This document shows positions 1-64,000 of a DNA stretch of 64,000 nt, in pieces (the first letter of the stretch is position 1; each line of letters starts with the position of its first letter). A program made the translations under genes and the position numbers. Location: positions 62,001 through 126,000 of the IMG/VR virus record IMGVR_UViG_3300045131_002929. One strand, written 5' to 3'. This DNA comes from a virus. The notes under the pieces were generated by a model. It was not told the DNA's origin. It saw nothing but the letters and a program-made list of their open reading frames with translations, and searched no databases.

Positions 1-1
1 G

Positions 2-1105
2 GCGGCGGACGGTTTCGCGGAGGTCACCTCCGGCGGCGTGGTGAACGTGGCGGGCGGCAACGACGTCAACATCTGCGCCGGCATGACCGGCAACACCGGC
101 GTGCTGGTGCTGGAGAGCAAATCGAAATGCGGACTGCCGCAGCCGGCCGACAGATGGGGCAAGGAAGGCGGATGGGGTGGCATAAGCGCCCAGGAGCGGT
201 ACGAAAGACTGTCGATAGTCGACACGGAAGCCGCGGAGCCTTCGGCCGGAACAGGCGGCGGCGTGGTGATACGCTCCAACACGGACGCCGCGCTCATAAC
301 GGACAGCCTGCTCGTGGACGGCCCCGCGGCGGACAAGCCGCCGAACGTGGAGATGTTCGCGCGCGACCTGCTGACCCACTCGAGGCGCAGCATGCACTAC
401 CTAGACAAGAACGGCGTCATGGCCGTGGTGGGCAAAGACGGCACTTCATGCTCGCTGACGAGTCTCGGCATGGCACTTGCCGCCCCCTGGACCAGCATAA
501 TGACCAACCAGATGGACATCTACGGCAAGACCTTGAACACGGCGTGGCTCGGCCGCGGATCCGACGGCAAGCCCTACCATGAGACCGTGACGCTGGTTAC
601 GAACCCGAACCCCGCCGTCAACGTGGCCGGCACGCTGACGGCGCCCCATCTGGTGGACGCCTCGCTGAGCGCCGGGATGGACGATCTGAACGCCTTCTTC
701 GAGTATAAGCGCAGCTTCGCCACGGAGGCCGGCCTGGATCTATCGCCGGATCTCGCGGGGTACAACGCCGTCCCGCTGGCCGAATCCGACATCCCCTCCG
801 CGAAGAGCGGCGGGGCCTGGTCCATCACGGCATTGTTCCCATGCAGCAGGGCGTACGGCACGTCCACGCTTGTGTTCCCCGAGGCCTTCTGGCAGACCGC
901 GCTGGCCGACTCCATCACATGGAACGAGCCGCAGATGCCCCTGCATGCGAACCTGCTCCCCTACAGCATGCCCTGGCCGGGGTACGACGCCTGGAACGAC
1001 CCGCGCTCCTATCAGTACATAAAAATCGAGGACGGCAAATGGACGACGGCCATGGCGCCGCTCAGGGCCGGCTATAGGATAAACGAGAAGTCGATGGTTG
1101 AGTGA
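2..1105 (+). CDS. Tail or baseplate structural protein, C-terminal part
   Basis: The reading frame is open from the first complete codon, so the gene begins before the window; 367 residues are visible. The visible N-terminal part has short Val/Gly/Asn repeats such as VVNVAGGNDVNICAG, reminiscent of the beta-helix of tail spikes and VgrG-like needles. The rest is aromatic-rich with no enzyme motif. It sits upstream of the tail-assembly chaperone and tape measure, so a structural tail role is likely. I do not recognise a specific family, and the spike reading is inference from composition and position. Confidence 0.5.
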   Translation, partial: AADGFAEVTSGGVVNVAGGNDVNICAGMTGNTGVLVLESKSKCGLPQPADRWGKEGGWGGISAQERYERLSIVDTEAAEPSAGTGGGVVIRSNTDAALITDSLLVDGPAADKPPNVEMFARDLLTHSRRSMHYLDKNGVMAVVGKDGTSCSLTSLGMALAAPWTSIMTNQMDIYGKTLNTAWLGRGSDGKPYHETVTLVTNPNPAVNVAGTLTAPHLVDASLSAGMDDLNAFFEYKRSFATEAGLDLSPDLAGYNAVPLAESDIPSAKSGGAWSITALFPCSRAYGTSTLVFPEAFWQTALADSITWNEPQMPLHANLLPYSMPWPGYDAWNDPRSYQYIKIEDGKWTTAMAPLRAGYRINEKSMVE

Positions 1106-1142
1106 CGACTGTAAAGCCGCCCCCGCTGTAGATTATATCTGG

Positions 1143-1159
1143 GCCGTCGTTTCGACGGC
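1143..1159 (+). other. Perfect 7-bp hairpin between tail genes
   Basis: GCCGTCG, a TTT loop and CGACGGC form a perfect stem in the 97-base gap after the first gene. There is no T-run, so it is not a standard intrinsic terminator. It could be an RNA processing or stabilising hairpin. The rest of the gap holds an AT-rich GATTATATC segment and the ribosome-binding site of the next gene. Confidence 0.4.
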
Positions 1160-1202
1160 GTCAAGTAGCGAGTAGAGCAAACGAGACGAAAGGTAGGAGC
1201 CT

Positions 1203-1703
1203 ATGGACGGAGCAAGCGCGGCAGAGCAGGATATGAACGAGCGGAAGGCATGCCCGCGGTGCGGGTTGCCGCTGGCGAAGGACTACTCCGACAAGCCCTC
1301 GGCCGAAGACCGCAAGAACTACATAAGGGCGGTGCTCGGCGGCAAACGCTTCCAGAAGGAGTTCACCTTCTTCGACGGCGCCCTCAAGGTCATGTTCCAG
1401 GAGATGACCGGCGGGGAGTCCAAGAAGCTGTTCGCGGCTATCAGCGAGCTCGAGTCCGATTCGAACCTAATGCCCAAGGCCGTGCGCATGAAAATGGGAC
1501 TATGCACCGTGTACGTCGACAAAGGCGGCCAGCGCGCGGACACCCTGAACGCCGAAGTCACGCGCGAAAGCCTCGAGGCGGCCTATGACAAGGCCTATGG
1601 CAGCTTGCCCGAGAGCGTGGTGGCCACAGTCCACGGCGCTTTCGCCGCGTTCAACAGCATAGTCGGCAAGATCGGGGAGTCCTGCCTGGATAAAAATTTT
1701 TAA
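1203..1703 (+). CDS. Tail assembly chaperone, short (G-like) form
   Basis: This 166-residue protein ends two genes before the tape measure, the standard place for a tail assembly chaperone. The segment FFDGALKVMFQEMTGGES resembles the F.f.dG.lkv.f.emt pattern common in such proteins. An N-terminal CPRC may be part of a small metal site. TAGGAG lies 4 bases before the ATG. The last sense codons before the TAA are AAT TTT preceded by A, a canonical -1 slippery heptamer, so a minority of ribosomes should continue into the next frame (see the fusion entry). Chaperones of this kind coat the tape measure during tail-tube polymerisation. Confidence 0.6.
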   Translation: MDGASAAEQDMNERKACPRCGLPLAKDYSDKPSAEDRKNYIRAVLGGKRFQKEFTFFDGALKVMFQEMTGGESKKLFAAISELESDSNLMPKAVRMKMGLCTVYVDKGGQRADTLNAEVTRESLEAAYDKAYGSLPESVVATVHGAFAAFNSIVGKIGESCLDKNF

Positions 1704-2035
1704 GTGGGCGTTGGACGAGGCTCGCGGCCAGCGCCCATCATAAGGGCTATATAGACTACGGCAAAATGGAGGCGTGGACGGTCAGGGAAGTCCTGCGCGA
1801 GCATATGGCGCTGGAGGAGGCGGGCCGCGAGCACCATCGGGACGCCCTTATGATGCAAGCCGCGTGCGGATCGAAAATGGCCGAGGCCGCGGACCGCTTC
1901 GTAAAAGCGCACTCGCCTTGGCTGCTGTCGGCGGAGAACGCGCCCAGCCCTGAAGAGGCGGCCGCGTTGAAAGTGAAAGCCCTGGAAGAGCTGTACAGGA
2001 CCAATCTGCAAAAGAAAGAGCAAGTGTCCCCATGA
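1203..2035 (+). CDS. Tail assembly chaperone, long (GT-like) -1 frameshift product
   Basis: Slippage at 1694-1700 moves ribosomes into the -1 frame, which is open from base 1700 to the TGA at 2033-2035. The fusion would be about 277 residues. The extension is helical and charged. The only internal ATG of the second frame (1766) has no Shine-Dalgarno sequence, which supports translation by frameshift rather than independent initiation. A G/GT pair directly upstream of the tape measure is the classic long-tail arrangement. The 2035 end overlaps the tape-measure start at 2032 as ATGA. Confidence 0.65.
1694..1700 (+). promoter_or_regulatory. Programmed -1 ribosomal frameshift site A AAT TTT
   Basis: The heptamer AAATTTT is in the X XXY YYZ phase relative to the chaperone frame (zero-frame codons AAT TTT) and is followed immediately by the TAA stop. 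After a -1 slip the next codon is TTA and the new frame stays open for 112 codons including its stop. I did not identify a downstream pseudoknot with certainty. Confidence 0.65.
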
Positions 2036-5000
2036 ACATGCACCCGGCAGGTCTGGCCGAGATCCTCGGCCCTATGTTCGCCCAGGCCATGGGCCGGCTA
2101 GGCGGCGGCGGCGGCTATGCGCCAGGCATGTTCGGCACAAGCCTGGCCGGCGCCGCCGCGGACCTGCTGGCGCCGGGCAATCCTGCGTTCCAGATGATAG
2201 CCCAAATGTACGGGCCCGAGATACAGAAGTCGATATTCGGCGAGAACATGATGGCCGGGTACGGCGGACCGGGCTCCACATGGAACGTCGCCACGCGGCA
2301 CATGGAGCTCGACAAGTACCGCCTGAACATGACGCTGAACCGCTCGTCCAGGGAGCAGATCGAGAGCTACAACCAGCAGCAGTACGAAAAGGCTATGATG
2401 GGGAAGTACGCCACCCAGGCCGACTGGGAGCGTAACAAGTCCACGGTTCTAGCCGGCAGGGGATCCGACCCGCACTACGGGGCCATAAACGTCATGACGG
2501 CCATGGGCGGCTACTCCGGCATAGGCATCGGGATCCAGAACGCGGCCCACGCCTTCGGCTACCGCTACGGGCCAGGCAGGGGCCAGCGCGTCACGAACGC
2601 GGCCGCGGAGTCGGACATGGTCGCGCTGACAAACAGCCTGCTGGACGACGCCTTGAACCGCGGCGCCGACTACGGCTCGCTCAACGGACGGGAGATAGGC
2701 GACGTCGCGGCCGACCTGCTGCTGTACGGGCCGGGCCGTAGAATGTCCGGCAAGCGCAGGCTATCCTCTGAGGACTCCGACCGGCTCGGCGAGCTGCGCG
2801 GCCGCAGGCGGCTGAGCAAGACCGAAAGCGCGGAGAAGCGTGAGATCGAGGAGCGCGAGGCCTTCAACGAGGAGTACAACGCCTTCGGCAATCCGCTGAT
2901 CGGACCGATGAGCATCGGCGACGCGAAGACGCGGATACAGCGGACCTCGCGCGAGCTATCCTCGCTGAAGGATCTGCTCGGCAAGGACGTCAACGGGATA
3001 ATAGCCCAGCTCAAAGACACCTTCGGCACCGAGACCACCAGCCTTTACGGCATTGAGCGGACCGGCAAGGCCTTCAACAGGCTGCGCTTCATGGGCGAGG
3101 CCGCGGGGCTCGACCCGAAGACCATGCTGCCGATCGCGCAGGGCATGGCGGCGCTCACCAAACAGCTCACCGGCACAAGCGCGGGCGCGCTCGCGTCGTC
3201 GCAGCTCGCCGGCGCATTGATGGCTAGCGTGCCGCGCAACCTGCCCGGCGTCAACCTGGAAGAACTCAACCAGACCATCGCCTTGAAGACGGTGGGCGCC
3301 AACGAAAGCGACTACGCGCGGACCATAGGCGCCGGCATAGTCGCCGCCGGCCGCAAAGGCGGGACCCGCGGAGTCGCCGAGTTCAAACGCAAACTCGCGG
3401 CCCGGATGGCTGAGGGGGCCACCCCGTCCATGAAAGATGTGGCGGCTCTAGCCGGCGTAGAGGAGAACCAGATAGTGTTCGGCCGCGACGCCAAGGCCGT
3501 GCGCGACCTCGTGGCGGAAGACCCTTTCGCGGGCCAGATGACGATGGCCTACAACGGCAACCAGATCATGAACGAGCGGCGCGGGATACTGCGCAGCTCC
3601 CTGGGGTCGGCCTACAAGGACGGAATGGAGAAGCTGCAGACGCGCGAGCTGGAGAAAAAGCTGATGGCCAAGGGCGTCCCGCTGCTCTCGCTCGGCGTCA
3701 TAAACAGAGGGTACGAGGCGCTGGCCCGCAGATGGGGCGTCCCGGGCGCCAATCCGGACGACCAGCTGGCCGGGATAATAGGCGCGGCCGGTCCGGCCGG
3801 CGCGGCCCTGATGGAGAGCGAGCGGAAGCGCGCGGTGGCCGACAAATACGCGCTTGCCGGCGGCGGCGCGCTGGGCATGCTCAAAGAGCTAGGCCCCGCA
3901 GGCATTTTCAACAGAAGCGCCACTGAAGCCCTGCGCTCCTTCGGCGGGGTGCTGGGCAAAGAGGCCGCGAGCGCCGCTCGCGGCGACCTTGAAGGCGGCG
4001 ACAAAGCTGTGCTGGAGCAGGAATACAAGACCATGGCCACCATGCGCGATTCGATGGCGGCCGGCGGCAGCCTGCGCAATTTCATAGACACCGGCGATTT
4101 CAGCCGGGCCGCGCCTACACGCCCGGCGCGTGGCGGCGACAGCCAGGCCGGCCGGCAGGCCGAATACATGCTGGCCGCCGCCCAGTCGAAGGCCACGGCC
4201 GCGCCAGGCCCGGCCGCCGCCGCCTCGGTGGCCGCCCTGGCCAAATACAAGAAGCTGCTGGCCGCGAACGGTGGCGACGGCTCTAAAGTTTTGAACATGC
4301 TCGGCGATTCGGACCATAAGCTCGTGACCGCAGCCATAGCCGCGGAGGTGGAGCTCGAGCGCGACGTCTTCGCATCGCCCGGCAAGACTACCGAGGCGGA
4401 GGCTACCGCCTACTTGACAGCCTTGCGGGACCGGATGCCGGACTTGAGTACCGAAGAAAAGAAACTGATCGCCGACATGCGGGTCGATCTTAAGACCGGC
4501 ACGACGTTCGCGGAAGCGCAGGCGGCCGCGCAGGCGGCCAGTCCTAGCGCTGCCTCATCTCTGGCCGGCAAGTCGGCCGCTTTCGCTAGGACCATCCGGG
4601 CTTTGAACACGGCCCCGCCGCCTGTGAAGTCTACGACGGAGTCGGCGCTGGACGACTGGATGTCGAGCAGAAGCGGCCTTTCCAACCTCGCGCGGACGTC
4701 GCTGGCCGCCGAGGATTCCGACTGGAACGCCAAGCTGGACGCGCTTGAGAGCGCCGCCGACCCGGCGGACAAGGGCGTCGTGCGGGCCATGCGCGACGCA
4801 GTGGCCAACCGAAGACCCGACGAGTCTATAAACGAGACGATTGACGGGGCTTACTTTCTTACGCGGACAGGTCGGCCGATACTCGATAACTTCAAAAAGC
4901 TGAACGACTCGCTCAGGGCGGCCGGCAAAGTGGACTTCGACGCTTCGAGCATAGCGCCCAACCCCTACTTGGCGGCCGAAACGAAAGAAGCCGAAAAAAA

Positions 5001-6318
5001 ACTGGATCGCATAGTCAAGTCCGCGGGCGGCTCGGCGGAAGGGCATGCCGCCGCCCAGTCCATGCTGCTCGACATCCGAGGCGGAGCTAGCGCGAACGCG
5101 GCCTTCCGCCGACTGGCCGGAGTACAACGCGAGGCCCTGGCGGACACGGAGCGGCAGCTCGGCGGCAAGGGGTTTCTGTTCCAAGGCGGCGACGAGCCTT
5201 TCATAGGCATGACGCCTGAGGAGCTGGACGAACTGGGCGCCGCGGCCGCGGCGGGCAACGCGGACGCCCAGCAATTGAAAGACTATGTCGAAGCGCGCCT
5301 TAGCGTGCGCGGCGGCCTGGACAAGATGAATCTGTCGCGTGGATCCATGCAGAAACTGCGTGCGGACACGCGGGCGGCGTACGCCCGCAAAGCCGGAGCC
5401 TACGGCGCGGCGGCCAACCGCGACATAAGGGCGCGGGTGGCGACCAAGATGCTCGGCGACGCGGAGGCCGGCACGGACATAGGCGGCCAGCGCTTCGTCA
5501 ACATGTCAAGCGACAAGTCATCATACCTGGAGGCCGTCAACTCGCTGAGCTCGGGCAACAAAGGCAAACGCAGAAACAGACTAGGTCAGCTGGAAGACAT
5601 AACCTGGCGCACCTTCGGGCCGGGCAACACCATAAAGACCCACACCGCCGCCGAGCTCGAGCCGGAGATGCGCAGGCAGGTGGCCGAGGCCATAAGCGGC
5701 GAGGCCTACTTCAGATCAGGGCTGGATTCCGACACCGAGTTCAAAAAACCGGGCGACATGACCTACGACGCGCGCGAGGCCGCCTCGAAGCTGGCCTACG
5801 AGGATATAATGGGCAACGCCTCGTACGAATCCATGCGGGCCCAGGGCCGCGACACGGCCAAAGGCGGCGAGCAGGCGATCAAAGGCGACGCCACGGGCGA
5901 CATATTCAACGGCGCCAAGGGCGACGAGTACAGGACTAAGATAGAGAAGGCCCAGGCGGCCGGCAAATGGGAGGAGGTGTCCAGTCTAATGCTGGAGGCC
6001 CAGGCCAAAGGCGCGCTGGGCGGCGGGGAGTTCCTTACGGCCGACCAGATTAAAGAAGAAGAGCAAAAGATCAAAGTGGCCGACGACACGCTTAGGCGCA
6101 GCTCCGCGCCAGACGCCGCGCGCAAAGCAGCGCAGAACGAGAAGAGCAAGGCCAAGGAGAAGCTGCAGCAGAACCAAGAGGCGCAGGACAAGTTCAAATC
6201 GGCGGCCAAGGAGATCGGCGACGCCAACAAGATGAGCCTGGAGCGCATGGTGCAGAAATTGGTGGAATACGTCAGCAAATTCATGACCGACGGGATGCCC
6301 GTGAAGCCCGCCCCTTGA
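2032..6318 (+). CDS. Tail tape measure protein
   Basis: At 1428 residues this is the longest complete gene in the tail cluster, and it directly follows the frameshifted chaperone. The N-terminus is Gly/Ala-rich. The body is mostly Ala/Lys/Glu/Arg-rich predicted helix, and the C-terminal roughly 90 residues look like a charged coiled coil. It would be coated by the chaperone, set tail length and be released through the tube at infection. Using the general relation of about 1.5 angstrom per residue, a tail near 200 nm would be expected (inference). No lysozyme or peptidase motif was noticed. Translation is coupled to the preceding frame through an ATGA overlap. Confidence 0.8.
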   Translation: MNMHPAGLAEILGPMFAQAMGRLGGGGGYAPGMFGTSLAGAAADLLAPGNPAFQMIAQMYGPEIQKSIFGENMMAGYGGPGSTWNVATRHMELDKYRLNMTLNRSSREQIESYNQQQYEKAMMGKYATQADWERNKSTVLAGRGSDPHYGAINVMTAMGGYSGIGIGIQNAAHAFGYRYGPGRGQRVTNAAAESDMVALTNSLLDDALNRGADYGSLNGREIGDVAADLLLYGPGRRMSGKRRLSSEDSDRLGELRGRRRLSKTESAEKREIEEREAFNEEYNAFGNPLIGPMSIGDAKTRIQRTSRELSSLKDLLGKDVNGIIAQLKDTFGTETTSLYGIERTGKAFNRLRFMGEAAGLDPKTMLPIAQGMAALTKQLTGTSAGALASSQLAGALMASVPRNLPGVNLEELNQTIALKTVGANESDYARTIGAGIVAAGRKGGTRGVAEFKRKLAARMAEGATPSMKDVAALAGVEENQIVFGRDAKAVRDLVAEDPFAGQMTMAYNGNQIMNERRGILRSSLGSAYKDGMEKLQTRELEKKLMAKGVPLLSLGVINRGYEALARRWGVPGANPDDQLAGIIGAAGPAGAALMESERKRAVADKYALAGGGALGMLKELGPAGIFNRSATEALRSFGGVLGKEAASAARGDLEGGDKAVLEQEYKTMATMRDSMAAGGSLRNFIDTGDFSRAAPTRPARGGDSQAGRQAEYMLAAAQSKATAAPGPAAAASVAALAKYKKLLAANGGDGSKVLNMLGDSDHKLVTAAIAAEVELERDVFASPGKTTEAEATAYLTALRDRMPDLSTEEKKLIADMRVDLKTGTTFAEAQAAAQAASPSAASSLAGKSAAFARTIRALNTAPPPVKSTTESALDDWMSSRSGLSNLARTSLAAEDSDWNAKLDALESAADPADKGVVRAMRDAVANRRPDESINETIDGAYFLTRTGRPILDNFKKLNDSLRAAGKVDFDASSIAPNPYLAAETKEAEKKLDRIVKSAGGSAEGHAAAQSMLLDIRGGASANAAFRRLAGVQREALADTERQLGGKGFLFQGGDEPFIGMTPEELDELGAAAAAGNADAQQLKDYVEARLSVRGGLDKMNLSRGSMQKLRADTRAAYARKAGAYGAAANRDIRARVATKMLGDAEAGTDIGGQRFVNMSSDKSSYLEAVNSLSSGNKGKRRNRLGQLEDITWRTFGPGNTIKTHTAAELEPEMRRQVAEAISGEAYFRSGLDSDTEFKKPGDMTYDAREAASKLAYEDIMGNASYESMRAQGRDTAKGGEQAIKGDATGDIFNGAKGDEYRTKIEKAQAAGKWEEVSSLMLEAQAKGALGGGEFLTADQIKEEEQKIKVADDTLRRSSAPDAARKAAQNEKSKAKEKLQQNQEAQDKFKSAAKEIGDANKMSLERMVQKLVEYVSKFMTDGMPVKPAP

Positions 6319-6340
6319 AAACATCCAGCTAAGGCCGGAC

Positions 6341-6922
6341 ATGTCGAATCTGACAAGGCTTTTCTGCGCGCCGCGCATATGCTCGTTCGAGTACTTGGAC
6401 GATGGCGCCGCGCCTATGCAGGTGTTGTCGCTGACCACCGACGCCTCGGACGACAGGGTGGACCTGCTGGTCTCGGAATACCAGTCCAACCTGAGCGTGA
6501 TCCACCAGCTGAGCTACTCCTTCGACAACTACGCCTACGCCTTCGTGTTCGGCGACAGGCCCACGACCTACGAGATATCCGCCGTCGTCTTTCCCGACGT
6601 CTTCGTATGCCCGGCGGCCACTAAGAAGCGGACCAAGCCCGGCAAGCCGGAGAGCGCCAAAGACAAGGATCCCATATACCTGGACTTCGTGCACGCGTTC
6701 TTCGAGGACCACAAGCTGAAAACGGGGAACGTGAACCCATCGCCGGTCTACGCCACTGTGGGCGCCATGTATGCGGGCTCCGGGACCAACGCCAAGACCA
6801 TAAAGGGCTATATAGTGTCGTACGAGATATCGGCGGCGCCCGAGGACTCCATGCGGGCCGACGTCAAATTCACGATGCTCGGCTTCCTGAACTCACGCGA
6901 CCAGTACGACGCGAAAGACTAA
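6341..6922 (+). CDS. Tail tip/baseplate protein, copy 1 of a paralogous pair
   Basis: This 193-residue protein follows the tape measure and is clearly related to the next gene. Both contain a HQ..YSFDN.AY...FG block followed by YE.SA..FP, and both end with KTI.GY..S....A.PEDSM and a beta-strand-rich tail. The shared blocks suggest a beta-barrel tail-tube or tube-initiator type fold, as in baseplate tube proteins located after the tape measure in contractile phages. That fold is inference. This copy carries a Lys-rich insertion near residue 90 that the second copy lacks. Confidence 0.5.
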   Translation: MSNLTRLFCAPRICSFEYLDDGAAPMQVLSLTTDASDDRVDLLVSEYQSNLSVIHQLSYSFDNYAYAFVFGDRPTTYEISAVVFPDVFVCPAATKKRTKPGKPESAKDKDPIYLDFVHAFFEDHKLKTGNVNPSPVYATVGAMYAGSGTNAKTIKGYIVSYEISAAPEDSMRADVKFTMLGFLNSRDQYDAKD

Positions 6923-6924
6923 AA

Positions 6925-7455
6925 ATGGCTAAAGCTGAAACGAATCTGAATCTATTCGCGAAGCCTTGGGTGGGCGGTTTCTTCAACGCCGACCCTGACG
7001 AGCCTTCGTCGGCGGCCTCGCTGATGACCGTGACGGACGGCGGCCTGGACGGAACGACGAACGGCGCGAGCCTTAACCTGATCTTCTCCTCGCTCAAGAC
7101 GTCCACGGACGTCATGCACCAGGCCCACTACTCCTTCGACAACGACGCCTATGTCCTCACTTTCGGAGAGCGGCTCGGAGTCTATGAGGTCAGCGCCACG
7201 ACTTTCCCGACCGATAAGCTATGCGACGGGGCGGCCAAAGATATAAAATATGTGCAAGGCATGTTCAGCCGCCATAAGCTGAAAGGCGTGTTCAACGAGC
7301 CGGGCGCTGATAACTCGCAGCCGCGCATGGTGCGTTTGAACCTAGGCTCTAAGACGATCCTCGGTTATTTCATCTCCTTCCACACGTCGGCCATTCCCGA
7401 GGATTCTATGGCCATACAGGTCCATTTCACTCTAGTCGGCTATGTAAAGAAGTAG
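6925..7455 (+). CDS. Tail tip/baseplate protein, copy 2 of a paralogous pair
   Basis: This 176-residue paralogue of the preceding gene begins two bases after its stop. Shared blocks are MHQAHYSFDNDAY, YEVSATTFP and KTILGYFISFH followed by PEDSM. The divergence between copies is too high for a recent duplication, so they probably occupy successive rings or different positions at the base of the tail tube. No enzymatic motif is visible. The exact role is inferred from position only. Confidence 0.5.
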   Translation: MAKAETNLNLFAKPWVGGFFNADPDEPSSAASLMTVTDGGLDGTTNGASLNLIFSSLKTSTDVMHQAHYSFDNDAYVLTFGERLGVYEVSATTFPTDKLCDGAAKDIKYVQGMFSRHKLKGVFNEPGADNSQPRMVRLNLGSKTILGYFISFHTSAIPEDSMAIQVHFTLVGYVKK

Positions 7456-7463
7456 GTTGCGCG

Positions 7464-8138
7464 ATGGAATGCAAAGTCAACAGGCTCTTTTCGGTTCTCG
7501 CCCGCGGCGGCCGCTCGCCTTACGGCAGGGAGGTCTGCGGCAGGGTCGAGGCCGACGATAGATTCGAAGCGGTGCTCGCGGCCGCCTGCCCCGCGGGCGA
7601 GCCCGCCTACCAGGCTTTCTGCGCGGACCAGGCCGTCCAGGCCGCCGCCGGCAGCTACCTGGCGGGGCGGCTGCGGGAGCTGGATCCCGTGAACACCTAC
7701 GCCTTCCCGTTGCGGCATGCGTGGGCCGCGGAGGTCGACTGCGCTTCCGCGTCGGCCCGCGTGAGTCTGAACGCCGGCCCTAGGTCGTGGGTGGCCGGGG
7801 AGTTGCGGGCGCGGGCCAACCAGGCCCTCGGCCTGGTATACGCGAGCTGGCGCGGGCCTGAGCGCGCCGAGCCCTGCGCCCTGGCCGAAGGCTCGGCGGC
7901 GTTCAACGTGGCCGGGCTGGGCCGCGTGGAGCTGGCCGGCTGGGACTACGCCCCGCTGACCGTGTCGATAACGGCCCCCTTCGAAAGGGAGCTGACCGAG
8001 CTGGAAGCCGCTCTCCGCTCAAAGCCGATGCCTTGGCATACGCCCGAGCTGCGCGAGGCCTTCGACTCCAAATTCGAGCTGCGCGATAGGGTGGCCGCGG
8101 CCGTTCTGAACATTCTCATGGAACACAAGGGGGCCTGA
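7464..8138 (+). CDS. Unknown baseplate-region protein
   Basis: This 224-residue protein lies between the paralogous tail-tip pair and the hub gene, with a two-base gap to the latter. It is Ala/Arg/Glu-rich, has scattered Cys without a CxxC pair, and ends in a predicted helix. No signal peptide or membrane segment is visible. In contractile phages this position often holds a hub-associated or tail-terminator-like protein, but I do not recognise the family and assign only a probable structural or assembly role. Confidence 0.4.
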   Translation: MECKVNRLFSVLARGGRSPYGREVCGRVEADDRFEAVLAAACPAGEPAYQAFCADQAVQAAAGSYLAGRLRELDPVNTYAFPLRHAWAAEVDCASASARVSLNAGPRSWVAGELRARANQALGLVYASWRGPERAEPCALAEGSAAFNVAGLGRVELAGWDYAPLTVSITAPFERELTELEAALRSKPMPWHTPELREAFDSKFELRDRVAAAVLNILMEHKGA

Positions 8139-8140
8139 TC

Positions 8141-10063
8141 ATGACTGACAGGAAGGACGTGCCGCCTCCGGCGATGACGAAACACTTCGCGGTGTTCAAG
8201 CGCGACGCCGCCTGGAAGGCGGCTTTCGACGAGATATCGTCGAACTACGTACTGCCGAGGATCGGCGGGTCCGGCCGTTTCACAGCGGGGGCCTCCTCGG
8301 CGATAGACCTGACCGCTGATCCGCGCGGCAGACTCACCCGCGTGTCCGTCCGCGCGCGGGTCCTCGTCGGCAGGGCCAGCTCGAAACGCGAGATAGCCTG
8401 CACTTCGATCGACGTCGTCTACGATAAGCGCAGCATACCCACGGCCTCGTTCAGGCCAGCCGTGGGCTTCCCGCTGGAGAGCCCGGACCGGTTGTCGAAC
8501 TCCGTGTTCAAATTCGAAGGCTACATGGAAGGGACGCCAGTCGAGATCCGGCTCTATTATAACCAGCCAGGCCTCGTGCGCAAGAAAGCGCCCGGCCCGC
8601 GGAAAGCCAACGAGTACCCGCTGTTCAAGGGCTACATCACATCCATATCAGGCGACAAGTCGACGGCCAGCTCGACGTCGTCGGGCATCGTAGTCCATTG
8701 CATCCACAAGGGATGGTGCCTGGCCTCGCTGCCGCCCGTGTCCCGGATCTTCGTGGCCGGGTGGGGCAACACCACCCTGGACACGCTGATGGCCAGCAAG
8801 ACTCCGCTGGCCAACGGCAGCGACGCGACGAAGCCGGGCGCGACGCCGCCTTCGCTGGACCTGCTCACGAAGGCCGACAATCTCTTCAGCGGGTTCAAAG
8901 ACTACCTGGCGGCCGTCGCCAAGAACGAGGAGCTGGCCAGCCCCGGCGTGCGCGGCTCCGGCGACAAAGCCGCGCTGAGCTTCCTCGAGAGCAACCTGAC
9001 GGTGTCCAAGAACGCCACTTTCGGAGCGGAGACGGACAAAGGCAGCAGCGCCACCATGCGCATGCGGATCGCCGGCGCCATGTCCGAGTCGCTCACCGCC
9101 AACTGGAAGACGCAGACCGCCTACGACCTGATCTCCGCCCATATGGGCTCCTTATACTCCTCCGTGGCGTGGACGGCGGACGGCATGCACCTAATGGCGG
9201 ACGTCTCCGCGCTGAAGGCCCATGAGCTGCTGCTGGACTCCTCCTACCTGTTCGGCGTCTCGAAGAGCCAGATGGTGAACCCGCGGAAAGTGGCCGGCGT
9301 GGCTTTGGTCACCCAGTACCTGTCGCAGGATAAGCATCTGGACTCGGGGGCCGCGTCCGGCTCCAAGGACGCCCAGAAGCTGGTGATGTACCCGCCGCAG
9401 ACGGACGAGCAGGCCAAGTACCACACCTTCGCGGAACACGCCGCCAAGGCCAGGGCCGACATCAAGGCGGCCTTCACGGACATGTTCGGCGGCGAGGACA
9501 AGGCCGGCGGCGCCGGCATGTACCTCGTCGTGCAGCCGCCGGCGTGGGCGTCCGGGATATTCAGCAGCGAGTCGCCGGACTGGTCCAGCGGCCTTGACAA
9601 CTTCGTACGGTCGACGGACAACGGCGACCTTTTCAAAACAGGCTCCACGTTCGACGCGCTTAAAACCAAGAACGACCTTGACAAGCAGCGGTCGTATTGG
9701 CAGAAGCTGCAGGACGCCATCGCCATGTGCGAGTTCGGCCACCGCGTGTGGCGCGGATCCACGATGCGCATATCCACGCCGTTCATACCGGACATAGCCC
9801 TGGGCCAGCGGGTGAAGATAAAATGCGAGGCGCGGAAGGACGGGGTCAAGAACGACCTGTCCGTGTTCGGCGGCAACGTGCTGCACGGAGCCGTCGAGAC
9901 GGTGACCATCCACGCGGAGCCCGGCGCCTTCTACATGGACATCGACCTGGACATGGTCCGGTCGGACAAGGACAACGAGCTTTACGGGTTCCCCACCCAC
10001 CCGCTGTTCAAAACGGTGACGGCGTCGTCCGAGACCAAACCCATCTTCCAAGAGCTGCCCTGA
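8141..10063 (+). CDS. Baseplate hub protein (gp27/protein D-like)
   Basis: This 640-residue protein has the hallmarks of a phage hub or late-control-D type protein. An early stretch reads SVFKFEGYMEGTPVEIRLYY, then FKGYITSISGDKS, followed by a beta-rich region, a helical middle and a beta-rich C-terminus (about residues 540-620) around STPFIPDIALGQRVKIKCEA. Such proteins form the trimeric hub that joins the tail tube to the central spike. The gene precedes the sigma factor and the wedge genes. The assignment rests on fold-like pattern and position, not on a catalytic motif. Confidence 0.55.
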   Translation: MTDRKDVPPPAMTKHFAVFKRDAAWKAAFDEISSNYVLPRIGGSGRFTAGASSAIDLTADPRGRLTRVSVRARVLVGRASSKREIACTSIDVVYDKRSIPTASFRPAVGFPLESPDRLSNSVFKFEGYMEGTPVEIRLYYNQPGLVRKKAPGPRKANEYPLFKGYITSISGDKSTASSTSSGIVVHCIHKGWCLASLPPVSRIFVAGWGNTTLDTLMASKTPLANGSDATKPGATPPSLDLLTKADNLFSGFKDYLAAVAKNEELASPGVRGSGDKAALSFLESNLTVSKNATFGAETDKGSSATMRMRIAGAMSESLTANWKTQTAYDLISAHMGSLYSSVAWTADGMHLMADVSALKAHELLLDSSYLFGVSKSQMVNPRKVAGVALVTQYLSQDKHLDSGAASGSKDAQKLVMYPPQTDEQAKYHTFAEHAAKARADIKAAFTDMFGGEDKAGGAGMYLVVQPPAWASGIFSSESPDWSSGLDNFVRSTDNGDLFKTGSTFDALKTKNDLDKQRSYWQKLQDAIAMCEFGHRVWRGSTMRISTPFIPDIALGQRVKIKCEARKDGVKNDLSVFGGNVLHGAVETVTIHAEPGAFYMDIDLDMVRSDKDNELYGFPTHPLFKTVTASSETKPIFQELP

Positions 10064-10105
10064 CGCTATATTCAGTTGTACTGGGTTTTCAACTTGGAGG
10101 ACAGC

Positions 10106-10864
10106 ATGGCCTATTTTCCACCTACACAGCAGCCGCGGCCGCAGGGCAAGACCCTGGCGCCCGACGAGTTCCACGCGTGGAAGGCGGACCCCACTAAAGA
10201 GCGGATGGCTTTGCTGCTGGCCAAGGTGGACCCGGTCATCGACAAGGCGGTGTCCAGCTACGGCGGGTCTTCGGGCCCATCGCTGAAAGTCCGCGCTAAG
10301 ATCATGGCCGCGCAGACCATCGCCAAGTTCGACCCGACCAAGGGGATGCACCTGAACTCCTATCTCATCCAGAATCTGCAGGCTTTGAACAGGGAACGCG
10401 CGGACCGGCAGAACGTCATACACATACCGGAAGCCTCGCTGCTGGCCAAACATAAGATATACGCGGCCGCCACCGAGCTGAAGTCGGAGCTTGGGCGCGA
10501 CCCGACCATTGACGAGCTGAGCGACCATACCGGACTCGACTCCAAGGCGCTGGCGGCCGCCAAGCGGTACGGCCGGACCACCTCCACCTCGGCCGGCGAA
10601 AGCGATAAGGGCGACCAGGGCGCCCATAGTCAGGGCGACTTCGCCCAGGTCTGGATGGACTACCTGTACCACGATCTGGAGCCGCGCGATAAGAAGATCA
10701 TGGAGTGGACCACGGGATACGGCGGGGCCGACATAAAGCGCAAGGGCGACATAGCGCGCGAGCTAGGCGTGTCCGCCGCGGCCGTGAGCCTGCGCATCAA
10801 CAAAATACTCAAACGGATGGAAGAGGGCCAGACATACGCGGCCAGGGAGGCGGTCACCGAATGA
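10106..10864 (+). CDS. RNA polymerase sigma factor (sigma70 family, phage-type)
   Basis: This 252-residue protein should direct RNA polymerase to phage promoters. A reduced region 2 lies around residues 62-105 (FDPTKG at 75-80 and SYLIQNLQALNRERADRQ). HIPE at 106-109 leads into a region 3-like helical domain (RDPTIDELSDHTGL at 131-144). Region 4 spans about 188-240, with a helix-turn-helix in GDIARELGVSAAAVSLRINK. GGAGG ends 5 bases before the ATG at 10106, which favours this start over an upstream in-frame ATG at 10076. It sits inside the baseplate operon and its last bases overlap the next start (ATGA). It is the natural partner of the polymerase gene at the right end of the window, or it could redirect host polymerase. 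Confidence 0.8.
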   Translation: MAYFPPTQQPRPQGKTLAPDEFHAWKADPTKERMALLLAKVDPVIDKAVSSYGGSSGPSLKVRAKIMAAQTIAKFDPTKGMHLNSYLIQNLQALNRERADRQNVIHIPEASLLAKHKIYAAATELKSELGRDPTIDELSDHTGLDSKALAAAKRYGRTTSTSAGESDKGDQGAHSQGDFAQVWMDYLYHDLEPRDKKIMEWTTGYGGADIKRKGDIARELGVSAAAVSLRINKILKRMEEGQTYAAREAVTE

Positions 10865-11499
10865 GCGAGGATGCCAAATCGACAGGCTCCATACAGGATC
10901 TGCTCGGCTACCTGGAGTATCTGCTGGAGCGCTTCGACGCCAAAACCCGGTGGGCGCTGCCAGCCGGGTCGCAGTCGCTCGGCGACGACCCCGCAGGCCC
11001 GGCCAACTTCCTAGGGTCGCAGGGCAACCCCACCCGGCCTACCACCATACTCGACAAGCTGGACGCCGACTCCGCCCTACGGGTGAAAAGCGGTCTACGC
11101 TCCAAAGCCGAGGCGGCCGCGCTGGGCGGCAATTTCTGGGACGCCGGGCTGGATTCCGACACTAAAGCGTTCTGCGCCGACATAGCGGCGGAGCTGGCGG
11201 CCGAGACGGCCAAGATCGGCAGCCCGGTCAAGACCGGATCCGACGGCGGGTCGGCGGCCGACCAGCCTGACTACGCCAAGATCATATGCGACGGCGACGC
11301 CATGGTGCTCGCCAGGAACGCGCAGTCGGCATATCTGGAGAGCTCCATGGACGGATTCGAACGGCGGCTGCGGGCGCTGTCCTACGAGCGCGGGCTCGGC
11401 CGGCCGGACGGCCTTATGGCCAACCTGGCCTCGGTAGGTCAGGTCGCGGGTTTCCACCTTGGCGTGAAACCACCCAACGAGGATGGAGGGGCCGTCTGA
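10861..11499 (+). CDS. Unknown baseplate-operon protein
   Basis: This 212-residue protein starts at an ATG overlapping the sigma factor stop (ATGA) and its own TGA overlaps the next ATG, so all three are translationally coupled. The sequence is acidic and helical with Gly/Asp-rich linkers, and no zinc, nucleotide or membrane motif is visible. Its place between the sigma factor and the gp25-like wedge gene suggests a small baseplate component or assembly factor (inference). Confidence 0.45.
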   Translation: MSEDAKSTGSIQDLLGYLEYLLERFDAKTRWALPAGSQSLGDDPAGPANFLGSQGNPTRPTTILDKLDADSALRVKSGLRSKAEAAALGGNFWDAGLDSDTKAFCADIAAELAAETAKIGSPVKTGSDGGSAADQPDYAKIICDGDAMVLARNAQSAYLESSMDGFERRLRALSYERGLGRPDGLMANLASVGQVAGFHLGVKPPNEDGGAV

Positions 11500-11891
11500 T
11501 GGCTCGGCTGGACATCAACGTGATATCGAGCTCGGCGGACGCGGCGCTGGCCTTGGACGGCGGATCCGTGGGCGGCAAGGCCAAGCTAGCCCAGCGGACG
11601 CTTCTGCTGATGCTGAAAGACCGCGGAACGGCGACCGAGCCTGACATGGACGGCACCGGCCTGCTGGAGACCAGGGCCTGCACGCTCATCAAAGAAGTTC
11701 TGGACAACACCCTGGCCCGCGCGGCCGAGACCGCTTCGGCGCGCATGCTGGCCTACCCGCCGCCAGACTCGGACGGGGAGGACGCGCTCGGGACGCTGAC
11801 CGCTTACTCGGAGGCCGCGGGCGCGGACTCCGCGACGATACGCATAGCCATACAGAACGAGGCCGGCGCCACTGACACATTAACACTGTGA
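11499..11891 (+). CDS. Baseplate wedge protein, gp25-like (probable)
   Basis: This 130-residue protein begins in overlap with the preceding stop (TGATG). It contains the segment LAQRTLLLMLKDRGT with DGTGL shortly after it, reminiscent of gp25-type wedge proteins (a multimer helix followed by the fG..l loop). It lies directly before the gp6/J-like gene, the usual order in contractile tails. In such machines gp25 staples the sheath to the wedge. The short length fits the family. Support is pattern plus synteny, so this remains probable. Confidence 0.5.
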   Translation: MARLDINVISSSADAALALDGGSVGGKAKLAQRTLLLMLKDRGTATEPDMDGTGLLETRACTLIKEVLDNTLARAAETASARMLAYPPPDSDGEDALGTLTAYSEAAGADSATIRIAIQNEAGATDTLTL

Positions 11892-11900
11892 GGATTTGAG

Positions 11901-13466
11901 ATGGATCTTACTACGGTCAGCCTACAGGCCCGGGCGGAGGCGGAGGCTCTCATCCGCGACTCGCTGATGTCGCTTTTTCCGACCATCGACGTGTCGCCTG
12001 GCACCGCGCTGCACGAGCTGCTGGCCATCCCGGCCGGCGCCGTCAAGGCTTACATAGACGCGCAGGCGGCGGCGTTGCGGACCAGCCTGGACCTGGCCAC
12101 GAGCGACGATCCGGCCGTGGTCGCGGCCCTGCTTGAGAATTTCAAGCTGGCGCCGAACCAGGGCTCCGAGGGCCAGGGTCTGGTGAAGCTGATCTTCGAC
12201 GCGTCGTCGCAGGCCGTCGTGCAGGCCGGCACCGCGCTTAAGACCGGCGGCACGACTTTAAGAATCCCGCGGACATACGCCGGCGTAGTCGGCATGGCCT
12301 CGATCGCGGCCGCGGAGTCCGGCTTGTACAGGGAGCTGGAGCGCGAAGGCGACTACTGGGTCATGTACGTGCCCGCCGTGACGACCGGCGGCCAGAACGA
12401 TCCGATCCTGCCCGGCCAGTACCTGCAGACGCTGCATCCCATCGCCACGCTGGTGCGCGCGGAGTCCGCTTCGACTTTCATAGGCGGCCGAACCGCCGAC
12501 ACCCTGGACACGCTGCGTTCGAAGTGGGCCGAGTCCAGGACGATGCCGGCATGCTGCTCGGCCAACCATATCCGCAAACTGCTCGCCATGTCCTCGGTTC
12601 CCGCGCTGGACGTGAAGGTGGCCGGGGCGGGCAGCCTGGAGTCGTGGCGCGCCACCTCGGTGTTCGGCGTGGCGCCCGGCGGCGTGGTCGACGTCTACTC
12701 CAAGACGGCGCTGTTCCCATGCGTGGACTACGTGCAGGTCAAGGCGACGCTGGTCGACGCCGCGTCCAGAACGTGGTCCGCCGTCGTGACGCGGGATCTG
12801 ATGCCCGGCTTCTACAGGATAGAGAGCATAAACTACGGGAGCCGCAGCGCGTCGCGCGACGCCATCGTCTCCGAGACGTGGTCGGCCGACGTCTCGAACT
12901 ACCCATGCGTGAAATGCGGGTCGAACCCGGATCATTTCAGATTCAGCGCTTTCCAGCAGTGCGTGCTGGTCTTCGTCTTCGCGGCCGCGACGCCCGGCGC
13001 GGACGGATCGGCCGCCTTCTTCCTCGAACTCACCGGCATGCCCGGCATAAAGACCCACCAGGCGGCCTTGGACGATCCCGACGCCGGCGTGCCCGGACTG
13101 GATGTCCTGGTCCGCGCCCCTGTTCCGGTGTTCGTATCGCTGGGCGTCCGGCTACATCTAAACCCCGGCGCGCCCGCCCCCGACGTGGAGGCGCTTATGG
13201 TGAGGGCCTCGGCCGCCGTGAACGCGGCGCCCATGGGCCGCGGATGGCTGTCCGGCGGCTGCGTGGCCGCGGCGCTGGCCTCGCCCGACTACGAAGTCGT
13301 GTCGCCGGTGATGCTGGAGGCGACGCTGTTAGGCCAGGACGGGCGCGAGCTCCGGTTCAGGAGCTCGGACACGCTCAGAATCCCGCAAGACGCGGCGGCG
13401 GGGGCCACCCTATCCACCTTATGCTTCATGTGCAGGCCTTCCTCCGTCTCCATAACCGTGAAATAG
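11901..13466 (+). CDS. Baseplate wedge protein, gp6/J-like
   Basis: This 521-residue protein opens with a segment typical of baseplate J/gp6: TIDVSPGTALHELLAIPAGA, then a helix, then AVVAALLENFKLAPNQGSEG and a beta strand with AGTALKTGGTTLRIP. Members form the dimers that close the ring of the baseplate inner wedge. A conserved two-domain architecture follows (a middle beta-rich region and a C-terminal region near residues 400-500 with RAPVPVFVSLGV). The first gene downstream is in the gp7 position. Cys residues are frequent but not in an obvious zinc motif. Confidence 0.7.
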   Translation: MDLTTVSLQARAEAEALIRDSLMSLFPTIDVSPGTALHELLAIPAGAVKAYIDAQAAALRTSLDLATSDDPAVVAALLENFKLAPNQGSEGQGLVKLIFDASSQAVVQAGTALKTGGTTLRIPRTYAGVVGMASIAAAESGLYRELEREGDYWVMYVPAVTTGGQNDPILPGQYLQTLHPIATLVRAESASTFIGGRTADTLDTLRSKWAESRTMPACCSANHIRKLLAMSSVPALDVKVAGAGSLESWRATSVFGVAPGGVVDVYSKTALFPCVDYVQVKATLVDAASRTWSAVVTRDLMPGFYRIESINYGSRSASRDAIVSETWSADVSNYPCVKCGSNPDHFRFSAFQQCVLVFVFAAATPGADGSAAFFLELTGMPGIKTHQAALDDPDAGVPGLDVLVRAPVPVFVSLGVRLHLNPGAPAPDVEALMVRASAAVNAAPMGRGWLSGGCVAAALASPDYEVVSPVMLEATLLGQDGRELRFRSSDTLRIPQDAAAGATLSTLCFMCRPSSVSITVK

Positions 13467-13473
13467 GTGCCAG

Positions 13474-14985
13474 ATGATAAAGGCGATATCCAGTAAATTC
13501 TGGACCGAGGTCTGCGGCGACTGGCCTGCTCGATTTTTCACTATGTTGGATTCTGTGCTGGCCGCGCAGCCTGACGACGAGGCGGCGGCCGCCAAAGCCT
13601 CGCTAGGGCCCAAGAGCTTCAAGCCTTTCAAGTCAGAGCGCTTCAAGCCTCTTTTCTTCGGCCCCTACGACGTCAAGCCGCCCAAGGCGATCCTGGACGG
13701 ATCCGCCGCCCTGGACGGGTCCGAACCGCTGAGCGGCAGACGCGCGGCCGGCTACTCGCTGCCTGCGCCCGCCGGGCTGATAGGCGCCGACTACATATCG
13801 ACGGCGCCCGACGGCTCCGGGCGCATGCTGGAGGCGGCTAGGGACTTCATAGTCGACGCCGAGGCGCGGGAGATCGTATTCAGGCAGGATCCGCTCGGAC
13901 TGCCTGTCCGCTGGGACTCGTCGGCGGGCGGTCGCGAAGGCCGGCTCTGGCTGATCGGCGCTAGACTGGACGACGGAACCGCGGCCCGGACCTCGCGGAT
14001 GTTCGCAGGCATATCCGTGCCTTGCGGCGCGCGCACGGCCGACATAACAGGCGCGCTGTGCGACTGCCTGGTCAACGGGACGGCCAAGGCCTCGCTGGCC
14101 CTGGCCCTGGGCTACATCCTCGACGCCGAGACGTCGAAAGTCGCCGGCGTCGTCGAAAGGGTTTTCAAAGACGCGGGCAGGACGTGGGTTCTCGCCGAAG
14201 GGCTGCTGCACTCGGCCCCTGGCTCATGCTCGGCGGTCGTGGCCGCCGGCTCGAAGGTGCGGCGCGGCGATCTTCTGTTCGACGCCTTCACGCTGCTGGG
14301 CGAGGGCAGCGAGCTGGACCCTGTCAAGGTGCCGGCCCTGTTCATAGGTCCGGAGCTGACCGGCGGCAGGCTGGTCGACGGCGTCATGGTGGACAACGCC
14401 GAGATGGCGGCGCCGGCCTCGCGGTGGCTGCTGGCCAGCAAAAGGGGTGGAAAAGGTCTTGTGGAGGATGTCACGGAGTCGGATTACAGCTATCTTATCG
14501 ACAGGCTGGACGGCGGCGACGCCTACCTGCTGGTGGACGACGGGCTCGACGAATACAAACTGACGGTGGGGAGCAGCGGACCGCCCTGCCAGGGGCCGCC
14601 TAGGGACGTGGCCGCCTTCAAAGCTTACGTGAACGAGGCCGAGGCCCGCGGCGTCAGCTTTCCGGCGGCGGTCGCGGCTGGCCGCAACGAGAAGCTGAGG
14701 ATGAACCCGGCCGCCGAGATATGGAACGGGGCGCTGGCCAGGTCGTGCGCGCTGCTCATGGTCGACCCTGGCTTGGACCGAGGCGCGTGGCGGCTGCTGA
14801 CATGGCTGGCGGGGCTGATGCCCGCGTGGACATTCCTGCGCGTGTGCTCGGAGCAGCCCTGCTGCGACACGTACGCGTGCGCGGACTCCGTAAGCGAGTC
14901 CGTGGAAGTGTTCGACTGCGTGGACGTCGAGGACGGATCCTGCTCCATAAATGAAAACATAAACACAACGAGGTTCGCGTTATGA
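13474..14985 (+). CDS. Putative baseplate wedge protein in gp7 position
   Basis: This 503-residue protein follows the gp6/J-like gene and its stop overlaps the next start (ATGA). The N-terminus has a Lys/Phe-rich stretch (SFKPFKSERFKPLFF). The middle is a mixture of short strands with many Gly. The C-terminal 60 residues are Cys-rich (CSEQPCCDTYACADS, then CVDVEDGSC), which may form disulfides or bind metal. No enzyme motif was found. Position implies a wedge or peripheral baseplate role, but I do not recognise the family. Confidence 0.45.
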   Translation: MIKAISSKFWTEVCGDWPARFFTMLDSVLAAQPDDEAAAAKASLGPKSFKPFKSERFKPLFFGPYDVKPPKAILDGSAALDGSEPLSGRRAAGYSLPAPAGLIGADYISTAPDGSGRMLEAARDFIVDAEAREIVFRQDPLGLPVRWDSSAGGREGRLWLIGARLDDGTAARTSRMFAGISVPCGARTADITGALCDCLVNGTAKASLALALGYILDAETSKVAGVVERVFKDAGRTWVLAEGLLHSAPGSCSAVVAAGSKVRRGDLLFDAFTLLGEGSELDPVKVPALFIGPELTGGRLVDGVMVDNAEMAAPASRWLLASKRGGKGLVEDVTESDYSYLIDRLDGGDAYLLVDDGLDEYKLTVGSSGPPCQGPPRDVAAFKAYVNEAEARGVSFPAAVAAGRNEKLRMNPAAEIWNGALARSCALLMVDPGLDRGAWRLLTWLAGLMPAWTFLRVCSEQPCCDTYACADSVSESVEVFDCVDVEDGSCSINENINTTRFAL

Positions 14986-15521
14986 CCGAGACACTGCACA
15001 AGACCAGCGGTTGGATAGATATTTTCGAAGTCAGGGGCGGCGTGTGGCTGCCGCTTGGCGGCCAGCACAACATGATAACCAGGCAGGGCGGCGACGTCAT
15101 GGCCGCGGCCTTGGCCGGCCTGCGTAAAATAAACTGCGTGTACTTCGCGTACAGCAACCAGCCCGGCGCGCTGGAGATAGGCGCCTCCGAGCACAACACG
15201 GCCGCCACTTACAGGGCCGCCGTAGCCGGCCGCGGGGTGGCCAGGTCGCTGGCGCTGAGCTCGCCCTGCTTCGCTTCGTCCGGCGACGGCTTCGCCGCGA
15301 ACAGGATGACAGTCACGGCCGTGACCTCGGGATCCAAGCTCTCGGGCGAGGACATGGCGGACGGCGTGTCCGCCATATACCACGCGGCGCTCGTCTCGGT
15401 GGCCGACGAAGGCGACGCGCAGACGGACATGGTGTTCAGCTGCGCGAACCTGGACGTGGAGCGCGTGAAATCAGCGGGTGCGCAGATAGGCGTGCGCTGG
15501 ACCTTGAACTGCTTAAACTAA
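14982..15521 (+). CDS. Tail fibre/baseplate attachment-type protein
   Basis: This 179-residue beta-rich protein contains HNMITRQGGDVMAAALAGL near residue 30 and ends with a short hydrophobic strand segment (IGVRWTLNCL). The HNmit..g.d pattern is typical of small fibre-linked proteins encoded beside phage tail fibres. It is coupled to the previous gene by an ATGA overlap and lies 11 bases upstream of a larger fibre-like protein. It probably connects fibres to the baseplate. The function is inferred from pattern and context. Confidence 0.45.
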   Translation: MTETLHKTSGWIDIFEVRGGVWLPLGGQHNMITRQGGDVMAAALAGLRKINCVYFAYSNQPGALEIGASEHNTAATYRAAVAGRGVARSLALSSPCFASSGDGFAANRMTVTAVTSGSKLSGEDMADGVSAIYHAALVSVADEGDAQTDMVFSCANLDVERVKSAGAQIGVRWTLNCLN

Positions 15522-15532
15522 GAGGCTGACCC

Positions 15533-17122
15533 ATGAACACCTACTGGCCGGCCGCAGTGCCCGCCCTGACCAGAACCAGCACCAACGACTACAAAGAGCT
15601 GAATAGGCCGCTGGCCGAGCTGGCCGCGCGGACCGACTTCCTCAAAGCGCGGATGGACGAGCTGGCCGCCGGCGAATGCCTATCCACGCCCGGCGTCCGC
15701 CTGGCCGCCGAGGCCAAGGAGGGCTACGCCATGGCCTACAGCGGCCAGCGCGGTCTTTTCGCCCCGGCCAGGGCGGCGTGGTCCGCTGAATCGTCCGCGT
15801 CCGGCGCGCCGCTGCCTGGCGACGTCTCGGTGCCGGCCGGCATTCTTATCCGCAAACACACCGACACCTCCGGCGATCTGGTCACGGCCGGGTCGATGCC
15901 CGCCTTCCCGCATCTCTACAACCTTTTCGGATCCGCCTCGCCGGCGCCTGGCCTTTACTATCTGTCGGCGACCGAGCCTGGCCGGCTGACCCTGGACCCG
16001 CCCGCCAATCCAGTGTTGGTGGCGCTGCTTACCGGCGACGGTCTGCTGACGCTGCTTACCGGCGATCCGCGCGGATCCGCCCACGAGCATGTCAGCCTGC
16101 AGCTGGCCGGCGGCGGCTGGCTGGCCGCCGTGCCCGCGAACTTCCCCGCGGCGGCGATCCCGGCGGGCGCCGCCTTTGGCTATGACGCCTACGCGGACGG
16201 CTCCGTGGCGGAGATGACGGCGCTGTACCAGGGCAAGGCTTTCCTGACCAGGAACGACACGGGGGCCAACGTGCCGGCCGACCTTTTCACGCTGGACTCC
16301 GAAGGCATGTGGTGGCTCGCGCCTACGCCGCCCGGCGACATGACGGTCTGGCTGACCCGGCCTGCCGCCGCGGCCGCCGGGGCCGTGCGCGCCATAGTGT
16401 CCACCACGCCCGGCGATCTATCCGTATCCGTGGCGAACGGGGTGGCCTTGATCGGACTGGCCGAAGGCGAGGCCGCGTATGGAGTGCCCGGCTCGACTGT
16501 GGTCAAGGGCATCGACGGCCGCTCCGTCCGGTTCGGGGATGTGGTGGAGTCCATAATCGGCGAGGGCGGCATAAGCGTGGCCGCCACGGTGGCCGGCGGC
16601 AAGGGCACTGTGACCATATCCGGTCTGGAATGGGCCGAGCGCCTGATAGACGCCGTGCCGCCGATACCAGCCCTCGGCCACTGCTTCCAAGCCGGCTCGC
16701 CTTCCACGGCGAGCTTCACCGCCTACACGCCGAAATGGAGCGCGGGCTTCAAAAAACTAAAATTCTGGATGTGGGTGCGCGGCGCGCCGCTCGGCCGGTT
16801 CCCCGTGGAGGGGGCCCGCGTGGCCTACTCCATATTCTACCCGCCGGGCCATCTCGGGTCGGACATGCCGCCGGGCGAATACAAAAACGGCGCGTGGAAT
16901 CCGAGGCAGGCCCTGCCTAACGGGTCTTACGAATCGCTCGAGAACTTCGTGGACATACCGGGCTTCAGTCCGTGCCTGAACGAAAAGATGTACATCATGG
17001 AGGCCCCGCAGGCTCGGTGGGTGGACGTCGGACCTGAGTGCCTCGTGAATTTCTCCATCACGTTCGGCGGTGTGAGGCCCGTGTTCCTGCACAGGGTCGG
17101 CATATCCGTCATGAGCGCGTAG
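15533..17122 (+). CDS. Putative tail fibre protein
   Basis: This 529-residue protein begins with a helical segment of about 45 residues (LTRTSTNDYKELNRPLAEL) that could trimerise or bind the baseplate. It continues with repetitive Gly/Ala/Val-rich beta sequence of fibre type (for example GDLSVSVANGVALIGLAEG and GGISVAATVAGGKGTVTISG). The C-terminal 150 residues are richer in Trp, Tyr, Phe and Cys and may form the distal receptor-binding head. There is no intramolecular chaperone motif that I recognise. It lies in a run of receptor-binding candidates. Confidence 0.5.
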   Translation: MNTYWPAAVPALTRTSTNDYKELNRPLAELAARTDFLKARMDELAAGECLSTPGVRLAAEAKEGYAMAYSGQRGLFAPARAAWSAESSASGAPLPGDVSVPAGILIRKHTDTSGDLVTAGSMPAFPHLYNLFGSASPAPGLYYLSATEPGRLTLDPPANPVLVALLTGDGLLTLLTGDPRGSAHEHVSLQLAGGGWLAAVPANFPAAAIPAGAAFGYDAYADGSVAEMTALYQGKAFLTRNDTGANVPADLFTLDSEGMWWLAPTPPGDMTVWLTRPAAAAAGAVRAIVSTTPGDLSVSVANGVALIGLAEGEAAYGVPGSTVVKGIDGRSVRFGDVVESIIGEGGISVAATVAGGKGTVTISGLEWAERLIDAVPPIPALGHCFQAGSPSTASFTAYTPKWSAGFKKLKFWMWVRGAPLGRFPVEGARVAYSIFYPPGHLGSDMPPGEYKNGAWNPRQALPNGSYESLENFVDIPGFSPCLNEKMYIMEAPQARWVDVGPECLVNFSITFGGVRPVFLHRVGISVMSA

Positions 17123-17130
17123 GCGGCGGC

Positions 17131-17412
17131 ATGGACGCTGACACCCCACTGAACCACCTGAGCTACGGGCACATGCCTAAAACCTTCAGCGGAAACATGT
17201 CGGGCATGATGCCGTGCCGCGTGACCGGCAAGTCCGGCCCTATGCACATGGTCGACGTGTACCGCGACGGAATAGCCGCTGGGCCTACGGGCATGAGCCA
17301 GCCCATGCTGGTCATGGGTATGAATCTAGCCGATACGCTGCCTACCGGCACCTGGCTGCTGGCTTCGCCGCAAGAGCTGGCCGTCACCGGATTCACGGAG
17401 ATCGACGGCTGA
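17131..17412 (+). CDS. Small conserved-looking tail-region protein
   Basis: This 93-residue protein is Met- and Gly-rich (FSGNMSGMMPCRV and QPMLVMGMNLADTLPTGTWL). The ATG at 17131 is chosen because upstream in-frame codons lie inside the preceding fibre gene. No membrane helix or zinc motif is visible. The 33-base gap to the next gene contains its ribosome-binding site. A minor tail or fibre-tip component is possible, but the function is unknown. Confidence 0.45.
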   Translation: MDADTPLNHLSYGHMPKTFSGNMSGMMPCRVTGKSGPMHMVDVYRDGIAAGPTGMSQPMLVMGMNLADTLPTGTWLLASPQELAVTGFTEIDG

Positions 17413-17445
17413 CGGCACAGTCGAATTAAAACGGACAGGTCGCGA

Positions 17446-18516
17446 ATGGCTGAACCTCTCATCGAGCCTATGAGTCAAGGGATCCTGGATCTGACCGGGC
17501 TCCAGAGCTCGCTGCCCTACAACTGCCTCGGGGTGGTCCGCATGATACGGCCCGCGATGGCCGGGGTGCAGGGCCTGTGGCTTTGGACCTGCGCCTTGGG
17601 GGACTGGGCCGGCCACTATTACATATCCGCCTCGCTGGATCTGAAGGTCAGGGTGTCGGGCGGCGTGACCGGATCGGCCACTCTGCTGAACGCCGCGCCT
17701 TTGGCCCGCGTCGGGGATTTCTGGCTCACCCGCGGATCGGTGGTGGTGGCCGGCGGCGTAAGCTGCGCCGCGATGGACTGCATGGACCACTACACATACT
17801 CGTATGAAGGCGGCAGCGTGGTGGCCGGCTACTGCATGGTGCCAAACCTCGACACCGCGACTGTGGCGGAAAGCGTTCGATACGTGGACGCCATGAATCT
17901 GCGCTGCGTGGCCTGCGCTGAAGGCGGCCCACCCTACGACCTGGACCGATACGTGCGCAAGCTGGCCCCGGCCTACGTGAAGGATATGATCGCGATCACG
18001 GACGACATGCCGGCAGACCAGCGCGCCGAAGCCGAGGCCGCGAACGCCTCCATGGCGGGCGGCTACTCCGGCCGCGGCACTGCCTACGGCCTGAAGGCCC
18101 AGGTGGAATGCCTGCCGGTCATGGGTTGGCGCAAGGTCGCGGACGGCAAGATCTACGGCACATACATGTCGAACGAGGGCATGGCTCCGCGCGTGCTGCG
18201 CAGATTCAAACAGGATCCTGACTGGAGCTCCAGCTCCAACTCCAGCTCGAGCCGCTCGTCGAACAGCAGCTCGTCGAAATCCTCGCAGAGCTGGTCGTCG
18301 CTATCCTCCGCCCATGACCTCGACGCCGACCCATCCTCGCAGTCCAGCCCCTCGTCCGAATCTTCGTCCAGCCCCTCGTCCGAATCCTCGTCGTCGAGCT
18401 TCTCCTCGGACTCGTCCGTGTCCGATTCGGACAGCTCGTCATCCATGTATGGGGAGTTCGTCATAGTCAAAACCGACATGCTCACATCCTTCCGCGGAGG
18501 TCTGCGATGCGGGTAG
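17446..18516 (+). CDS. Putative tail fibre/adhesin with serine-rich linker, copy A
   Basis: This 356-residue protein has a Cys- and Tyr-containing N-terminal domain of about 255 residues. Then follow about 75 residues dominated by Ser (with Asp/Glu/Pro/Asn), encoded around 18223-18445, and a short C-terminal end (MYGEFVIVKTDMLTSF). Serine is encoded by mixed AGC, TCC and TCG codons, so the stretch is kept at the protein level and not by a simple DNA repeat. Ser-rich linkers act as flexible spacers in extracellular proteins. The next gene has the same layout. Host adhesion or decoration is inferred. Confidence 0.5.
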   Translation: MAEPLIEPMSQGILDLTGLQSSLPYNCLGVVRMIRPAMAGVQGLWLWTCALGDWAGHYYISASLDLKVRVSGGVTGSATLLNAAPLARVGDFWLTRGSVVVAGGVSCAAMDCMDHYTYSYEGGSVVAGYCMVPNLDTATVAESVRYVDAMNLRCVACAEGGPPYDLDRYVRKLAPAYVKDMIAITDDMPADQRAEAEAANASMAGGYSGRGTAYGLKAQVECLPVMGWRKVADGKIYGTYMSNEGMAPRVLRRFKQDPDWSSSSNSSSSRSSNSSSSKSSQSWSSLSSAHDLDADPSSQSSPSSESSSSPSSESSSSSFSSDSSVSDSDSSSSMYGEFVIVKTDMLTSFRGGLRCG

Positions 18517-19850
18517 TCATGATGCTGGACCGCAACACCTGCGAGGCTTTCCCCTATTATCTGCCTGACAACCCCTATTTTGAAGTTCTAGGCATGGTTT
18601 CGGACGTTTCAAACAAAGGGCTGACGACGTCCGAGCTAGCCGACTGGACTATAAAGCCGACCACCCTATGGCTGTGGCGCGACAAGGAGCGCGGAACTTT
18701 GAAAGTGTCCGAATGGTCGGAGCTGGCGAGTATGCTGCTGACCCGGACCTCGGAGGACGGCACCGGCGAGGACGGCGTCGTTAAACACTCTAAAGCCGTT
18801 CTCGGTCAGATAGCGCCTGTCGGCAAAGCCGCCGGCGAGCTGGCATGGGAGCAGTTCATGCGCCGGAGCGGCACCTCGTACTACGCGGATCTGTTGAAAT
18901 CCACGAACCCGAACTCGGTCGACAAGACTTACCAACACGCCGGCATAGACGCTAAAGGCGTGTACTCGCCTGCCGGCGCCATGCTGGACGGTGTGGTCGC
19001 GGACAGGGTGGAAGTAGCGCCGGACGCTAAAAAAGGAGTTTTCATCAAAACAGGCGAAGACATAACCGGCAAGTACGTGGAGAACGTGATGCCTGACCCG
19101 GCCGCCGAGCCGCCCGTCACCGCCGGCTCCAAAATGGTCGGCTGGCGCGTGGCGCGCGATCGCGTGACCGGCACGGCCTTCCACGAGATAACGGCCGATC
19201 TTAAGATGGAGCGCCACCGCGGCGAGGTTGTATGGCGGCCGCTGACCGGCAACATGAACAAGATGCTCACGCGGGCGGCCGTGCGCTGGATCTCGGACTG
19301 GAACTCCGACACAGATGAGAACGGCCGGGTGTCGTCGGTGACGCCGGTGTGGACCTACCTGAGCGTGGCCTGGGTCATAACGAAGAGCGAGTACACGCGC
19401 GCCGTCGAGTTCCTGATGGCTGATAGCGGCAGCCTGGACGTATGGCGCAAGATAGACTCGGCGGAGAGCGACCCGGCAGATCCAGCCGGCATGTACGGCA
19501 AAGTCGATGTGCGGGTTCCGCCCAGGCCGAAGACCGACGCCGAGCTCTACTCGACATCCTCCGCGTCGTCGTCAAGCGACTCAAGCACCTCGCATTCGTC
19601 AGACCCGCCGCCAGTCGTCTACGAGTATCACACCACCAGCTCGGAGTCATATTCAAGCTCCAGCCACAGCTCGGAGTCGCCTTCCAGCGGATCGTCCGCG
19701 TCGAGCGCCTCGTCGACATCCGAGTCAAGCGCAAGCTCGGGCGAATACGGCGACCCCATGATCCTGGACGTTGAGTACGGGCTGTCGGCGGGCTTGGGCA
19801 AAACCACTAAAATGAAATTGCTTGTAGGGAGGGCGCCCGCATGGACGTGA
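18507..19850 (+). CDS. Putative tail fibre/adhesin with serine-rich linker, copy B
   Basis: This 447-residue protein overlaps the previous gene by ten bases. An N-terminal domain of about 345 residues, mixed and Trp-containing, is followed by a Ser/Thr-rich tract (about residues 350-410, 19549-19740) and then a final segment (DPMILDVEYGLSAGLGKTTK). The architecture parallels the preceding gene (domain, Ser linker, short C-terminal end), but the N-terminal domains look unrelated. They may occupy equivalent positions on the virion or interact. No catalytic motif was recognised. Confidence 0.5.
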   Translation: MRVVMMLDRNTCEAFPYYLPDNPYFEVLGMVSDVSNKGLTTSELADWTIKPTTLWLWRDKERGTLKVSEWSELASMLLTRTSEDGTGEDGVVKHSKAVLGQIAPVGKAAGELAWEQFMRRSGTSYYADLLKSTNPNSVDKTYQHAGIDAKGVYSPAGAMLDGVVADRVEVAPDAKKGVFIKTGEDITGKYVENVMPDPAAEPPVTAGSKMVGWRVARDRVTGTAFHEITADLKMERHRGEVVWRPLTGNMNKMLTRAAVRWISDWNSDTDENGRVSSVTPVWTYLSVAWVITKSEYTRAVEFLMADSGSLDVWRKIDSAESDPADPAGMYGKVDVRVPPRPKTDAELYSTSSASSSSDSSTSHSSDPPPVVYEYHTTSSESYSSSSHSSESPSSGSSASSASSTSESSASSGEYGDPMILDVEYGLSAGLGKTTKMKLLVGRAPAWT

Positions 19851-21841
19851 CGACTTGGGATTTCGAGGGTTCGGACTGGGCGAACCCGGACCCCGGCGAC
19901 TGGCGCTATCTGGGCGCTCTGTCGAGGGCGCTGCATGAGCGGCGCGAGGCGGCCGGGCTGACCACGCGCGGATCCGCCGTATGGCGCGACTGGACGCACA
20001 CGCCCGCCGCGTTCGACTTCACAGCTTTCGATGCCGAGCTCGCGGAGACCGCCGGGGCCTTCATAGACGACGCCATGGCCTCCGTCGAAGAGCATCTGGA
20101 CCGGCGGGTAGCGGAGGTCGGCTGCGGCGACAGGCGCATGGCCTGCGGCCCGCTGAAGGAGGATGACGCTTATTGGGTGATCGGCGACCTTGGTTACGAC
20201 GGGGTGGTCGTGGAGAAGATCCGCGTCGATGGGTCTACGGTGGAGACCGAGGTCAAATGGACCTCGGCTTCCTGTATGACGAACGGCGCGGCGCTCGTTC
20301 GAAGCCTTATGTACAGAATGTCGTGGTCGCGGATGCTGGAGCGCGCCGGAGCCGACCAGTCGGCGCCGGAAGCCGCTCCGAGCATAGGCATGGACGGGTT
20401 CACCTTCAAAAGCCAGGCCATGCGCGCCTGGGTATCGCTAAGAAGGCGAATGCTGCCTACTCTGACGTGGGCCGCCGTGGAAGCCGCTGAGAAGGACTCC
20501 GACGGCAAGCCGCTTCCGGACGCCGCCTTCGACTTCCTGCATTGCGTGCGCAGCCGGTCGCGCGACAGGTATGACAACTGCCGCGGCTCGCAGATGGTCA
20601 CCGGCTCCGACGGGTCGTGGTTCGACGACTCGCCGCTGTCCAGCGTGAACGCGGCGTTCGGCGGCGTCTGCCGCTTCTGGTGGTGCTGGATGTACGGCGT
20701 CTACTACGGCTTCGTGCCTTTCGACGTAACTTGGCGGACGGGCGAGCCTTTCGAGCAGCGAGGCATGGGCGTCATCCCGATGAAAGGCAAGGACACGTAC
20801 AATCCCGGCAGGAACGCCGGGAAATGGTGCGACTGCGGCCTGGAGCTCTGGGAGTCGCCGGCCCCGAATCCGGACATATGGCGCGACGGACCGAGCAACT
20901 ACCCGCGCGACAGGCTCGTGGACTTCGAGGCCGAGGCGGCCGTGGAGTACGACGGCGGATCCCTATACGGGCCGCGCGTGACCGTAAGCAATGACAAAGT
21001 CGTGGAGTGGTGCCTGGTGGACGGAGTGTGGCCGCCCGCGCGGCATATGATGGACGGCAGTTTGCGGTACGAGGCGGCATGCCCTGACCCTTATAAGAAG
21101 ACAAGCGGCGGCACCGGTTATTTCACCACGGGCTTCAACCTGCCCTTCGGCGGCGGGGCCATGTGCGAAGGCGCCAAGAACAGAAGCCTGAAATGTGAAT
21201 ACGATCAGTACGAAGACGGCGTGGCCGTGGTGCAAGTGCGGCTCAACTCCAGCATGCCCTGGCAGTATGAGCGCATCTTCTGCGTATCCTGCGTCGGCGA
21301 CTTCTTCCTAGGCTCGACGCAAGGTTCCATCGGCTCAGTAGGGTGGGTGGCCGAAGGGCCCGGCGAGGTGTCGTGGACGGAGAAAGACAAGATGGGCCGC
21401 AAGACGATCAAGCTGTGGAACGCCGGCGAGGCGGGCAGCGTGAGCACGTGGTGGCAGACTCTCGAGATCCGCTCGCTGGCTTCCGGCAGAGGGGCGGCCC
21501 GCGTGGAGATCTTCGAGGATCGGACCGATGTGCGCACCGGATCCGAGGGGTCGACGGGCTTCGAGGACATAGAAAACAGCGTGACGGCCTATTCGACCAT
21601 GGACGCGGTGGCCAGCGACGCGTATGTGCCGCCTACGGCGCCTGGCGTGCCGCCTTACGCGGTCCACTCCACGCTCCAGGAAGCCGGATCGCTCACCATA
21701 GCAGGTTCGAAGGACCCCGTGGCGGCCTCGGCTTGGGCGACCGGCCGCAAAGGCGGGTCCAAGGGTCGTTGTTATTTCGCGTTCTCCAAGGTGGCGCTGC
21801 CGGCCATGGTCCGGGTAGCCACTTCTTTCACCTTCAAATAG
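19841..21841 (+). CDS. Large Cys/Trp-rich putative fibre or receptor-binding protein
   Basis: This 666-residue protein overlaps the previous gene by ten bases and ends the fibre cluster. It is unusually rich in Trp and Cys (for example GVCRFWWCWMYGVYYGF and WCDCGLELWE), with several closely spaced Cys that could pair. The C-terminal 250 residues are beta-rich (FFLGSTQGSIGSVGWVAEG onward), in keeping with a lectin-like or adhesin domain. No glycosidase motif was recognised. Assignment as a receptor-binding protein is by composition and location. Confidence 0.45.
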   Translation: MDVTTWDFEGSDWANPDPGDWRYLGALSRALHERREAAGLTTRGSAVWRDWTHTPAAFDFTAFDAELAETAGAFIDDAMASVEEHLDRRVAEVGCGDRRMACGPLKEDDAYWVIGDLGYDGVVVEKIRVDGSTVETEVKWTSASCMTNGAALVRSLMYRMSWSRMLERAGADQSAPEAAPSIGMDGFTFKSQAMRAWVSLRRRMLPTLTWAAVEAAEKDSDGKPLPDAAFDFLHCVRSRSRDRYDNCRGSQMVTGSDGSWFDDSPLSSVNAAFGGVCRFWWCWMYGVYYGFVPFDVTWRTGEPFEQRGMGVIPMKGKDTYNPGRNAGKWCDCGLELWESPAPNPDIWRDGPSNYPRDRLVDFEAEAAVEYDGGSLYGPRVTVSNDKVVEWCLVDGVWPPARHMMDGSLRYEAACPDPYKKTSGGTGYFTTGFNLPFGGGAMCEGAKNRSLKCEYDQYEDGVAVVQVRLNSSMPWQYERIFCVSCVGDFFLGSTQGSIGSVGWVAEGPGEVSWTEKDKMGRKTIKLWNAGEAGSVSTWWQTLEIRSLASGRGAARVEIFEDRTDVRTGSEGSTGFEDIENSVTAYSTMDAVASDAYVPPTAPGVPPYAVHSTLQEAGSLTIAGSKDPVAASAWATGRKGGSKGRCYFAFSKVALPAMVRVATSFTFK

Positions 21842-21853
21842 AAAGGATCGGCC

Positions 21854-22612
21854 ATGTTCTCAATGGGCGAGTTGATTGCGTCGAGGCGGAGCGAGCTGCT
21901 GGCCGCCTACCCGGAGATCGAGGAGCTGCTGGTGGGCCAGTCGCGCGGCGGATGCTTCAGCTGCTCGGCCCGAAAGGCGCTGAGCGCCGTCCGCGCGCTC
22001 GGTAAACGTGTGGACGGCCTCATACCAGACGAAGTTTTCAAATCCGTCACCGTCGGCGACCTGAAAACAGGCGGGCGGGGAGCCTTCATGGCCGGAAAAC
22101 CGGAAGCCTACTCGCCTGACGCGTCGGATATGGACGACGAAGCGCGCGTGGGCTGCCTCGACTGCGTGCTCAAACACCTCGCGCGGGCGCTCGTACTGCT
22201 GGAGGAGAGCGAGCTTGGCTACCCGCAGCACCGCGACCTGGCCATAATCCAGGTGGAAAAAGCCTTGACCCACGCTCCAGATGACGCGGAACTGCGAAAA
22301 ATAGCCGCCGCCATCAACTCAGGAGGCCTTTTCGGCGCTTTCGCCAAGGCTGTAGGCCTGATAAAGACGAAATTGGACTCCGGCAAGGGCGGTAGGTGGC
22401 TTTGGATGGCAGTCGGCCACCTCGGCGAGGCCGAAGCGGAGGCTTTGCTCGACAATCAGATACTCGCGGAGGAGATCAGGCAGTTCAGAGTCGCGCTGAT
22501 GGGCGGCGTGAAGCTCGACATGAAGGCTTTAATGGACAAACTGGAGATGCTCAGACGCCGCCAGCGCGACCTGGAGGCCGCGAACATGCCTAAAAGCGAG
22601 TGGAATTCGTAA
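21854..22612 (+). CDS. CxxC/KHL-motif phage protein, unknown function
   Basis: This 252-residue helical protein carries two Cys pairs. GCFSCSARKAL is near residue 33. GCLDCVLKHLARALVLLEES near residue 100 is followed by ELGYP and a helix, AIIQVEKALTHAPDD. The C.dC..KHl..A..lL.Es..GYp pattern looks like a conserved unit, and GHLGEAEAEAL later may be a partial repeat. The first pair recurs in the small gene immediately downstream. The Cys pairs might bind zinc or iron, but the function is unknown. Confidence 0.5.
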   Translation: MFSMGELIASRRSELLAAYPEIEELLVGQSRGGCFSCSARKALSAVRALGKRVDGLIPDEVFKSVTVGDLKTGGRGAFMAGKPEAYSPDASDMDDEARVGCLDCVLKHLARALVLLEESELGYPQHRDLAIIQVEKALTHAPDDAELRKIAAAINSGGLFGAFAKAVGLIKTKLDSGKGGRWLWMAVGHLGEAEAEALLDNQILAEEIRQFRVALMGGVKLDMKALMDKLEMLRRRQRDLEAANMPKSEWNS

Positions 22613-22636
22613 AAAAATACCTGAAAGGCGGCCGCC

Positions 22637-22855
22637 ATGACTCCGGAACTGATAAAAACGAACAAAAAACTGATTCTGAGCGTGTTTCCGGAGGCGGCCG
22701 GGGCCTTCGAGGCCGCCTCAGGGTGCCGGAGCTGCGGTTCCGCCCGGGCTCTAGGCGCGCTATTTTCTATAATAGCCCGGCTCCCTAAGAAGGGGCGGGC
22801 CGTGGATAAGCTGGCCGGCATCATACCAGCGCTGGTTCTCCGGGACAATCCGTGA
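22637..22855 (+). CDS. Small protein sharing the GCxSC motif of its neighbour
   Basis: This 72-residue protein is preceded by GAAAGGCGG. It contains GCRSCGSARALGALFSI, which matches the GCFSCSARKALSAV segment of the upstream 252-residue protein in spacing and flanking residues. It looks like a stand-alone copy of that first module. No other motif is present. The two proteins may interact or compete for the same partner (inference). Confidence 0.5.
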   Translation: MTPELIKTNKKLILSVFPEAAGAFEAASGCRSCGSARALGALFSIIARLPKKGRAVDKLAGIIPALVLRDNP

Positions 22856-22871
22856 CTCGAAAGGCATTCCG

Positions 22872-23222
22872 ATGGCTTACATAGAGCTAAAACACAGCCT
22901 ACAGCTTGAAAACGGGCGCTGGAGGCTGAAAATGTGGACGGCGAAGGCCGTCGACATGTCCGAAAAGGTGTTCGTGTACCAAAAAATGCCTGATTTACCC
23001 TACCAGCAGCCCGATCTGGCCTATTTCGTGAACATAGCTTCGGCCGCGGACATGGCTGACTACCCGGAAGACGCGGCAGGGCCTGATTTTCCGTTTTTCA
23101 GGAAAAACGGAGCCGATCTCAGCTTCGCGTCGCTGGTCATGGCGGAGCAGGCGGCTGAGTCGGCGGCCGGCGACGCCGGCGCCTTGGCCCGGACAGTGAC
23201 TAAACTCGACGTCTATATATAA
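22872..23222 (+). CDS. Small virion-region protein, paralogue A
   Basis: This 116-residue protein contains DLAYFVNIASAADMADYPED, which aligns with EDFLNTASCADMLDIRSE in the next gene. Both then have a helical Glu/Ala region and an ID/LDV strand at the end. The N-terminus is beta-like (IELKHSLQLENGRWRLKMWT). The gap to the next gene contains CTATATATAACAGGGGGG, including a strong ribosome-binding site. The function is unknown; a small structural protein of the tail or baseplate is plausible. Confidence 0.45.
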   Translation: MAYIELKHSLQLENGRWRLKMWTAKAVDMSEKVFVYQKMPDLPYQQPDLAYFVNIASAADMADYPEDAAGPDFPFFRKNGADLSFASLVMAEQAAESAAGDAGALARTVTKLDVYI

Positions 23223-23234
23223 CAGGGGGGCGCC

Positions 23235-23531
23235 ATGGCTTGGTCCATTGATACGAACACCTACGGCTCGGACGAGGAGCGCTCGCCTGGGTTCCGCCTC
23301 ACTGTGCGGGTCACGGGCGGCTACCCTTTCGTGTACGACGGCGAAGACTTCCTGAACACGGCTTCCTGCGCCGACATGCTCGACATCCGCTCGGAGGCCG
23401 AGGCGGCGGCCGGGCCGCTCGTCAGGCGGGCGGCCATCGACCTGGTGTTCCGCTGCCCCGACGCCCTGGACGACATGCTGGCCGCGGTGGAGCGCGACCT
23501 GGCTATCCTCGAGAGCTTCGAAAACAGCTAA
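23235..23531 (+). CDS. Small virion-region protein, paralogue B
   Basis: This 98-residue paralogue of the preceding gene is the last in the rightward tail operon. Shared features are the FxNxASxADMxD block near residue 40 and a downstream helix. It ends 8 bases before the stop of a leftward gene, so the two transcription units converge here without room for a separate terminator. The function is unknown. Confidence 0.45.
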   Translation: MAWSIDTNTYGSDEERSPGFRLTVRVTGGYPFVYDGEDFLNTASCADMLDIRSEAEAAAGPLVRRAAIDLVFRCPDALDDMLAAVERDLAILESFENS

Positions 23532-23538
23532 AAGCTGG

Positions 23539-24075
23539 TCATTTGGCGGCGGCCTCGGCCCGCGCCATCTCCTCGTTCAAAGCGGGGTCCGCAGCGCGGG
23601 CCGCTTTGATCTCCGCCAGCATCTCGGCCTCGGCCTGAGCCAGCTGCTCCGGGCTCATGATGTTGTCGTTGAGGATCGGGTTCAGCCCTCTGTCCGACTG
23701 CGCCCTGGCCGCTAGGCAGGCCCTTGACAGCGCCGCCAGCATGTCGTGGTCGGCGGCGGCGCCGCCGGACCGTCTGCCCAGCTCCGTGATGGCCGCGATG
23801 CGTTTGGCGGCCTCCGTCGCCGAGAGCATTCTGAATTTATCCTCGCCGTCGGCCATGTCGACATACTCGGTGACCACGAACCCGCCCCGCGCGAACACGC
23901 GCTTTATGTGCACCTTCTGCTGGTTGTCGGGCGACGCGCGGATCACTCCGGCGAATGACGTCTCGGCCTCCTGGGGCAGGCTTCGATCCTTCAGGATGTT
24001 AAAAACCGAACTTGCGCCTTTCTTGTTTGCGCATGAAGCTTCTTTTCGTGTAGCCTTTACTTTCTGGACGGACAT
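23539..24075 (-). CDS. Unknown protein, leftward pair, gene 2
   Basis: This 178-residue protein starts 77 bases inside the 3-prime end of the upstream leftward gene. AAGGTGG about 6 bases before the ATG supports that long overlap as real. It is basic at the N-terminus (KVKATRKEASCANKK), then mixed, and ends in Ala/Glu-rich helices (EQLAQAEAEMLAEIKAARAA). The middle contains KRVFARGGFVVTEYVDMADG. No recognised domain. Coupled translation with the zinc-ribbon protein suggests a shared role. Confidence 0.45.
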   Translation of the reverse strand: MSVQKVKATRKEASCANKKGASSVFNILKDRSLPQEAETSFAGVIRASPDNQQKVHIKRVFARGGFVVTEYVDMADGEDKFRMLSATEAAKRIAAITELGRRSGGAAADHDMLAALSRACLAARAQSDRGLNPILNDNIMSPEQLAQAEAEMLAEIKAARAADPALNEEMARAEAAAK

Positions 24076-24922
24076 TGCCAGCCACCTTACTTTTGGGGTT
24101 CTCTACTGCCACTACCTCGCCGGGGTGGAGATTCACCAAGCGCTCCGCGTCCACCTTGGACCACTCGTAGCCTTTGGATATGTTCAAAGCCCTATAATGG
24201 GCCGAAGCCTCGAGACCGTACGCTCCGGAGCATACCGGACTGGACGCGCATACGATTATCCTGCCTATCTTCGACTCCGACAGCGCCAGAAAAGGATTCG
24301 GCGTGTACCCCTTCCAGTTGGAGGGGATCACCATCGACAGCGCGCCGAGGCCCGCGTCGGCGGCCGCGGCCTGGACGGCTGCCGCCGCGTACGGCCTGTC
24401 GAACACGAAAAGATCGCCTATCTCCCTGTCGAAACCTGCGCATATGGAGGCCTTTATGAACGATCTCAGTATTTTTATGAACGTGAACGAGTCGTACAGG
24501 ATCAGCCCGGAGGCCTGCATGGGCCGCAGCGACGCCGGGAACACAAGGAAGCTGCCTGCCGGCGACTTGGCTATCATGTCGCACGGGCAGGGCTGGCTCT
24601 GCGTCCGCTTCTCCCACACGTAGCTGTAGTCGGGCAGTCCGCGGATGAACTCCAGGGCCTCGCGCCTACTGGCCAGCCCGATGAAGTTCGAGCCTGCGGT
24701 CATCACCCGGGACGAGTAGCGCAGCTTGGCCAGCATGTACGCCGCGTGCGGCTCGTCGACGAGCTCCGCGAGATCATCGCGCCGGGCCTTGAACCAATTC
24801 CAGAAGCTGGCCGTGTACGCGTCCTGCGAATGCAGACATTTGGGGCAGGCTATGTAGGGCGAAGGCTCACCGCACTTTGGACATAGACCGCCAACGGCTG
24901 TAGAGTATCTGAGACGCTCCAT
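23999..24922 (-). CDS. Zinc-ribbon protein of unknown function
   Basis: This 307-residue protein starts at 24922, giving the N-terminus MERLRYSTAVGGLCPKCGEP. A longer in-frame opening exists upstream but would run through the divergent gene. Two CxxC pairs (CPKC and ACPKC, 12-15 residues apart) form a typical zinc ribbon at residues 14-32. A CPC lies further in, and the C-terminus is strongly basic (SFMRKQERRKFGF). The start is only 24 bases from the start of the divergent rightward gene, so the two share a control region. Nucleic-acid binding is possible but unproven. Confidence 0.45.
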   Translation of the reverse strand: MERLRYSTAVGGLCPKCGEPSPYIACPKCLHSQDAYTASFWNWFKARRDDLAELVDEPHAAYMLAKLRYSSRVMTAGSNFIGLASRREALEFIRGLPDYSYVWEKRTQSQPCPCDMIAKSPAGSFLVFPASLRPMQASGLILYDSFTFIKILRSFIKASICAGFDREIGDLFVFDRPYAAAAVQAAAADAGLGALSMVIPSNWKGYTPNPFLALSESKIGRIIVCASSPVCSGAYGLEASAHYRALNISKGYEWSKVDAERLVNLHPGEVVAVENPKSKVAGNVRPESKGYTKRSFMRKQERRKFGF

Positions 24923-24946
24923 GTCAATCACCCGGAGGATTAAAAA

Positions 24947-26173
24947 ATGCGTGATCAATACGACGATGCGGATAGAGGCCAGCTTTTCAGACTGGGTAAA
25001 GTAATCAACATTCCCGAGTTTGTCAAGACCGCCAGCGTATCGGATCCTGAAGACTTGAAAGGCCTGGCCCCATCCTCGTTCGGCGATCCGGCGCGGCGCA
25101 AGTTCCCGCTGGGCAGCAGGCACGACGCCTGGCTGTCCAGACTGTACTTCGCCAAGAACGCCTCGATGTATAAGGACGCCGGCGAGCGGTCGGCGGTCCG
25201 GGCGCGCATAGAGCGCGCGGCCGGCGTTTGGGGACTGCCCGCCGAGTACGAGACGAACGGCGGGATGCCTAAAAAGGCCAGGCAGCGGTTCTCGATCCCT
25301 ATCAAGGCCGCCGGCGGCTGCACCTTGGACTCGCTGGTGCTGGACTCGCCCCGCGATCTCGAGAAGGCCGCCATCCAGATCTTCGACAACAAAGGGCTGT
25401 TCACTTTCGACCAACGCAGCTCCGTGGCCCGCAAAATGTCGCAGCTGCCCATCTGCAAAGAGGCCGCGCTCAGGCCCGACGTCGCGGAATACATGGAAAA
25501 GGCCGCCGGATACGGAATGGCCTCCAAGTCGGACCTGATGGCCGCCGTAAGCTCACGCGCGCTGCTCTACGACAAGATCGACCCGGCGGTGGCCGCCAGA
25601 GCCTCCACGCTGGCCGACAAGCTCGCGGAGGCTTCGGACCTCATGCCCGCCGACCTTGGCAAGGTGGCGGCCGTCCTAGGGGCCTGCGACGAGGCCTGCG
25701 GACTGAACAGGCACTACTCGCGCGGGCTGCAGACTCCGGAGGAGGCGGTCTTCAAATGGACATGCAAGACGGCTTCCGAAGCTTTGCGCGACGGCAAGGT
25801 GCGGCTCATGAACGGCCGCTCGGTGCCTATCGAGAAGCTCTCCGAGGAGGTGCTGGACCGCTATTTCAACGACGTCCAAGGCGAAATCCCGACGGGCAGC
25901 CATATGGACAAGCTGGCCATGGCGGCGAGCCTGCCGCGGCCGGACGCGGACGATCTGCTGAAGTACGCGGAGGTCGACGACCTGAACCAGGAGTCGGCGG
26001 ACGGCGACCGCCCGCCCGTGGACAGGGACGCCACGGGCAGGGACGCCGCCCACAAGGCGGGCAAGGCGAAGCGGGACTACGAAGAGGGTCGCGACGAGCC
26101 TGCCGCGACGGACTGCACCGGCAAGAAGGCCAGCCTGCTGGCCATGTTCGCGAAGGCCGTCACCGATGACTGA
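24947..26173 (+). CDS. Probable virion-associated or assembly protein
   Basis: This 408-residue protein is preceded by GGAGG, 8 bases before the ATG. The segment SSFGDPARRKFPLGSRHDAW followed by LSRLYFAKNASM resembles a pattern in large-phage proteins (FaDP..rrfPl.d....aA..yF). The middle is helical and the C-terminal 70 residues are highly charged and low-complexity (DDLNQESADGDRPPVDRDAT). Its end overlaps the next gene by 8 bases. The gene lies beside the terminase and is divergent from the zinc-ribbon gene. A scaffold or internal-head role is possible, but I cannot assign it. Confidence 0.45.
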   Translation: MRDQYDDADRGQLFRLGKVINIPEFVKTASVSDPEDLKGLAPSSFGDPARRKFPLGSRHDAWLSRLYFAKNASMYKDAGERSAVRARIERAAGVWGLPAEYETNGGMPKKARQRFSIPIKAAGGCTLDSLVLDSPRDLEKAAIQIFDNKGLFTFDQRSSVARKMSQLPICKEAALRPDVAEYMEKAAGYGMASKSDLMAAVSSRALLYDKIDPAVAARASTLADKLAEASDLMPADLGKVAAVLGACDEACGLNRHYSRGLQTPEEAVFKWTCKTASEALRDGKVRLMNGRSVPIEKLSEEVLDRYFNDVQGEIPTGSHMDKLAMAASLPRPDADDLLKYAEVDDLNQESADGDRPPVDRDATGRDAAHKAGKAKRDYEEGRDEPAATDCTGKKASLLAMFAKAVTDD

Positions 26174-26798
26174 GAAATATAGAGACGCGGCTGAGGCTTT
26201 CGCTGATCCGGAGCTGTTCGGATCAGCGGCGCTCGTCCTCGCCTACGACATGCTCGGCGACTTCTTCGAATGGGAGCCTGAGACCATCGAGGCGGACCTC
26301 CGCGCCAACGGCGCGCGGCCGGGGCGCGGCTGCATGGACCGGCTTATGGCCGCTGCCACCGTGCGGTCGTCCGCCGCCTTCCACGAGAGTCTGGAGACCT
26401 TCATGGACGTCTGCCACGCCTTGAACTTCGGCAGGGTGTCGGCTTCCGCGATGTCGAACGCGGACCTGGACGACGTGGCGTGGGGCTGCGTCGAGGCCCG
26501 CGTGATAGAAGGCACCGAGGCCTTCGACGCGAACGGGTTCGCGGACGACGTCAGACTGTACGCTGGGTTCCTGCTCGACAGGGCCGGCTTCGACAAGGCG
26601 CCGCGCATACTGGACTTCGCCGAGCTGCCGCAAGGCCGCGGGGCCGACCTGCCGCTGGACGGCACGCTGCTCGGCGTGTTCGCGTCGAACGTCGCGGAGA
26701 TGACGGAGCAGCTGGACGCCGGCGCGTCGGCCCGGCTGCAGAAGCTGTTCGAGCAGATGCGCCGGCTGCCTTTGCGCTCAGGCAAAGTGCCTAATTAA
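26166..26798 (+). CDS. Unknown protein upstream of the terminase (convergent)
   Basis: This 210-residue acidic, helix-rich protein overlaps the end of the preceding gene by 8 bases and should be translated with it. Its TAA (26796-26798) overlaps the terminase stop on the other strand through a shared TTAA palindrome. There are several Cys and many Asp/Glu but no recognisable motif. The pairing with the preceding gene suggests joint function in head assembly or packaging, which is inference. Confidence 0.4.
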   Translation: MTEKYRDAAEAFADPELFGSAALVLAYDMLGDFFEWEPETIEADLRANGARPGRGCMDRLMAAATVRSSAAFHESLETFMDVCHALNFGRVSASAMSNADLDDVAWGCVEARVIEGTEAFDANGFADDVRLYAGFLLDRAGFDKAPRILDFAELPQGRGADLPLDGTLLGVFASNVAEMTEQLDAGASARLQKLFEQMRRLPLRSGKVPN

Positions 26799-29521
26799 GA
26801 CCACTGGGCCTGCGCCGGATCCGTCAGATCCTCCACGTCCAGCGTGGGCGTCAAAGTGTCCACCAGGCTCGGGTACATGCCCCTTATGTGCCATATCGCC
26901 GAGCACGCGAAATTCAGAGCGTGGGCGAAATCGTCAGTGCAGCCGTCCTCCCTGACCATAAGCGTGTACGAGGACCCCCGCGGCGTCTCATGGGTCTCCT
27001 GCAGTATGGCCATGAGATCCCTCAGAATGTCAGGGCATGTGTCGTACGCCGGCAGTAGGACCTTGCGCCGTTTGATCATCTCGAACAGGATCATCAGCGA
27101 CCTGGTCTTGTCCATGTTGTAGCATGACCGGCCGCCCTGGCCTTTGTAGTAGGATATCACCTTGCGCGAGGAAGGCGAGAACACCAGCTGGAACGGGATG
27201 ACCTGGCTTGCCGGGTAGCCGGACTGGATGAGGACCGCCTCGCGGATCATGCCCGCGCCGGAGAAGTCGTGGGCGATATAGGCCGCCTTGGACATCTGCG
27301 CCAGATCTATCACCCGCTGCGCCTCCTGCTCCGGCTTCATGCCCATAGGCAGCCGCTCCGAGTACATGCAGATCAAGTCGTCGTTCGGCGGCCTTATGCC
27401 GACCAGCGAGACGGCCGTCGTGGACTCACCCGAGGACCCGAACCCGCTCCAGTCGACACCCATGACGACCGGCCCCATGCACTTCAGATGATCGCCGAGC
27501 GCTGAAAGCGTGTTCGGCTTGCCGTGCGACGCGGCCCTTATGTCCTCTTCCGTGAAAGGCTTGGCGCCCTCGTCGCAAGGCTCGCCGAGGATCTCATTGT
27601 TGAACTTGGCCTTGCTGTAGGCGCGCGGGCCCTCCATCTTGCCGAGCAGATCCTTCCACTTCACCTTGCTCCAGCAGTGGATCGGATGCACCGCCTGCGG
27701 CACGTGGTACCCCTCGCAGACGCCGCGCAGCCGCGGCCGGGCGTGGACGAAGAAGCCCTTGCGGACGTCGAGGTCGGAGCCGCACTTCGCGCAGCAGCAG
27801 GTCTCCTTGCCTATCATGCGCTCTAGGTCGTGCGCCAGGGAAGCCACGTTCTCCTTGCCGCAGCCGCAGGGGGTCACCCATTCCGCCATGGAGGAAGATT
27901 TGAAGAGTTTGGACAGCGTGTTGGAGTTGGTCAGCGGCGTGCCCGAGAACTGCAGGAAGCCGGCCGTGTCCTCCTGGGCCGACGTGCACTCCTCGATGAC
28001 GGGCAGGAATTCCTCGTTGATGTCCTGGGCCTCGTCCACGGCCACCTTGGCCACCGCGAAGCCGCGGAGCCGATCGGGGTCGAGGAAGGCGTACGAGAAG
28101 TTCAGCGTGGAGCCGTTCGCCAGCACCTTCTCATAGATGGACTTCTCGCGGCCCTTGTCGACGAGGGCGCGGGCCGTGTCGGAGCTGGACAGCAGGACGT
28201 CCACGTATTTCGTGGAGAACCGCTTGGCCTGCTCGTAGCGGGGCTGCACGAAAAGAGTGTGGAAGTAAGGAGTGACCGCGCCTTGTATAACTCCTTGACT
28301 GGCGAGGCTTAGTGAGTTATGGCTGACTATTCCGTCTAGGATGAAATTATGATGAGTGTCGACTTCTATGTCCAGTGTAAGCGCTGCCGGTATTGGTTTT
28401 ATGCTTACTATCTCGTCCCATCTCACGTCCCCGAACGCCGCGCCTCTTATCTTGCCGGCAGATTCCGGCAGCGGCGGGAATGGTTTGCCTGGTACCTGTA
28501 AATAGGATTTGAATAGCTCCAGCCCCCTTCGCGTCTCTACTCTAACGACGTAAGAATCTAAGCACCTTTTACCATTGCGCGATGTCTTCCGCCTGGTTAT
28601 GGAGGAAGGTATTCCGAATTTAATCAGTAAAGACCTCACGCCCATGGCAAGTTTTCTTGACGCGGAGCTGTAGGAGCACTCCACGGCGCCTCGCGGCGCG
28701 TGCGCGCCTATATGGCCATCCGTCGCCCACAGCCTTGTGAGAAATAAAACGGTGTCCTCTCTGTTCAGATCAAACGCCCATTCAGGTATGAACTTGGTGT
28801 CGGAATAACAACCGAGCAGCCCGTCCGCCTTCAAGTACTCTACGAAAATAGAATGCCGAAAAAGCCTGACGTGCTTCGCCGTCGTGCCGTATTTGCCGGA
28901 CACTTCCCCGGCATTCTCACCCACTAAATCTATAAACTCGTCGAGAGCCTCTCCCGGGCAGGCTGTGAAGACGACGCGGTCTCGATGCGCCATGGACCCG
29001 TCGCCTATCAAGTACGCGGTGACGGCGATTCTAGCCCTGGTCTCTACCCTGCTGGAGAAAGACCCGTGCCTCGCCAGCGACGCCAAACGACTGCCTACCT
29101 CCAACTTGGACGCCGCTTCATACCCGGAATACGTCAACAGCCTGTGGTTCGGCGTGACCGAGAAAGCGGACCCCATACGAGTCTCTATCCGGAGCAAAGG
29201 CTGCGTTCCGTTGTCGAAGATATTGAGTATCCTCTGGGAGTCGGCCTTGAATTCAGGGTCGACGCATGAGACCTCATCACCAACCTTCAGCTCGAACGCT
29301 TTTTTATACAAACCATTGGACAAACGTACTAACTCGTTGATTTCAAGACATTTCCCCATTTGACGTCCGCACATATAGATAAGACGTTTCGGCTGCTCCA
29401 ATCTGAAGAAAGGCTCGAACATGAAATGCCGCTCGAGCGTGAGCGATTTGCCGTTCAGTTTGAATAGCCTTAGAAGCGGCACGAGATTGTCCAGTTTCAC
29501 TTTCGGCTCTTCAGCCATCAT
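26795..29521 (-). CDS. Terminase large subunit, intein-containing
   Basis: This 908-residue precursor would splice to 563 residues, a normal size for a gp17-type packaging ATPase-nuclease. The Walker A is split: CGRQMGK (residues 51-57) precedes the intein and SLSLA follows it (403-407), so mature protein reads GRQMGKSLSLA. Walker B is present (VAVDEAQDINEE), as are a zinc-like cluster (CGCGKE and CCCAKCGSD) and the nuclease start MGVDWSGFGSSGES. The protein powers DNA packaging through the portal. Extein bases near both junctions are more AT-rich than the rest. The start overlaps the radical SAM stop by 11 bases, so the two are translationally coupled. Confidence 0.9.
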   Translation of the reverse strand: MMAEEPKVKLDNLVPLLRLFKLNGKSLTLERHFMFEPFFRLEQPKRLIYMCGRQMGKCLEINELVRLSNGLYKKAFELKVGDEVSCVDPEFKADSQRILNIFDNGTQPLLRIETRMGSAFSVTPNHRLLTYSGYEAASKLEVGSRLASLARHGSFSSRVETRARIAVTAYLIGDGSMAHRDRVVFTACPGEALDEFIDLVGENAGEVSGKYGTTAKHVRLFRHSIFVEYLKADGLLGCYSDTKFIPEWAFDLNREDTVLFLTRLWATDGHIGAHAPRGAVECSYSSASRKLAMGVRSLLIKFGIPSSITRRKTSRNGKRCLDSYVVRVETRRGLELFKSYLQVPGKPFPPLPESAGKIRGAAFGDVRWDEIVSIKPIPAALTLDIEVDTHHNFILDGIVSHNSLSLASQGVIQGAVTPYFHTLFVQPRYEQAKRFSTKYVDVLLSSSDTARALVDKGREKSIYEKVLANGSTLNFSYAFLDPDRLRGFAVAKVAVDEAQDINEEFLPVIEECTSAQEDTAGFLQFSGTPLTNSNTLSKLFKSSSMAEWVTPCGCGKENVASLAHDLERMIGKETCCCAKCGSDLDVRKGFFVHARPRLRGVCEGYHVPQAVHPIHCWSKVKWKDLLGKMEGPRAYSKAKFNNEILGEPCDEGAKPFTEEDIRAASHGKPNTLSALGDHLKCMGPVVMGVDWSGFGSSGESTTAVSLVGIRPPNDDLICMYSERLPMGMKPEQEAQRVIDLAQMSKAAYIAHDFSGAGMIREAVLIQSGYPASQVIPFQLVFSPSSRKVISYYKGQGGRSCYNMDKTRSLMILFEMIKRRKVLLPAYDTCPDILRDLMAILQETHETPRGSSYTLMVREDGCTDDFAHALNFACSAIWHIRGMYPSLVDTLTPTLDVEDLTDPAQAQWS
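28316..29350 (-). mobile_element. Intein with LAGLIDADG endonuclease in the terminase
   Basis: 345 residues (58-402 of the precursor) run from Cys (CLEINELVRL) to IVSHN, followed by Ser as the +1 nucleophile. The end has the canonical His-Asn. Block B lies near TPNHRLLT. Two LAGLIDADG-type motifs, AYLIGDGSM (169-177) and LWATDGHIG (264-272), mark a homing endonuclease. Insertion is between the catalytic Lys and the following Ser of the P-loop. The element is visibly more AT-rich than its host gene, consistent with transfer. Confidence 0.9.
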
Positions 29522-30194
29522 AGCACCTATGTTTCAGGGCCGCGGCCCATGTTGGCGTAGGCGGGCGGCCCGCCGACGGTATGTCCGCGAGCGGCAGGCA
29601 GCTGGCCGCCCGCCACTCGGCCGGTCCGGAGAAAGGGCAGTGCGCGCAGAGCCGGTCCAGGCCCCAGACCGCCGTCGGCGGCTCCGCGCGGTAAAGGTCG
29701 GCCATGCCGAGCAGCCTGGCCTGCGGCACCGCGCCGCTGCACGGCAGCCACCCGCGCGGATCCAGCGAGAAGCCGCACCGGTAAGGCATCCTGCACGGGG
29801 TCGAGGCCAGCCCTAGGTCGGTAGGCGAGGCGAACACCGGCAGGTGGGCCTTGAGGCGCGGCGGCCGGCCCCCGAGCCGCACCGCCCGGCGCCAGCGGCC
29901 CGGGGGCGGCGGCAGGACGCCGTTGGTGTCGACCTTCACAGAGCCGACCAGGCCGGCGTCGACGGCGGCCGCCAGCAACTCGGCTATCTCGGCGAAGGCC
30001 GGATGCAGCAGCGGCTCGCCGCCGGCCACCTTCACCCGCTCCGCCCTCGCGCCGGTAGCCGACAACTTATCGATAAATGACGCTATGGCCGCAGGGTCCA
30101 CCAGTCCCGCGTCGGCGGGCCGGAGATGGCACAGCCGATTGCAGTCGGGGCAGGCCAGGTTGCAGGCCATGACGATGTTCAATTCCACACGCAC
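29511..30194 (-). CDS. Radical SAM protein, SPASM-like
   Basis: This 227-residue protein has the CxxxCxxC cluster of radical SAM enzymes (CNLACPDC, Cys 11, 15 and 18) that binds the 4Fe-4S centre and S-adenosylmethionine. AGGEPLLHP at 57-65 is the GGEP SAM-binding motif. A later set of Cys (CRMPYRCGFS, CSGA and CAHC) could ligate an additional cluster. The start is GTG with AGGAAG 6 bases upstream. It sits immediately upstream of and overlapping the terminase. It appears even more GC-rich than its neighbours. The substrate is unknown; peptide or nucleic-acid modification are options. Confidence 0.75.
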   Translation of the reverse strand: MRVELNIVMACNLACPDCNRLCHLRPADAGLVDPAAIASFIDKLSATGARAERVKVAGGEPLLHPAFAEIAELLAAAVDAGLVGSVKVDTNGVLPPPPGRWRRAVRLGGRPPRLKAHLPVFASPTDLGLASTPCRMPYRCGFSLDPRGWLPCSGAVPQARLLGMADLYRAEPPTAVWGLDRLCAHCPFSGPAEWRAASCLPLADIPSAGRPPTPTWAAALKHRCYDG

Positions 30195-30317
30195 TGCTAC
30201 TTCCTACGGTAGGTTAAAAATAAGCCGGATCCAGTCATAATATACCAGTCTGCGGACCTAACTATTTTTTTTAACTCCGAACTCTGGCCGGCCCAACAAC
30301 ACGAAAGGAGAGGCAGT

Positions 30318-30491
30318 ATGCGTAAAACGGCAAGAAAGGCACAGAGGGTGAGGGGGTTGGAGTTCGCGGACGGATCGAAAGGCCCGGCGCTGTCGACGCC
30401 AGGCTTGAAGACGGCCAGGCGACCGGACAGGAGCGAGGGTGTCAAACCGAACCCCGGCGACGCCGACAGAAGGCGCGGGTCCGGTGGCTGA
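30318..30491 (+). CDS. Small basic protein (57 residues)
   Basis: A short gene with a good ribosome-binding site (GGAGAGG, 4 bases before the ATG). The product begins MRKTARKAQRVRG and is Arg/Lys-rich throughout, ending RRRGSGG. It is the first rightward gene after the terminase/radical SAM unit. Its 3-prime 53 bases overlap the next frame. Basic, probably unstructured, possibly nucleic-acid binding. Without homologues its status as a gene is moderate. Confidence 0.5.
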   Translation: MRKTARKAQRVRGLEFADGSKGPALSTPGLKTARRPDRSEGVKPNPGDADRRRGSGG

Positions 30492-30675
30492 CGCCATGGA
30501 CAGACTGCTGCGGATGCTCAACGACGCCGTCGAAGAGCATTCCGCGGACGAGCCCGACGAGCTGTCGGGGGAAGGGGATTTGGAGTCGGAGGAAGCCGGC
30601 GGCCAGCCCGTTACGGTCAATGAATTCCACAACCACGGGGTGGTCGTAATACAGAACAACCACTATTACCGCTAA
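30439..30675 (+). CDS. Small acidic protein with His-rich C-terminus
   Basis: This 78-residue protein starts at GTG with AGGAG 5 bases upstream. A helix, VADAMDRLLRMLNDAVEEHS, is followed by an acidic linker and a strand-like C-terminus, VNEFHNHGVVVIQNNHYYR. It overlaps the preceding basic small gene. An acidic/basic overlapping pair may form a complex, but that is speculation. The function is unknown. Confidence 0.5.
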   Translation: MSNRTPATPTEGAGPVADAMDRLLRMLNDAVEEHSADEPDELSGEGDLESEEAGGQPVTVNEFHNHGVVVIQNNHYYR

Positions 30676-30925
30676 AGTTGGCACGGGGTTTGCGTCGCGC
30701 GCGAATATAGTATTATCTTATTTTTAGTATTTAATAATACTCTTAAGATTTATCCTATTTCGCGCGCGTGTGTGTGCACGCCCGCGTACGCGCCTGCGAT
30801 AAGTATTATTCTTATTAAAACTATTAAACTGTAAGAATAAGAGTAATACCTTTCTCGCGCGCGTGCATGGGCGCAGGTGCGGGGGCGTGCAGGCCTGGGC
30901 GTGCGGGCGCCTTTTAAGAATAAAA

Positions 30926-30974
30926 ATATATATTTTATTTATGCAGCTTCGCTGCTAATAAATAAAAATATATT
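30926..30974. repeat. Long imperfect AT-rich inverted repeat
   Basis: GCAGC (30943-30947), a TTC loop and GCTGC (30951-30955) form the tip. The arms ATATATTTTATTTAT and AATAAATAAAAATATAT extend it as a near-complete palindrome. It could act as a cruciform or DNA-unwinding site, or as a bidirectional transcription barrier. Confidence 0.5.
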
Positions 30975-31092
30975 ACGAAAACGAAGGCGTTTTTGAAAAA
31001 GAAATTTGGAAAATTGTGAAATCGATCGGAGAGCCTCCGCTCGGGTGGGGGCTGCGCCCCCCCTCGCTGGGCTCCGAAGATCGAAGCCATGG

Positions 31093-31113
31093 GAGCTCGG
31101 AGCTCGGAGCTCG
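31093..31113. repeat. Three 7-bp tandem repeats GAGCTCG-type
   Basis: GAGCTCG G-type units repeat three times with a 7-base period just before the longer repeats. The unit core GAGCTC is palindromic. These probably belong to the same repeat array. Confidence 0.5.
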
Positions 31114-31272
31114 GATCATTCACAGCTAGCCGGCTTCGAAGCCTGGGCTAACATTCAGCTTCGAAGCTTGGGCTAACATTCAGCTTCGAAGCTCGGATCA
31201 TTCACAGCTAGCCGGCTTCGAAGCCTGGGCTAACATTCAGCTTCGAAGCCTGGGCTAACATTCAGCTGCGAC
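31109..31272. repeat. Two tandem ~82-bp repeats with nested 25-bp iterons
   Basis: Two direct copies with an 82-base period begin at GCTCGGATCATTCAC (31109 and 31191). Inside them a 25-bp unit CTTCGAAGCyTGGGC followed by TAACATTCAG occurs four times (31134, 31159, 31216, 31241), plus a partial unit at 31184. Each unit starts with the palindrome CTTCGAAG. Contiguous iterons near AT-rich DNA are typical of initiator-protein binding arrays. They end 35 bases before the SbcD-like start. Confidence 0.7.
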
Positions 31273-31299
31273 AACCAACCAACCGAACAAGGAGGCCGA

Positions 31300-32370
31300 A
31301 TGTCCAGAATCATCTTCATCGGGGACGGCCACATGTCCGAGCTCGCCTGGAAGTCCAGGCCTTCAGCTCGGTGGGACGCGAAGTCCGCCCTGCTGGCCAT
31401 CGTCGGCGCGGAACGCGGCAGGGCCGACGCGCTCGTCTTCTGCGGGGACTGCTTCGACAGCAGAAGGCCCTCGCCGGACGAGTTCAAAGCCATGGCGGAC
31501 TGCCTCGACGGCAGCGGCCTCAGGGTCCTGCACGTCCAGGGCAACCACGACAAATGCCGCGGCGAAGGCTGGATGAGCCTGCTAGGCTCGGAAAGCCTGC
31601 ACGGCCGGGTCGTCGACGTCAGCGGGGTCAAGCTGGCCGGGGTGGACCACAGCGGCCCGGACGAGCTGGAGGCCGTGCTAGGCGGGATCTGCGACAGCGG
31701 GCCTTTCGACGTCCTAGTCCTGCACCAGGCGCTCAGCGAGGCCGGCAGCAGGGAGCCGGGATGCCTCAGCAAGGCGGACGTCCCGCACTGCGCCCGGATC
31801 GGCATGGTGGTCGGCCACACCCACAACCCGATGGCCTGCCGGGACTCCGAGGGCCGCTGGGTCGTCAGCCCGGGCTGCACCCACCGGCGCAAGGTGGACG
31901 AGCCGCCCGGCACGTACGCCGTCCTCGAGGACGGCGCGTTCAGCTCGGAGCGCGTCCAGTGGGGCCGGGAGCTGCTCGAGCTGACCGCCGAGGCGGCCGC
32001 GGCCCGCGAGGAGCCCGCGGCCGATCCGCCGCAGCTGGCCAGAGTGCGCGGGGCCGACCCGCGCACTCTGGCGAAAGCCTGCAACAGGCTGGCCAAGCTC
32101 GGCCTGCTGGTCTTCCCGCAGCTCGAGGCGGGTCCCGGCAGGGAGGCCGTGAAGGTCAGCGTCGGCGAGCTGTGCAGGCTCGAAGACGCGATATCGTCGT
32201 TCGCCAGCTCGCCGGACATGGCGGGCTTCCTGCTGGCCGCCTGCTCCGAGGGCGTCAGGGAGGTCGATCACAGGTCGGAGGTCATGCGGTCCGAGCGGGC
32301 CGAACTCGAAAGGAGGCTGGCAGATGCCCAGGCTGTTAGGAATGCGGGCGTCCAATCTGGGCGTCCATGA
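31300..32370 (+). CDS. sbcD: SbcD/gp47-like nuclease subunit
   Basis: This 356-residue calcineurin-type phosphoesterase of the Mre11/SbcD/gp47 family shows all metal motifs: GDGH (Asp9, His11), GD at 49-50, GNHD at 81-84, LHQ with His142 and GHTH at 172-175. With SbcC it forms the nuclease that processes DNA ends and hairpins during recombination and replication. It is the first gene after the repeat region, has AGGAGG upstream, and overlaps SbcC by 47 bases. The C-terminal 120 residues are helical and would include the coiled-coil binding part. Confidence 0.85.
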   Translation: MSRIIFIGDGHMSELAWKSRPSARWDAKSALLAIVGAERGRADALVFCGDCFDSRRPSPDEFKAMADCLDGSGLRVLHVQGNHDKCRGEGWMSLLGSESLHGRVVDVSGVKLAGVDHSGPDELEAVLGGICDSGPFDVLVLHQALSEAGSREPGCLSKADVPHCARIGMVVGHTHNPMACRDSEGRWVVSPGCTHRRKVDEPPGTYAVLEDGAFSSERVQWGRELLELTAEAAAAREEPAADPPQLARVRGADPRTLAKACNRLAKLGLLVFPQLEAGPGREAVKVSVGELCRLEDAISSFASSPDMAGFLLAACSEGVREVDHRSEVMRSERAELERRLADAQAVRNAGVQSGRP

Positions 32371-34339
32371 GACGCTCGAGGTGGCGTTCCCGTCGGGGAT
32401 GACGCTGCTCAGAGGCCGCAACGGGTCCGGCAAGAGCACGATGCTCGCCGGCCTTTTTTTCGCCTTGGCGGGCGACCACCCCGAGGAGGGCAAGACCAAG
32501 GCCTCGCTGCTGGCGTGGGGCGCCAGGAAAGGCTGGGTCGAGGTCGACTTCGAGGCCGAGGGCAAGGCCTACAAGGTCCGCCGCGCGCTGGACGCGGCCG
32601 CCGCGTCGCTGGAGGGCGGCGAGGCTAAGATCACAGGCGCCAAGAACGTCGACGCCGCGGTGGCCGACCTGCTCGGCATGGACCGCGACTCGCTGCTGCT
32701 GGCCGCCTTCATGAGCCAGCGGGACAGCACGGACATCCTCACGGCCACGGAGTCCAAACGGCTCAGGGAATGGGCGCGGCTGGCCGGCTTCAAGCACGCC
32801 GAGCGCGTCAGGGAGCGGCTGCGGGCGGCCTCGGCCGAGATACCGCCGCGGCAGGACATGGCGCAAAGGCTGGAGGCGCTGCGGGCCAGCTTGGCGGATA
32901 ACGAGAAAAGAACGGCGGCGGTGGAAGCCTCGCTAGCGCCCCTGGCAGAAACGGCAGCGGCCGCAAAAGCCGCGGCCCTCGTCTATATACCCTCCGGCAT
33001 CAAAGCCTCTGAAAAGGCCCTCAGAATCGCTGAAAACGCCATTAGCCTCGAAAAGACGCTGGTGGGGCTTATGGCGCTGCCGCCTAGGGCCGAGGTCAAA
33101 CCGCCGCCCGACGCCGGGCTGCGGGCCAAGGCGGCGGCCTGGTCCAGGGCGTACGAGCTGGCCGGCGCGATCGCCGAGGCGGAGCAGGGCTTGAAGGCCA
33201 TGCCCGAAGCGGCGGCCGTCGAGCGGGAGCTGGCCACGGCGCGGCAGGAGGCGGAGGCCGAGACGGTCCGGTCCGGCCTATCCGCCGTCAGGTCCGGCCT
33301 GAAGGCGGGCATGACGTGTCCGGTCTGCGACAGCATCCTGGCAGCCGATCCGGGCCAGATCCTATCGATAGGTTCAAACCACAGGGCGGCGGCGCGCAGG
33401 CTGGAGTCGGAGCTCGCGGCCAGAAGAAAAGCCGACGACAGACTGGCGGGCCTGAGGGCGGATTTCGATAAGTCGGCGGCGATGGCGGCGGGCTTCGACA
33501 AAGTGGCGTACGACGCGGCGATGACGGCCGCGGAGGGCGCGGCGCTCGCGGCGCGGGGCAACAAGGCCCGCGACGAGCTGGAGGCCGAGGTCGTCAGGCT
33601 GCACGAGGCGGGCCTGCGGTTAAAGGATATCGCGGCCGTGCCGGACGACACGCCGGACCCCGCTCTGCTCAGAAAAGCCGCCGACGATGCTTCTATTATT
33701 CTAATAGAAGCAAAATCCGAGCTTAGACACTTGCAAAGCTTGAAGGCGATGCTAGTTTTAGAGCTGTCTGAGATCGAGGCTTGGGAGGCGTTGCGGGCGG
33801 TGGAGGACGCGCAGCGGTCGTTTCTGGAGGGATCCAGGGCGGCGCTCGCTCCGGACGCGGCGCCAAGGGCCGCGGCGGCCGCGCTGGCCGCCCCGCTGGC
33901 CCAGGCCGTGTCGGCCCAGCTGTTCATGATGGGCGCCCCCTTCTCGCTATCGATAACCAGCGAGCTGGAGCCGCGGGCCGTGAAGGACGGCCGTAACGTG
34001 TCGCCGAGGGATCTATCAGGCGGCCAGCGGGCCATGCTGGCGGTGGCCGTGAGGCTGGCGCTGGTCGAGACGCTGGCGGGCGGGGTGCCTTTCCTGGTGC
34101 TGGACGAGCCCACGCCGCATCTCGACGAGCCGAACAGGGAGGCGCTCGCGGCGGCTTTGACGGCCACCAGGGACTCGCTGGCGGCCTCGGGGATCCAGAT
34201 GATAGTGTGTTCGCACGAGCAGGAGCTGCTGCCGGCGGCCGACGCCGAGATAGTGTTCCAACAGGTTGGAAAGAAGGTGGCAGATGCTGACGATATCAGG
34301 GAACCTCGCGATGGTGGCGCCGTGGGAGCCGACGCTTGA
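32324..34339 (+). CDS. sbcC: SbcC/gp46-like ATPase subunit
   Basis: This 671-residue SMC-like ATPase of the Rad50/SbcC/gp46 family has Walker A GRNGSGKST (31-39). Long Ala/Glu/Arg coiled-coil arms flank a zinc hook CPVC (332-335). The ABC signature LSGGQ is at 564-568, and Walker B has LVLDEPTPHLD with Asp594 and Glu595. It pairs with the overlapping SbcD gene. AGGAGG precedes the ATG by 7 bases. A run of AT-rich codons around 33689-33772, in the second coiled-coil arm, contrasts with the rest. Its 3-prime end overlaps the helicase gene. Confidence 0.88.
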   Translation: MPRLLGMRASNLGVHETLEVAFPSGMTLLRGRNGSGKSTMLAGLFFALAGDHPEEGKTKASLLAWGARKGWVEVDFEAEGKAYKVRRALDAAAASLEGGEAKITGAKNVDAAVADLLGMDRDSLLLAAFMSQRDSTDILTATESKRLREWARLAGFKHAERVRERLRAASAEIPPRQDMAQRLEALRASLADNEKRTAAVEASLAPLAETAAAAKAAALVYIPSGIKASEKALRIAENAISLEKTLVGLMALPPRAEVKPPPDAGLRAKAAAWSRAYELAGAIAEAEQGLKAMPEAAAVERELATARQEAEAETVRSGLSAVRSGLKAGMTCPVCDSILAADPGQILSIGSNHRAAARRLESELAARRKADDRLAGLRADFDKSAAMAAGFDKVAYDAAMTAAEGAALAARGNKARDELEAEVVRLHEAGLRLKDIAAVPDDTPDPALLRKAADDASIILIEAKSELRHLQSLKAMLVLELSEIEAWEALRAVEDAQRSFLEGSRAALAPDAAPRAAAAALAAPLAQAVSAQLFMMGAPFSLSITSELEPRAVKDGRNVSPRDLSGGQRAMLAVAVRLALVETLAGGVPFLVLDEPTPHLDEPNREALAAALTATRDSLAASGIQMIVCSHEQELLPAADAEIVFQQVGKKVADADDIREPRDGGAVGADA

Positions 34340-35726
34340 GCCTTCGCTCACGGTCAGGCGCAAAATATTCGATCCGCGCTCCAAGACGCCGACTGAGAAG
34401 CTCGAGCTGCTGTATTCGGTCGACAAGTCCGGAGTCGGCGGCTACGTGCCGGCGGGGCTTGCCGAGCGGGTAGCGCGGGCGCTCGTCAAGATGAGGGGCG
34501 CGTGTCCGATCAAAGACCTGCGCAAGTGGGCGGCGCTGCCGACGCCGGACTGGTCCAGGATAGACCTCACCAAGCTGCGCGACGGCCAGGCCGAGCTGCT
34601 GGCCGCGGTGGCTTCGAGTCATAGCGGCGTCATCGTGGCGCCGCCGGGGTTCGGCAAGAGCACCTGCCTGTGCTTCATGTGCATGGTGTACCCGGACGCC
34701 GTCATCGTGGTGGCCACGCCGAGGGTGTCCGTCGTGCGGACCATAGCGGACAGGATGAAGACCTTTCCGGCTTTGGACGGCCAGGTGGGCGTCATGTGCA
34801 CCGGCAGGAACGACGGATGGACGAACCGCATCACGGTGACGACGACCAAGGGCATGGAGAAGGCGCGGTACGCCGACTGCGACCTGCTGGTGCTCGACGA
34901 GTGCCACTGCGCGGCCGCTCCGGGGGTATCCACGGCGCTGGCCAAGTTCCACGAGGCCCGCAAGTGGGGGCTTAGCGCGTCGCCCACGGGCCGAGGGGAT
35001 AACGCCGACCTGCTGCTGGAGGCTTTGATCGGACCCGTCCGGTTCGAGCATACCTACCAGCAGGCCGTGTCGTCCAAGTCCATCGTGCAGATCGACGCCA
35101 TGGTGGTGCGCAACAAGGAGCCGAGCCCCGGCAACTACGGGACGCGGATAGCCATGAAGCGGCACTGCGTGTGGCGCAACAACAAGCGCAACGACCTGAT
35201 CGCCTCCGCGGCCAGGATATGCAGCAATCAAGGCCAGACGCTGATCATGTGCGAGACGGTGGAGCACGTCATGGAGCTGCGCAAGCGGCTGCCTGGCTGG
35301 GTCACCGTGTATGCGGCCTGCGACAAGGCCCGCTACCAGGGCTTCGTAGACAAAGGCATGACGGACGAGCCATTGAAAAGCGCCGACGACCTCATCGAAG
35401 TTCAGAAGAAATTTGAGCGCGGTGAGATCAATAGAGCTATAACCACGATGACATGGCGTGAAGGAGTAGATTTTGTCAAACTAGCCTTCCTGGTGAGGGC
35501 CGACTCTATGTCGGGCGAGATACCGGCCATACAGATAACCGGCCGGCTCAGCCGCACGAACAAAGGCAAAAGCACAGGAATACTGGTGGATTTCCTCGAC
35601 GAGGCGGACACTCAAATGCGCGCCTCGGCCTGGAAAAAGATCAAGCTCTACAAAGCCAAAGGTTGGAACGTCAACGTGATAGACGGTGTGGACAAGCTCA
35701 AGAACCTAGTCGAGGTGGAGTTTTAA
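34284..35726 (+). CDS. uvsW: UvsW-like SF2 DNA helicase
   Basis: This 480-residue superfamily 2 helicase probably remodels replication and recombination forks. Its motifs are APPGFGKST (119-127), DECH (205-208), SAS at 230-232 followed by PTGR, a motif V-like TMTWREGVDF, and motif VI QITGRLSRTNKGKS. The ATG at 34284 has GAAGGTGG just upstream, the same arrangement as the preceding gene. A TTG 18 bases earlier is possible but less likely. The motif V codons (35395-35490) are strikingly AT-rich relative to the rest of the gene. Its position after SbcCD and before the replicative helicase fits a gp46/47/UvsW-type module. Confidence 0.8.
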   Translation: MLTISGNLAMVAPWEPTLEPSLTVRRKIFDPRSKTPTEKLELLYSVDKSGVGGYVPAGLAERVARALVKMRGACPIKDLRKWAALPTPDWSRIDLTKLRDGQAELLAAVASSHSGVIVAPPGFGKSTCLCFMCMVYPDAVIVVATPRVSVVRTIADRMKTFPALDGQVGVMCTGRNDGWTNRITVTTTKGMEKARYADCDLLVLDECHCAAAPGVSTALAKFHEARKWGLSASPTGRGDNADLLLEALIGPVRFEHTYQQAVSSKSIVQIDAMVVRNKEPSPGNYGTRIAMKRHCVWRNNKRNDLIASAARICSNQGQTLIMCETVEHVMELRKRLPGWVTVYAACDKARYQGFVDKGMTDEPLKSADDLIEVQKKFERGEINRAITTMTWREGVDFVKLAFLVRADSMSGEIPAIQITGRLSRTNKGKSTGILVDFLDEADTQMRASAWKKIKLYKAKGWNVNVIDGVDKLKNLVEVEF

Positions 35727-35727
35727 G

Positions 35728-36228
35728 ATGGACGAGCATGACGAGATGCTGGCGCTGCTCGGCGGTCCCTACAGGATCACGGGCAACCCAGGCTGGCCGG
35801 GGCTTAAAGCCAGGCTCGACGCCATGGGCGCCACCTGGCCGGAGTTCCTGCGCGCGGTCTCGTACGAGGCCGGCGCCTCGAAGCTCGTACCGGGCTTCCT
35901 CGTGTCGCCGGCCGCCTTCGAGCTGTTCGCCAGGGCGCGCGAGACGCAGCTGGCCGAGAATGAGATGCGCTGCCAGATGCAGCGCAGGCGGGTGCTGACC
36001 CTTCTCAGGGAAGGCAGGACCCCTGACGACATAGCGTCGGACGGAACGGAGTGCCTCTGCGCGGTGCTACGCTACTTCCTCGCTAGAATGGCCGAATCGC
36101 CCGACGCGGACGCGCTAAAGGCTGGAGCCAAGCACGAGGATGAGGCCAATCCAGACCTCACCTCGAAAATAGTAGGATGGGACCCAGAATGGCAAGAGTA
36201 TCTGACAGAACTCCGCCACCGCAGCTAG
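35728..36228 (+). CDS. Unknown replication-operon protein, possible helicase accessory
   Basis: This 166-residue helical protein lies one base after the UvsW-like gene and overlaps the start of the DnaB-type helicase gene. It has Arg/Glu-rich helices (ENEMRCQMQRRRVLTLL) followed by a short segment, EGRTPDDIA, that could be a small helix-turn-helix. No nucleotide-binding motif is present. Location suggests a loader or adaptor for the replicative helicase, a weak inference. A regulatory DNA-binding role is the main alternative. Confidence 0.4.
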   Translation: MDEHDEMLALLGGPYRITGNPGWPGLKARLDAMGATWPEFLRAVSYEAGASKLVPGFLVSPAAFELFARARETQLAENEMRCQMQRRRVLTLLREGRTPDDIASDGTECLCAVLRYFLARMAESPDADALKAGAKHEDEANPDLTSKIVGWDPEWQEYLTELRHRS

Positions 36229-37697
36229 AGCTGACCAAGACCAGCTACGACGTGCTGGCCATGCACGTGGTCAGGGACCCTGTGGTGTTCGCGGAGTTCT
36301 GTGAGCGCACCAGCCCGACCACGTTCGACAAGGTGCTCTACATGCCGCACGACATGATAGCGGAGGCGGCTGCCAGGGTATACAGGGAGACCAAGGAGCT
36401 GCCCGGTCCGCTATTCCTCCGCAGCAAGCTGCTGGAGGTGCTGAGCGAGCATACGCTGCCTGACGAGGCCAAGGCTGCGACGCTGGCCTTTTTCGACATG
36501 GCGGCGGCGGTCGGCGAGGAGTATCTGACGAGGTCTTGGGCTCTCAAGATACTGTCGGCGGTCATCTCCGCGCAGGTGGCGAAGCGCTCGGGCGAGAAGC
36601 TGATGCGCGCGCTGGAGCAAGGCTCCAACCTGGACCACGCGTTCGAGCAGATCATGGCCGACAAGGACCGGCGCCTGAGCGGAATAGGCTCCAAGAAGTC
36701 CGGGATAAACCCGTTCGAGTGCATGGAGCGGCTCATGGTGAAGTCCGAGTACCACGCGACGGGCGTGGACTTCCTGGACGTGGTGCTAGGCGGCGGGTTC
36801 CGGCGCGGCGACCTGGTCGCGCTGCTCGGCGGAACCAGTGGCGGCAAGACCACCCTGGCGCTGCAGGTGGCGTTCGAGTGGATCCGGCAGGGGCCGGACA
36901 GGCACACCGTGGTGTGCTCGTACGAGCAGCCGGCCGAGGGCGACATAGCCGAGAGGCTGATGACGCTGGCCACCGGCATGCCCTCCTCGAACTTCAGGGG
37001 CAGGCCTTTCGCGGATATCGACCACGCCGCGATAGACATCTTCAACAAGAGGCTGTCGGCGGACCAGCGGTCGCGCTTCCACTTCAAGGACATGTCGGAG
37101 GGGGAGCACGGCAGGCGCGGCATGGCCGACATCAAGGCGGCGCTGGCCGAGTTCGGCTGCCCGCGGCATGACGGCGCCCCCACGCTGGTCGTGCTGGACT
37201 GGCTGCAGCCGCTGCTTCAGCGGGCCATGTCCGGCTCGGGCCGGGAGGCTTCGGACTCGTCGCAGCTTCGACTGTACGGCGGCATGTTCATGGACGAGCT
37301 GAAGTCGTTCAAAAACAAAGAGAACGTGTGCGTGTTCATAACGCACCAGCTGAGTTCTGAGGCCGCGGCGGCGGCGCCGAGCCGCAAGCCTGTGTGCCAG
37401 GACGCCGCCGAGTGGAAGGGCTTCGCCAATCTTACCGACCTGACGTTCGCGCTCGGGACGCTGTCGGACGAGTATGTGGCGTGGCTCGTGGCGAGCAAGA
37501 CCCGCGGGATAGCCAAGCAGTCGCGCTTCCTGAAGCTGAAGGGCGAGCTTTGCCGCTGGGTGGACGCGGAGTCCGAGTACATGGTGTCGTCGTCAGGGAA
37601 AGTCGTGTCGAAGGACATGGAGATGGAGGACGACTCCGAGCCGCCGCAGAGGCGCGGCGGCTACCGGCCGACTGCGGCCTCGCAGTTCATGCGCTAA
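36189..37697 (+). CDS. Replicative DNA helicase (DnaB/gp41 type)
   Basis: This roughly 502-residue RecA-fold helicase unwinds the fork as a hexamer. Walker A GGTSGGKTT is at 214-222, Walker B has LVVLDWLQ with Asp337, and a later ITHQLS corresponds to the sensor strand. The N-terminal 150 residues are a DnaB-like helical domain. The C-terminus has a basic Arg/Gly tail (RRGGYRPTAAS). Two ATGs compete (36177 and 36189); neither has an ideal ribosome-binding site, and the second has GGGA upstream. The gene overlaps the preceding one by about 40 bases. Primase follows after a short gap. Confidence 0.85.
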   Translation: MARVSDRTPPPQLELTKTSYDVLAMHVVRDPVVFAEFCERTSPTTFDKVLYMPHDMIAEAAARVYRETKELPGPLFLRSKLLEVLSEHTLPDEAKAATLAFFDMAAAVGEEYLTRSWALKILSAVISAQVAKRSGEKLMRALEQGSNLDHAFEQIMADKDRRLSGIGSKKSGINPFECMERLMVKSEYHATGVDFLDVVLGGGFRRGDLVALLGGTSGGKTTLALQVAFEWIRQGPDRHTVVCSYEQPAEGDIAERLMTLATGMPSSNFRGRPFADIDHAAIDIFNKRLSADQRSRFHFKDMSEGEHGRRGMADIKAALAEFGCPRHDGAPTLVVLDWLQPLLQRAMSGSGREASDSSQLRLYGGMFMDELKSFKNKENVCVFITHQLSSEAAAAAPSRKPVCQDAAEWKGFANLTDLTFALGTLSDEYVAWLVASKTRGIAKQSRFLKLKGELCRWVDAESEYMVSSSGKVVSKDMEMEDDSEPPQRRGGYRPTAASQFMR

Positions 37698-37717
37698 CAG
37701 AAAGGAACAAATGCCAA

Positions 37718-38773
37718 GTGCTTAACAACCCCCTATATGACGCGCTGCGCAAGCTCTACGGCAAGGTCCAGGTGGCCTGCGAGGGCGAGCAGGGCGTCAT
37801 CACGGAGACGACGCGCGGCGATGGATGCCTGATCGCGACCCGCGCGTCGGGCGGCGAGCAGTACAAGCTGAACTGCCCGGTCTGCGGGGACACGCGCGGG
37901 CGGCTGTACATCAGCCACTGGGCGTACCGCGTCATGACGAAGTCCGAAAAAAGACTGTGCACGAACGGGCTCATGCTCTGCCACAACGAGAAGTGCGACC
38001 TGCAGGATGTCAGATCCGCCATAGGCCGCGCCATCGGCCAGATGGAGGCCGGGACCATCCGACAGTGCGACATCGCGGCGGCCAAGAAGACGAAGATCAT
38101 GGAACTGCCCGACAACGCGGTGCCTATCAACTCGATGGACGCGCCGGCGGCCTGCAAGGAGTATCTGGAGGACAGAGGCTTCGCGTTGGAAAGCCTCTAC
38201 AGGGACTTCAAGGTCCACGCCGTCGAGCGGCTGAAGGAATACCCGGAGCACGGCCCGAAGATCATATACCCGGTCTACTGGAACGGGGAGTGCGTCTTCT
38301 GGCAGGCCAGGCTTACCTACACGCCGACCAAGGAGCAGGCCCGGGCAGGGCATCACAAGTACTACATAACCCCTGGCGCGAAGAAGTCCGACTACCTGTA
38401 CAACAGGGACGGGGCTTTGAAGTCGCTGGCGGAGGCCAGGCCCGGCGCCACCCGCTTTGTTGTTCTAACAGAAGGTGTTACCGACGTTCAACGCGTCGGG
38501 ACCTGCGCTATGGCGTTCTTCGGCAAAGCGCCGTCGACCACCCAGCGGCAGATCATACGCTGGACGCCGCTGCACAGGGCCACCGGCATCCTGCTGCTGG
38601 ACCCGGACGCGGCCGACGACGCGGACGAGTTCATGGCGGAGAACGGCGGCACGAATCTATTCGCGGGCGGGCTGTACAGGGTCGACCTGCAGGACAAGGA
38701 TCCGGCGGAGCACACCACCGGCGAGATATGGAACAAGATAATCAAAGCTGTAAGCGCCGGCCAGGCCGGATAA
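37718..38773 (+). CDS. DNA primase (DnaG/TOPRIM type)
   Basis: This 351-residue protein has an N-terminal zinc finger (CPVC at 53-56, CHNEKC at 88-93) for template recognition. A central domain is followed by TOPRIM with LTEGVTD (catalytic Glu252) and LLLDPDAADD (Asp295, Asp297). Together these make short RNA primers for the polymerase encoded next. The start is GTG with AAGGAA about 10 bases upstream; an ATG at 37711 opens only a four-codon frame. Codons over the Glu252 motif (38453-38492) are unusually AT-rich (17 G/C of 39 bases by hand count at 38454-38492). Confidence 0.85.
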   Translation: MLNNPLYDALRKLYGKVQVACEGEQGVITETTRGDGCLIATRASGGEQYKLNCPVCGDTRGRLYISHWAYRVMTKSEKRLCTNGLMLCHNEKCDLQDVRSAIGRAIGQMEAGTIRQCDIAAAKKTKIMELPDNAVPINSMDAPAACKEYLEDRGFALESLYRDFKVHAVERLKEYPEHGPKIIYPVYWNGECVFWQARLTYTPTKEQARAGHHKYYITPGAKKSDYLYNRDGALKSLAEARPGATRFVVLTEGVTDVQRVGTCAMAFFGKAPSTTQRQIIRWTPLHRATGILLLDPDAADDADEFMAENGGTNLFAGGLYRVDLQDKDPAEHTTGEIWNKIIKAVSAGQAG

Positions 38774-38810
38774 CAGGAACGAAACAACAGGAGGAAGAGG
38801 GCATGCGAAC

Positions 38811-39794
38811 GTGAACATTTCGATGTGGCGAAGCGGATCGAGTCCGCTGACAGGGCCGAGGATAGCGATCGACACGGAGACGGAGCTGATCGTCGACCAC
38901 AGGACGCCGCCGCTGGTCCTGATGCAGGTGTACAGCGGCGGGGACACGGTGCACCTGGTCAAGTGGCAGGACGCCAAGGAGTACCTGGACAGGCTGTCGG
39001 AGGCCTGCCCAAAGTCCAGGGTCGTGTTCCACAACGCGCCTTTCGACATCGCCGTGCTGGACGGCCACCAGTGGCTGGAGACGGGCGTGGAGGACGGCCG
39101 CATCGGCGACACGATGCTCAGGTTCGCGCTGTGGAAGCTCGCCACCATGGGCGACTACGTCGCTTTGAACCTGGCGACCGCGGCAAGGGACGTGATCGGC
39201 ATGCCGCTGAACAAATCCGAGGACATCCGACTCACGTTCAGCAGGGACATGATCGAGCCGGACGCCGCCCATAAGGAGTATGCCGCCGCCGACGTCATCG
39301 CCACCTGGCGGATCGACGAGGCGATCCCGAGGAGCGGGACGCAGACGGAGGAGACGCAGGTGAAGGCGGCCATGGCGCTCTACGACATCTCCAGGACGGG
39401 CTTGGCCGTGGACGAGCAGCGAAGGGCCAAGCTGGAGGCCAGGTTCACCAGAAAAGTCGAAGAGACGCTGGAGATCCTGGACGCCAACGGGTACGTGCCC
39501 GGCAAGACCGGCAACAAGGCGGCGCTGCAGACGGCCCTGAAACTGATCGAGACCATGTACGGGATAAAGCTGCCGCGCACGGAGAAGAAGGGCGAGATAA
39601 GCGTGTCGAAGGAGGCCATGGCCGAGATGTCGGAGGACATCCCGTTCCTGTCAGCGCTGAAGGAGCACGACCATTACAACAAGATCCTGTCAACGTACCT
39701 GCAGAAGGGCGTGGCAGGCGTGGACGGCCGCGTCCACACGCGCTTCAACACCCTGATAAAAACAGGGCGCACGTCGAGCTCAAAACCAAACCTT
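38811..39794 (+). CDS. DNA polymerase family A, exon 1 (exonuclease domain)
   Basis: Residues 1-328 of the spliced polymerase. The proofreading exonuclease motifs are intact: DTET at 21-24, HNAPFD at 74-79 and YAAAD at 157-161. The exon ends inside the conserved polymerase stretch TGRTSSSKPNL, which continues as QQLPRADGIRGMYIP in exon 2. The start is GTG, with AGAGGG 9 bases upstream. Without splicing the frame would read on for about ten codons into the intron and stop at 39827. The full spliced protein is 603 residues, the size of compact T7-type polymerases. Confidence 0.85.
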
Positions 39795-39925
39795 TTACTG
39801 CTCAACGAGTTACAACTCGCTGCATAATGTTGGAGGTTGTAAAACCCTTTGAATTGCTGGGATATCCTTAGGTCAACACACCACAGCGTGGCCGGCGACG
39901 GCGGGCGCGAAGGTTTGAGAAGAGG

Positions 39926-39954
39926 TTGACAAAAATACCTAAAAGGTATATAAT
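39926..39954 (+). promoter_or_regulatory. Perfect sigma70-type promoter for the intron endonuclease
   Basis: TTGACA (39926-39931), 17 bases, then TATAAT (39949-39954), 49 bases upstream of the endonuclease ATG. This is an exact consensus match in both boxes with optimal spacing. The same bases can fold as an intron stem (ATACCT with AGGTAT), so part of the conservation could be structural. Confidence 0.6.
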
Positions 39955-40002
39955 AGATGTTAGGTATTAACAGGGGACAATCAGCAGGTAAGGGACTATG
40001 GT

Positions 40003-40641
40003 ATGCAAGCAGACTCTCTGATAAGACTCGCGTTGAACGCTAGACTAGGCGACGGTTGTTTCTGGAAGCACCCTGAATGCGTGAACTACAAACTCGTATT
40101 CACAGGTACGAATAGAGACTGGATCGCCTATAAAGGAAGAATGTTCGACAGGGAACCGAAGCTAGCGAGGAAAGCCGGATCGACTAGAGAAGGTGTATTC
40201 AAGAACTCTAAAGATTTGTGGAGCGTGACCACCCTGGTGGACCCGTTGTTCACCGAGTATAAGCACAAATCTATAGGAGAATGCTTCGACGAGGTTCTTA
40301 AAATCGACTTCTACCACTGGTTTTTAGACGACGGGTCGGTCATAGAGAGGCGTGATTCATTCAAAGGGCGCCGCATGAACTACAGATACATCCTGTATCT
40401 AGGCAGCCTGTTGAGTGGTGACGCCTCCGACGAGGGCAGCTTCTTCGAAATGGTCGATCGAGTTTTCAAAGACACGCTGGCAGGCGCGAACCATGGAACG
40501 ATCTCGCAGAACGGGTGCTCTAAGAACCCATGTAACGACAGGGCGTGGCAGATACCAGTCTGCATCGGACGCGAGCTCGCGATAGGGGCAGGCCGTCTAG
40601 GAGTCGAGGGATTCGAGAGAAAACTCAGATACAACCCATAG
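40003..40641 (+). CDS. LAGLIDADG homing endonuclease
   Basis: This 212-residue intron-encoded protein has two dodecapeptide-like motifs, LALNARLGDGCF near residue 9 and YHWFLDDGSVI near residue 104, typical of a double-motif LAGLIDADG nuclease. It would cut intronless polymerase alleles and drive intron homing. AAGGG lies 7 bases before the ATG. Codon use is clearly more AT-rich than the flanking exons. The gene sits within the intron between the guide/P-element part and the P7 strands, and is preceded by its own promoter-like sequence. Confidence 0.8.
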   Translation: MQADSLIRLALNARLGDGCFWKHPECVNYKLVFTGTNRDWIAYKGRMFDREPKLARKAGSTREGVFKNSKDLWSVTTLVDPLFTEYKHKSIGECFDEVLKIDFYHWFLDDGSVIERRDSFKGRRMNYRYILYLGSLLSGDASDEGSFFEMVDRVFKDTLAGANHGTISQNGCSKNPCNDRAWQIPVCIGRELAIGAGRLGVEGFERKLRYNP

Positions 40642-40789
40642 TTCAAACTTCAGAGACCATCCCGCAAGGGAGTAGGCGACCCAGGGTGAAGGGCGTCGAA
40701 GCAGAGGGGCGGTTCGATCCCGCATGATATGGTCCGCTCACCATGGCGACATGGTGAAAGACGCCTGACCCGGGCGTCTCAACAAAAGG

Positions 40790-41302
40790 CAACAGCTACC
40801 AAGGGCCGACGGCATTCGAGGGATGTACATCCCGGCCGACGGTCACGTGTTCTCGGCCACGGACTACGCGCAGCTGGAGTTATGCGCGCTGGCGCAGCAC
40901 TGCAAGACGACCTACGGTAAGTCGAAACTGGCCGAGGTCATCAACGACGGCACGGACGTCCACAAGTTCCTAGCGTCCAAGATATACAACATCGACGTCG
41001 GGCAGGTTACGAAAGATCAGAGGCAACTGGCTAAGGCAGCCTCATTCGGTCTACCTGGCGGATTAGCCGCCCGGACATTCGTGACGTACGCCAAGGGGTA
41101 CGGTGTGGACATCGACGAGCCGAGGGCTCAGGAGGTCAAGGCCATCTGGCTTAAAGCTTTCCCTGAGATGGAGGAGCACCTAAAGCCGATCAGCGTGGAG
41201 GACGACTACGGCAGGCCGTGTTTCACGGCGGTGACGCTGACAGGGAGGAAACGAAGCAACGCCACGTACTGCGAGGCTTGCAACTACGTCTTCCAAGGCC
41301 TT
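40790..41302 (+). CDS. DNA polymerase family A, exon 2 (motifs A and B)
   Basis: Residues 329-499 of the spliced protein. Motif A is SATDYAQLEL (Asp353, Glu358) and motif B is RQLAKAASFG (Arg405, Lys409, Phe413). The exon ends in NYVFQGL, which joins AADGAKLALW in exon 3. The codons around motif B (41022-41075) are more AT-rich than the surroundings. Motif A has Cys where many family members have Arg (DY.Q.ELC), a substitution next to the catalytic Glu that is worth noting. Confidence 0.85.
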
Positions 41303-41573
41303 AAACTAGCTGCGTGAGGCCTATAAACGGGGTGAATTCGAAGGAAGCCGACTTGTCTATACCAGGAACACTGGTACGGTAACTTCGAGCCAAACCCCCA
41401 TGGCGACATGGGGGAAGCGTGTAACGACTAGGTTCCCGAGTCTCACTGAGACGGTAATGGAGCCCAAGAGCGCCCTGGACCCTTAATAAGGGTTGTGACA
41501 TAGTCTAAACTGACGCGAAGACTGGTGTTGCGTCAGAAGCGCCGGATAAAGAGCCGGCGCGGTAATAACATTG
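41303..41573 (+). mobile_element. Group I intron 2 (ORF-less)
   Basis: This 271-base intron has no gene. The exon end AGGCCTT pairs with internal guide GAGGCCT at 41316-41322, again with a U-G wobble at the splice site. P7-like strands ACGACTA and TAGTC are present, and a GCGA-capped stem (41395-41414) matches the one in intron 1 with compensating base changes. The intron ends with G41573, after which GCA GCG GAC restores the polymerase frame. The compact size suggests a minimal self-splicing core dependent on another source of endonuclease, or one that has lost it. Confidence 0.8.
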
Positions 41574-41888
41574 GCAGCGGACGGAGCGAAGCTCGCCCTC
41601 TGGGAGCTCCGCAAAAAAGGGTTGCGAATTACAAATTTTATTCATGATGAAGTACTTGCAGAGCTACCCGAAGGCAGCATAGACGATCTCAACCAGGAGG
41701 TGCACGACATAGAGCGTACGATGATCGACGCGATGCGGCAGGTACTGCCCGACATCGACGTGAAGGCCGAATCGGCCTTGATGGACCGCTGGTACAAGGC
41801 GGATGGCATGAGGGACTCGGCAGGGCGGCTCGTCGTCATTACCGAGGCTATGATCGAGGCCGAGCAGGCCAAAAAGAAGAAAAAGTAA
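41574..41888 (+). CDS. DNA polymerase family A, exon 3 (motif C)
   Basis: Residues 500-603 with motif C NFIHDEVLAE (His523, Asp524, Glu525), the second catalytic carboxylate site. The C-terminus is Lys-rich. Codons over motif C (about 41610-41680) are markedly AT-rich compared with the GC-rich remainder. The ssDNA-binding-type gene follows 19 bases downstream with an AGGAG site. Confidence 0.85.
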   Translation, partial: AADGAKLALWELRKKGLRITNFIHDEVLAELPEGSIDDLNQEVHDIERTMIDAMRQVLPDIDVKAESALMDRWYKADGMRDSAGRLVVITEAMIEAEQAKKKKK

Positions 41889-41907
41889 CCAAACACAGGA
41901 GCACCAA

Positions 41908-43230
41908 ATGGCTTACAAAAGCTCACACACGTCCAATGAGCGCGAGGAGCGCGGGAACTACATGATCAGCAGCCGGTACCCGAACCACTATTTCACAAAA
42001 CCCAACCAGCAAGGCATGAAACGCTGGGAGTTCAGGCTCTACCCGGCATACGACCAGGAGCGCGGCGAGTGGCTGCCGCAGTCGTTCCACGCGGACGGCG
42101 ATCCGGTCAACGGGATCGGCGAGTCGTTCCGCGCGTACGAGTGCGCCATGTTCCTCGGCAACAAGATGATCAGCTTCATCAGCGAGACCACTGACTACCC
42201 AGAGAAGAACAGCCCGGCGTACATGTTCGTGAAGCGGATACTCAAGTTCTTCGAGGAGGAGGGCAAGCGCCGCGTCGACCCTGAGTGGCTCAAATGGCGC
42301 GACACCTTCAAGCTGTCCGTCCCGGGCGTCTGCATGCTCACCCAAGGCCTGCTGCTGCACAACCACGAGGGGCCGGTGGCCGACAAGATGGGCAACCCCC
42401 GCGGCCCGTGCGTGATCTACCTCCCAAGGTCGGCCACGATGGACATGGAGCCCAAGCTCACGACGAAGATCCAGCAGAACAAGCCGCTCTCCGCGGAGAA
42501 CAGCCTGATCGGAGACATCACAAGCCCGGAGAAGGGCCGGATCATCGTCATCACGACCACTCCGTCCCAATCCTTCGGCAACAGGCCCGGCAAGAACACG
42601 GAGCTGTATGTCATCAACTCCGGCGCGGAGTTCCCGCTGGATCCCGACTACTGCCGCCGCAGCTACGTCCCGTGGGCGCAGCTGGTCCAGCTGCACGACG
42701 CCAAGTGGCAGATCGGGAAGCTGGTGGAGACGTTCGACGCCAAGAGCGTGGACTACGCGCTCGGCAAGGATCCGGACTACGGCAAGCTGCTGCCGGAAGG
42801 CGTGAAAGGCGCCCACTGGAACCACCCGAGCGAAGGCGCCCCGGTATCCATGTACCAGCCGCCCGCGCCGCCGGTCTACCAGCAGCCCGTGTATCAACAG
42901 CCCGCGTATCAACAGCCGCCGGCGCCGCCCGTCTACCAACAGCCGGCGTACCAACAACCAGCCCCCGCCGCCTACCAGCAGCCGGTTCCGCCCGCCGCCT
43001 ACCAGCAGCAGGCTCCCGCCGCCTACCACCCGCAGCAGCCGGTTCCGCCGGCCGCCTACCAGCAGCCGGCCTACTCGCCAAACGTGGTCGTCGACGCGGA
43101 CGGCGATGTCACGGTCATGGACGAGGGCGCGCAGCACGTGGCCCCGCCGGCGAACCCGGCCGCCAACGAGCTGCTCCGGTCCATCATGGAGGAGCGCGAG
43201 CGTCAGATGAAGGCCCAGGGCCTGAAGTAG
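41908..43230 (+). CDS. Probable ssDNA-binding protein with YQQP-repeat tail
   Basis: This 440-residue protein lies between the DNA polymerase and the RecA-type recombinase, the position of gp32-like proteins. The N-terminal 310 residues form a mixed domain beginning NYMISSRYPNHYFTKPNQQG. About 70 residues of YQQP/AYQQP repeats follow (bases about 42857-43077), then an acidic end, and finally a charged helix LLRSIMEERERQMKAQ. SSB-type proteins often have a globular DNA-binding domain, a disordered linker and an interaction tail. No OB motif is readable by eye. It might instead be another replication accessory protein. Confidence 0.5.
   Translation: MAYKSSHTSNEREERGNYMISSRYPNHYFTKPNQQGMKRWEFRLYPAYDQERGEWLPQSFHADGDPVNGIGESFRAYECAMFLGNKMISFISETTDYPEKNSPAYMFVKRILKFFEEEGKRRVDPEWLKWRDTFKLSVPGVCMLTQGLLLHNHEGPVADKMGNPRGPCVIYLPRSATMDMEPKLTTKIQQNKPLSAENSLIGDITSPEKGRIIVITTTPSQSFGNRPGKNTELYVINSGAEFPLDPDYCRRSYVPWAQLVQLHDAKWQIGKLVETFDAKSVDYALGKDPDYGKLLPEGVKGAHWNHPSEGAPVSMYQPPAPPVYQQPVYQQPAYQQPPAPPVYQQPAYQQPAPAAYQQPVPPAAYQQQAPAAYHPQQPVPPAAYQQPAYSPNVVVDADGDVTVMDEGAQHVAPPANPAANELLRSIMEERERQMKAQGLK
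42857..43077 (+). repeat. Degenerate YQQP coding repeat
   Basis: A run of short in-frame units encoding YQQP, AYQQP and PPAAYQQ within the SSB-like gene. Codons vary between units, so it is maintained mainly as protein sequence. It gives a Pro/Gln/Tyr-rich, probably disordered linker. Confidence 0.7.
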
Positions 43231-43285
43231 CAGCCACGGCCGGCGGGCCCGCAGCCGCCGGCCTATTTCCAAACATGAGGCTTAC

Positions 43286-44485
43286 ATGGGTTTCTTCGAA
43301 AGTTACATAGAGGAGGCGCGGAAGAAGTTCGGCGACGACAAGCTTCTCGTCGGCAAGGAGGAGGATCAAGACCTGTTCGGGGTCGAGCTGCCCTCCTTTT
43401 CGCTCCAGTATCTGATCCACAGCAACATTCTGCCGATGTCCAAAATCATCGGCCTGGCCGGGCCGCCCGCCTCGTTCAAGTCGGCCATGGGGTTCGAGAT
43501 CCTGAAGTGGCACGCGCAGGCCGGCGGCTACGGCCACCTGATCGAGACGGAGAACAAGCTGAACCCCGCGTTCCGGGACAGCGTCCTCGGCAAGGAGGCG
43601 GCCAGAGCCGTGAAGACCGACACTGTGGACAGCGTGGAGCAGGCCCAGATGCTGTTCAGCAACGCGCTGAAGTACTACAGGTCCAAATGCCCGGGCAAGG
43701 ACATCCCGTTCGCCGTCGACGTGGACTCGCTAGGCGCGTCGGCCGCGGCGGCGATGCTCGACGAGATCGAAAAGACGGGCCACGCGTCCAGGACGTACCC
43801 GGAGGCGGCGCTGCTCTGGACTTTCTATTTCAAGAAGATCAGCTCCGACATCATCGGACTGCCTTTCACGGTCGTGTTCACGAACCACCTGAAGGAGAAG
43901 ATGGACAGCAAGGTGGCGTTCGCCGAGAAGCCGACCACCAAACAGGGCGGCGTGGCCCAGGACTTCCACGCGATGTACTACCTGTACTTCACGCGGGTGG
44001 CCGACATCAACCTGGCTTCCAGGGAGGGCGCGCTGATCAGCATCAAGGCCCATAAATGCGGCACGGGTCCGGCCCGGCGCAAGATCGAGGTGCCTGTCCT
44101 GTGGCATTTCGAGGAGGACCCCGAGACCGGCAAGACCAGGCAGATCACCACATGGGACTGGCACGCCTCCACGGCCAAGCTGATGGTGTCGGAGCAGATC
44201 GTAGGCAGGATCCGCGACGTCTCGGACGTCACGGTGCAGTCCAATAGGTACTCCTCGAAAAGGCTCGGCGTGGCCAGCGTGTCCGACACGGAGCTCGGCG
44301 CGGCGCTGTGGGCGGACAAGGCCTACATGAAGGAGCTGCGCCAGGCTACCGGGTTCCCTGAGTGGCGAGTATGGTCCAAGCCGGAGGTCAAGCAGGCTAA
44401 ACCGGAAAAGGCGGAGAAGCCTGCCGCGGCCAAGAAGCCGAAGGCCGAGAAGCAGTCGGAGCCGGCGAATGGCGCGGACGCCTGA
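43286..44485 (+). CDS. RecA/UvsX-like recombinase
   Basis: This 399-residue RecA-fold ATPase has a Walker A of GPPASFKS (59-66), an unusual form of the RecA GPESSGKT loop with Phe where Gly is usual. IETENKLNP matches the RecA segment after the P-loop, and FAVDVDSLGA is the Walker B strand. The C-terminus is a Lys/Ala/Pro-rich tail. It would catalyse strand exchange with the SSB-like protein and SbcCD encoded nearby. Its last 17 bases overlap the next gene. Confidence 0.8.
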   Translation: MGFFESYIEEARKKFGDDKLLVGKEEDQDLFGVELPSFSLQYLIHSNILPMSKIIGLAGPPASFKSAMGFEILKWHAQAGGYGHLIETENKLNPAFRDSVLGKEAARAVKTDTVDSVEQAQMLFSNALKYYRSKCPGKDIPFAVDVDSLGASAAAAMLDEIEKTGHASRTYPEAALLWTFYFKKISSDIIGLPFTVVFTNHLKEKMDSKVAFAEKPTTKQGGVAQDFHAMYYLYFTRVADINLASREGALISIKAHKCGTGPARRKIEVPVLWHFEEDPETGKTRQITTWDWHASTAKLMVSEQIVGRIRDVSDVTVQSNRYSSKRLGVASVSDTELGAALWADKAYMKELRQATGFPEWRVWSKPEVKQAKPEKAEKPAAAKKPKAEKQSEPANGADA

Positions 44486-44933
44486 GGGGTTCTTCGACGG
44501 GTGGGACGCGGCCAAGGCGAAGACCAAGGCCGCGGCCACCCTGAGCTACGGCGCGAAGGCGCTGGAGAAGGTCTGGCCGGGCTGCGTGGAGCGCAGGCGG
44601 CTGAAGGAAGGGGCCAACCCCTTCCAGGAGGCATACCACAAAACAGGCGCCCGCGTGTTCGACGAGATGACGGCGTTCAAGGCGGACGCCAGGATACAAA
44701 CACTGCTAAAAGGCTTTTTCAAGTCCGAACTGTGGAAAAAGTTCGCCGAACGGCTTGAAGAATCCAAAGAAGCGGCTATCGTCTTCAACGTCGTCGGCGC
44801 CGGCGATTGGGTGGTGCACGCCAGGCGGAACTGGCGCAGGCCCGACGCGGGCCGCCCGCTGATCATGTATAGCGGCTCCGAGGGCGGAACCGTGGTGATA
44901 CAGGAAATGGCTCAACTCGTCGAAAGGCAGTAG
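44469..44933 (+). CDS. Unknown small replication-operon protein
   Basis: This 154-residue basic protein overlaps the recombinase end and begins MARTPEGFFDGWDAAKAKTK. Helices dominate (LKGFFKSELWKKFAERLEES), followed by a short strand segment, IVFNVVGAGDWVVHA. No motif or membrane segment was recognised. Translational coupling suggests a recombination accessory role, but that is only context. Confidence 0.4.
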   Translation: MARTPEGFFDGWDAAKAKTKAAATLSYGAKALEKVWPGCVERRRLKEGANPFQEAYHKTGARVFDEMTAFKADARIQTLLKGFFKSELWKKFAERLEESKEAAIVFNVVGAGDWVVHARRNWRRPDAGRPLIMYSGSEGGTVVIQEMAQLVERQ

Positions 44934-44936
44934 ACA

Positions 44937-45770
44937 ATGGGAGAGATCGTAAAAACCGAGCTGGCAGGGACGCAGGATCTGAAATCCGAGGCCGTGGGCA
45001 GGGAGACGCTGGAGAAGCTGCGCGAGATCGCCTCAGGCAGCCACAAGCATGAGAGCTACCAGGCTCTTGTGGAGTACCACAGGCGGCACATGCGCGGCTT
45101 CTACCGGAAAGCCATGGTGGCGCGGTGGGAGCTTGGCCACGACCTGTTGAAGATCAGGAACGGATCCGTGTACGGCGAGAAGACGCTGGAGAAGTTCGTC
45201 GAGGACCTGAACGACCCTTCGTTCTCCACTAAGCTGGCTTACGCCTGCGCCCAGTTCGCCGAGATGTTCTCCCCTGAGGAGCTCTGCGAGACCATGCGCT
45301 ACGAGCATGTGTACTGGGGCGTCGTGACCCGGCTCATGCGCGTCAAGGACCGCGAGGACAGGCGCAGGCTGATGAAGGCTCTGGACTCAGGCGAGATACA
45401 GGCGTCCAAGCTCGACGAGGAGCTGCGCCGGATGAAGGATTCCGCGGAGGAGTCCGAAGCGCCGGACGAGGATCTCGGCGATTCGCGCGTGGAGAGCGGC
45501 GAGGCCGGCCAGTCGGAAAACCCGCAGGAGCGGAAGACCGTCACGAAAGGCTTCAGACAGCTCATAGAGCACTGCGCCCTGCTCCGCAAAGCATGCAAGC
45601 AGGCCATGAAGGATCTCCAGAATCTGGACCTGGTGGCGGACAACGACGAGAAGTACGAAGAGGCCGTCGAAGTCATGTGCGACGCCGTGGAGGAAGCCTC
45701 CGCCGCCATCGAGCTGCTCTCGGAGTATAAGACCGAGGCCGCGCGCTACGCCACCCCCTCAAGAAGTTAG
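44937..45770 (+). CDS. Putative DNA-binding protein with DUF1016-like N-terminal half
   Basis: This 277-residue protein has a helical N-terminal half. The segment FYRKAMVARWELGHDLLKI followed by YGEKTLEKFVEDL and FSTKLAYACAQF resembles the helical domain found in DUF1016/YhcG-type proteins. The middle contains IQASKLDEELRR followed by an acidic linker, and a C-terminal coiled coil follows. No PD-(D/E)XK nuclease motif was seen. The resemblance is weak and by eye. Other helix-turn-helix regulators are equally possible. Confidence 0.35.
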   Translation: MGEIVKTELAGTQDLKSEAVGRETLEKLREIASGSHKHESYQALVEYHRRHMRGFYRKAMVARWELGHDLLKIRNGSVYGEKTLEKFVEDLNDPSFSTKLAYACAQFAEMFSPEELCETMRYEHVYWGVVTRLMRVKDREDRRRLMKALDSGEIQASKLDEELRRMKDSAEESEAPDEDLGDSRVESGEAGQSENPQERKTVTKGFRQLIEHCALLRKACKQAMKDLQNLDLVADNDEKYEEAVEVMCDAVEEASAAIELLSEYKTEAARYATPSRS

Positions 45771-45779
45771 GAGGCGGCG

Positions 45780-46313
45780 ATGTCAGGCCCAGCTTTGCGA
45801 AGATGCCTGTTGTGCCGCCTGCGGTTCTGTTCGAGCTGCTCAGGCGAGCGGTACTGTCCGACATGTAGGAAAAGACATAAGACAAGGTTGCAGTCCGGCG
45901 TGGAGGTCATACCGTGCACGGCCTCCATGGAGCGGCACATGCAGACCGTCGAGCTGTTCGGGGCGGGCAAACTGGAGATGGACCCGAGCCCCGAGCTGCT
46001 GACGCGGGTGGACAGGTTCCTGGCCGACCCTGGAGCCGACTTCGACGACTCCGAGATATATGACCTGATCGACAAAGCCTCTAAACCCAAACGAAGGAGC
46101 ACGCGAACATGGGCCACGAAGAAGATCGCAAGGAAGCCGGAACTGGCTCCGCCCGCTCCTCCGCCGCCGAAGGCTCCGGAGCCGCCGGCGGTGGCGGTCG
46201 AGCCCGGCGAGTCCATCACGGCGTCCGCCGGCACTCTCACGAAAGTACGCAGAGTCCGCGCCGGCAAGGCGCGGCAGTTCGCGGCCTGGGATGACGACAT
46301 GCTCTGCGGCTGA
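45780..46313 (+). CDS. Zinc-finger protein with Pro-rich linker
   Basis: This 177-residue protein begins with a compact zinc cluster, CLLCRLRFCSSC followed by CPTCRKRHK. After it come a helical middle (ELLTRVDRFLADPGADFDDS), a Pro-rich linker (PELAPPAPPPPKAPEPPAV) and a basic C-terminus. It could bind nucleic acid or a polymerase subunit. It lies in a run of small genes after the recombinase and overlaps the next gene by 23 bases. No named family was recognised. Confidence 0.5.
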   Translation: MSGPALRRCLLCRLRFCSSCSGERYCPTCRKRHKTRLQSGVEVIPCTASMERHMQTVELFGAGKLEMDPSPELLTRVDRFLADPGADFDDSEIYDLIDKASKPKRRSTRTWATKKIARKPELAPPAPPPPKAPEPPAVAVEPGESITASAGTLTKVRRVRAGKARQFAAWDDDMLCG

Positions 46314-47280
46314 CGAGGCCCCCAGGCTGCGCCACGCCGAGGCGGCGAGACTGCGCGACGAGGTTTTCAAGGCCCTGCGCGCGGAGGGGCTGGCGGGCGA
46401 CAAGCCCACGGCCCCGGACTGCAGAGCGCTGGCTTTGGCGGCTTGCGCGGCCTTAGGGCTGCATGGCGCGATGACCGCCAAAGCCGCCGCCGACACGCTG
46501 CTGCACAGGTTGTTCGGCAAGCCGGTCACGGCCAAGCTGCTATACGCGGCCGCGGCCGCCCTGGCCGGCAACAGGGACGCCCTCGAGGCGGGCGACGCCA
46601 TCGCCGAGTGGGACGGCCGCGCGGAGACCTGGACGGCGCTAGAGGTCATAGACGTCGTAAAGGCGGGCCCGGGCCGCCGCGAGGTGGCCATGCTGGCGGC
46701 CACGGGCGCCCCGGCGGGCATTGTATTCAGACCGACGCTCACTGACAGGTACGCCCAGTTCCTGCTCCGCGAGATCGGCTATCCCAAGTTCAAACCATGC
46801 TCCGCCAGGGAACTGTTCGGGCTATGGCTCACCTGCAGGGTCCGAATGGACGGGACGCGGCCTAGGCTCGCCTCGGTGTGCGCCTCGCCGGCGCAGCGCA
46901 AGCGCACCGCCGCCATCAGGGCCATAAGGCACGGCGGGTGTCCTTTCAACAAGCCCACGGAGTGCGAGGACTGCTTCCGCGGACTGGACGCGTGCCCCGG
47001 GGCCGTAAGGCCGGTATCGTTGGAGAGGACGGAATGCGCCGCCTGCGGCCGCCAGCTATGGCTGGAGCCGGGCGCCGTCAAAGAATGCTACAAATGTTCA
47101 GAAAGGATGGCGAACCATGATTCGATTCAGACCGAAGGACCAGCCGAACGGGCCTATGTACATGCCGGCGGCGGATGTGACGCGGATGCTGCCGAAGGCT
47201 GTGTCGGCGTCGCTGCGGGGGCTGGAGGGCCGGGAGGCGATCCAGCCGGACTTGAGGACGCTGGCCGCGAGGCTGGCTGA
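46291..47280 (+). CDS. Cys-rich unknown protein with long 3-prime overlap
   Basis: This 329-residue protein has Ala/Leu-rich helices in the first half and a Cys-rich C-terminal region (GGCPFNKPTECEDCFRG, CPGA, then CAACGRQL and CYKC) likely to bind zinc. The last roughly 50 residues are Gly/Ala-rich and lie over the start of the next gene for 164 bases. They look like shadow translation, and a natural end soon after the CYKC cluster would be expected. Either the overlap is genuine or a stop codon or frame has been altered here. Confidence 0.5.
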   Translation: MTTCSAADEAPRLRHAEAARLRDEVFKALRAEGLAGDKPTAPDCRALALAACAALGLHGAMTAKAAADTLLHRLFGKPVTAKLLYAAAAALAGNRDALEAGDAIAEWDGRAETWTALEVIDVVKAGPGRREVAMLAATGAPAGIVFRPTLTDRYAQFLLREIGYPKFKPCSARELFGLWLTCRVRMDGTRPRLASVCASPAQRKRTAAIRAIRHGGCPFNKPTECEDCFRGLDACPGAVRPVSLERTECAACGRQLWLEPGAVKECYKCSERMANHDSIQTEGPAERAYVHAGGGCDADAAEGCVGVAAGAGGPGGDPAGLEDAGREAG

Positions 47281-47584
47281 ATTCATACATTCCGCCTACG
47301 ACCCGAAGGCTTCGTGGGAGGCGGCCGCCCTGCCAAGCGTAGGCAGGCTCGAGGACGGGATAAGCGAAGAGGCGTTCAACGCTTTCCTCAGGCAGTTCCT
47401 GGCCGCCATGCTCGACCTCTACTGGCACAGCGCCAGGGAGTGCCCGGCGGATCCGACGCTGCCGAAGGACGTGGAGTCGGCGCTGTCGTTCGCGGCCGTG
47501 CTGCGGACCATGCCGAAGAAGCTGCGCGAGGAGTATCTCGAGCATGCCCGTTCCGTGAACTCGCTGCCGGGGCGCCTGGACTGA
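47117..47584 (+). CDS. Unknown helical protein
   Basis: This 155-residue protein has AAAGGATGG upstream of its ATG, which lies inside the 3-prime part of the preceding gene. It begins MIRFRPKDQPNGPMYMPAAD and continues as helices with a charged end (LREEYLEHARSVN). No catalytic or metal motif was seen. The next gene begins one base after its stop. The function is unknown. Confidence 0.5.
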   Translation: MIRFRPKDQPNGPMYMPAADVTRMLPKAVSASLRGLEGREAIQPDLRTLAARLAEFIHSAYDPKASWEAAALPSVGRLEDGISEEAFNAFLRQFLAAMLDLYWHSARECPADPTLPKDVESALSFAAVLRTMPKKLREEYLEHARSVNSLPGRLD

Positions 47585-47585
47585 C

Positions 47586-48242
47586 ATGTCGGACACCATA
47601 GGCGACGCGTGGAGCAGGAAGTTCCGCGTGGACCCGAGGCGGCGCGCATGCCTGAGTTTCGCTACGGACGGGCTTGGATCCGACTCCGTGCCGATACAGA
47701 TAGGCGTAAGGATAGGCGGCGAGACCGGGTTGTGGTATGTGACGGGCGGCGACCCGCGCAGAAACGCCGACATCACCAGGATCCTGAGCGACGAGTACAA
47801 CAGCAAGGCGCTCGCCGTCGACGACGCCGTAGGCGAGCTGGCGGCTTTCATGGCCAAGCGCGGCGACCCGCAGCTCATTCTGCTCAACTCGCTCAAATGG
47901 AATAAGAAGACGCTGCCTGTGATGCTGCCGCGGCTGTGGGCCCTGCTCAAAGGCAGGGCGCTCATCGGCCTCGGCGACGCCGTATGCGCGTACAAGCACG
48001 ACGGCTTCGAGCTTTCCGAATCCCCGACCCTGCAGGCGGGGGCCGACAAGGCGGCCTCGCTGTTCGCCGGACTGCCCGGCTACAGCAAGCGCAGGCTCCG
48101 CGAGCTCTGCGAGGAGGCCGGCGTCGAGGCCGCGATCGTGCGGTCCGAGGAGTTCAGACCATGGGCCACGCTATGCGAGAGCACGCTCCTGCGCCTGGAC
48201 GCCCTCTATGAGGCGCATCTGGCCGAGCCACTTAAATTATAG
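47586..48242 (+). CDS. Possible degenerate DnaQ-like exonuclease-fold protein
   Basis: In this 218-residue protein, LSFATDGLGSDSVPIQIGV echoes the DTETTGL...iqiG signature of DEDD exonucleases, but the two catalytic acids are not in place. LNSLKWNKKTLPVML could correspond to exonuclease motif II, and the final helix (WATLCESTLLRLDALYEA) to motif III. If right, this is an inactive or divergent relative used for binding. The similarity is by eye and weak. The gene follows another unknown helical protein and precedes two small genes. Confidence 0.35.
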   Translation: MSDTIGDAWSRKFRVDPRRRACLSFATDGLGSDSVPIQIGVRIGGETGLWYVTGGDPRRNADITRILSDEYNSKALAVDDAVGELAAFMAKRGDPQLILLNSLKWNKKTLPVMLPRLWALLKGRALIGLGDAVCAYKHDGFELSESPTLQAGADKAASLFAGLPGYSKRRLRELCEEAGVEAAIVRSEEFRPWATLCESTLLRLDALYEAHLAEPLKL

Positions 48243-48280
48243 CCGGGCCAGGGCATAATACATTGAGCGGAGTCCCTAAG

Positions 48281-48442
48281 ATGTCGGACCACGACGTCAA
48301 CGAGCAGATGCGGATCGTCACGGGGCTGCTCTCGATCCTAGGCAAGATCGGGACGGCCTCCAAGGAGGCGACCAAGAACAGGCCCGCGGACGAGCGGGCC
48401 AGACAGACGGCTAAAAAAATCAAAAAGGGAGAACGGCGATGA
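48281..48442 (+). CDS. Small basic/amphipathic protein (53 residues)
   Basis: A short gene, coupled to the next by an ATGA overlap, that encodes a leading helix, MRIVTGLLSILGKIGTAS, followed by a Lys/Arg-rich tail (RARQTAKKIKKGERR). The GGAG site is 8-9 bases upstream. The 38-base gap before it includes a TATA-like CATAATACA. The function is unknown. The amphipathic N-terminus and basic tail would allow membrane or nucleic-acid association. Confidence 0.5.
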   Translation: MSDHDVNEQMRIVTGLLSILGKIGTASKEATKNRPADERARQTAKKIKKGERR

Positions 48443-48798
48443 GCAGCAATCTATGGAAACGCATCGAGTCCAAAGCAACACGCGGCGTCGGCAGGGGCGA
48501 CTGGGTCTGCGGCCGCATAATGGAGGACGTCCTGGAGTTGGGCCGGATCCATCCAAGCGGCATCGTCCAGGATATTCTGGCGAAGGCCGCGCAACTGCAT
48601 GCGGATGTCCTGGCCGAGCACAAAGACAGAATGTCGTGCTCGATGAGTCTGTTGGCGGCCAAGCCGGCGAGCGCCATGCCGCGGGCCCTGGCCGCGGCGG
48701 ATGACGCTGTCGCCAAGAAGCTGAGGGGCGCGGTTGAAAAAGCGAGCAAGTCGGAGTCCGGCATCAACAACCTCGGGCAAGCCTTCCCGAAGGCCTAG
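48439..48798 (+). CDS. Unknown small protein, end of replication operon
   Basis: This 119-residue protein is mostly helical (DWVCGRIMEDVLELGRIH, then AKAAQLHADVLAEHKDR). It is the last gene before a strong intrinsic terminator. No motif was recognised. It is coupled to the preceding 53-residue gene, and the pair may act together. Confidence 0.45.
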   Translation: MSSNLWKRIESKATRGVGRGDWVCGRIMEDVLELGRIHPSGIVQDILAKAAQLHADVLAEHKDRMSCSMSLLAAKPASAMPRALAAADDAVAKKLRGAVEKASKSESGINNLGQAFPKA

Positions 48799-48822
48799 GC
48801 CTTCGAGGCTCCGCTCAAAGAA

Positions 48823-48847
48823 AACAGGGGCGACCCTGTTTTTTTTT
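48823..48847 (+). terminator. Rho-independent terminator after the replication operon
   Basis: AACAGGG, loop GCGA, CCCTGTT, followed by seven T. A-residues before the stem allow action on the other strand as well. It separates the replication unit from the virion-type genes. Confidence 0.8.
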
Positions 48848-48851
48848 AGCC

Positions 48852-49289
48852 ATGCTGGACAACAGAATGTTCAATGTGTTCGTGGAGGAGTGCTCGGTGG
48901 CCAGACGGGTGCTCGGCATGGGCTTCGTTCGGGTGTCTTATCTGTTCGGACTGCCGCCGGACTTCCCGACAGGCTCCGAGGCCGGCAGCTTCATGGTCAA
49001 GGGCTGCGGCAAGGCGTTGGTGTTTCTGAACCCGGATCCCGGCGACGCCGTAAGGACCGAGGAGGACGTGAAGTATCTGGCTTGGCACGAGATGCTCGAG
49101 CTGCTGCTCACCCACAGGCTCAAGATGTTCGCGGCGGACGCGGCGCGGGGCAAGTTCGACAGGGCGGCGTGGGAGCGGCGCGTGCACGAGGTGGTGCACA
49201 GCCTGATAGGCGCGCTGAAGCCGGATCTCATGGACTCCGTGCTGGACGTCGAGCCGCAGGCGCGCCGGGACGAGGAAACCGAGCTATAG
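48852..49289 (+). CDS. Unknown protein with HExxE-type helix
   Basis: This 145-residue protein contains YLAWHEMLELLLTHRL near residue 77. The HE...EL arrangement resembles the active helix of phage-encoded minimal metallopeptidase-like proteins, but no third metal ligand can be confirmed. The N-terminus (MLDNRMFNVFVEECSVARRV) is helical and the end is acidic. The gene is the first after a terminator and presumably has its own promoter. A putative metal-dependent hydrolase is one possibility. Confidence 0.4.
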   Translation: MLDNRMFNVFVEECSVARRVLGMGFVRVSYLFGLPPDFPTGSEAGSFMVKGCGKALVFLNPDPGDAVRTEEDVKYLAWHEMLELLLTHRLKMFAADAARGKFDRAAWERRVHEVVHSLIGALKPDLMDSVLDVEPQARRDEETEL

Positions 49290-49346
49290 TTATAACTGAC
49301 GGGACATCGAATCCGACAGGCTGCCTACGAACGAGGGGGCGTTTCT

Positions 49347-50327
49347 ATGTATAAGGTCAGCGAGAACGAGGGTGGACTACTTGCAGGGCTGGCCTCCCTG
49401 ATGCAGCTCGGCGATCCGGGCACGCCCACCATTCCGGGACACGACGACAAAAGCAGGTACATAGGCGACCTGATCATGCAGGCCAGGGCGCTACGCTATC
49501 TGGAGCGGCAGAAGCAGAGCGCGGCCAGCATGCGCGAGATACAAGTGTTCCCGGACATCAACGCGGACAAGCGGTACAAGGGCCTGCTGAACAAGCGCAG
49601 CGAGGAGGCCGCGGGCATCGAGAAGCTGGCGATAGGCCCGCTGGCCGCGCTGCCTTGGATGTTCGGCGGCCCGCTGATGGCCTACTTCGGCTACCAAGGC
49701 GCGAAGGACGCGCTGCACTCGGGCTCGGCCGCGATAGCCGACCTGCGCAGAGGCGACATCGACGCGGCGGTCGGCGACGCGGGCTGGACGGCCTTCGACC
49801 TGGCGACGACGCTGCCGACCGGCGGTTTCCTGCTCAGGGCGCTAGGCAAGGGGCTCAAGGCGGGCGCCGTGTCGAGCAAGGCCGGCCGGGCGCTGATGAG
49901 CGGCGACAAGGCGCTGCTGCAGGCTGCCGAGGCCGCCACGCGGAAGAATCTGGAACATATGGCGGGCAGCGGCCAGGCTAAGAAATGGACGGCCCTGCAC
50001 GCGAAGCCCACCGGCCTGCTGAACTGGCCGCAGAAGCTGCTCGAGAACAGCGTCGGCGGCGACGTCAACGCCGCGGGCAGGATGTGGGGCGCGGGCCGCA
50101 AGCTCGACGAGAACCTAGCCCTCAGGGCGCTGGATCTGCCGAACAGACTCGGCTTCATGCCGGCTTACCTAGGCGTGAGCATGGGTGTGCCGATGGTCAT
50201 GGGCGAGCGCGGGTATGAGAAGAGGGAACGCGAGCTGGCCGCCGACAGCGAGCAGGCTCGCGAGAAGCGGAAGCGGAAATTGGCCGAGCAGATGGGCATA
50301 CCATACTTCGAGGCCGCTGGCAATTAA
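49347..50327 (+). CDS. Putative virion or membrane-associated protein
   Basis: In this 326-residue protein, helices containing several Gly/Ala-rich hydrophobic stretches (LAIGPLAALPWMFGGPLMAY near residue 95 and LGFMPAYLGVSMGVPMVMG near residue 270) suggest membrane insertion or packing inside the virion. A strongly charged C-terminal helix follows (YEKRERELAADSEQAREKRK). It resembles in composition the other Gly/Ala-rich genes that follow up to the portal and beyond. The function is not recognised. Ejection or internal head roles are plausible. Confidence 0.4.
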   Translation: MYKVSENEGGLLAGLASLMQLGDPGTPTIPGHDDKSRYIGDLIMQARALRYLERQKQSAASMREIQVFPDINADKRYKGLLNKRSEEAAGIEKLAIGPLAALPWMFGGPLMAYFGYQGAKDALHSGSAAIADLRRGDIDAAVGDAGWTAFDLATTLPTGGFLLRALGKGLKAGAVSSKAGRALMSGDKALLQAAEAATRKNLEHMAGSGQAKKWTALHAKPTGLLNWPQKLLENSVGGDVNAAGRMWGAGRKLDENLALRALDLPNRLGFMPAYLGVSMGVPMVMGERGYEKRERELAADSEQAREKRKRKLAEQMGIPYFEAAGN

Positions 50328-50342
50328 CGGAAAGGATGTCCA

Positions 50343-50966
50343 ATGGGAATCAAAGCTGAGATGGTTGATCTCGCAGCCAGGATCGCGATGGGAGGCGTCC
50401 ACGCGGCTCCTTTCGGCGCGATAGGCGGAGTGTCGGGCGTCATGAATTCGGACTCGACGGGCGGCGCGCTCGTCGGCGGCCCGCTCGGCGCGCTGGGCGG
50501 GGCCGGGGTCGGCTTCTTGGGCGGCGCGCTGGGCCGCGGCCACGAGGCAGGCACTATACAGGCCCTCAAAGCCCTGGAGTCGATCGCGGCAGGCGGTGCC
50601 GGCGGCGTGGTCAACGAGGACTTCTCGGACGACACCTCGCACAAGGTGCTGTCGGGCATGCTGCTCGGCGGCGGCCTCAGGGCCGGGCGCGAGCTAGGCA
50701 AAGGCGTAGGCAGGCTGACAGGCGCGAGCGGCGAGGGGGCGGCCAAGTCCGTAGCCAAAGAGATACCGGAGGGCGAGGCCGCCAAGGGAATAGGCGCGGG
50801 CGGCCACCTGGCCAGCTTCCTGACCTCGGCCCTGGCGATGCCGGTGGCAGGCGCGGCCGGCATGGGCCTCGGCCGTAAGGTCGAGCAGCAGCACAAGGAA
50901 AGAAGAGCCGATAAGGATCAGCATAGAAGGCTGGTCGATATGCTGATGGCGAAACGTAGCAAGTAA
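50343..50966 (+). CDS. Glycine-zipper membrane-type protein
   Basis: In this 207-residue protein about half the sequence is Gly/Ala with GxxxG spacing (LVGGPLGALGGAGVGFLGGA, then IAAGGAGGVV and MLLGGGLRAGRELGKGVG). This is typical of glycine-zipper segments that insert in membranes or oligomerise. The C-terminus is charged (RKVEQQHKERRADKDQHRRL). It lies between two similar genes and ends before a terminator. It may be a membrane-active virion protein injected with DNA (inference). Confidence 0.45.
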   Translation: MGIKAEMVDLAARIAMGGVHAAPFGAIGGVSGVMNSDSTGGALVGGPLGALGGAGVGFLGGALGRGHEAGTIQALKALESIAAGGAGGVVNEDFSDDTSHKVLSGMLLGGGLRAGRELGKGVGRLTGASGEGAAKSVAKEIPEGEAAKGIGAGGHLASFLTSALAMPVAGAAGMGLGRKVEQQHKERRADKDQHRRLVDMLMAKRSK

Positions 50967-50984
50967 GACGAGCGTTCATATCTT

Positions 50985-51024
50985 AAAAGCGCGTTTCCGC
51001 TATTGCGGGGGCGCGCTTTTTTTT
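50985..51024 (+). terminator. Rho-independent terminator with long stem
   Basis: AAAAGCGCG at 50985 pairs with CGCGCTTTT ending at 51020, with an inner CCGC/GCGG pairing, and T-runs to 51024. The A-rich left arm and T-rich right arm make it a good bidirectional terminator. Confidence 0.8.
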
Positions 51025-51037
51025 ATCGAGGTGGAAT

Positions 51038-51286
51038 ATGAAAACAAACGACGTCCGGGCCATGATGGCCGGAGCGGAGAAGGCGGGCCGGCTCGTCGCC
51101 GGCGGCGCGGCGGCCGTGGCGAAGGCCCACGACGAGATGCTGACCAGGGGCAGGCTGCGGGCCGCGCTTTCGCTGGCGGGCGGCATTCTGGACCTGATGG
51201 GCCACGGAGATAGCCGGCGGCCGCAGCAGGTGGAGATCATCGAAGCGCGCGTCATAGACGCCGAGCCGAAAACGAGGAAAAAATGA
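51038..51286 (+). CDS. Small Gly/Ala-rich protein
   Basis: This 82-residue protein has an Ala/Gly-rich helix (AEKAGRLVAGGAAAVAKAHD) and a second hydrophobic segment (LRAALSLAGGILDLMG). It ends in a basic tail. It is isolated between two terminators, so it has its own transcript or is a read-through product. It could be a small membrane or DNA-associated protein. The function is unknown. Confidence 0.5.
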   Translation: MKTNDVRAMMAGAEKAGRLVAGGAAAVAKAHDEMLTRGRLRAALSLAGGILDLMGHGDSRRPQQVEIIEARVIDAEPKTRKK

Positions 51287-51295
51287 GCGTACGCG

Positions 51296-51323
51296 GGCGG
51301 AGTGGCGGCTCCGCCTTTTTTTT
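51296..51323 (+). terminator. Rho-independent terminator
   Basis: GGCGGAG, loop TGGCGG, CTCCGCC, then eight T. It ends the preceding single-gene unit. Confidence 0.8.
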
Positions 51324-51369
51324 AACTGGCCCGGCCGGACTGGACAAAGGTAGTGGGCGGGGTTATCTT

Positions 51370-51617
51370 CATACAAGCCACCCATTCCGTTGTCGGGTGG
51401 AGACCGATGTTATAGGATGCGGATTATGATTCAGCGGTTTGACCGTTCATAAAAACCAAGTGGACTGTCTATCCGCAAAGAAAACAAAATCAAGCATCAT
51501 AAGCGCGGAAGACGGATAGGGCAAAAAAACAGGGCCGGCTAGGCCCGAAGTCACGCCTGCGGACAGCTATGAAGCTGGTGGAAGCAGGAACTTAACCGAT
51601 ACGCACTTGTGCGTATC
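51370..51617 (+). ncRNA. Candidate structured RNA or leader
   Basis: This roughly 280-base gap after a terminator is AT-richer than the genes and has no plausible ORF. It contains several nested stems: CCACCC/GGGTGG (51378-51383 with 51395-51400), CTATCCG/CGGATAG (51469-51475 with 51513-51519), GGGCC/GGCCC, CCTGC/GCAGG enclosing CAGCT/AGCTG, and GATACGCA/TGCGTATC (51598-51617). AAGCAGGAACT repeats on both sides of the last hairpin, the second copy holding the ribosome-binding site. It may be a small RNA or a regulatory 5-prime leader. No known class is recognised. Confidence 0.3.
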
Positions 51618-51635
51618 AGAAAGCAGGAACTCGAA

Positions 51636-51968
51636 ATGTCAAACTGGAACATGAGGCGGGCGGCTTATCTGACCGGTTATATGAGCGGCGGAATGAGCAA
51701 GCAGGCCGATAACGCGAAGACGATGACAAACCTCGAGGAGATGGGCACCTCAGTATCAGGCAAGGCCCTGGGTGCCGTGCAGGGCATCGACGAGCAGCAG
51801 CTCGCCAAGCTGGTCATGGCGATCGTCGGGGCGGGCGGCGGAAAACTCGCGTCCAACTACCTTATGCCTAAGTTCATCCAGGACAGCCCCTACGGCGGGA
51901 TCGCCGACCTCGCCGCTGTCGGCGGCGGCGGGCTGGCCGGATACATGGCGGCAGGAAACAAAGCCTAA
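51636..51968 (+). CDS. Virion-type protein with GYxSxxxxKxA tag (110 residues)
   Basis: The start ATG at 51636 is chosen because of AGGA just upstream. The N-terminus MRRAAYLTGYMSGGMSKQAD carries the GYxSxxxxKxA tag seen in two other proteins nearby. The remainder has two hydrophobic Gly/Ala segments (LVMAIVGAGGGKLAS and LAAVGGGGLAGYMAAG). Membrane insertion or dense packing in the virion is suggested. The role of the shared tag is unknown. Confidence 0.5.
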   Translation: MSNWNMRRAAYLTGYMSGGMSKQADNAKTMTNLEEMGTSVSGKALGAVQGIDEQQLAKLVMAIVGAGGGKLASNYLMPKFIQDSPYGGIADLAAVGGGGLAGYMAAGNKA

Positions 51969-51988
51969 GAAAAAAAGAGGACCGGCAT

Positions 51989-53161
51989 ATGATGACCGAC
52001 TTCGAGAAAGCGGCGTTCTACGCCGGCTATACCTCCGGCGGGCTGCGCAAGACGGCTGCCGGAAGTTCTACCAACACCGATGCGGCCGACGCGCCGGTGA
52101 TAGGCGGTCAGCAGGTCGACGAGGTGAAACAGGCCGGAGCCCCGCCACCGAAGCCTCAGCAGCAGCAGCAGCAGCAGCAGGCCGCCGGCAGTCCCTCTGT
52201 GCCGACGACGGAGGGGCCGTCCTGGCTGGAGCGCAACGGCGAGACCGTCAGCAAGATAGGTGTGCCGCTGCTCGGCGCGTGGCTGACCAACCAACTCTTC
52301 GGCAGCAAAGTGATGTCAGGGGCGGCCGGACTAGGCATCTACAGCATGCTGCCGAGCAACTTCAATTTGTTCGGGAAGGGGTCAAGCGCGCCTGGCGGCA
52401 TTTCAAACGTGGAAAAGGCAGAGCAGATTCAAAAGAGTCAACAGCAGAACACGGCAGCCGTGGGTGGAAATCCTAAAGCCACGACGGCTGATAGGAAAAC
52501 GGCCGCGCGGGCCTCCATGAACAGCGACATAGACGTTCTCAACACCAAGGCTGACACGGTACTGGCTGTTCTTAACGACAAGCAGGTCACACTCCAGGAT
52601 AAAGATGTGGCCGCCAGCAACGGACGCGAGATCAAGGATTTCGTCGAGTCGGCCCTGGCTAACGGGGGCGTTCCAAAGGCTTTCTTTGATCCTGGTAAAT
52701 CTAAAATATGGGCGGCGTACTCGGCTATGTACCCAGGACCAGCTTCCAGTATCCTAAATGCACTGAATAAAAAACAAGGATACATGCCGAATGACCCGAA
52801 TGGGTCGATCACAGGCCAAGGCGATGAGATGCGCTACTCGTCCCGCCCATTCAGAACGTCAACAAAATGGCCTGGTCTATACCGCGATTCGGCCATACAG
52901 GGTTTCCACGGACTTGGTTTGACGAACGGAGACCAGTCTAGCGAGCTTGGCGATCCTGCGCTGCCTTACTGGATCAGGCATACTTTGGGAGGTGCGGCCA
53001 GCGCGGCGGATACAGTAGAGCCGTATATAACAATGACGCACCCGGTAGGATGGGTCAAGGCGGCTCTTCGTGAAAATCCGTTGGATATGAGCAAGCAGAC
53101 TGTTATACCCAACACACAGCTGTACAACTACTTATATCCAGACGCCATAAAGTATAAATAG
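51989..53161 (+). CDS. Virion-type protein with GYxSxxxxKxA tag and poly-Gln
   Basis: This 390-residue protein begins with FEKAAFYAGYTSGGLRKTAA, the shared tag, followed by a linker with eight Gln codons in a row (all CAG, about 52158-52181). A Gly/Ala hydrophobic region (IGVPLLGAWLTNQLFGSKVM) is followed by a more polar 200-residue domain of lower GC content than neighbours. The end is Tyr-rich. It lies two genes upstream of the portal. A role inside the head or at the portal vertex is plausible but unproven. Confidence 0.45.
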   Translation: MMTDFEKAAFYAGYTSGGLRKTAAGSSTNTDAADAPVIGGQQVDEVKQAGAPPPKPQQQQQQQQAAGSPSVPTTEGPSWLERNGETVSKIGVPLLGAWLTNQLFGSKVMSGAAGLGIYSMLPSNFNLFGKGSSAPGGISNVEKAEQIQKSQQQNTAAVGGNPKATTADRKTAARASMNSDIDVLNTKADTVLAVLNDKQVTLQDKDVAASNGREIKDFVESALANGGVPKAFFDPGKSKIWAAYSAMYPGPASSILNALNKKQGYMPNDPNGSITGQGDEMRYSSRPFRTSTKWPGLYRDSAIQGFHGLGLTNGDQSSELGDPALPYWIRHTLGGAASAADTVEPYITMTHPVGWVKAALRENPLDMSKQTVIPNTQLYNYLYPDAIKYK

Positions 53162-53173
53162 AAAGTATCAAGT

Positions 53174-53737
53174 ATGACGCAGTACAGGGGCTTCACGCAG
53201 GTGGCCGGCGACGACTTCTACGCCGAGGATCCGATCAACGGGATGACAGTCATCCCGGCCGAGCACGGCGAGGGCGGCGTGGACACGCCGGACGGGCCGC
53301 GCAGGTACCCTCAAGTCAAAGTCAAGAAGGTGGAGATCGTGGACGGCCAGGACCATGTGGTGGAGGAGGTCAGCGTATGCGGCCCTTCTTTCGCAGATGG
53401 TGGAAAATCGCCGGCCGACCATAGGAAAGCGAAGCAGCCGAAAGGCCGGGCCGCGAAGGCGCAGACCGAGCCCGCGGCCAGGGAGGGCGTCAAGCTCACC
53501 CAGGTGAAGATAATAGGGCCCTTCGGAACGGCCGCGATACCCTGCGAGAGGGTGTTCCAGGATGGGAACATGCTTGTGCTCGTGACGCCGCCCGACGGCG
53601 CGTTCATATCGCCGCCCGCCTCCGACGAGACGGTGATCGTGTCGTGGGCCGGGCGCGAGCTGGAGGCGTACCCTGTGGACGTGGCTTTCCAGGATCCGTC
53701 GGACGGTAGAAGGTTCATGGTTCTCATAACAGGATGA
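53174..53737 (+). CDS. Unknown protein upstream of the portal
   Basis: This 187-residue protein is beta-rich in its N-terminal half (FTQVAGDDFYAEDPINGMTV) with a Lys-rich linker (KAKQPKGRAAKAQTEPA). The second half (LVLVTPPDGAFISPPASDET and GRRFMVLITG) looks like a small beta domain. It ends 4 bases before the portal start. No motif indicates function. Association with the portal or head is assumed from position. Confidence 0.4.
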   Translation: MTQYRGFTQVAGDDFYAEDPINGMTVIPAEHGEGGVDTPDGPRRYPQVKVKKVEIVDGQDHVVEEVSVCGPSFADGGKSPADHRKAKQPKGRAAKAQTEPAAREGVKLTQVKIIGPFGTAAIPCERVFQDGNMLVLVTPPDGAFISPPASDETVIVSWAGRELEAYPVDVAFQDPSDGRRFMVLITG

Positions 53738-53741
53738 CAGC

Positions 53742-55550
53742 ATGCCCTCCAATATATTCACGAACGACCTCAGGCTTACCAGCCCCCATTGGCGCGAGTA
53801 CGGCTCCCCTTTCTCTACATACGCAAGAGCTTTATATCCGACGACTTTAGAAGAAGTTTTTAATTGGTCGGAATTTCTGTGGCTTCATAACGGTTTGTAT
53901 TCCAAGGCTTTACAAAGAGCGGTCCGTTATTTCATAACGCAGATCGAGGTCACAGGCGTCCGCGACTACAAGATCCGCCGCAAGTACTCCGACTACCTAT
54001 GCGACAAGCTCGGGATCATGAACATGCTGGCCCAGGTCGGCGACGACCACGTAGCTTACGGCAACGCCTTCGTCTCCATGTTCAAACCTTTCAACCGGAA
54101 CCTGATCTGCCCGAAATGCGGACTGTACCGACCGGCTGAGGTCGTGGACTACAGCTTCACGGGCTTCCAGTTCGTGGCCAAATGCTCCAAGTGCCACGTC
54201 AAAGGCCCGCAGGACGTCAAAGACATCCCGACGTCCACCGACGATCTCAGACTCATCCGCTGGAACCCGCGGTCCATCGAGCTCGAGTACCACTCGCTGT
54301 CCGGCGAGAAGCGCTTCTTCTATGAGCCGCACGCCAAGGTCAAAGGCGCGATCAACAGGGGCGACCGCATCGTGGTTGAGAACACCCCGATGGAGATGCT
54401 CGAGGCGGTCAAGAACAACCAGAAGTTCCTGTTCAACCGAGGCGAGATCTACCACATGGCCAGCGGCGTGCCCGCGTCCTTCGTCGACGACACCGCCGGC
54501 TGGGGCCTGCCGCCCTTCCTGCCCAACTTCGAGCAGGTGGTGCAGCTGCAGATGCTGACTCGGTTCAACGAGGCCATCATGATGGACTACCTCGTGCCGC
54601 TTCGGCTGTTCTCGCCCGGATCGCGCGGCGGCGAGGCCGGCGACCCGCTGATCAACATCGACACAGGCCGTTTCATGCGGTCCATCGAGAACATGGTCAG
54701 GCAGCACCGCAGGGACCCGACGTCCTACCATTCCGTGCCCTACCCGGTGAACTATCAGGCCATCGGCGGCGAGGCCAAGCAGCTCGCGCCGGTGGAGATG
54801 CTCGAATACGCCACCGGCTCCCTGCTCAGCTCCATGGGCATACCGCAGGAGCTGTACAAGGAGTCGCTGGGCGCGGGCGGGCCGCCGATCGGCCTGCGCA
54901 TGTTCGAGCGCAGCTGGACTGGCTTCGCGTCCGATCTGAACCGCTTTCTGGACTGGGTGACCGGCAAATGCGTGGAGCACCTCATGTGGGAGGACGTCCG
55001 CGTGAGGCTCGTCAAGACCTCCATCTACGAGGACGACGAGGTCCGCCAGACCAAGCTGAATCTGCTCGGCGCCAACAAAGTCTCCAACACGACGGCCTTC
55101 ATGGCCTTCAACATCGACTATGAGTACGAGGTCGACAAGATCCTCGACGAGCAGGCCATGTTCGACGAGAAGGTGGCGGAGATGCAGAAGAAACAGCAGG
55201 ACGCGCAGCAGAACATGCAGATGATGGCGACGCCAGGCCCAGCGCCCGCGGCGGGCGGCCCGCCAGCCCAAGGTGGCGGCCCAGGCGGCGCGGCAGCCCC
55301 GGCGGCCCCCTCGCCAGGCGGTGGCGGCGGCACGCTGGAGGACATGGACATGCAGGCGGACCAGACCGCACAGCAGATCATAGCCATGCCTTCTGGACAA
55401 AGGCGCTCCCAGCTGCTAAACTTAAAGAAGACGAACGACGCGCTGCACGCGCTGGTCGTCTCGAAGATACAAGCCTACGAGAACCAGGCCGGCCAGACCG
55501 GCGTCAATATGACCAGGCAGGGGCAGATCCCTGTGGGGCAGCAACAATAA
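53742..55550 (+). CDS. Portal protein
   Basis: This 602-residue protein fits a portal of a large phage. It has a long helical/beta core and a stretch containing YATGSLLSSMGIPQELYKES, typical of the portal region where GIP.ell precedes the stem. The C-terminal Gln/Met/Gly/Ala/Pro-rich tail is disordered. An inserted CPKC/CSKC pair (Cys 123, 126, 148 and 151) makes a zinc-ribbon-like element, an unusual addition. Bases 53812-53944 are markedly AT-rich against a GC-rich gene. The portal forms the dodecameric gate for the terminase. Confidence 0.75.
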   Translation: MPSNIFTNDLRLTSPHWREYGSPFSTYARALYPTTLEEVFNWSEFLWLHNGLYSKALQRAVRYFITQIEVTGVRDYKIRRKYSDYLCDKLGIMNMLAQVGDDHVAYGNAFVSMFKPFNRNLICPKCGLYRPAEVVDYSFTGFQFVAKCSKCHVKGPQDVKDIPTSTDDLRLIRWNPRSIELEYHSLSGEKRFFYEPHAKVKGAINRGDRIVVENTPMEMLEAVKNNQKFLFNRGEIYHMASGVPASFVDDTAGWGLPPFLPNFEQVVQLQMLTRFNEAIMMDYLVPLRLFSPGSRGGEAGDPLINIDTGRFMRSIENMVRQHRRDPTSYHSVPYPVNYQAIGGEAKQLAPVEMLEYATGSLLSSMGIPQELYKESLGAGGPPIGLRMFERSWTGFASDLNRFLDWVTGKCVEHLMWEDVRVRLVKTSIYEDDEVRQTKLNLLGANKVSNTTAFMAFNIDYEYEVDKILDEQAMFDEKVAEMQKKQQDAQQNMQMMATPGPAPAAGGPPAQGGGPGGAAAPAAPSPGGGGGTLEDMDMQADQTAQQIIAMPSGQRRSQLLNLKKTNDALHALVVSKIQAYENQAGQTGVNMTRQGQIPVGQQQ

Positions 55551-55560
55551 GGAGCCTAAA

Positions 55561-56421
55561 ATGGCCGACACATGGACCATGTACAAGCAAGCGTCGCGCG
55601 CGTTGAGCAAAAAAGCCGGGGCCAGCAGGCCGCAGCCGGCCGTCAAGCGGATCGCCAAGTCGGCCGCCGAGTCCGCGGCATGCCCGGCCATCAACAAGAT
55701 CGCCTTCATGGAAGGCTACATGAGCAAGCGCGCCGCATCATTGTTGGACGGGGCCAAAAAGTTTTTTGGTGTGGGCGGCGGCGGGGGCGGTGGCGGCGGG
55801 GGCGGCTTGACACGGGAAGTGGTGAATCAGTATTCCCACTTCGTCGAGCCGAGCACGTTAGATGCCCTCAAAGTTTTGAAAAAGGCTAGGATACAAGCAG
55901 TAGGCGATCCAGCGGATACCGCGTTCAAGGTCGCCTACAACAATGCCGACACGCAGACACAGGCTGCATACGACTTACTGTTCCGTAAGTATAAGAATGG
56001 GCTCAGAGCAGAAGACTTAAAAATCGGGCATGCGCTGGGGGAGGGCGAAGGCTTCGAACACCTCAGCGACGCACAGAAAGACGTTGTCTACACGCACAAC
56101 CCAAAGATGGGCGCGAAAAGACCGGCGCATATAAGGGCCCGCGCTATGAACGCGAATCCCCTGGACGCTTTCGGTAAGAAGCACAATATAGATCCTTCTG
56201 ATGATGCGGAGTTGGCTCTGCTTTTCAACACCAACCCCGCCACCCGGATCGAGTACGAAGACATCTTTAAGCAGATGAAAACGGATGACGCCATAGCGGC
56301 GGCCTCGGAGAAGCCGAGCATGCTCGGGCCTTTGGCCATGGGCGCCGGCGTGACCGGCGCAGGCGTGGTCGGCGGCGGCCTGATGTTCGGGGGCGGCAGC
56401 AAGAACGGCGACCTCGCTTAA
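55561..56421 (+). CDS. Virion-type protein with GYxSxxxxKxA tag
   Basis: This 286-residue protein has the tag at about residues 46-58 (INKIAFMEGYMSKRAASL), not at the very start. It is preceded by a basic segment of a kind that could be removed by a prohead protease. A run of Gly (11 in a row, mixed GGC/GGG/GGT codons) follows near residue 74. The C-terminus is a Gly-zipper hydrophobic segment (MLGPLAMGAGVTGAGVVGGG). It follows the portal. It might be an ejected or internal protein. Confidence 0.5.
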   Translation: MADTWTMYKQASRALSKKAGASRPQPAVKRIAKSAAESAACPAINKIAFMEGYMSKRAASLLDGAKKFFGVGGGGGGGGGGGLTREVVNQYSHFVEPSTLDALKVLKKARIQAVGDPADTAFKVAYNNADTQTQAAYDLLFRKYKNGLRAEDLKIGHALGEGEGFEHLSDAQKDVVYTHNPKMGAKRPAHIRARAMNANPLDAFGKKHNIDPSDDAELALLFNTNPATRIEYEDIFKQMKTDDAIAAASEKPSMLGPLAMGAGVTGAGVVGGGLMFGGGSKNGDLA

Positions 56422-56444
56422 AGCTCCGTAGAGAAGTTCCAGCA

Positions 56445-56470
56445 GGGGCCAAGCGCGGCCCCTTTCTTTT
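56445..56470 (+). terminator. Rho-independent terminator after the portal unit
   Basis: GGGGCC, loop AAGCGC, GGCCCC, then TTTCTTTT. It lies between the portal-linked gene and the next unit. Confidence 0.75.
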
Positions 56471-56491
56471 AACTCTTCCCGCGGAACCCCC

Positions 56492-57412
56492 ATGCCAGAC
56501 ATCCCCAAAGACGAAGCGGCGCCCTGGTCGCTCAACTCCGCGCTGAACGCCTGGAACGGAGCCACGGGCAACTCGCCCCTCGTGCAGGGCCTGGCCCTCG
56601 GGCTGCCCACATACTTCCTCACCAAATGGCTAGGGCAGAAAGCCGAGTGGGAGTACGCCCAAAGGGCCGCGGAAGCCATCGACGACCCGGAGGAGCGGGC
56701 CAAGTTCCTGGCGGACTCGTACAACGGCAAGGCCTCCGGCAGGCTGGCCGCCATCTTAGGCTCCGGCGTCGGCCTTTCGCCTCTGCTTTTCAACACAGGC
56801 AACATCGTCAACTCGCTGAAAAGCGACAACCCGCTCGGCAACCTGGGCAAATCCGTGCTATCCTACGCGCCGGTCGACAGCTGGAGCTTCGGCGGCTCTA
56901 AGGCGCCGGCCGCGCCGCCTAAGGAAGGGAAGACCCCGGGCATTGAGAAAAATGAGGCTGAGATCGAGAAGCTGGCCGACTACTACATGCGCGACCCGTA
57001 CCCTACTGAGCGCCGGTCGGCCTCGGACATGACGCTCGGCAGATCGTTCGTCATGCCGATCATCCGCCCGCCGATGTTCCTGCACGAGCAGGACATCCCG
57101 CAGCACAACTCCATGGAGCTGCTGGCGACCCAGCAGCCGGTGCTCGGCGGCCATCTGACGCACACGCTGACGAACGGGCTGGCCAACGCGGAGCCGGGCG
57201 GGTCGGGCATGATCAGCACTTCGGACATATTCCACGGCTTGGTCGGCGCCGGCGTGGGCGCCGCGGCCGGCTGGGGCCTGGCCCATGTCATGGGCACCAT
57301 CTTCGCCCAGCCGCCGGCTTTGAAGAATAAAATGGCCCAGTACGGGGCCATCGGCGGGGCTATACTAAACTCTGGGCTGGTGCCGAAGGCGGCCGGCTAC
57401 CTTCTTAAGTAG
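56492..57412 (+). CDS. Gly/Ala-rich membrane-type virion protein
   Basis: This 306-residue protein has hydrophobic segments at about residues 30-50 (LVQGLALGLPTYFLTKWLG) and 250-275 (LVGAGVGAAAGWGLAHVMG), plus a C-terminal one (GAIGGAILNSGLVPKAAGY). The middle has an acidic/basic mixed helix (EKNEAEIEKLADYYMRDPYP). The pattern resembles the other Gly-zipper genes around the portal. A role in membrane penetration or DNA channel formation is plausible, but not shown. Confidence 0.4.
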   Translation: MPDIPKDEAAPWSLNSALNAWNGATGNSPLVQGLALGLPTYFLTKWLGQKAEWEYAQRAAEAIDDPEERAKFLADSYNGKASGRLAAILGSGVGLSPLLFNTGNIVNSLKSDNPLGNLGKSVLSYAPVDSWSFGGSKAPAAPPKEGKTPGIEKNEAEIEKLADYYMRDPYPTERRSASDMTLGRSFVMPIIRPPMFLHEQDIPQHNSMELLATQQPVLGGHLTHTLTNGLANAEPGGSGMISTSDIFHGLVGAGVGAAAGWGLAHVMGTIFAQPPALKNKMAQYGAIGGAILNSGLVPKAAGYLLK

Positions 57413-57430
57413 GCCGGCTCGGACCGGCCT
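57411..57430 (+). other. GC-rich hairpin at operon junction
   Basis: AGGCCGG, loop CTCGGA, CCGGCCT overlaps the stop of the preceding gene. It has no T-run, so it is probably not a terminator by itself. It may protect the upstream transcript end. Confidence 0.4.
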
Positions 57431-57483
57431 GCGGGCAATCAACAGACGCGCGTCTCGGCGTGTCGGAAAGGCGGCTGATCGAA

Positions 57484-57714
57484 ATGGCTGACGTGAACGC
57501 ATTAAACAGAGTGCTGCTGCCTACTGCGGTGGGCTCGCTGGCGGGGTACGGAGTCGGCTCCATGGACGCGCCGACGTCCGAGGACGTCAAGATCGCGCTT
57601 ACCGAGCACAGCCGCAAGCGCATAGAGGAGGCGATGGACTCGCTGGTCAGGACGCGCAGGGTCGAGGAGCTCAAACGAAAGGTGCTAGGCGATGGCCAGA
57701 CCCTCAGGCTTTGA
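57484..57714 (+). CDS. Small helical protein
   Basis: This 76-residue protein starts at 57484 with AAGGCGG upstream; a GTG 24 bases earlier could also be used. It is helical, with a Gly-containing segment (LLPTAVGSLAGYGVGSMDAP) followed by a charged helix (TEHSRKRIEEAMDSLVRTRR). It overlaps the next gene by 23 bases. The function is unknown. A short coiled coil suggests oligomerisation or interaction with the following proteins. Confidence 0.5.
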   Translation: MADVNALNRVLLPTAVGSLAGYGVGSMDAPTSEDVKIALTEHSRKRIEEAMDSLVRTRRVEELKRKVLGDGQTLRL

Positions 57715-58015
57715 CGCCAAGTACGGCGCGCAGTGGTTCGACGGGCTGCCTTTCAAAGGCGCCCCCATGGACATAAAGAAAGGCGACCCCGACGACAAGC
57801 AGCCCGTGCTCAAGCGCGACGTGAAGATAAGGCAGTTCGACACCTCCTCGCCCGAGGATATGGCCGCATGGCAGGGCGTGATGCAGCAGGTGGCCGACGG
57901 CCTGTCGGTCGTCTCGTTCGAGGAGAAGCAGTATGTGCCCGAAACCAAATCCTGGCGGGTATTGGTCAGGTGGTTCGAGGAGTACTACACCAACCCGGAG
58001 ACACCCCCGAAATGA
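57692..58015 (+). CDS. Unknown small protein before the polymerase operon end
   Basis: This 107-residue protein has a mixed N-terminus (FDAKYGAQWFDGLPFKGAPM), a basic/acidic middle and a C-terminus containing KSWRVLVRWFEEYYTN. It overlaps both neighbours and is translationally coupled to the next gene through ATGA. No motif was recognised. Its place two genes before the RNA polymerase gives no clear functional clue. Confidence 0.45.
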   Translation: MARPSGFDAKYGAQWFDGLPFKGAPMDIKKGDPDDKQPVLKRDVKIRQFDTSSPEDMAAWQGVMQQVADGLSVVSFEEKQYVPETKSWRVLVRWFEEYYTNPETPPK

Positions 58016-58887
58016 ATCCACTCATAGCAGATCAGGTGGCAGGCGTAGGCCAAGGCCTGCTGGACGCCTCCAAAGCGAACAAAGAATATGTCGACAAGGC
58101 CATAACGGCCGGCGGGCTGTCCGCCCTCGCGTCCGTGCTGATGGGCCTCGCCATGCGGCAGGGCAAGAAGAAGCCGGACCAGGGCAAGAAGCTCAGCGAG
58201 AGCCTGCAGCTCGGCGACCTGTACTCCGATTCGGCCGATCCCGCGGAGGCTATGCGGCGGATATACAAGGCCGGCGGCGAGAAGACCGCCATGGACAAGG
58301 CGGACCTGCTGGTCGGCGGCACCGGGCTGGCCATGGCGTCGGCGGCGCCCGCGGTCATGTTCGCGAACGTCATGAAGCAGCGCAAATCGGAATCCGCGTT
58401 GGACGTCTCCAAGAAAAAGCTGCACGACGCCTTGGCGCGCTACCACCATCTGCTCAAGAAGGAGACGCTGTCGGGCTCCGGGGTCGAGGTGGACGAGCTC
58501 AAGGATAAGGCGCACGCCATAGTCAAAGAGGGGGCCGAGAAGCTGAGCGTGCCGATGGCGACGCTGCTTAGCGGACTCGGAATAGCGGGCGGCGCGGGCG
58601 GTTTCAACATAGCGTACGACCAGGGCGCCAAACGGACGGAAGGCGCGGTGGCCATGAAGAAGATGCGCGAGGCCATCGAAAAGCAGCAGCGGCTGCAGGG
58701 CGCGCCGGCCACGGCGGACGTCGGCATGACGCCCGAGGAGATGATAGCCTACGAGGCCCTGCGCAGGGAGCATTCCGGCAAAGGCCGCAAGGCGCGCGTG
58801 GCCCAGCCCGCCGCGGAGGATCAGCGGAGTTCGGTGTCGGCCAGTCCGGACGACCCCGCCTTGAAGGATTTATTGGCGTCCGTCTAA
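58012..58887 (+). CDS. Membrane-type protein upstream of the RNA polymerase
   Basis: This 291-residue protein has three Gly/Ala-rich hydrophobic segments: ITAGGLSALASVLMGLAM, LVGGTGLAMASAAPAVMFA and LLSGLGIAGGAGGFNIA. A charged coiled-coil region lies between (VSKKKLHDALARYHHLLKKE) and a polar tail follows. It begins in overlap with the previous stop and ends 15 bases before the polymerase start. It is probably a multi-pass membrane or packed internal virion protein. Co-transcription with the RNA polymerase raises the possibility that it travels with the polymerase into the cell (inference). Confidence 0.45.
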   Translation: MNPLIADQVAGVGQGLLDASKANKEYVDKAITAGGLSALASVLMGLAMRQGKKKPDQGKKLSESLQLGDLYSDSADPAEAMRRIYKAGGEKTAMDKADLLVGGTGLAMASAAPAVMFANVMKQRKSESALDVSKKKLHDALARYHHLLKKETLSGSGVEVDELKDKAHAIVKEGAEKLSVPMATLLSGLGIAGGAGGFNIAYDQGAKRTEGAVAMKKMREAIEKQQRLQGAPATADVGMTPEEMIAYEALRREHSGKGRKARVAQPAAEDQRSSVSASPDDPALKDLLASV

Positions 58888-58902
58888 AATAGGTGCTATG
58901 CC

Positions 58903-61900
58903 ATGGCGGAACCCAAGCAAGAGCTGCCCGGGCTTGTCGGCCTGAACGACTACGACGCCCGCCGCAAGCTCATATTCGACTACGCGCTCGAGGGCGTCAA
59001 GACCAAATTCCCGGTGGAGAACACCCAGGTCAGACTGAAGGTCGACAACCTGGCGTACGACGACGATAAGAATTTCACGCCGATGGACCAGAAAGAGGCG
59101 CTGCTCAGCGGCGGCTCGCTGGGGCGCAAGCTGAAGGGCAACTGGGTTCTCGAGGATCTGAAGACCGGCGAAGTGCTGGGCCGGACCTCCAAGAAGACCA
59201 TAGCCAACATCCCATGGCTCACCGACCGCGGAACTTTCATACGCAACGGCTCCGAGTCGAGCATCGTCAACCAGATGCGGCTGGTGCCCGGCGTCTTCGT
59301 CAAGAACACGGAGGACGGCAGGGTGGAGACCCATGTGAACGTCAAGCCCGGCACAGGCCATATGTTCAAAGTGTCGATGGACCCGGCCGATCCAGTGTTC
59401 GAGGTGATGGTCAAAGGCCGTAAGATCAAGATGTACCCGCTGCTCAAGGCGCTGGGGGTGCAGGACGCCGACATGGAGGCCGCGTGGGGCACCGAGATCC
59501 TCGACAAGAACCGCAAGCGCGACGACACGCGGTCGGCGGTGTCCGCCGCGCAGACGTTCGGCGCTTTCCGCAGGATCAACAAAACGGCGGACGAGGCCCC
59601 GAAGCCGCCGGCGCCGGAGCAGCCGGAGCTCGGCATAGAGGACGTGGCCGCCGCCTTTCAGAAGATGGAGCTCGACCCTGAGTCGGTCAGCTCCACTCTC
59701 GGCAAACCCTACGCCAACGTGTCGCCGGCGCTGCTGCTCGACGCCACGAAGAAGATGATCCTGCTCAACAGGGGCATGGCCGAGGCCGACGACCGCGACT
59801 CGCTGGAATTCCAGCGGGTACACATGGCGCATGACTTCATCAAGGAGCGGATCGTCAAGGATTCCGGCGGCATGATCTCCAAGATGTTGTGGAAGGCCAC
59901 CGCGAAGCGGTCGCCGGACGCCATACCGGGCGGTGCGCTGGACAAGCATGTCGACGCCCTCTTCAACTCCGGTGGGCTCACCCAGTACGTCGAGGAGATC
60001 AACCCGCTGGATCCCTACGACCAGGCGCAGCGGCTGACTCGGCTCGGCGAGGGCGCGCTGGGCGACGCCGTGCCCGACGAGGCGCGCGCAGTGCAGCCCA
60101 CCTTCCGCGGCTACGTGGATCCGATACGCAGCCCGCAGAGCTCGGCGGTAGGCCTGGACATGCGCATGGCCCACGGCGTGAAGGTCGGAGCCGACGGCCT
60201 GCTGTACAGGGAGATGGTCAACGCCAAGACGGGCGCCGTGGAGTGGGTCAGCTCGACCAAGGCGGCGCGTTCCGTCATAGGCTTTCCGGAGGCCCTTAAA
60301 AGCAAAGACGACTATGTCCCGGCCACGGTCAAGGCCGAGGGCCTGCAGTATGTGCATAAGGGCACGGTGGACTACGTGATGCGGAGCCCCGGCGACCTTT
60401 TCTCGACAATAAGCAATCTAGTGCCGATGGTGTCCGGGACGAAAGGCCAGCGGCTGCTCATGGGCGCCAGCTACCACCTGAGCGCGCTGCCGCTGCTGCA
60501 CCGGGAGGCGCCGCTGGTCAGATCGGCGCTGCCCGACGGCTCGGATTCGCACAAGGCGCTGGCGCCTTACGCCGGCGTGGTCAGGGCGTCCGAGCCCGGC
60601 TTCGTGGAGAGCGTGGGCAAGGAGTCCATAAAAATCAAAGGCAACGACGGCAAGGTCAAAGAATACCCGCTGTACCACAACTTCCCTTTCGCCCGCAAAT
60701 CCAGCATGTCCAACTCGGCGAGCGTGGAGAAGGGCCAGGCCGTCAAGACCGGCGACCTGCTGGCCACGAGCAACTTCTCCGACAAGAAGGGCGAGGTGGC
60801 CCTGGGTTTGAATCTGAGATGCGCGTACATGCCTTACAAAGGCTACCTGCACGAGGACGCCATAGTAGTCTCCGAGTCGGCGGCTAAAAAGCTCACGTCC
60901 GAGATGATGACGTCCGTCAAGATGCGCGACTCCGAGGGCGTGGAGCCTGGCCTGGCTTCGCACATGTCCAGCTTCCCCTCGGCGTTCAACGAGGCGCAGA
61001 GGCAGACCATAGGTCCCGACGGGCTGGTGAAGGTCGGCACCGTCGTCAGGCCGGGCGACCCACTGATCCTGGCCGTGAAGCGGCAGGCGCCGACGGTCGG
61101 CTCCATGGGGCGCAGGCTGACCACCGACCACGCCGTGACATGGGACCACCATGACGCCGGCGTCGTCACGGACTCCCGCAAGACCAAGGAGGGATGGCGC
61201 GTGCAGGTACGGGCCAACTCCGCCGCGCAGCCGGGCGACAAACTTTGCTATTCGGACGACACCGAGATGCTCACGTCGCGGGGATGGAAGCGCGTCTCCA
61301 GCATTGACACTGCCGACTATCTGGCTTCCAGGACCGAGGCCGGCGAGCTGGAATACGTGCAGCCGATGGCTATAGTGGACTACGAGTACGAAGGGCCGAT
61401 GCACCTGGTGGAGACGACGCAGGTGTCGCTGATGGTCACGCCCGAGCACAGCCACCTGGCCAAGCGGCGCGGCGCGGACGCTTTCGAGCTCATCCCGGCG
61501 GCCGAGCTGTTCGGAACCAGATACAGGCTCAAGAAGGACGCCAAATGGAAAGGGTCTTCGCCTGAGTACGTGGACATGCCCGCCTACACGAGAAAAGCAG
61601 GCCAGGGCGGCGCGGGCGAATTGCTCGTGAAGGGCCGCAGGCTGAGTGTGGACGCCTATATGTTCCTACTAGGAGCCTACCTTTCAGAGGGTAACTGCTT
61701 CGCCTACGACGGCAACTACGGCATAGAGATAACGCAGATCACCGAGCCCAACCGGAGCGACATGCTCGCCAAGCTGAGGGAGTTGGGGATCAAATTCAAC
61801 GAGGTTAACAATAAGACGAAGGTACGGCTGTACGGGAAGGACCTGGCGCTGCACTTCGAGCAGTTCGGCCGCTCGCACGAGAAGTTCATACCCGACTGGG

Positions 61901-64000
61901 TCTTCGACTGCGCCAAGCAGGACCTGGAAACGCTTTATGAGTGGCTGATGTGGGTCGACGGATGCCGCGTATCTACAAGCCACTCGTACTGCACGACATC
62001 CGAAAGACTGGCAGGCGACATCCAGCGGCTCTGCCTGCACATAGGCCTGGCCGGCACGTTGAAGCGCAGAGACGCGACAGTGGGCGAGATCAAAGGTAAA
62101 ACTTATGCTCTCAGGCCGCGGTACGACATCTCGATATACAGACAGAAGCTGGAGCCCGAGATCAACCACGGGCACTGCAAGCGCCAGAAAGGCCAGCGCG
62201 AGGAGTGGGCGGCCTACTCGGGCCGCGTGTACTGCCCATCACTGCCGAGAAACCACACCGTGTATGTGCGGCGCAACGGCAAGACCTGCTGGTCGGGCAA
62301 CTGCGGCAGGCACGGAAATAAAGGTGTCATAGGGCTCATACTCCCGGACGAGCAGATGCCGAAGGACGCGCAAGGCAGGCCGCTGGAGGTTCTGCTCAAC
62401 CCCTACGGCGTATCCGGCCGGACGAATTCCGCGCAGATGATAGAGGCCGCGCTGGGCAAGGTCGCGGCCAAGACGGGCAGGCCCTACGTCATGCCGCTGT
62501 TCGGCGACGATCCGGACGGCTCGCTCATCAGTTTCGCCAAGGCCGAGCTGGCCAAGGCCGGCCTGCGGGACAAGGAGGACGTGTTCGACCCTTCGCTGAA
62601 CAAGAATTTGAAAGACGTGTTCGTCGGCAGCCTTTACATGCACAAACTGCAGCATACGGCCGAGGCCAAGGCTGGCGGGCGGTCGTTCGGCGGATACACC
62701 CAGGACAAGCTGCCTTCCACTGGCGGGCATGACGGTGGTAAGCGTATTGGTAGTATGGAATGCGGGGCAATGTTCTCGCATGGCGCCATGGAGAATCTGA
62801 AGGACATGAAGCTGATCAAAGGCCAGGAGAACTACGACTACTGGCGCGACGTCAAGCTAGGCCGGACGCCGGTCATGCCGCGCGGCAGCTTCCTGTATGA
62901 CAAATTCAGGGCGCAGATGCGGTCGGCCGGCATTAACCTGGAGGACCGCGGCGCGAAGACGCATATATTCGCGATGACGAACGACCAGGCCAAAGAGCTT
63001 ACGCAGGGCCGCGAGGTCCAGAACACGGACACCTACGACGCCAAGAAGTTCACGCCGATAAAAGGCGGGATGTTCGACGAGGCGCTGACCGGCGGCGCTG
63101 AAGGCAATCTGTTCGCCATGGTCAAGCTGGACGAGCCGGTTCTGAACCCGATCATGGAGGATTCGGTACGGCGCATACTCGGCGTCACCATCAAGGATCT
63201 GGAGGCGCTGGCCTCCGGCGACAAGCCCTACAAGGACATGTACGGCGGCAAAGCCTTGAAAGCCAGGCTCGCGGACGTCAATCTGGACATGGAGCTGCTG
63301 AAGGCCCGCAACGCTGCGAAAGGCTCTTCCGGCGCCACGCGCGACGCGGCCGTCAAGAAGATAAGAGCCATAATGTCGATGAAGGAGCATGGCGTTCGGC
63401 CGCAGGATTTCATGATGGACGCCGTGCCCGTGCTGCCGCCGTCGTTCCGGCCGATAACCACGATGGACGGCGAGAACAAGGCCGCCGACGCCAACTACAT
63501 GTACCGCGAGCTCATGTTCGCCAGGAACGACCTGCGCGACGCGGCCGCCATACTGCCCGACAAGGATCTGACCGACGCCCGCCGCAAGGTGATAGGGTCG
63601 TACAAGTCGCTCGTGGGCCTGCAGGACACCGACAACGCGGAGCTGTCCGACAAGAAGGTCGGCGGCATACTGGCCACCGTCTTCGGCAAGAGCTCGCCCA
63701 AAGTCGGCCAATTCCACCGGCGCATGATAGGCATGTCGCAGGATCTCACCACCCGCGCGCCGATCATACCGGATCCGACGCTCCGGGTGGACCAGGTCGG
63801 CCTGCCTTTCAACCGCGCGTGGGAGCTCTACGAGCCTTTCGTCGTCAGGCGGCTCGTGCGCGGCGGCATGCCGGCCACGCAGGCCGCGAAGGCCGTGGCC
63901 GACCGCACGGGCCAGGCCGAGGCCGCCCTGCAGGAATGCGTGCGCGAGCGGCCGGTCATGATAAACAGGGCGCCCACCATGCACAAGCACAGCATAGTGG
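58903..64000 (+). CDS. Fused beta-beta-prime RNA polymerase, 3-prime end outside window
   Basis: An open frame from ATG 58903 runs off the window end, with 1699 residues seen. Beta features: DRGTFIRNGSESSIVNQM (108-125), HEDAIVVSE (650-658, E. coli Glu813/Asp814 site), GDKL at 778-781, GRHGNKG at 1135-1141 (spliced), YMHKLQHT and GGKRIGSME (1278-1286). Without a stop it passes into beta-prime: FTPIKGGMFDE (1383 onward), PVLPPSFRPI (1509), VDQVGLP (about 1629-1635) and NRAPTMHKH (1688). The beta-prime N-terminal zinc finger is missing. The catalytic NADFDGD would lie just beyond the window. The spliced part is therefore a single polypeptide holding both large subunits. A phage sigma factor is encoded at 10.1 kb. 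Confidence 0.9.
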   Translation, partial: MAEPKQELPGLVGLNDYDARRKLIFDYALEGVKTKFPVENTQVRLKVDNLAYDDDKNFTPMDQKEALLSGGSLGRKLKGNWVLEDLKTGEVLGRTSKKTIANIPWLTDRGTFIRNGSESSIVNQMRLVPGVFVKNTEDGRVETHVNVKPGTGHMFKVSMDPADPVFEVMVKGRKIKMYPLLKALGVQDADMEAAWGTEILDKNRKRDDTRSAVSAAQTFGAFRRINKTADEAPKPPAPEQPELGIEDVAAAFQKMELDPESVSSTLGKPYANVSPALLLDATKKMILLNRGMAEADDRDSLEFQRVHMAHDFIKERIVKDSGGMISKMLWKATAKRSPDAIPGGALDKHVDALFNSGGLTQYVEEINPLDPYDQAQRLTRLGEGALGDAVPDEARAVQPTFRGYVDPIRSPQSSAVGLDMRMAHGVKVGADGLLYREMVNAKTGAVEWVSSTKAARSVIGFPEALKSKDDYVPATVKAEGLQYVHKGTVDYVMRSPGDLFSTISNLVPMVSGTKGQRLLMGASYHLSALPLLHREAPLVRSALPDGSDSHKALAPYAGVVRASEPGFVESVGKESIKIKGNDGKVKEYPLYHNFPFARKSSMSNSASVEKGQAVKTGDLLATSNFSDKKGEVALGLNLRCAYMPYKGYLHEDAIVVSESAAKKLTSEMMTSVKMRDSEGVEPGLASHMSSFPSAFNEAQRQTIGPDGLVKVGTVVRPGDPLILAVKRQAPTVGSMGRRLTTDHAVTWDHHDAGVVTDSRKTKEGWRVQVRANSAAQPGDKLCYSDDTEMLTSRGWKRVSSIDTADYLASRTEAGELEYVQPMAIVDYEYEGPMHLVETTQVSLMVTPEHSHLAKRRGADAFELIPAAELFGTRYRLKKDAKWKGSSPEYVDMPAYTRKAGQGGAGELLVKGRRLSVDAYMFLLGAYLSEGNCFAYDGNYGIEITQITEPNRSDMLAKLRELGIKFNEVNNKTKVRLYGKDLALHFEQFGRSHEKFIPDWVFDCAKQDLETLYEWLMWVDGCRVSTSHSYCTTSERLAGDIQRLCLHIGLAGTLKRRDATVGEIKGKTYALRPRYDISIYRQKLEPEINHGHCKRQKGQREEWAAYSGRVYCPSLPRNHTVYVRRNGKTCWSGNCGRHGNKGVIGLILPDEQMPKDAQGRPLEVLLNPYGVSGRTNSAQMIEAALGKVAAKTGRPYVMPLFGDDPDGSLISFAKAELAKAGLRDKEDVFDPSLNKNLKDVFVGSLYMHKLQHTAEAKAGGRSFGGYTQDKLPSTGGHDGGKRIGSMECGAMFSHGAMENLKDMKLIKGQENYDYWRDVKLGRTPVMPRGSFLYDKFRAQMRSAGINLEDRGAKTHIFAMTNDQAKELTQGREVQNTDTYDAKKFTPIKGGMFDEALTGGAEGNLFAMVKLDEPVLNPIMEDSVRRILGVTIKDLEALASGDKPYKDMYGGKALKARLADVNLDMELLKARNAAKGSSGATRDAAVKKIRAIMSMKEHGVRPQDFMMDAVPVLPPSFRPITTMDGENKAADANYMYRELMFARNDLRDAAAILPDKDLTDARRKVIGSYKSLVGLQDTDNAELSDKKVGGILATVFGKSSPKVGQFHRRMIGMSQDLTTRAPIIPDPTLRVDQVGLPFNRAWELYEPFVVRRLVRGGMPATQAAKAVADRTGQAEAALQECVRERPVMINRAPTMHKHSIV
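61246..62301 (+). mobile_element. Intein with DOD endonuclease in RNA polymerase beta
   Basis: 352 residues (782-1133) begin CYSDDTEML and end WSGN, then Cys +1. The splice restores GDKLCGRHGNKG. The endonuclease blocks are LLGAYLSEGN (about 921-930) and LYEWLMWVDGCR (about 1011-1022). TVYVRRNGKTCWSGN is the block F/G end. Gly replaces the usual His before the final Asn, a variant known in some phage inteins. The insertion falls between the two Lys that correspond to E. coli beta Lys1065 and Lys1073 near the catalytic centre. Confidence 0.9.

What the first reader, a model, noticed from the sequence alone, without database searches (positions are those of the whole stretch)
10106..10864. Sigma factor embedded between baseplate genes
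A region 2/3/4 sigma factor is co-translated with structural genes rather than with early genes. Together with the fused polymerase it makes a complete phage transcription system. Location suggests late synthesis, so it may be packaged or used for a late promoter class.
Basis: partly seen in the sequence, partly recalled or inferred. Interest (0 to 1): 0.6.

Follow-up and report, generated by a model that had tools for sequence, protein, structure and literature searches.

The report
Phage sigma factor packaged with polymerase
This large tailed phage carries, among its tail-baseplate genes, a gene for the promoter-finding (sigma) part of an RNA polymerase; the same gene accompanies the phage's own polymerase throughout a wide family, and in one studied relative both proteins were found in the virus particle, so the phage probably injects a ready-to-start transcription machine.

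Summary
Window 10106-10864 encodes a 252-aa sigma-70-type protein (Pfam region 3 just over cut-off; PHROG sigma family 1.5e-15; Foldseek top 50 all sigma chains), coupled by an ATGA overlap to the next gene and upstream of a baseplate-wedge gene. The phage has its own RNA polymerase: a beta-beta'N fusion (window 58903 onward) plus a separate beta'C gene outside the window. Every near-complete record tested in this lineage has both polymerase and this sigma (17 chosen by sigma, 10 by polymerase), and the baseplate-module position is conserved in 28 of 38. In cultured ortholog Salmonella phage Arash, published virion mass spectrometry detects the sigma at the same length-normalised level as both polymerase subunits, about two to three times its main baseplate neighbours; Arash's second sigma is not listed. 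A late-type TATATTC element precedes the sigma gene. Best reading: made late, packaged with the polymerase, injected to start early transcription. Reviews state that phages with such polymerases lack sigma factors; this lineage breaks that rule. Packaging in this phage, binding to the phage core and promoter class are inferred. Its polymerase's catalytic motif reads ADYDGN at an intein junction, unexplained.

The parts
10106..10864 (+). sigma-70-type factor, 252 aa: degenerate region 2 (about residues 35-108), region 3 (about 109-155), region 4 helix-turn-helix (about 191-251)
10096..10100 (+). Shine-Dalgarno GGAGG of the sigma gene
10067..10073 (+). TATATTC late-type promoter-like element, 32 nt before the sigma start codon
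   Evidence: consensus match only, no transcription start measured
10861..11499 (+). next gene, 212 aa, overlaps the sigma stop by ATGA; no family found
11901..13466 (+). baseplate wedge (J-like) gene, 521 aa; family found downstream of sigma in 28 of 38 records or loci
13474..14985 (+). structural-module gene, 503 aa; homologs follow the wedge gene in most relatives (Arash gp14, detected in particles)
8141..10063 (+). upstream neighbour, 640 aa, in the place of Arash gp8 (virion lysozyme protein); homology not shown
6925..7455 (+). 176-aa gene of a family found 3-6 kb upstream of sigma in most relatives
58903..64000 (+). RNA polymerase beta-beta'N fusion, cut by the window end (continues to G000 127820; 2305 aa with two inteins, about 1469 aa without)
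61246..62301 (+). intein 1 of the polymerase, inserted in the GDKxxGxHGNKG motif

Best explanation
The gene encodes the promoter-specificity subunit of the phage's own alpha-less RNA polymerase. It is made late with the tail proteins, binds the phage core enzyme (beta-beta'N plus beta'C), and is packaged with it and injected with the DNA, so that early genes can be transcribed at once from phage-specific promoters. Shown here: the gene, its linkage to the polymerase across the lineage, its conserved place in the baseplate module, sigma-docking parts of the polymerase still alignable in sequence, and a late-type element before the gene. Reported by others for an ortholog: presence in purified particles. 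Inferred: packaging in this phage, direct binding to the phage core, injection, and the promoter class used.
For: Sigma identity. All 14 sigma-chosen records of at least 150 kb, plus Arash, D69 and this genome, carry beta-beta'N and beta'C; all 10 polymerase-chosen records of at least 135 kb carry the sigma. Same place upstream of the baseplate wedge gene in 28 of 38. Arash gp10: 24 unique peptides and 467 spectra in particles; per 100 residues sigma 200, gp206 231, gp216 200, SNF2 helicase gp217 243, baseplate neighbours gp8/gp13/gp14 67/98/66; second sigma gp196 not listed. Clamp helices and a flap-tip segment alignable in the phage polymerases. TATATT[CA] before structural operons and before the sigma gene. 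Arash has a strong non-sigma70-like motif TGGTATAAG before genes of the non-structural strand. Analog: YerA41 sigma is late by RNA-seq and particle-associated.
Against: No proteomics or binding data for this phage. The Arash particle preparation contains likely carry-over enzymes (116 proteins), and its authors name high expression as an alternative to packaging. E407, a key core-binding residue of sigma-70 region 2.2, is replaced (R, Q, R, R, H) in this phage and four relatives. The third catalytic Asp of this phage's polymerase reads Asn at an intein junction. One perfect host-type promoter (window 39926) shows that host polymerase is probably used for at least one gene. No clear counterpart of the Arash early motif was established in this genome.
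Confidence: 0.6

Rival explanations
1. Late sigma: the protein is made late and directs the phage polymerase (or host polymerase) to the phage's own late promoters (TATATT[CA] here); its presence in particles is incidental.
For: This genome has one detectable sigma, and its clearest repeated promoter element lies before structural operons and before the sigma gene itself, which would give self-amplifying late transcription.
Against: In Arash and D69 a second, more classical sigma exists and a T4-like TAAAATA motif lies on the structural strand, while the particle-borne sigma is the other one.
Confidence: 0.18
2. Host-directed sigma: the protein captures host core polymerase and steers it to phage promoters, as T4 gp55 and other phage sigmas do.
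For: Most phage sigmas act so; jumbo phages without their own polymerase rely on this. The residue aligned with E407 is kept in 15 of 20 members.
Against: Co-inheritance with a phage polymerase in every near-complete record tested; particle level equal to that of the phage polymerase; D403 and Q406 lost in all, E407 replaced in this phage's subgroup.
Confidence: 0.12
3. Exapted baseplate part: the sigma fold has become a structural protein of the baseplate and no longer acts in transcription.
For: Conserved place among baseplate genes; region 2 degenerate.
Against: Particle abundance in Arash tracks the polymerase, not the baseplate neighbours; region 3 and a region-4 fold are conserved; one record keeps sigma and polymerase with the sigma outside the module (G016).
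Confidence: 0.05

Closest known systems
Salmonella phage Arash gp10 (OQ632216; PMC10585845)
   Same: Ortholog in the same gene place (28% identity over 71% of the query), with homologous polymerase genes gp206 and gp216; reported in particles by mass spectrometry
   Different: Arash also has a second sigma (gp196) and no inteins in the polymerase; its authors noted the packaged sigma in one sentence and did not analyse it
Yersinia phage YerA41 g019 (PMC7354516)
   Same: Sigma-annotated gene among structural genes, late by RNA-seq, particle-associated together with polymerase subunits
   Different: Family homology not shown: the likely counterpart in sister phage vB_Yru_GN1 (ORF31) gives E 0.23; polymerase much more divergent and split into several genes
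phiKZ-like virion RNA polymerase (PMC7598289, PMC13282480)
   Same: Alpha-less multisubunit polymerase carried in the particle and injected for early genes
   Different: At least five polypeptides, no sigma homolog in the phages; two polymerase sets per phage, one here
AR9 gp226 and phiKZ gp68, specificity subunits of non-virion polymerases (PMC9209446, PMC13282480)
   Same: Play the sigma role for a phage polymerase
   Different: Not recognisable as sigma by sequence and part of the non-virion enzyme
P23-45 tail-tape-fused virion RNA polymerase (PMC10770324)
   Same: Transcription enzyme carried in with the tail to transcribe pre-early genes
   Different: Fused to the tape measure protein and lacking the clamp domain; here clamp helices and a sigma are present
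mReC, polymerase-encoding Caudovirales (PMC7481178)
   Same: Tailed phages with beta and beta' recognisable by sequence, found in the same collection (IMG/VR)
   Different: That paper does not mention sigma; its capsid proteins were PF07068, whereas Arash and D69 capsids hit PF05065

Membership tests
sigma-70 family | Homology to sigma regions 2, 3 and 4 | tested here: met
   Region 3 over Pfam cut-off; profile and fold matches to sigma chains. Region 4 is sub-threshold by Pfam and region 2 degenerate
sigma-70 family | Core-binding residues of region 2.2 (D403, Q406, E407 of RpoD) | tested here: not met
   D403 and Q406 replaced in all 20; E407 kept in 15 of 20 but Arg in this phage. A host-type interface is therefore not claimed
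sigma-70 family | Melting residues W433 and W434 | tested here: not met
   W433 lost in all, W434 kept only in Arash and close relatives
sigma-70 family | Binds a core polymerase and confers promoter recognition | not testable with these tools
   needs biochemistry; a complex could not be predicted with the single-chain tool
packaged virion RNA polymerase system | Polymerase subunits and sigma present in particles | tested here: inconclusive
   Reported for the ortholog phage Arash by others; no data for this phage
packaged virion RNA polymerase system | Early transcription independent of host polymerase | not testable with these tools
   needs infection with rifampicin
phiKZ-like virion polymerase phages | Two polymerase sets and no sigma | tested here: not met
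   One set and a sigma in this genome
mReC (PMC7481178) | Encodes both beta and beta' of a multisubunit polymerase | tested here: met
mReC (PMC7481178) | Major capsid protein of PF07068 | tested here: not met
   Arash and D69 capsids hit PF05065; the capsid of this phage hits nothing
mReC (PMC7481178) | Polymerase forms one clade apart from cellular enzymes | not tested

The most novel reading that the evidence does not exclude
A whole lineage of large tailed phages inherits a true sigma factor together with its own alpha-less polymerase and delivers them from the particle as a ready holoenzyme, with the sigma gene fixed in the tail-baseplate operon; this breaks the accepted split between phages with a polymerase and no sigma and phages with a sigma and no polymerase.
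Probability: 0.55. Interest if true: 0.75.

Novelty: new variant of a known kind. Interest (0 to 1): 0.62.

Why it matters
Reviews of 2020, 2021 and 2026 hold that phages with multisubunit polymerases have no sigma and that phages with sigma have no such polymerase. A lineage with both, and with the sigma found in the particle of one member, would be a minimal sigma-dependent polymerase of two chains plus sigma. It would make sigma recruitment without alpha testable in vitro, gives candidate phage-specific promoters to test, and bears on how old the sigma-polymerase partnership is in viruses.

Tried and rejected
The sigma alone found no relatives in viral contigs; a three-sequence alignment was needed. 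L041 is an ordinary sigma and was dropped. A scan of bacterial genomes gave low-identity sigma factors of cellular type and no host. The YerA41-type sigma was tested as a family member and not accepted: best candidate E 0.23. The apparent NUDIX-sigma fusion in L021 has an internal ATG with AGGAGG upstream, so it may be two genes. The upstream 640-aa and 224-aa genes could not be matched to Arash gp8 or gp7. No early motif as strong as that of Arash was found in this genome; a weak bipartite CTTAA...CATAAT pattern (three copies) is left as a lead.

Full report
What is there. The window is positions 62001-126000 of a 146,617-bp virus record, here called G000. Window 10106-10864 encodes a 252-aa protein with its own Shine-Dalgarno sequence. 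It is a sigma-70 homolog by Pfam region 3 (1.3e-5), PHROG_351 (1.5e-15), solved SigA chains (7e-8) and predicted fold (top 50 Foldseek matches all sigma chains). It lies in a run of same-strand genes of about 50 kb, overlaps the next gene by ATGA, and is followed by a baseplate wedge gene.

The polymerase. Comparison with Salmonella phage Arash and Vibrio phage D69 finds two polymerase genes: a beta-beta'N fusion of 2305 aa at window 58903 onward, and a beta'C gene of 999 aa at G000 21534-24533, outside the window. Three inteins interrupt them; without these they are about 1469 and 606 aa, close to Arash gp206 (1525) and gp216 (606). The parts that dock sigma in bacteria, the beta' clamp helices and a beta flap-tip segment, can be aligned in the phage enzymes, the flap-tip being shortened in this phage. 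The bacterial alpha domain searched for was found in none of 22 records.

Linkage. An alignment of three sigmas found 25 loci in viral contigs, one of them an ordinary sigma that was dropped. All 14 records of at least 150 kb found this way, plus Arash, D69 and this genome, carry both polymerase genes. In the other direction, 30 records were chosen by polymerase: 18 carry the sigma, including all 10 of at least 135 kb; the 12 without are all shorter than 135 kb and may be fragments. Some records are close relatives, so these counts are not independent events. The baseplate-wedge family lies downstream of sigma on the same strand in 28 of 38 sigma-bearing records or loci. In four others a Baseplate_J match lies roughly 14-29 kb further on, on the same strand. 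G016, which has the whole polymerase in one 2133-aa chain, is an exception with the sigma elsewhere.

Packaging. Arash gp10 is the ortholog in the same place. Published mass spectrometry of Arash particles lists it with 24 unique peptides and 467 spectra. Divided by length, sigma (200 spectra per 100 residues), gp206 (231), gp216 (200) and SNF2-type helicase gp217 (243) agree, while baseplate-module neighbours gp8, gp13 and gp14 give 67, 98 and 66 (gp12 gives 151); the second sigma gp196 is not in the table. Spectral counts are a rough measure, and the preparation contains probable carry-over enzymes, but those have few unique peptides (0.2-1.4 per 100 residues, against 10.3 for gp10). An analog is YerA41, whose sigma is late by RNA-seq and particle-associated; its homology to this family was not shown.

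Promoters. In this genome TATATT occurs in 8 upstream regions against 0.73 expected, and 11 of 15 TATATT[AC] copies fall in the 6% of the genome that is intergenic; copies precede structural operons, the gene before the terminase, and the sigma gene itself. Arash has GGTATAA, mostly as TGGTATAAG and often followed by GTGTAA, in 25 of 100 upstream regions, all on the strand opposite to the structural genes; TAAAATA lies mainly on the structural strand there. D69 shows a related pair of classes, with TAAAATA in 9 of 15 plus-strand against 2 of 51 minus-strand regions. G at the last position of TATAAG is not what sigma-70 prefers (own knowledge). With two sigmas and two motifs, the packaged sigma for the early class and the other for the T4-like late class is the simplest pairing, but it is inference. 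This genome has no detectable second sigma and one perfect host-type promoter at window 39926, so its own scheme may differ.

How it probably works. Late transcription of the tail operon makes sigma; it joins the phage core, is packaged, enters with the DNA and starts early transcription. Shown: gene, linkage, position, fold, late-type element. Reported for the ortholog: presence in particles. Inferred: the rest.

Comparison with what is known. Reviews state that jumbo phages with polymerases lack sigma, and those with sigma lack a polymerase. The paper that defined polymerase-encoding Caudovirales does not mention sigma. Searches of the open-access library found no paper describing a packaged phage sigma under such words, though the data are in the Arash and YerA41 papers. 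I rate this a new variant of the known virion-polymerase strategy rather than a new kind of system.

Unexplained. The catalytic motif reads ADYDGN at the intein-2 junction in this phage, against a third Asp in the other copies of the motif examined. It may be a sequence error, a non-canonical splice boundary (ADYDG|N...W|DTL would restore the motif), or an inactive enzyme; it lowers confidence for this phage specifically.

Noticed in passing
G000 126084-126086 (window position 64084, just past the window end): Third Asp of the polymerase catalytic motif reads Asn (ADYDGN) exactly at the intein-2 junction; the other relatives examined have Asp. Sequence error, unusual splice boundary or dead enzyme.
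   Followed up: partly
window 61246-62301, G000 126087-127538, G000 21534-24533, window 26795-29521: Inteins at three conserved polymerase motifs (two with LAGLIDADG-type domains by Pfam) and a further one in the terminase large subunit.
   Followed up: partly
L002 7425-8105 (Arash gp7): A 226-aa virion protein in the baseplate module resembles the second zinc-binding region of beta'; found in most relatives of the Arash group, not in this genome.
   Followed up: partly
L011 6261-7679 (Arash gp217): SNF2-type helicase gene next to beta'C, as abundant in Arash particles as the polymerase; possible RapA-like partner.
   Followed up: partly
L202 2813-9214 (record G016): Beta, beta'N and beta'C in one 2133-aa reading frame; several other relatives also have chains of 2000-2100 aa.
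   Followed up: partly
Arash upstream regions (L002, L203, L012, L011): Strong promoter-like motif TGGTATAAG, often followed by GTGTAA, in 25 of 100 upstream regions, all on the non-structural strand; a TAAAATA motif mainly on the structural strand.
   Followed up: yes
window 39926: Perfect TTGACA-N17-TATAAT host-type promoter in a 64% G+C phage genome.
   Followed up: no
G000 110230 (+), 34263 (-), 31434 (-): Three copies of a bipartite pattern CTTAA, then GGGCATAATnnATTG, possibly a third promoter class.
   Followed up: partly
L012 30656-31693 (Arash gp196), L014 38187-38963 (D69): A second, more classical sigma in the Arash and D69 group, not detected in this genome and not listed in Arash particles.
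   Followed up: yes
L021 8162-10666: Sigma frame open with an upstream NUDIX-domain ORF (834 aa); true fusion or internal start unresolved.
   Followed up: partly
window about 31220-31290: Short tandem repeat AGCTTCGAAGCCTGGGCTAACATTC upstream of the gene at 31300.
   Followed up: no
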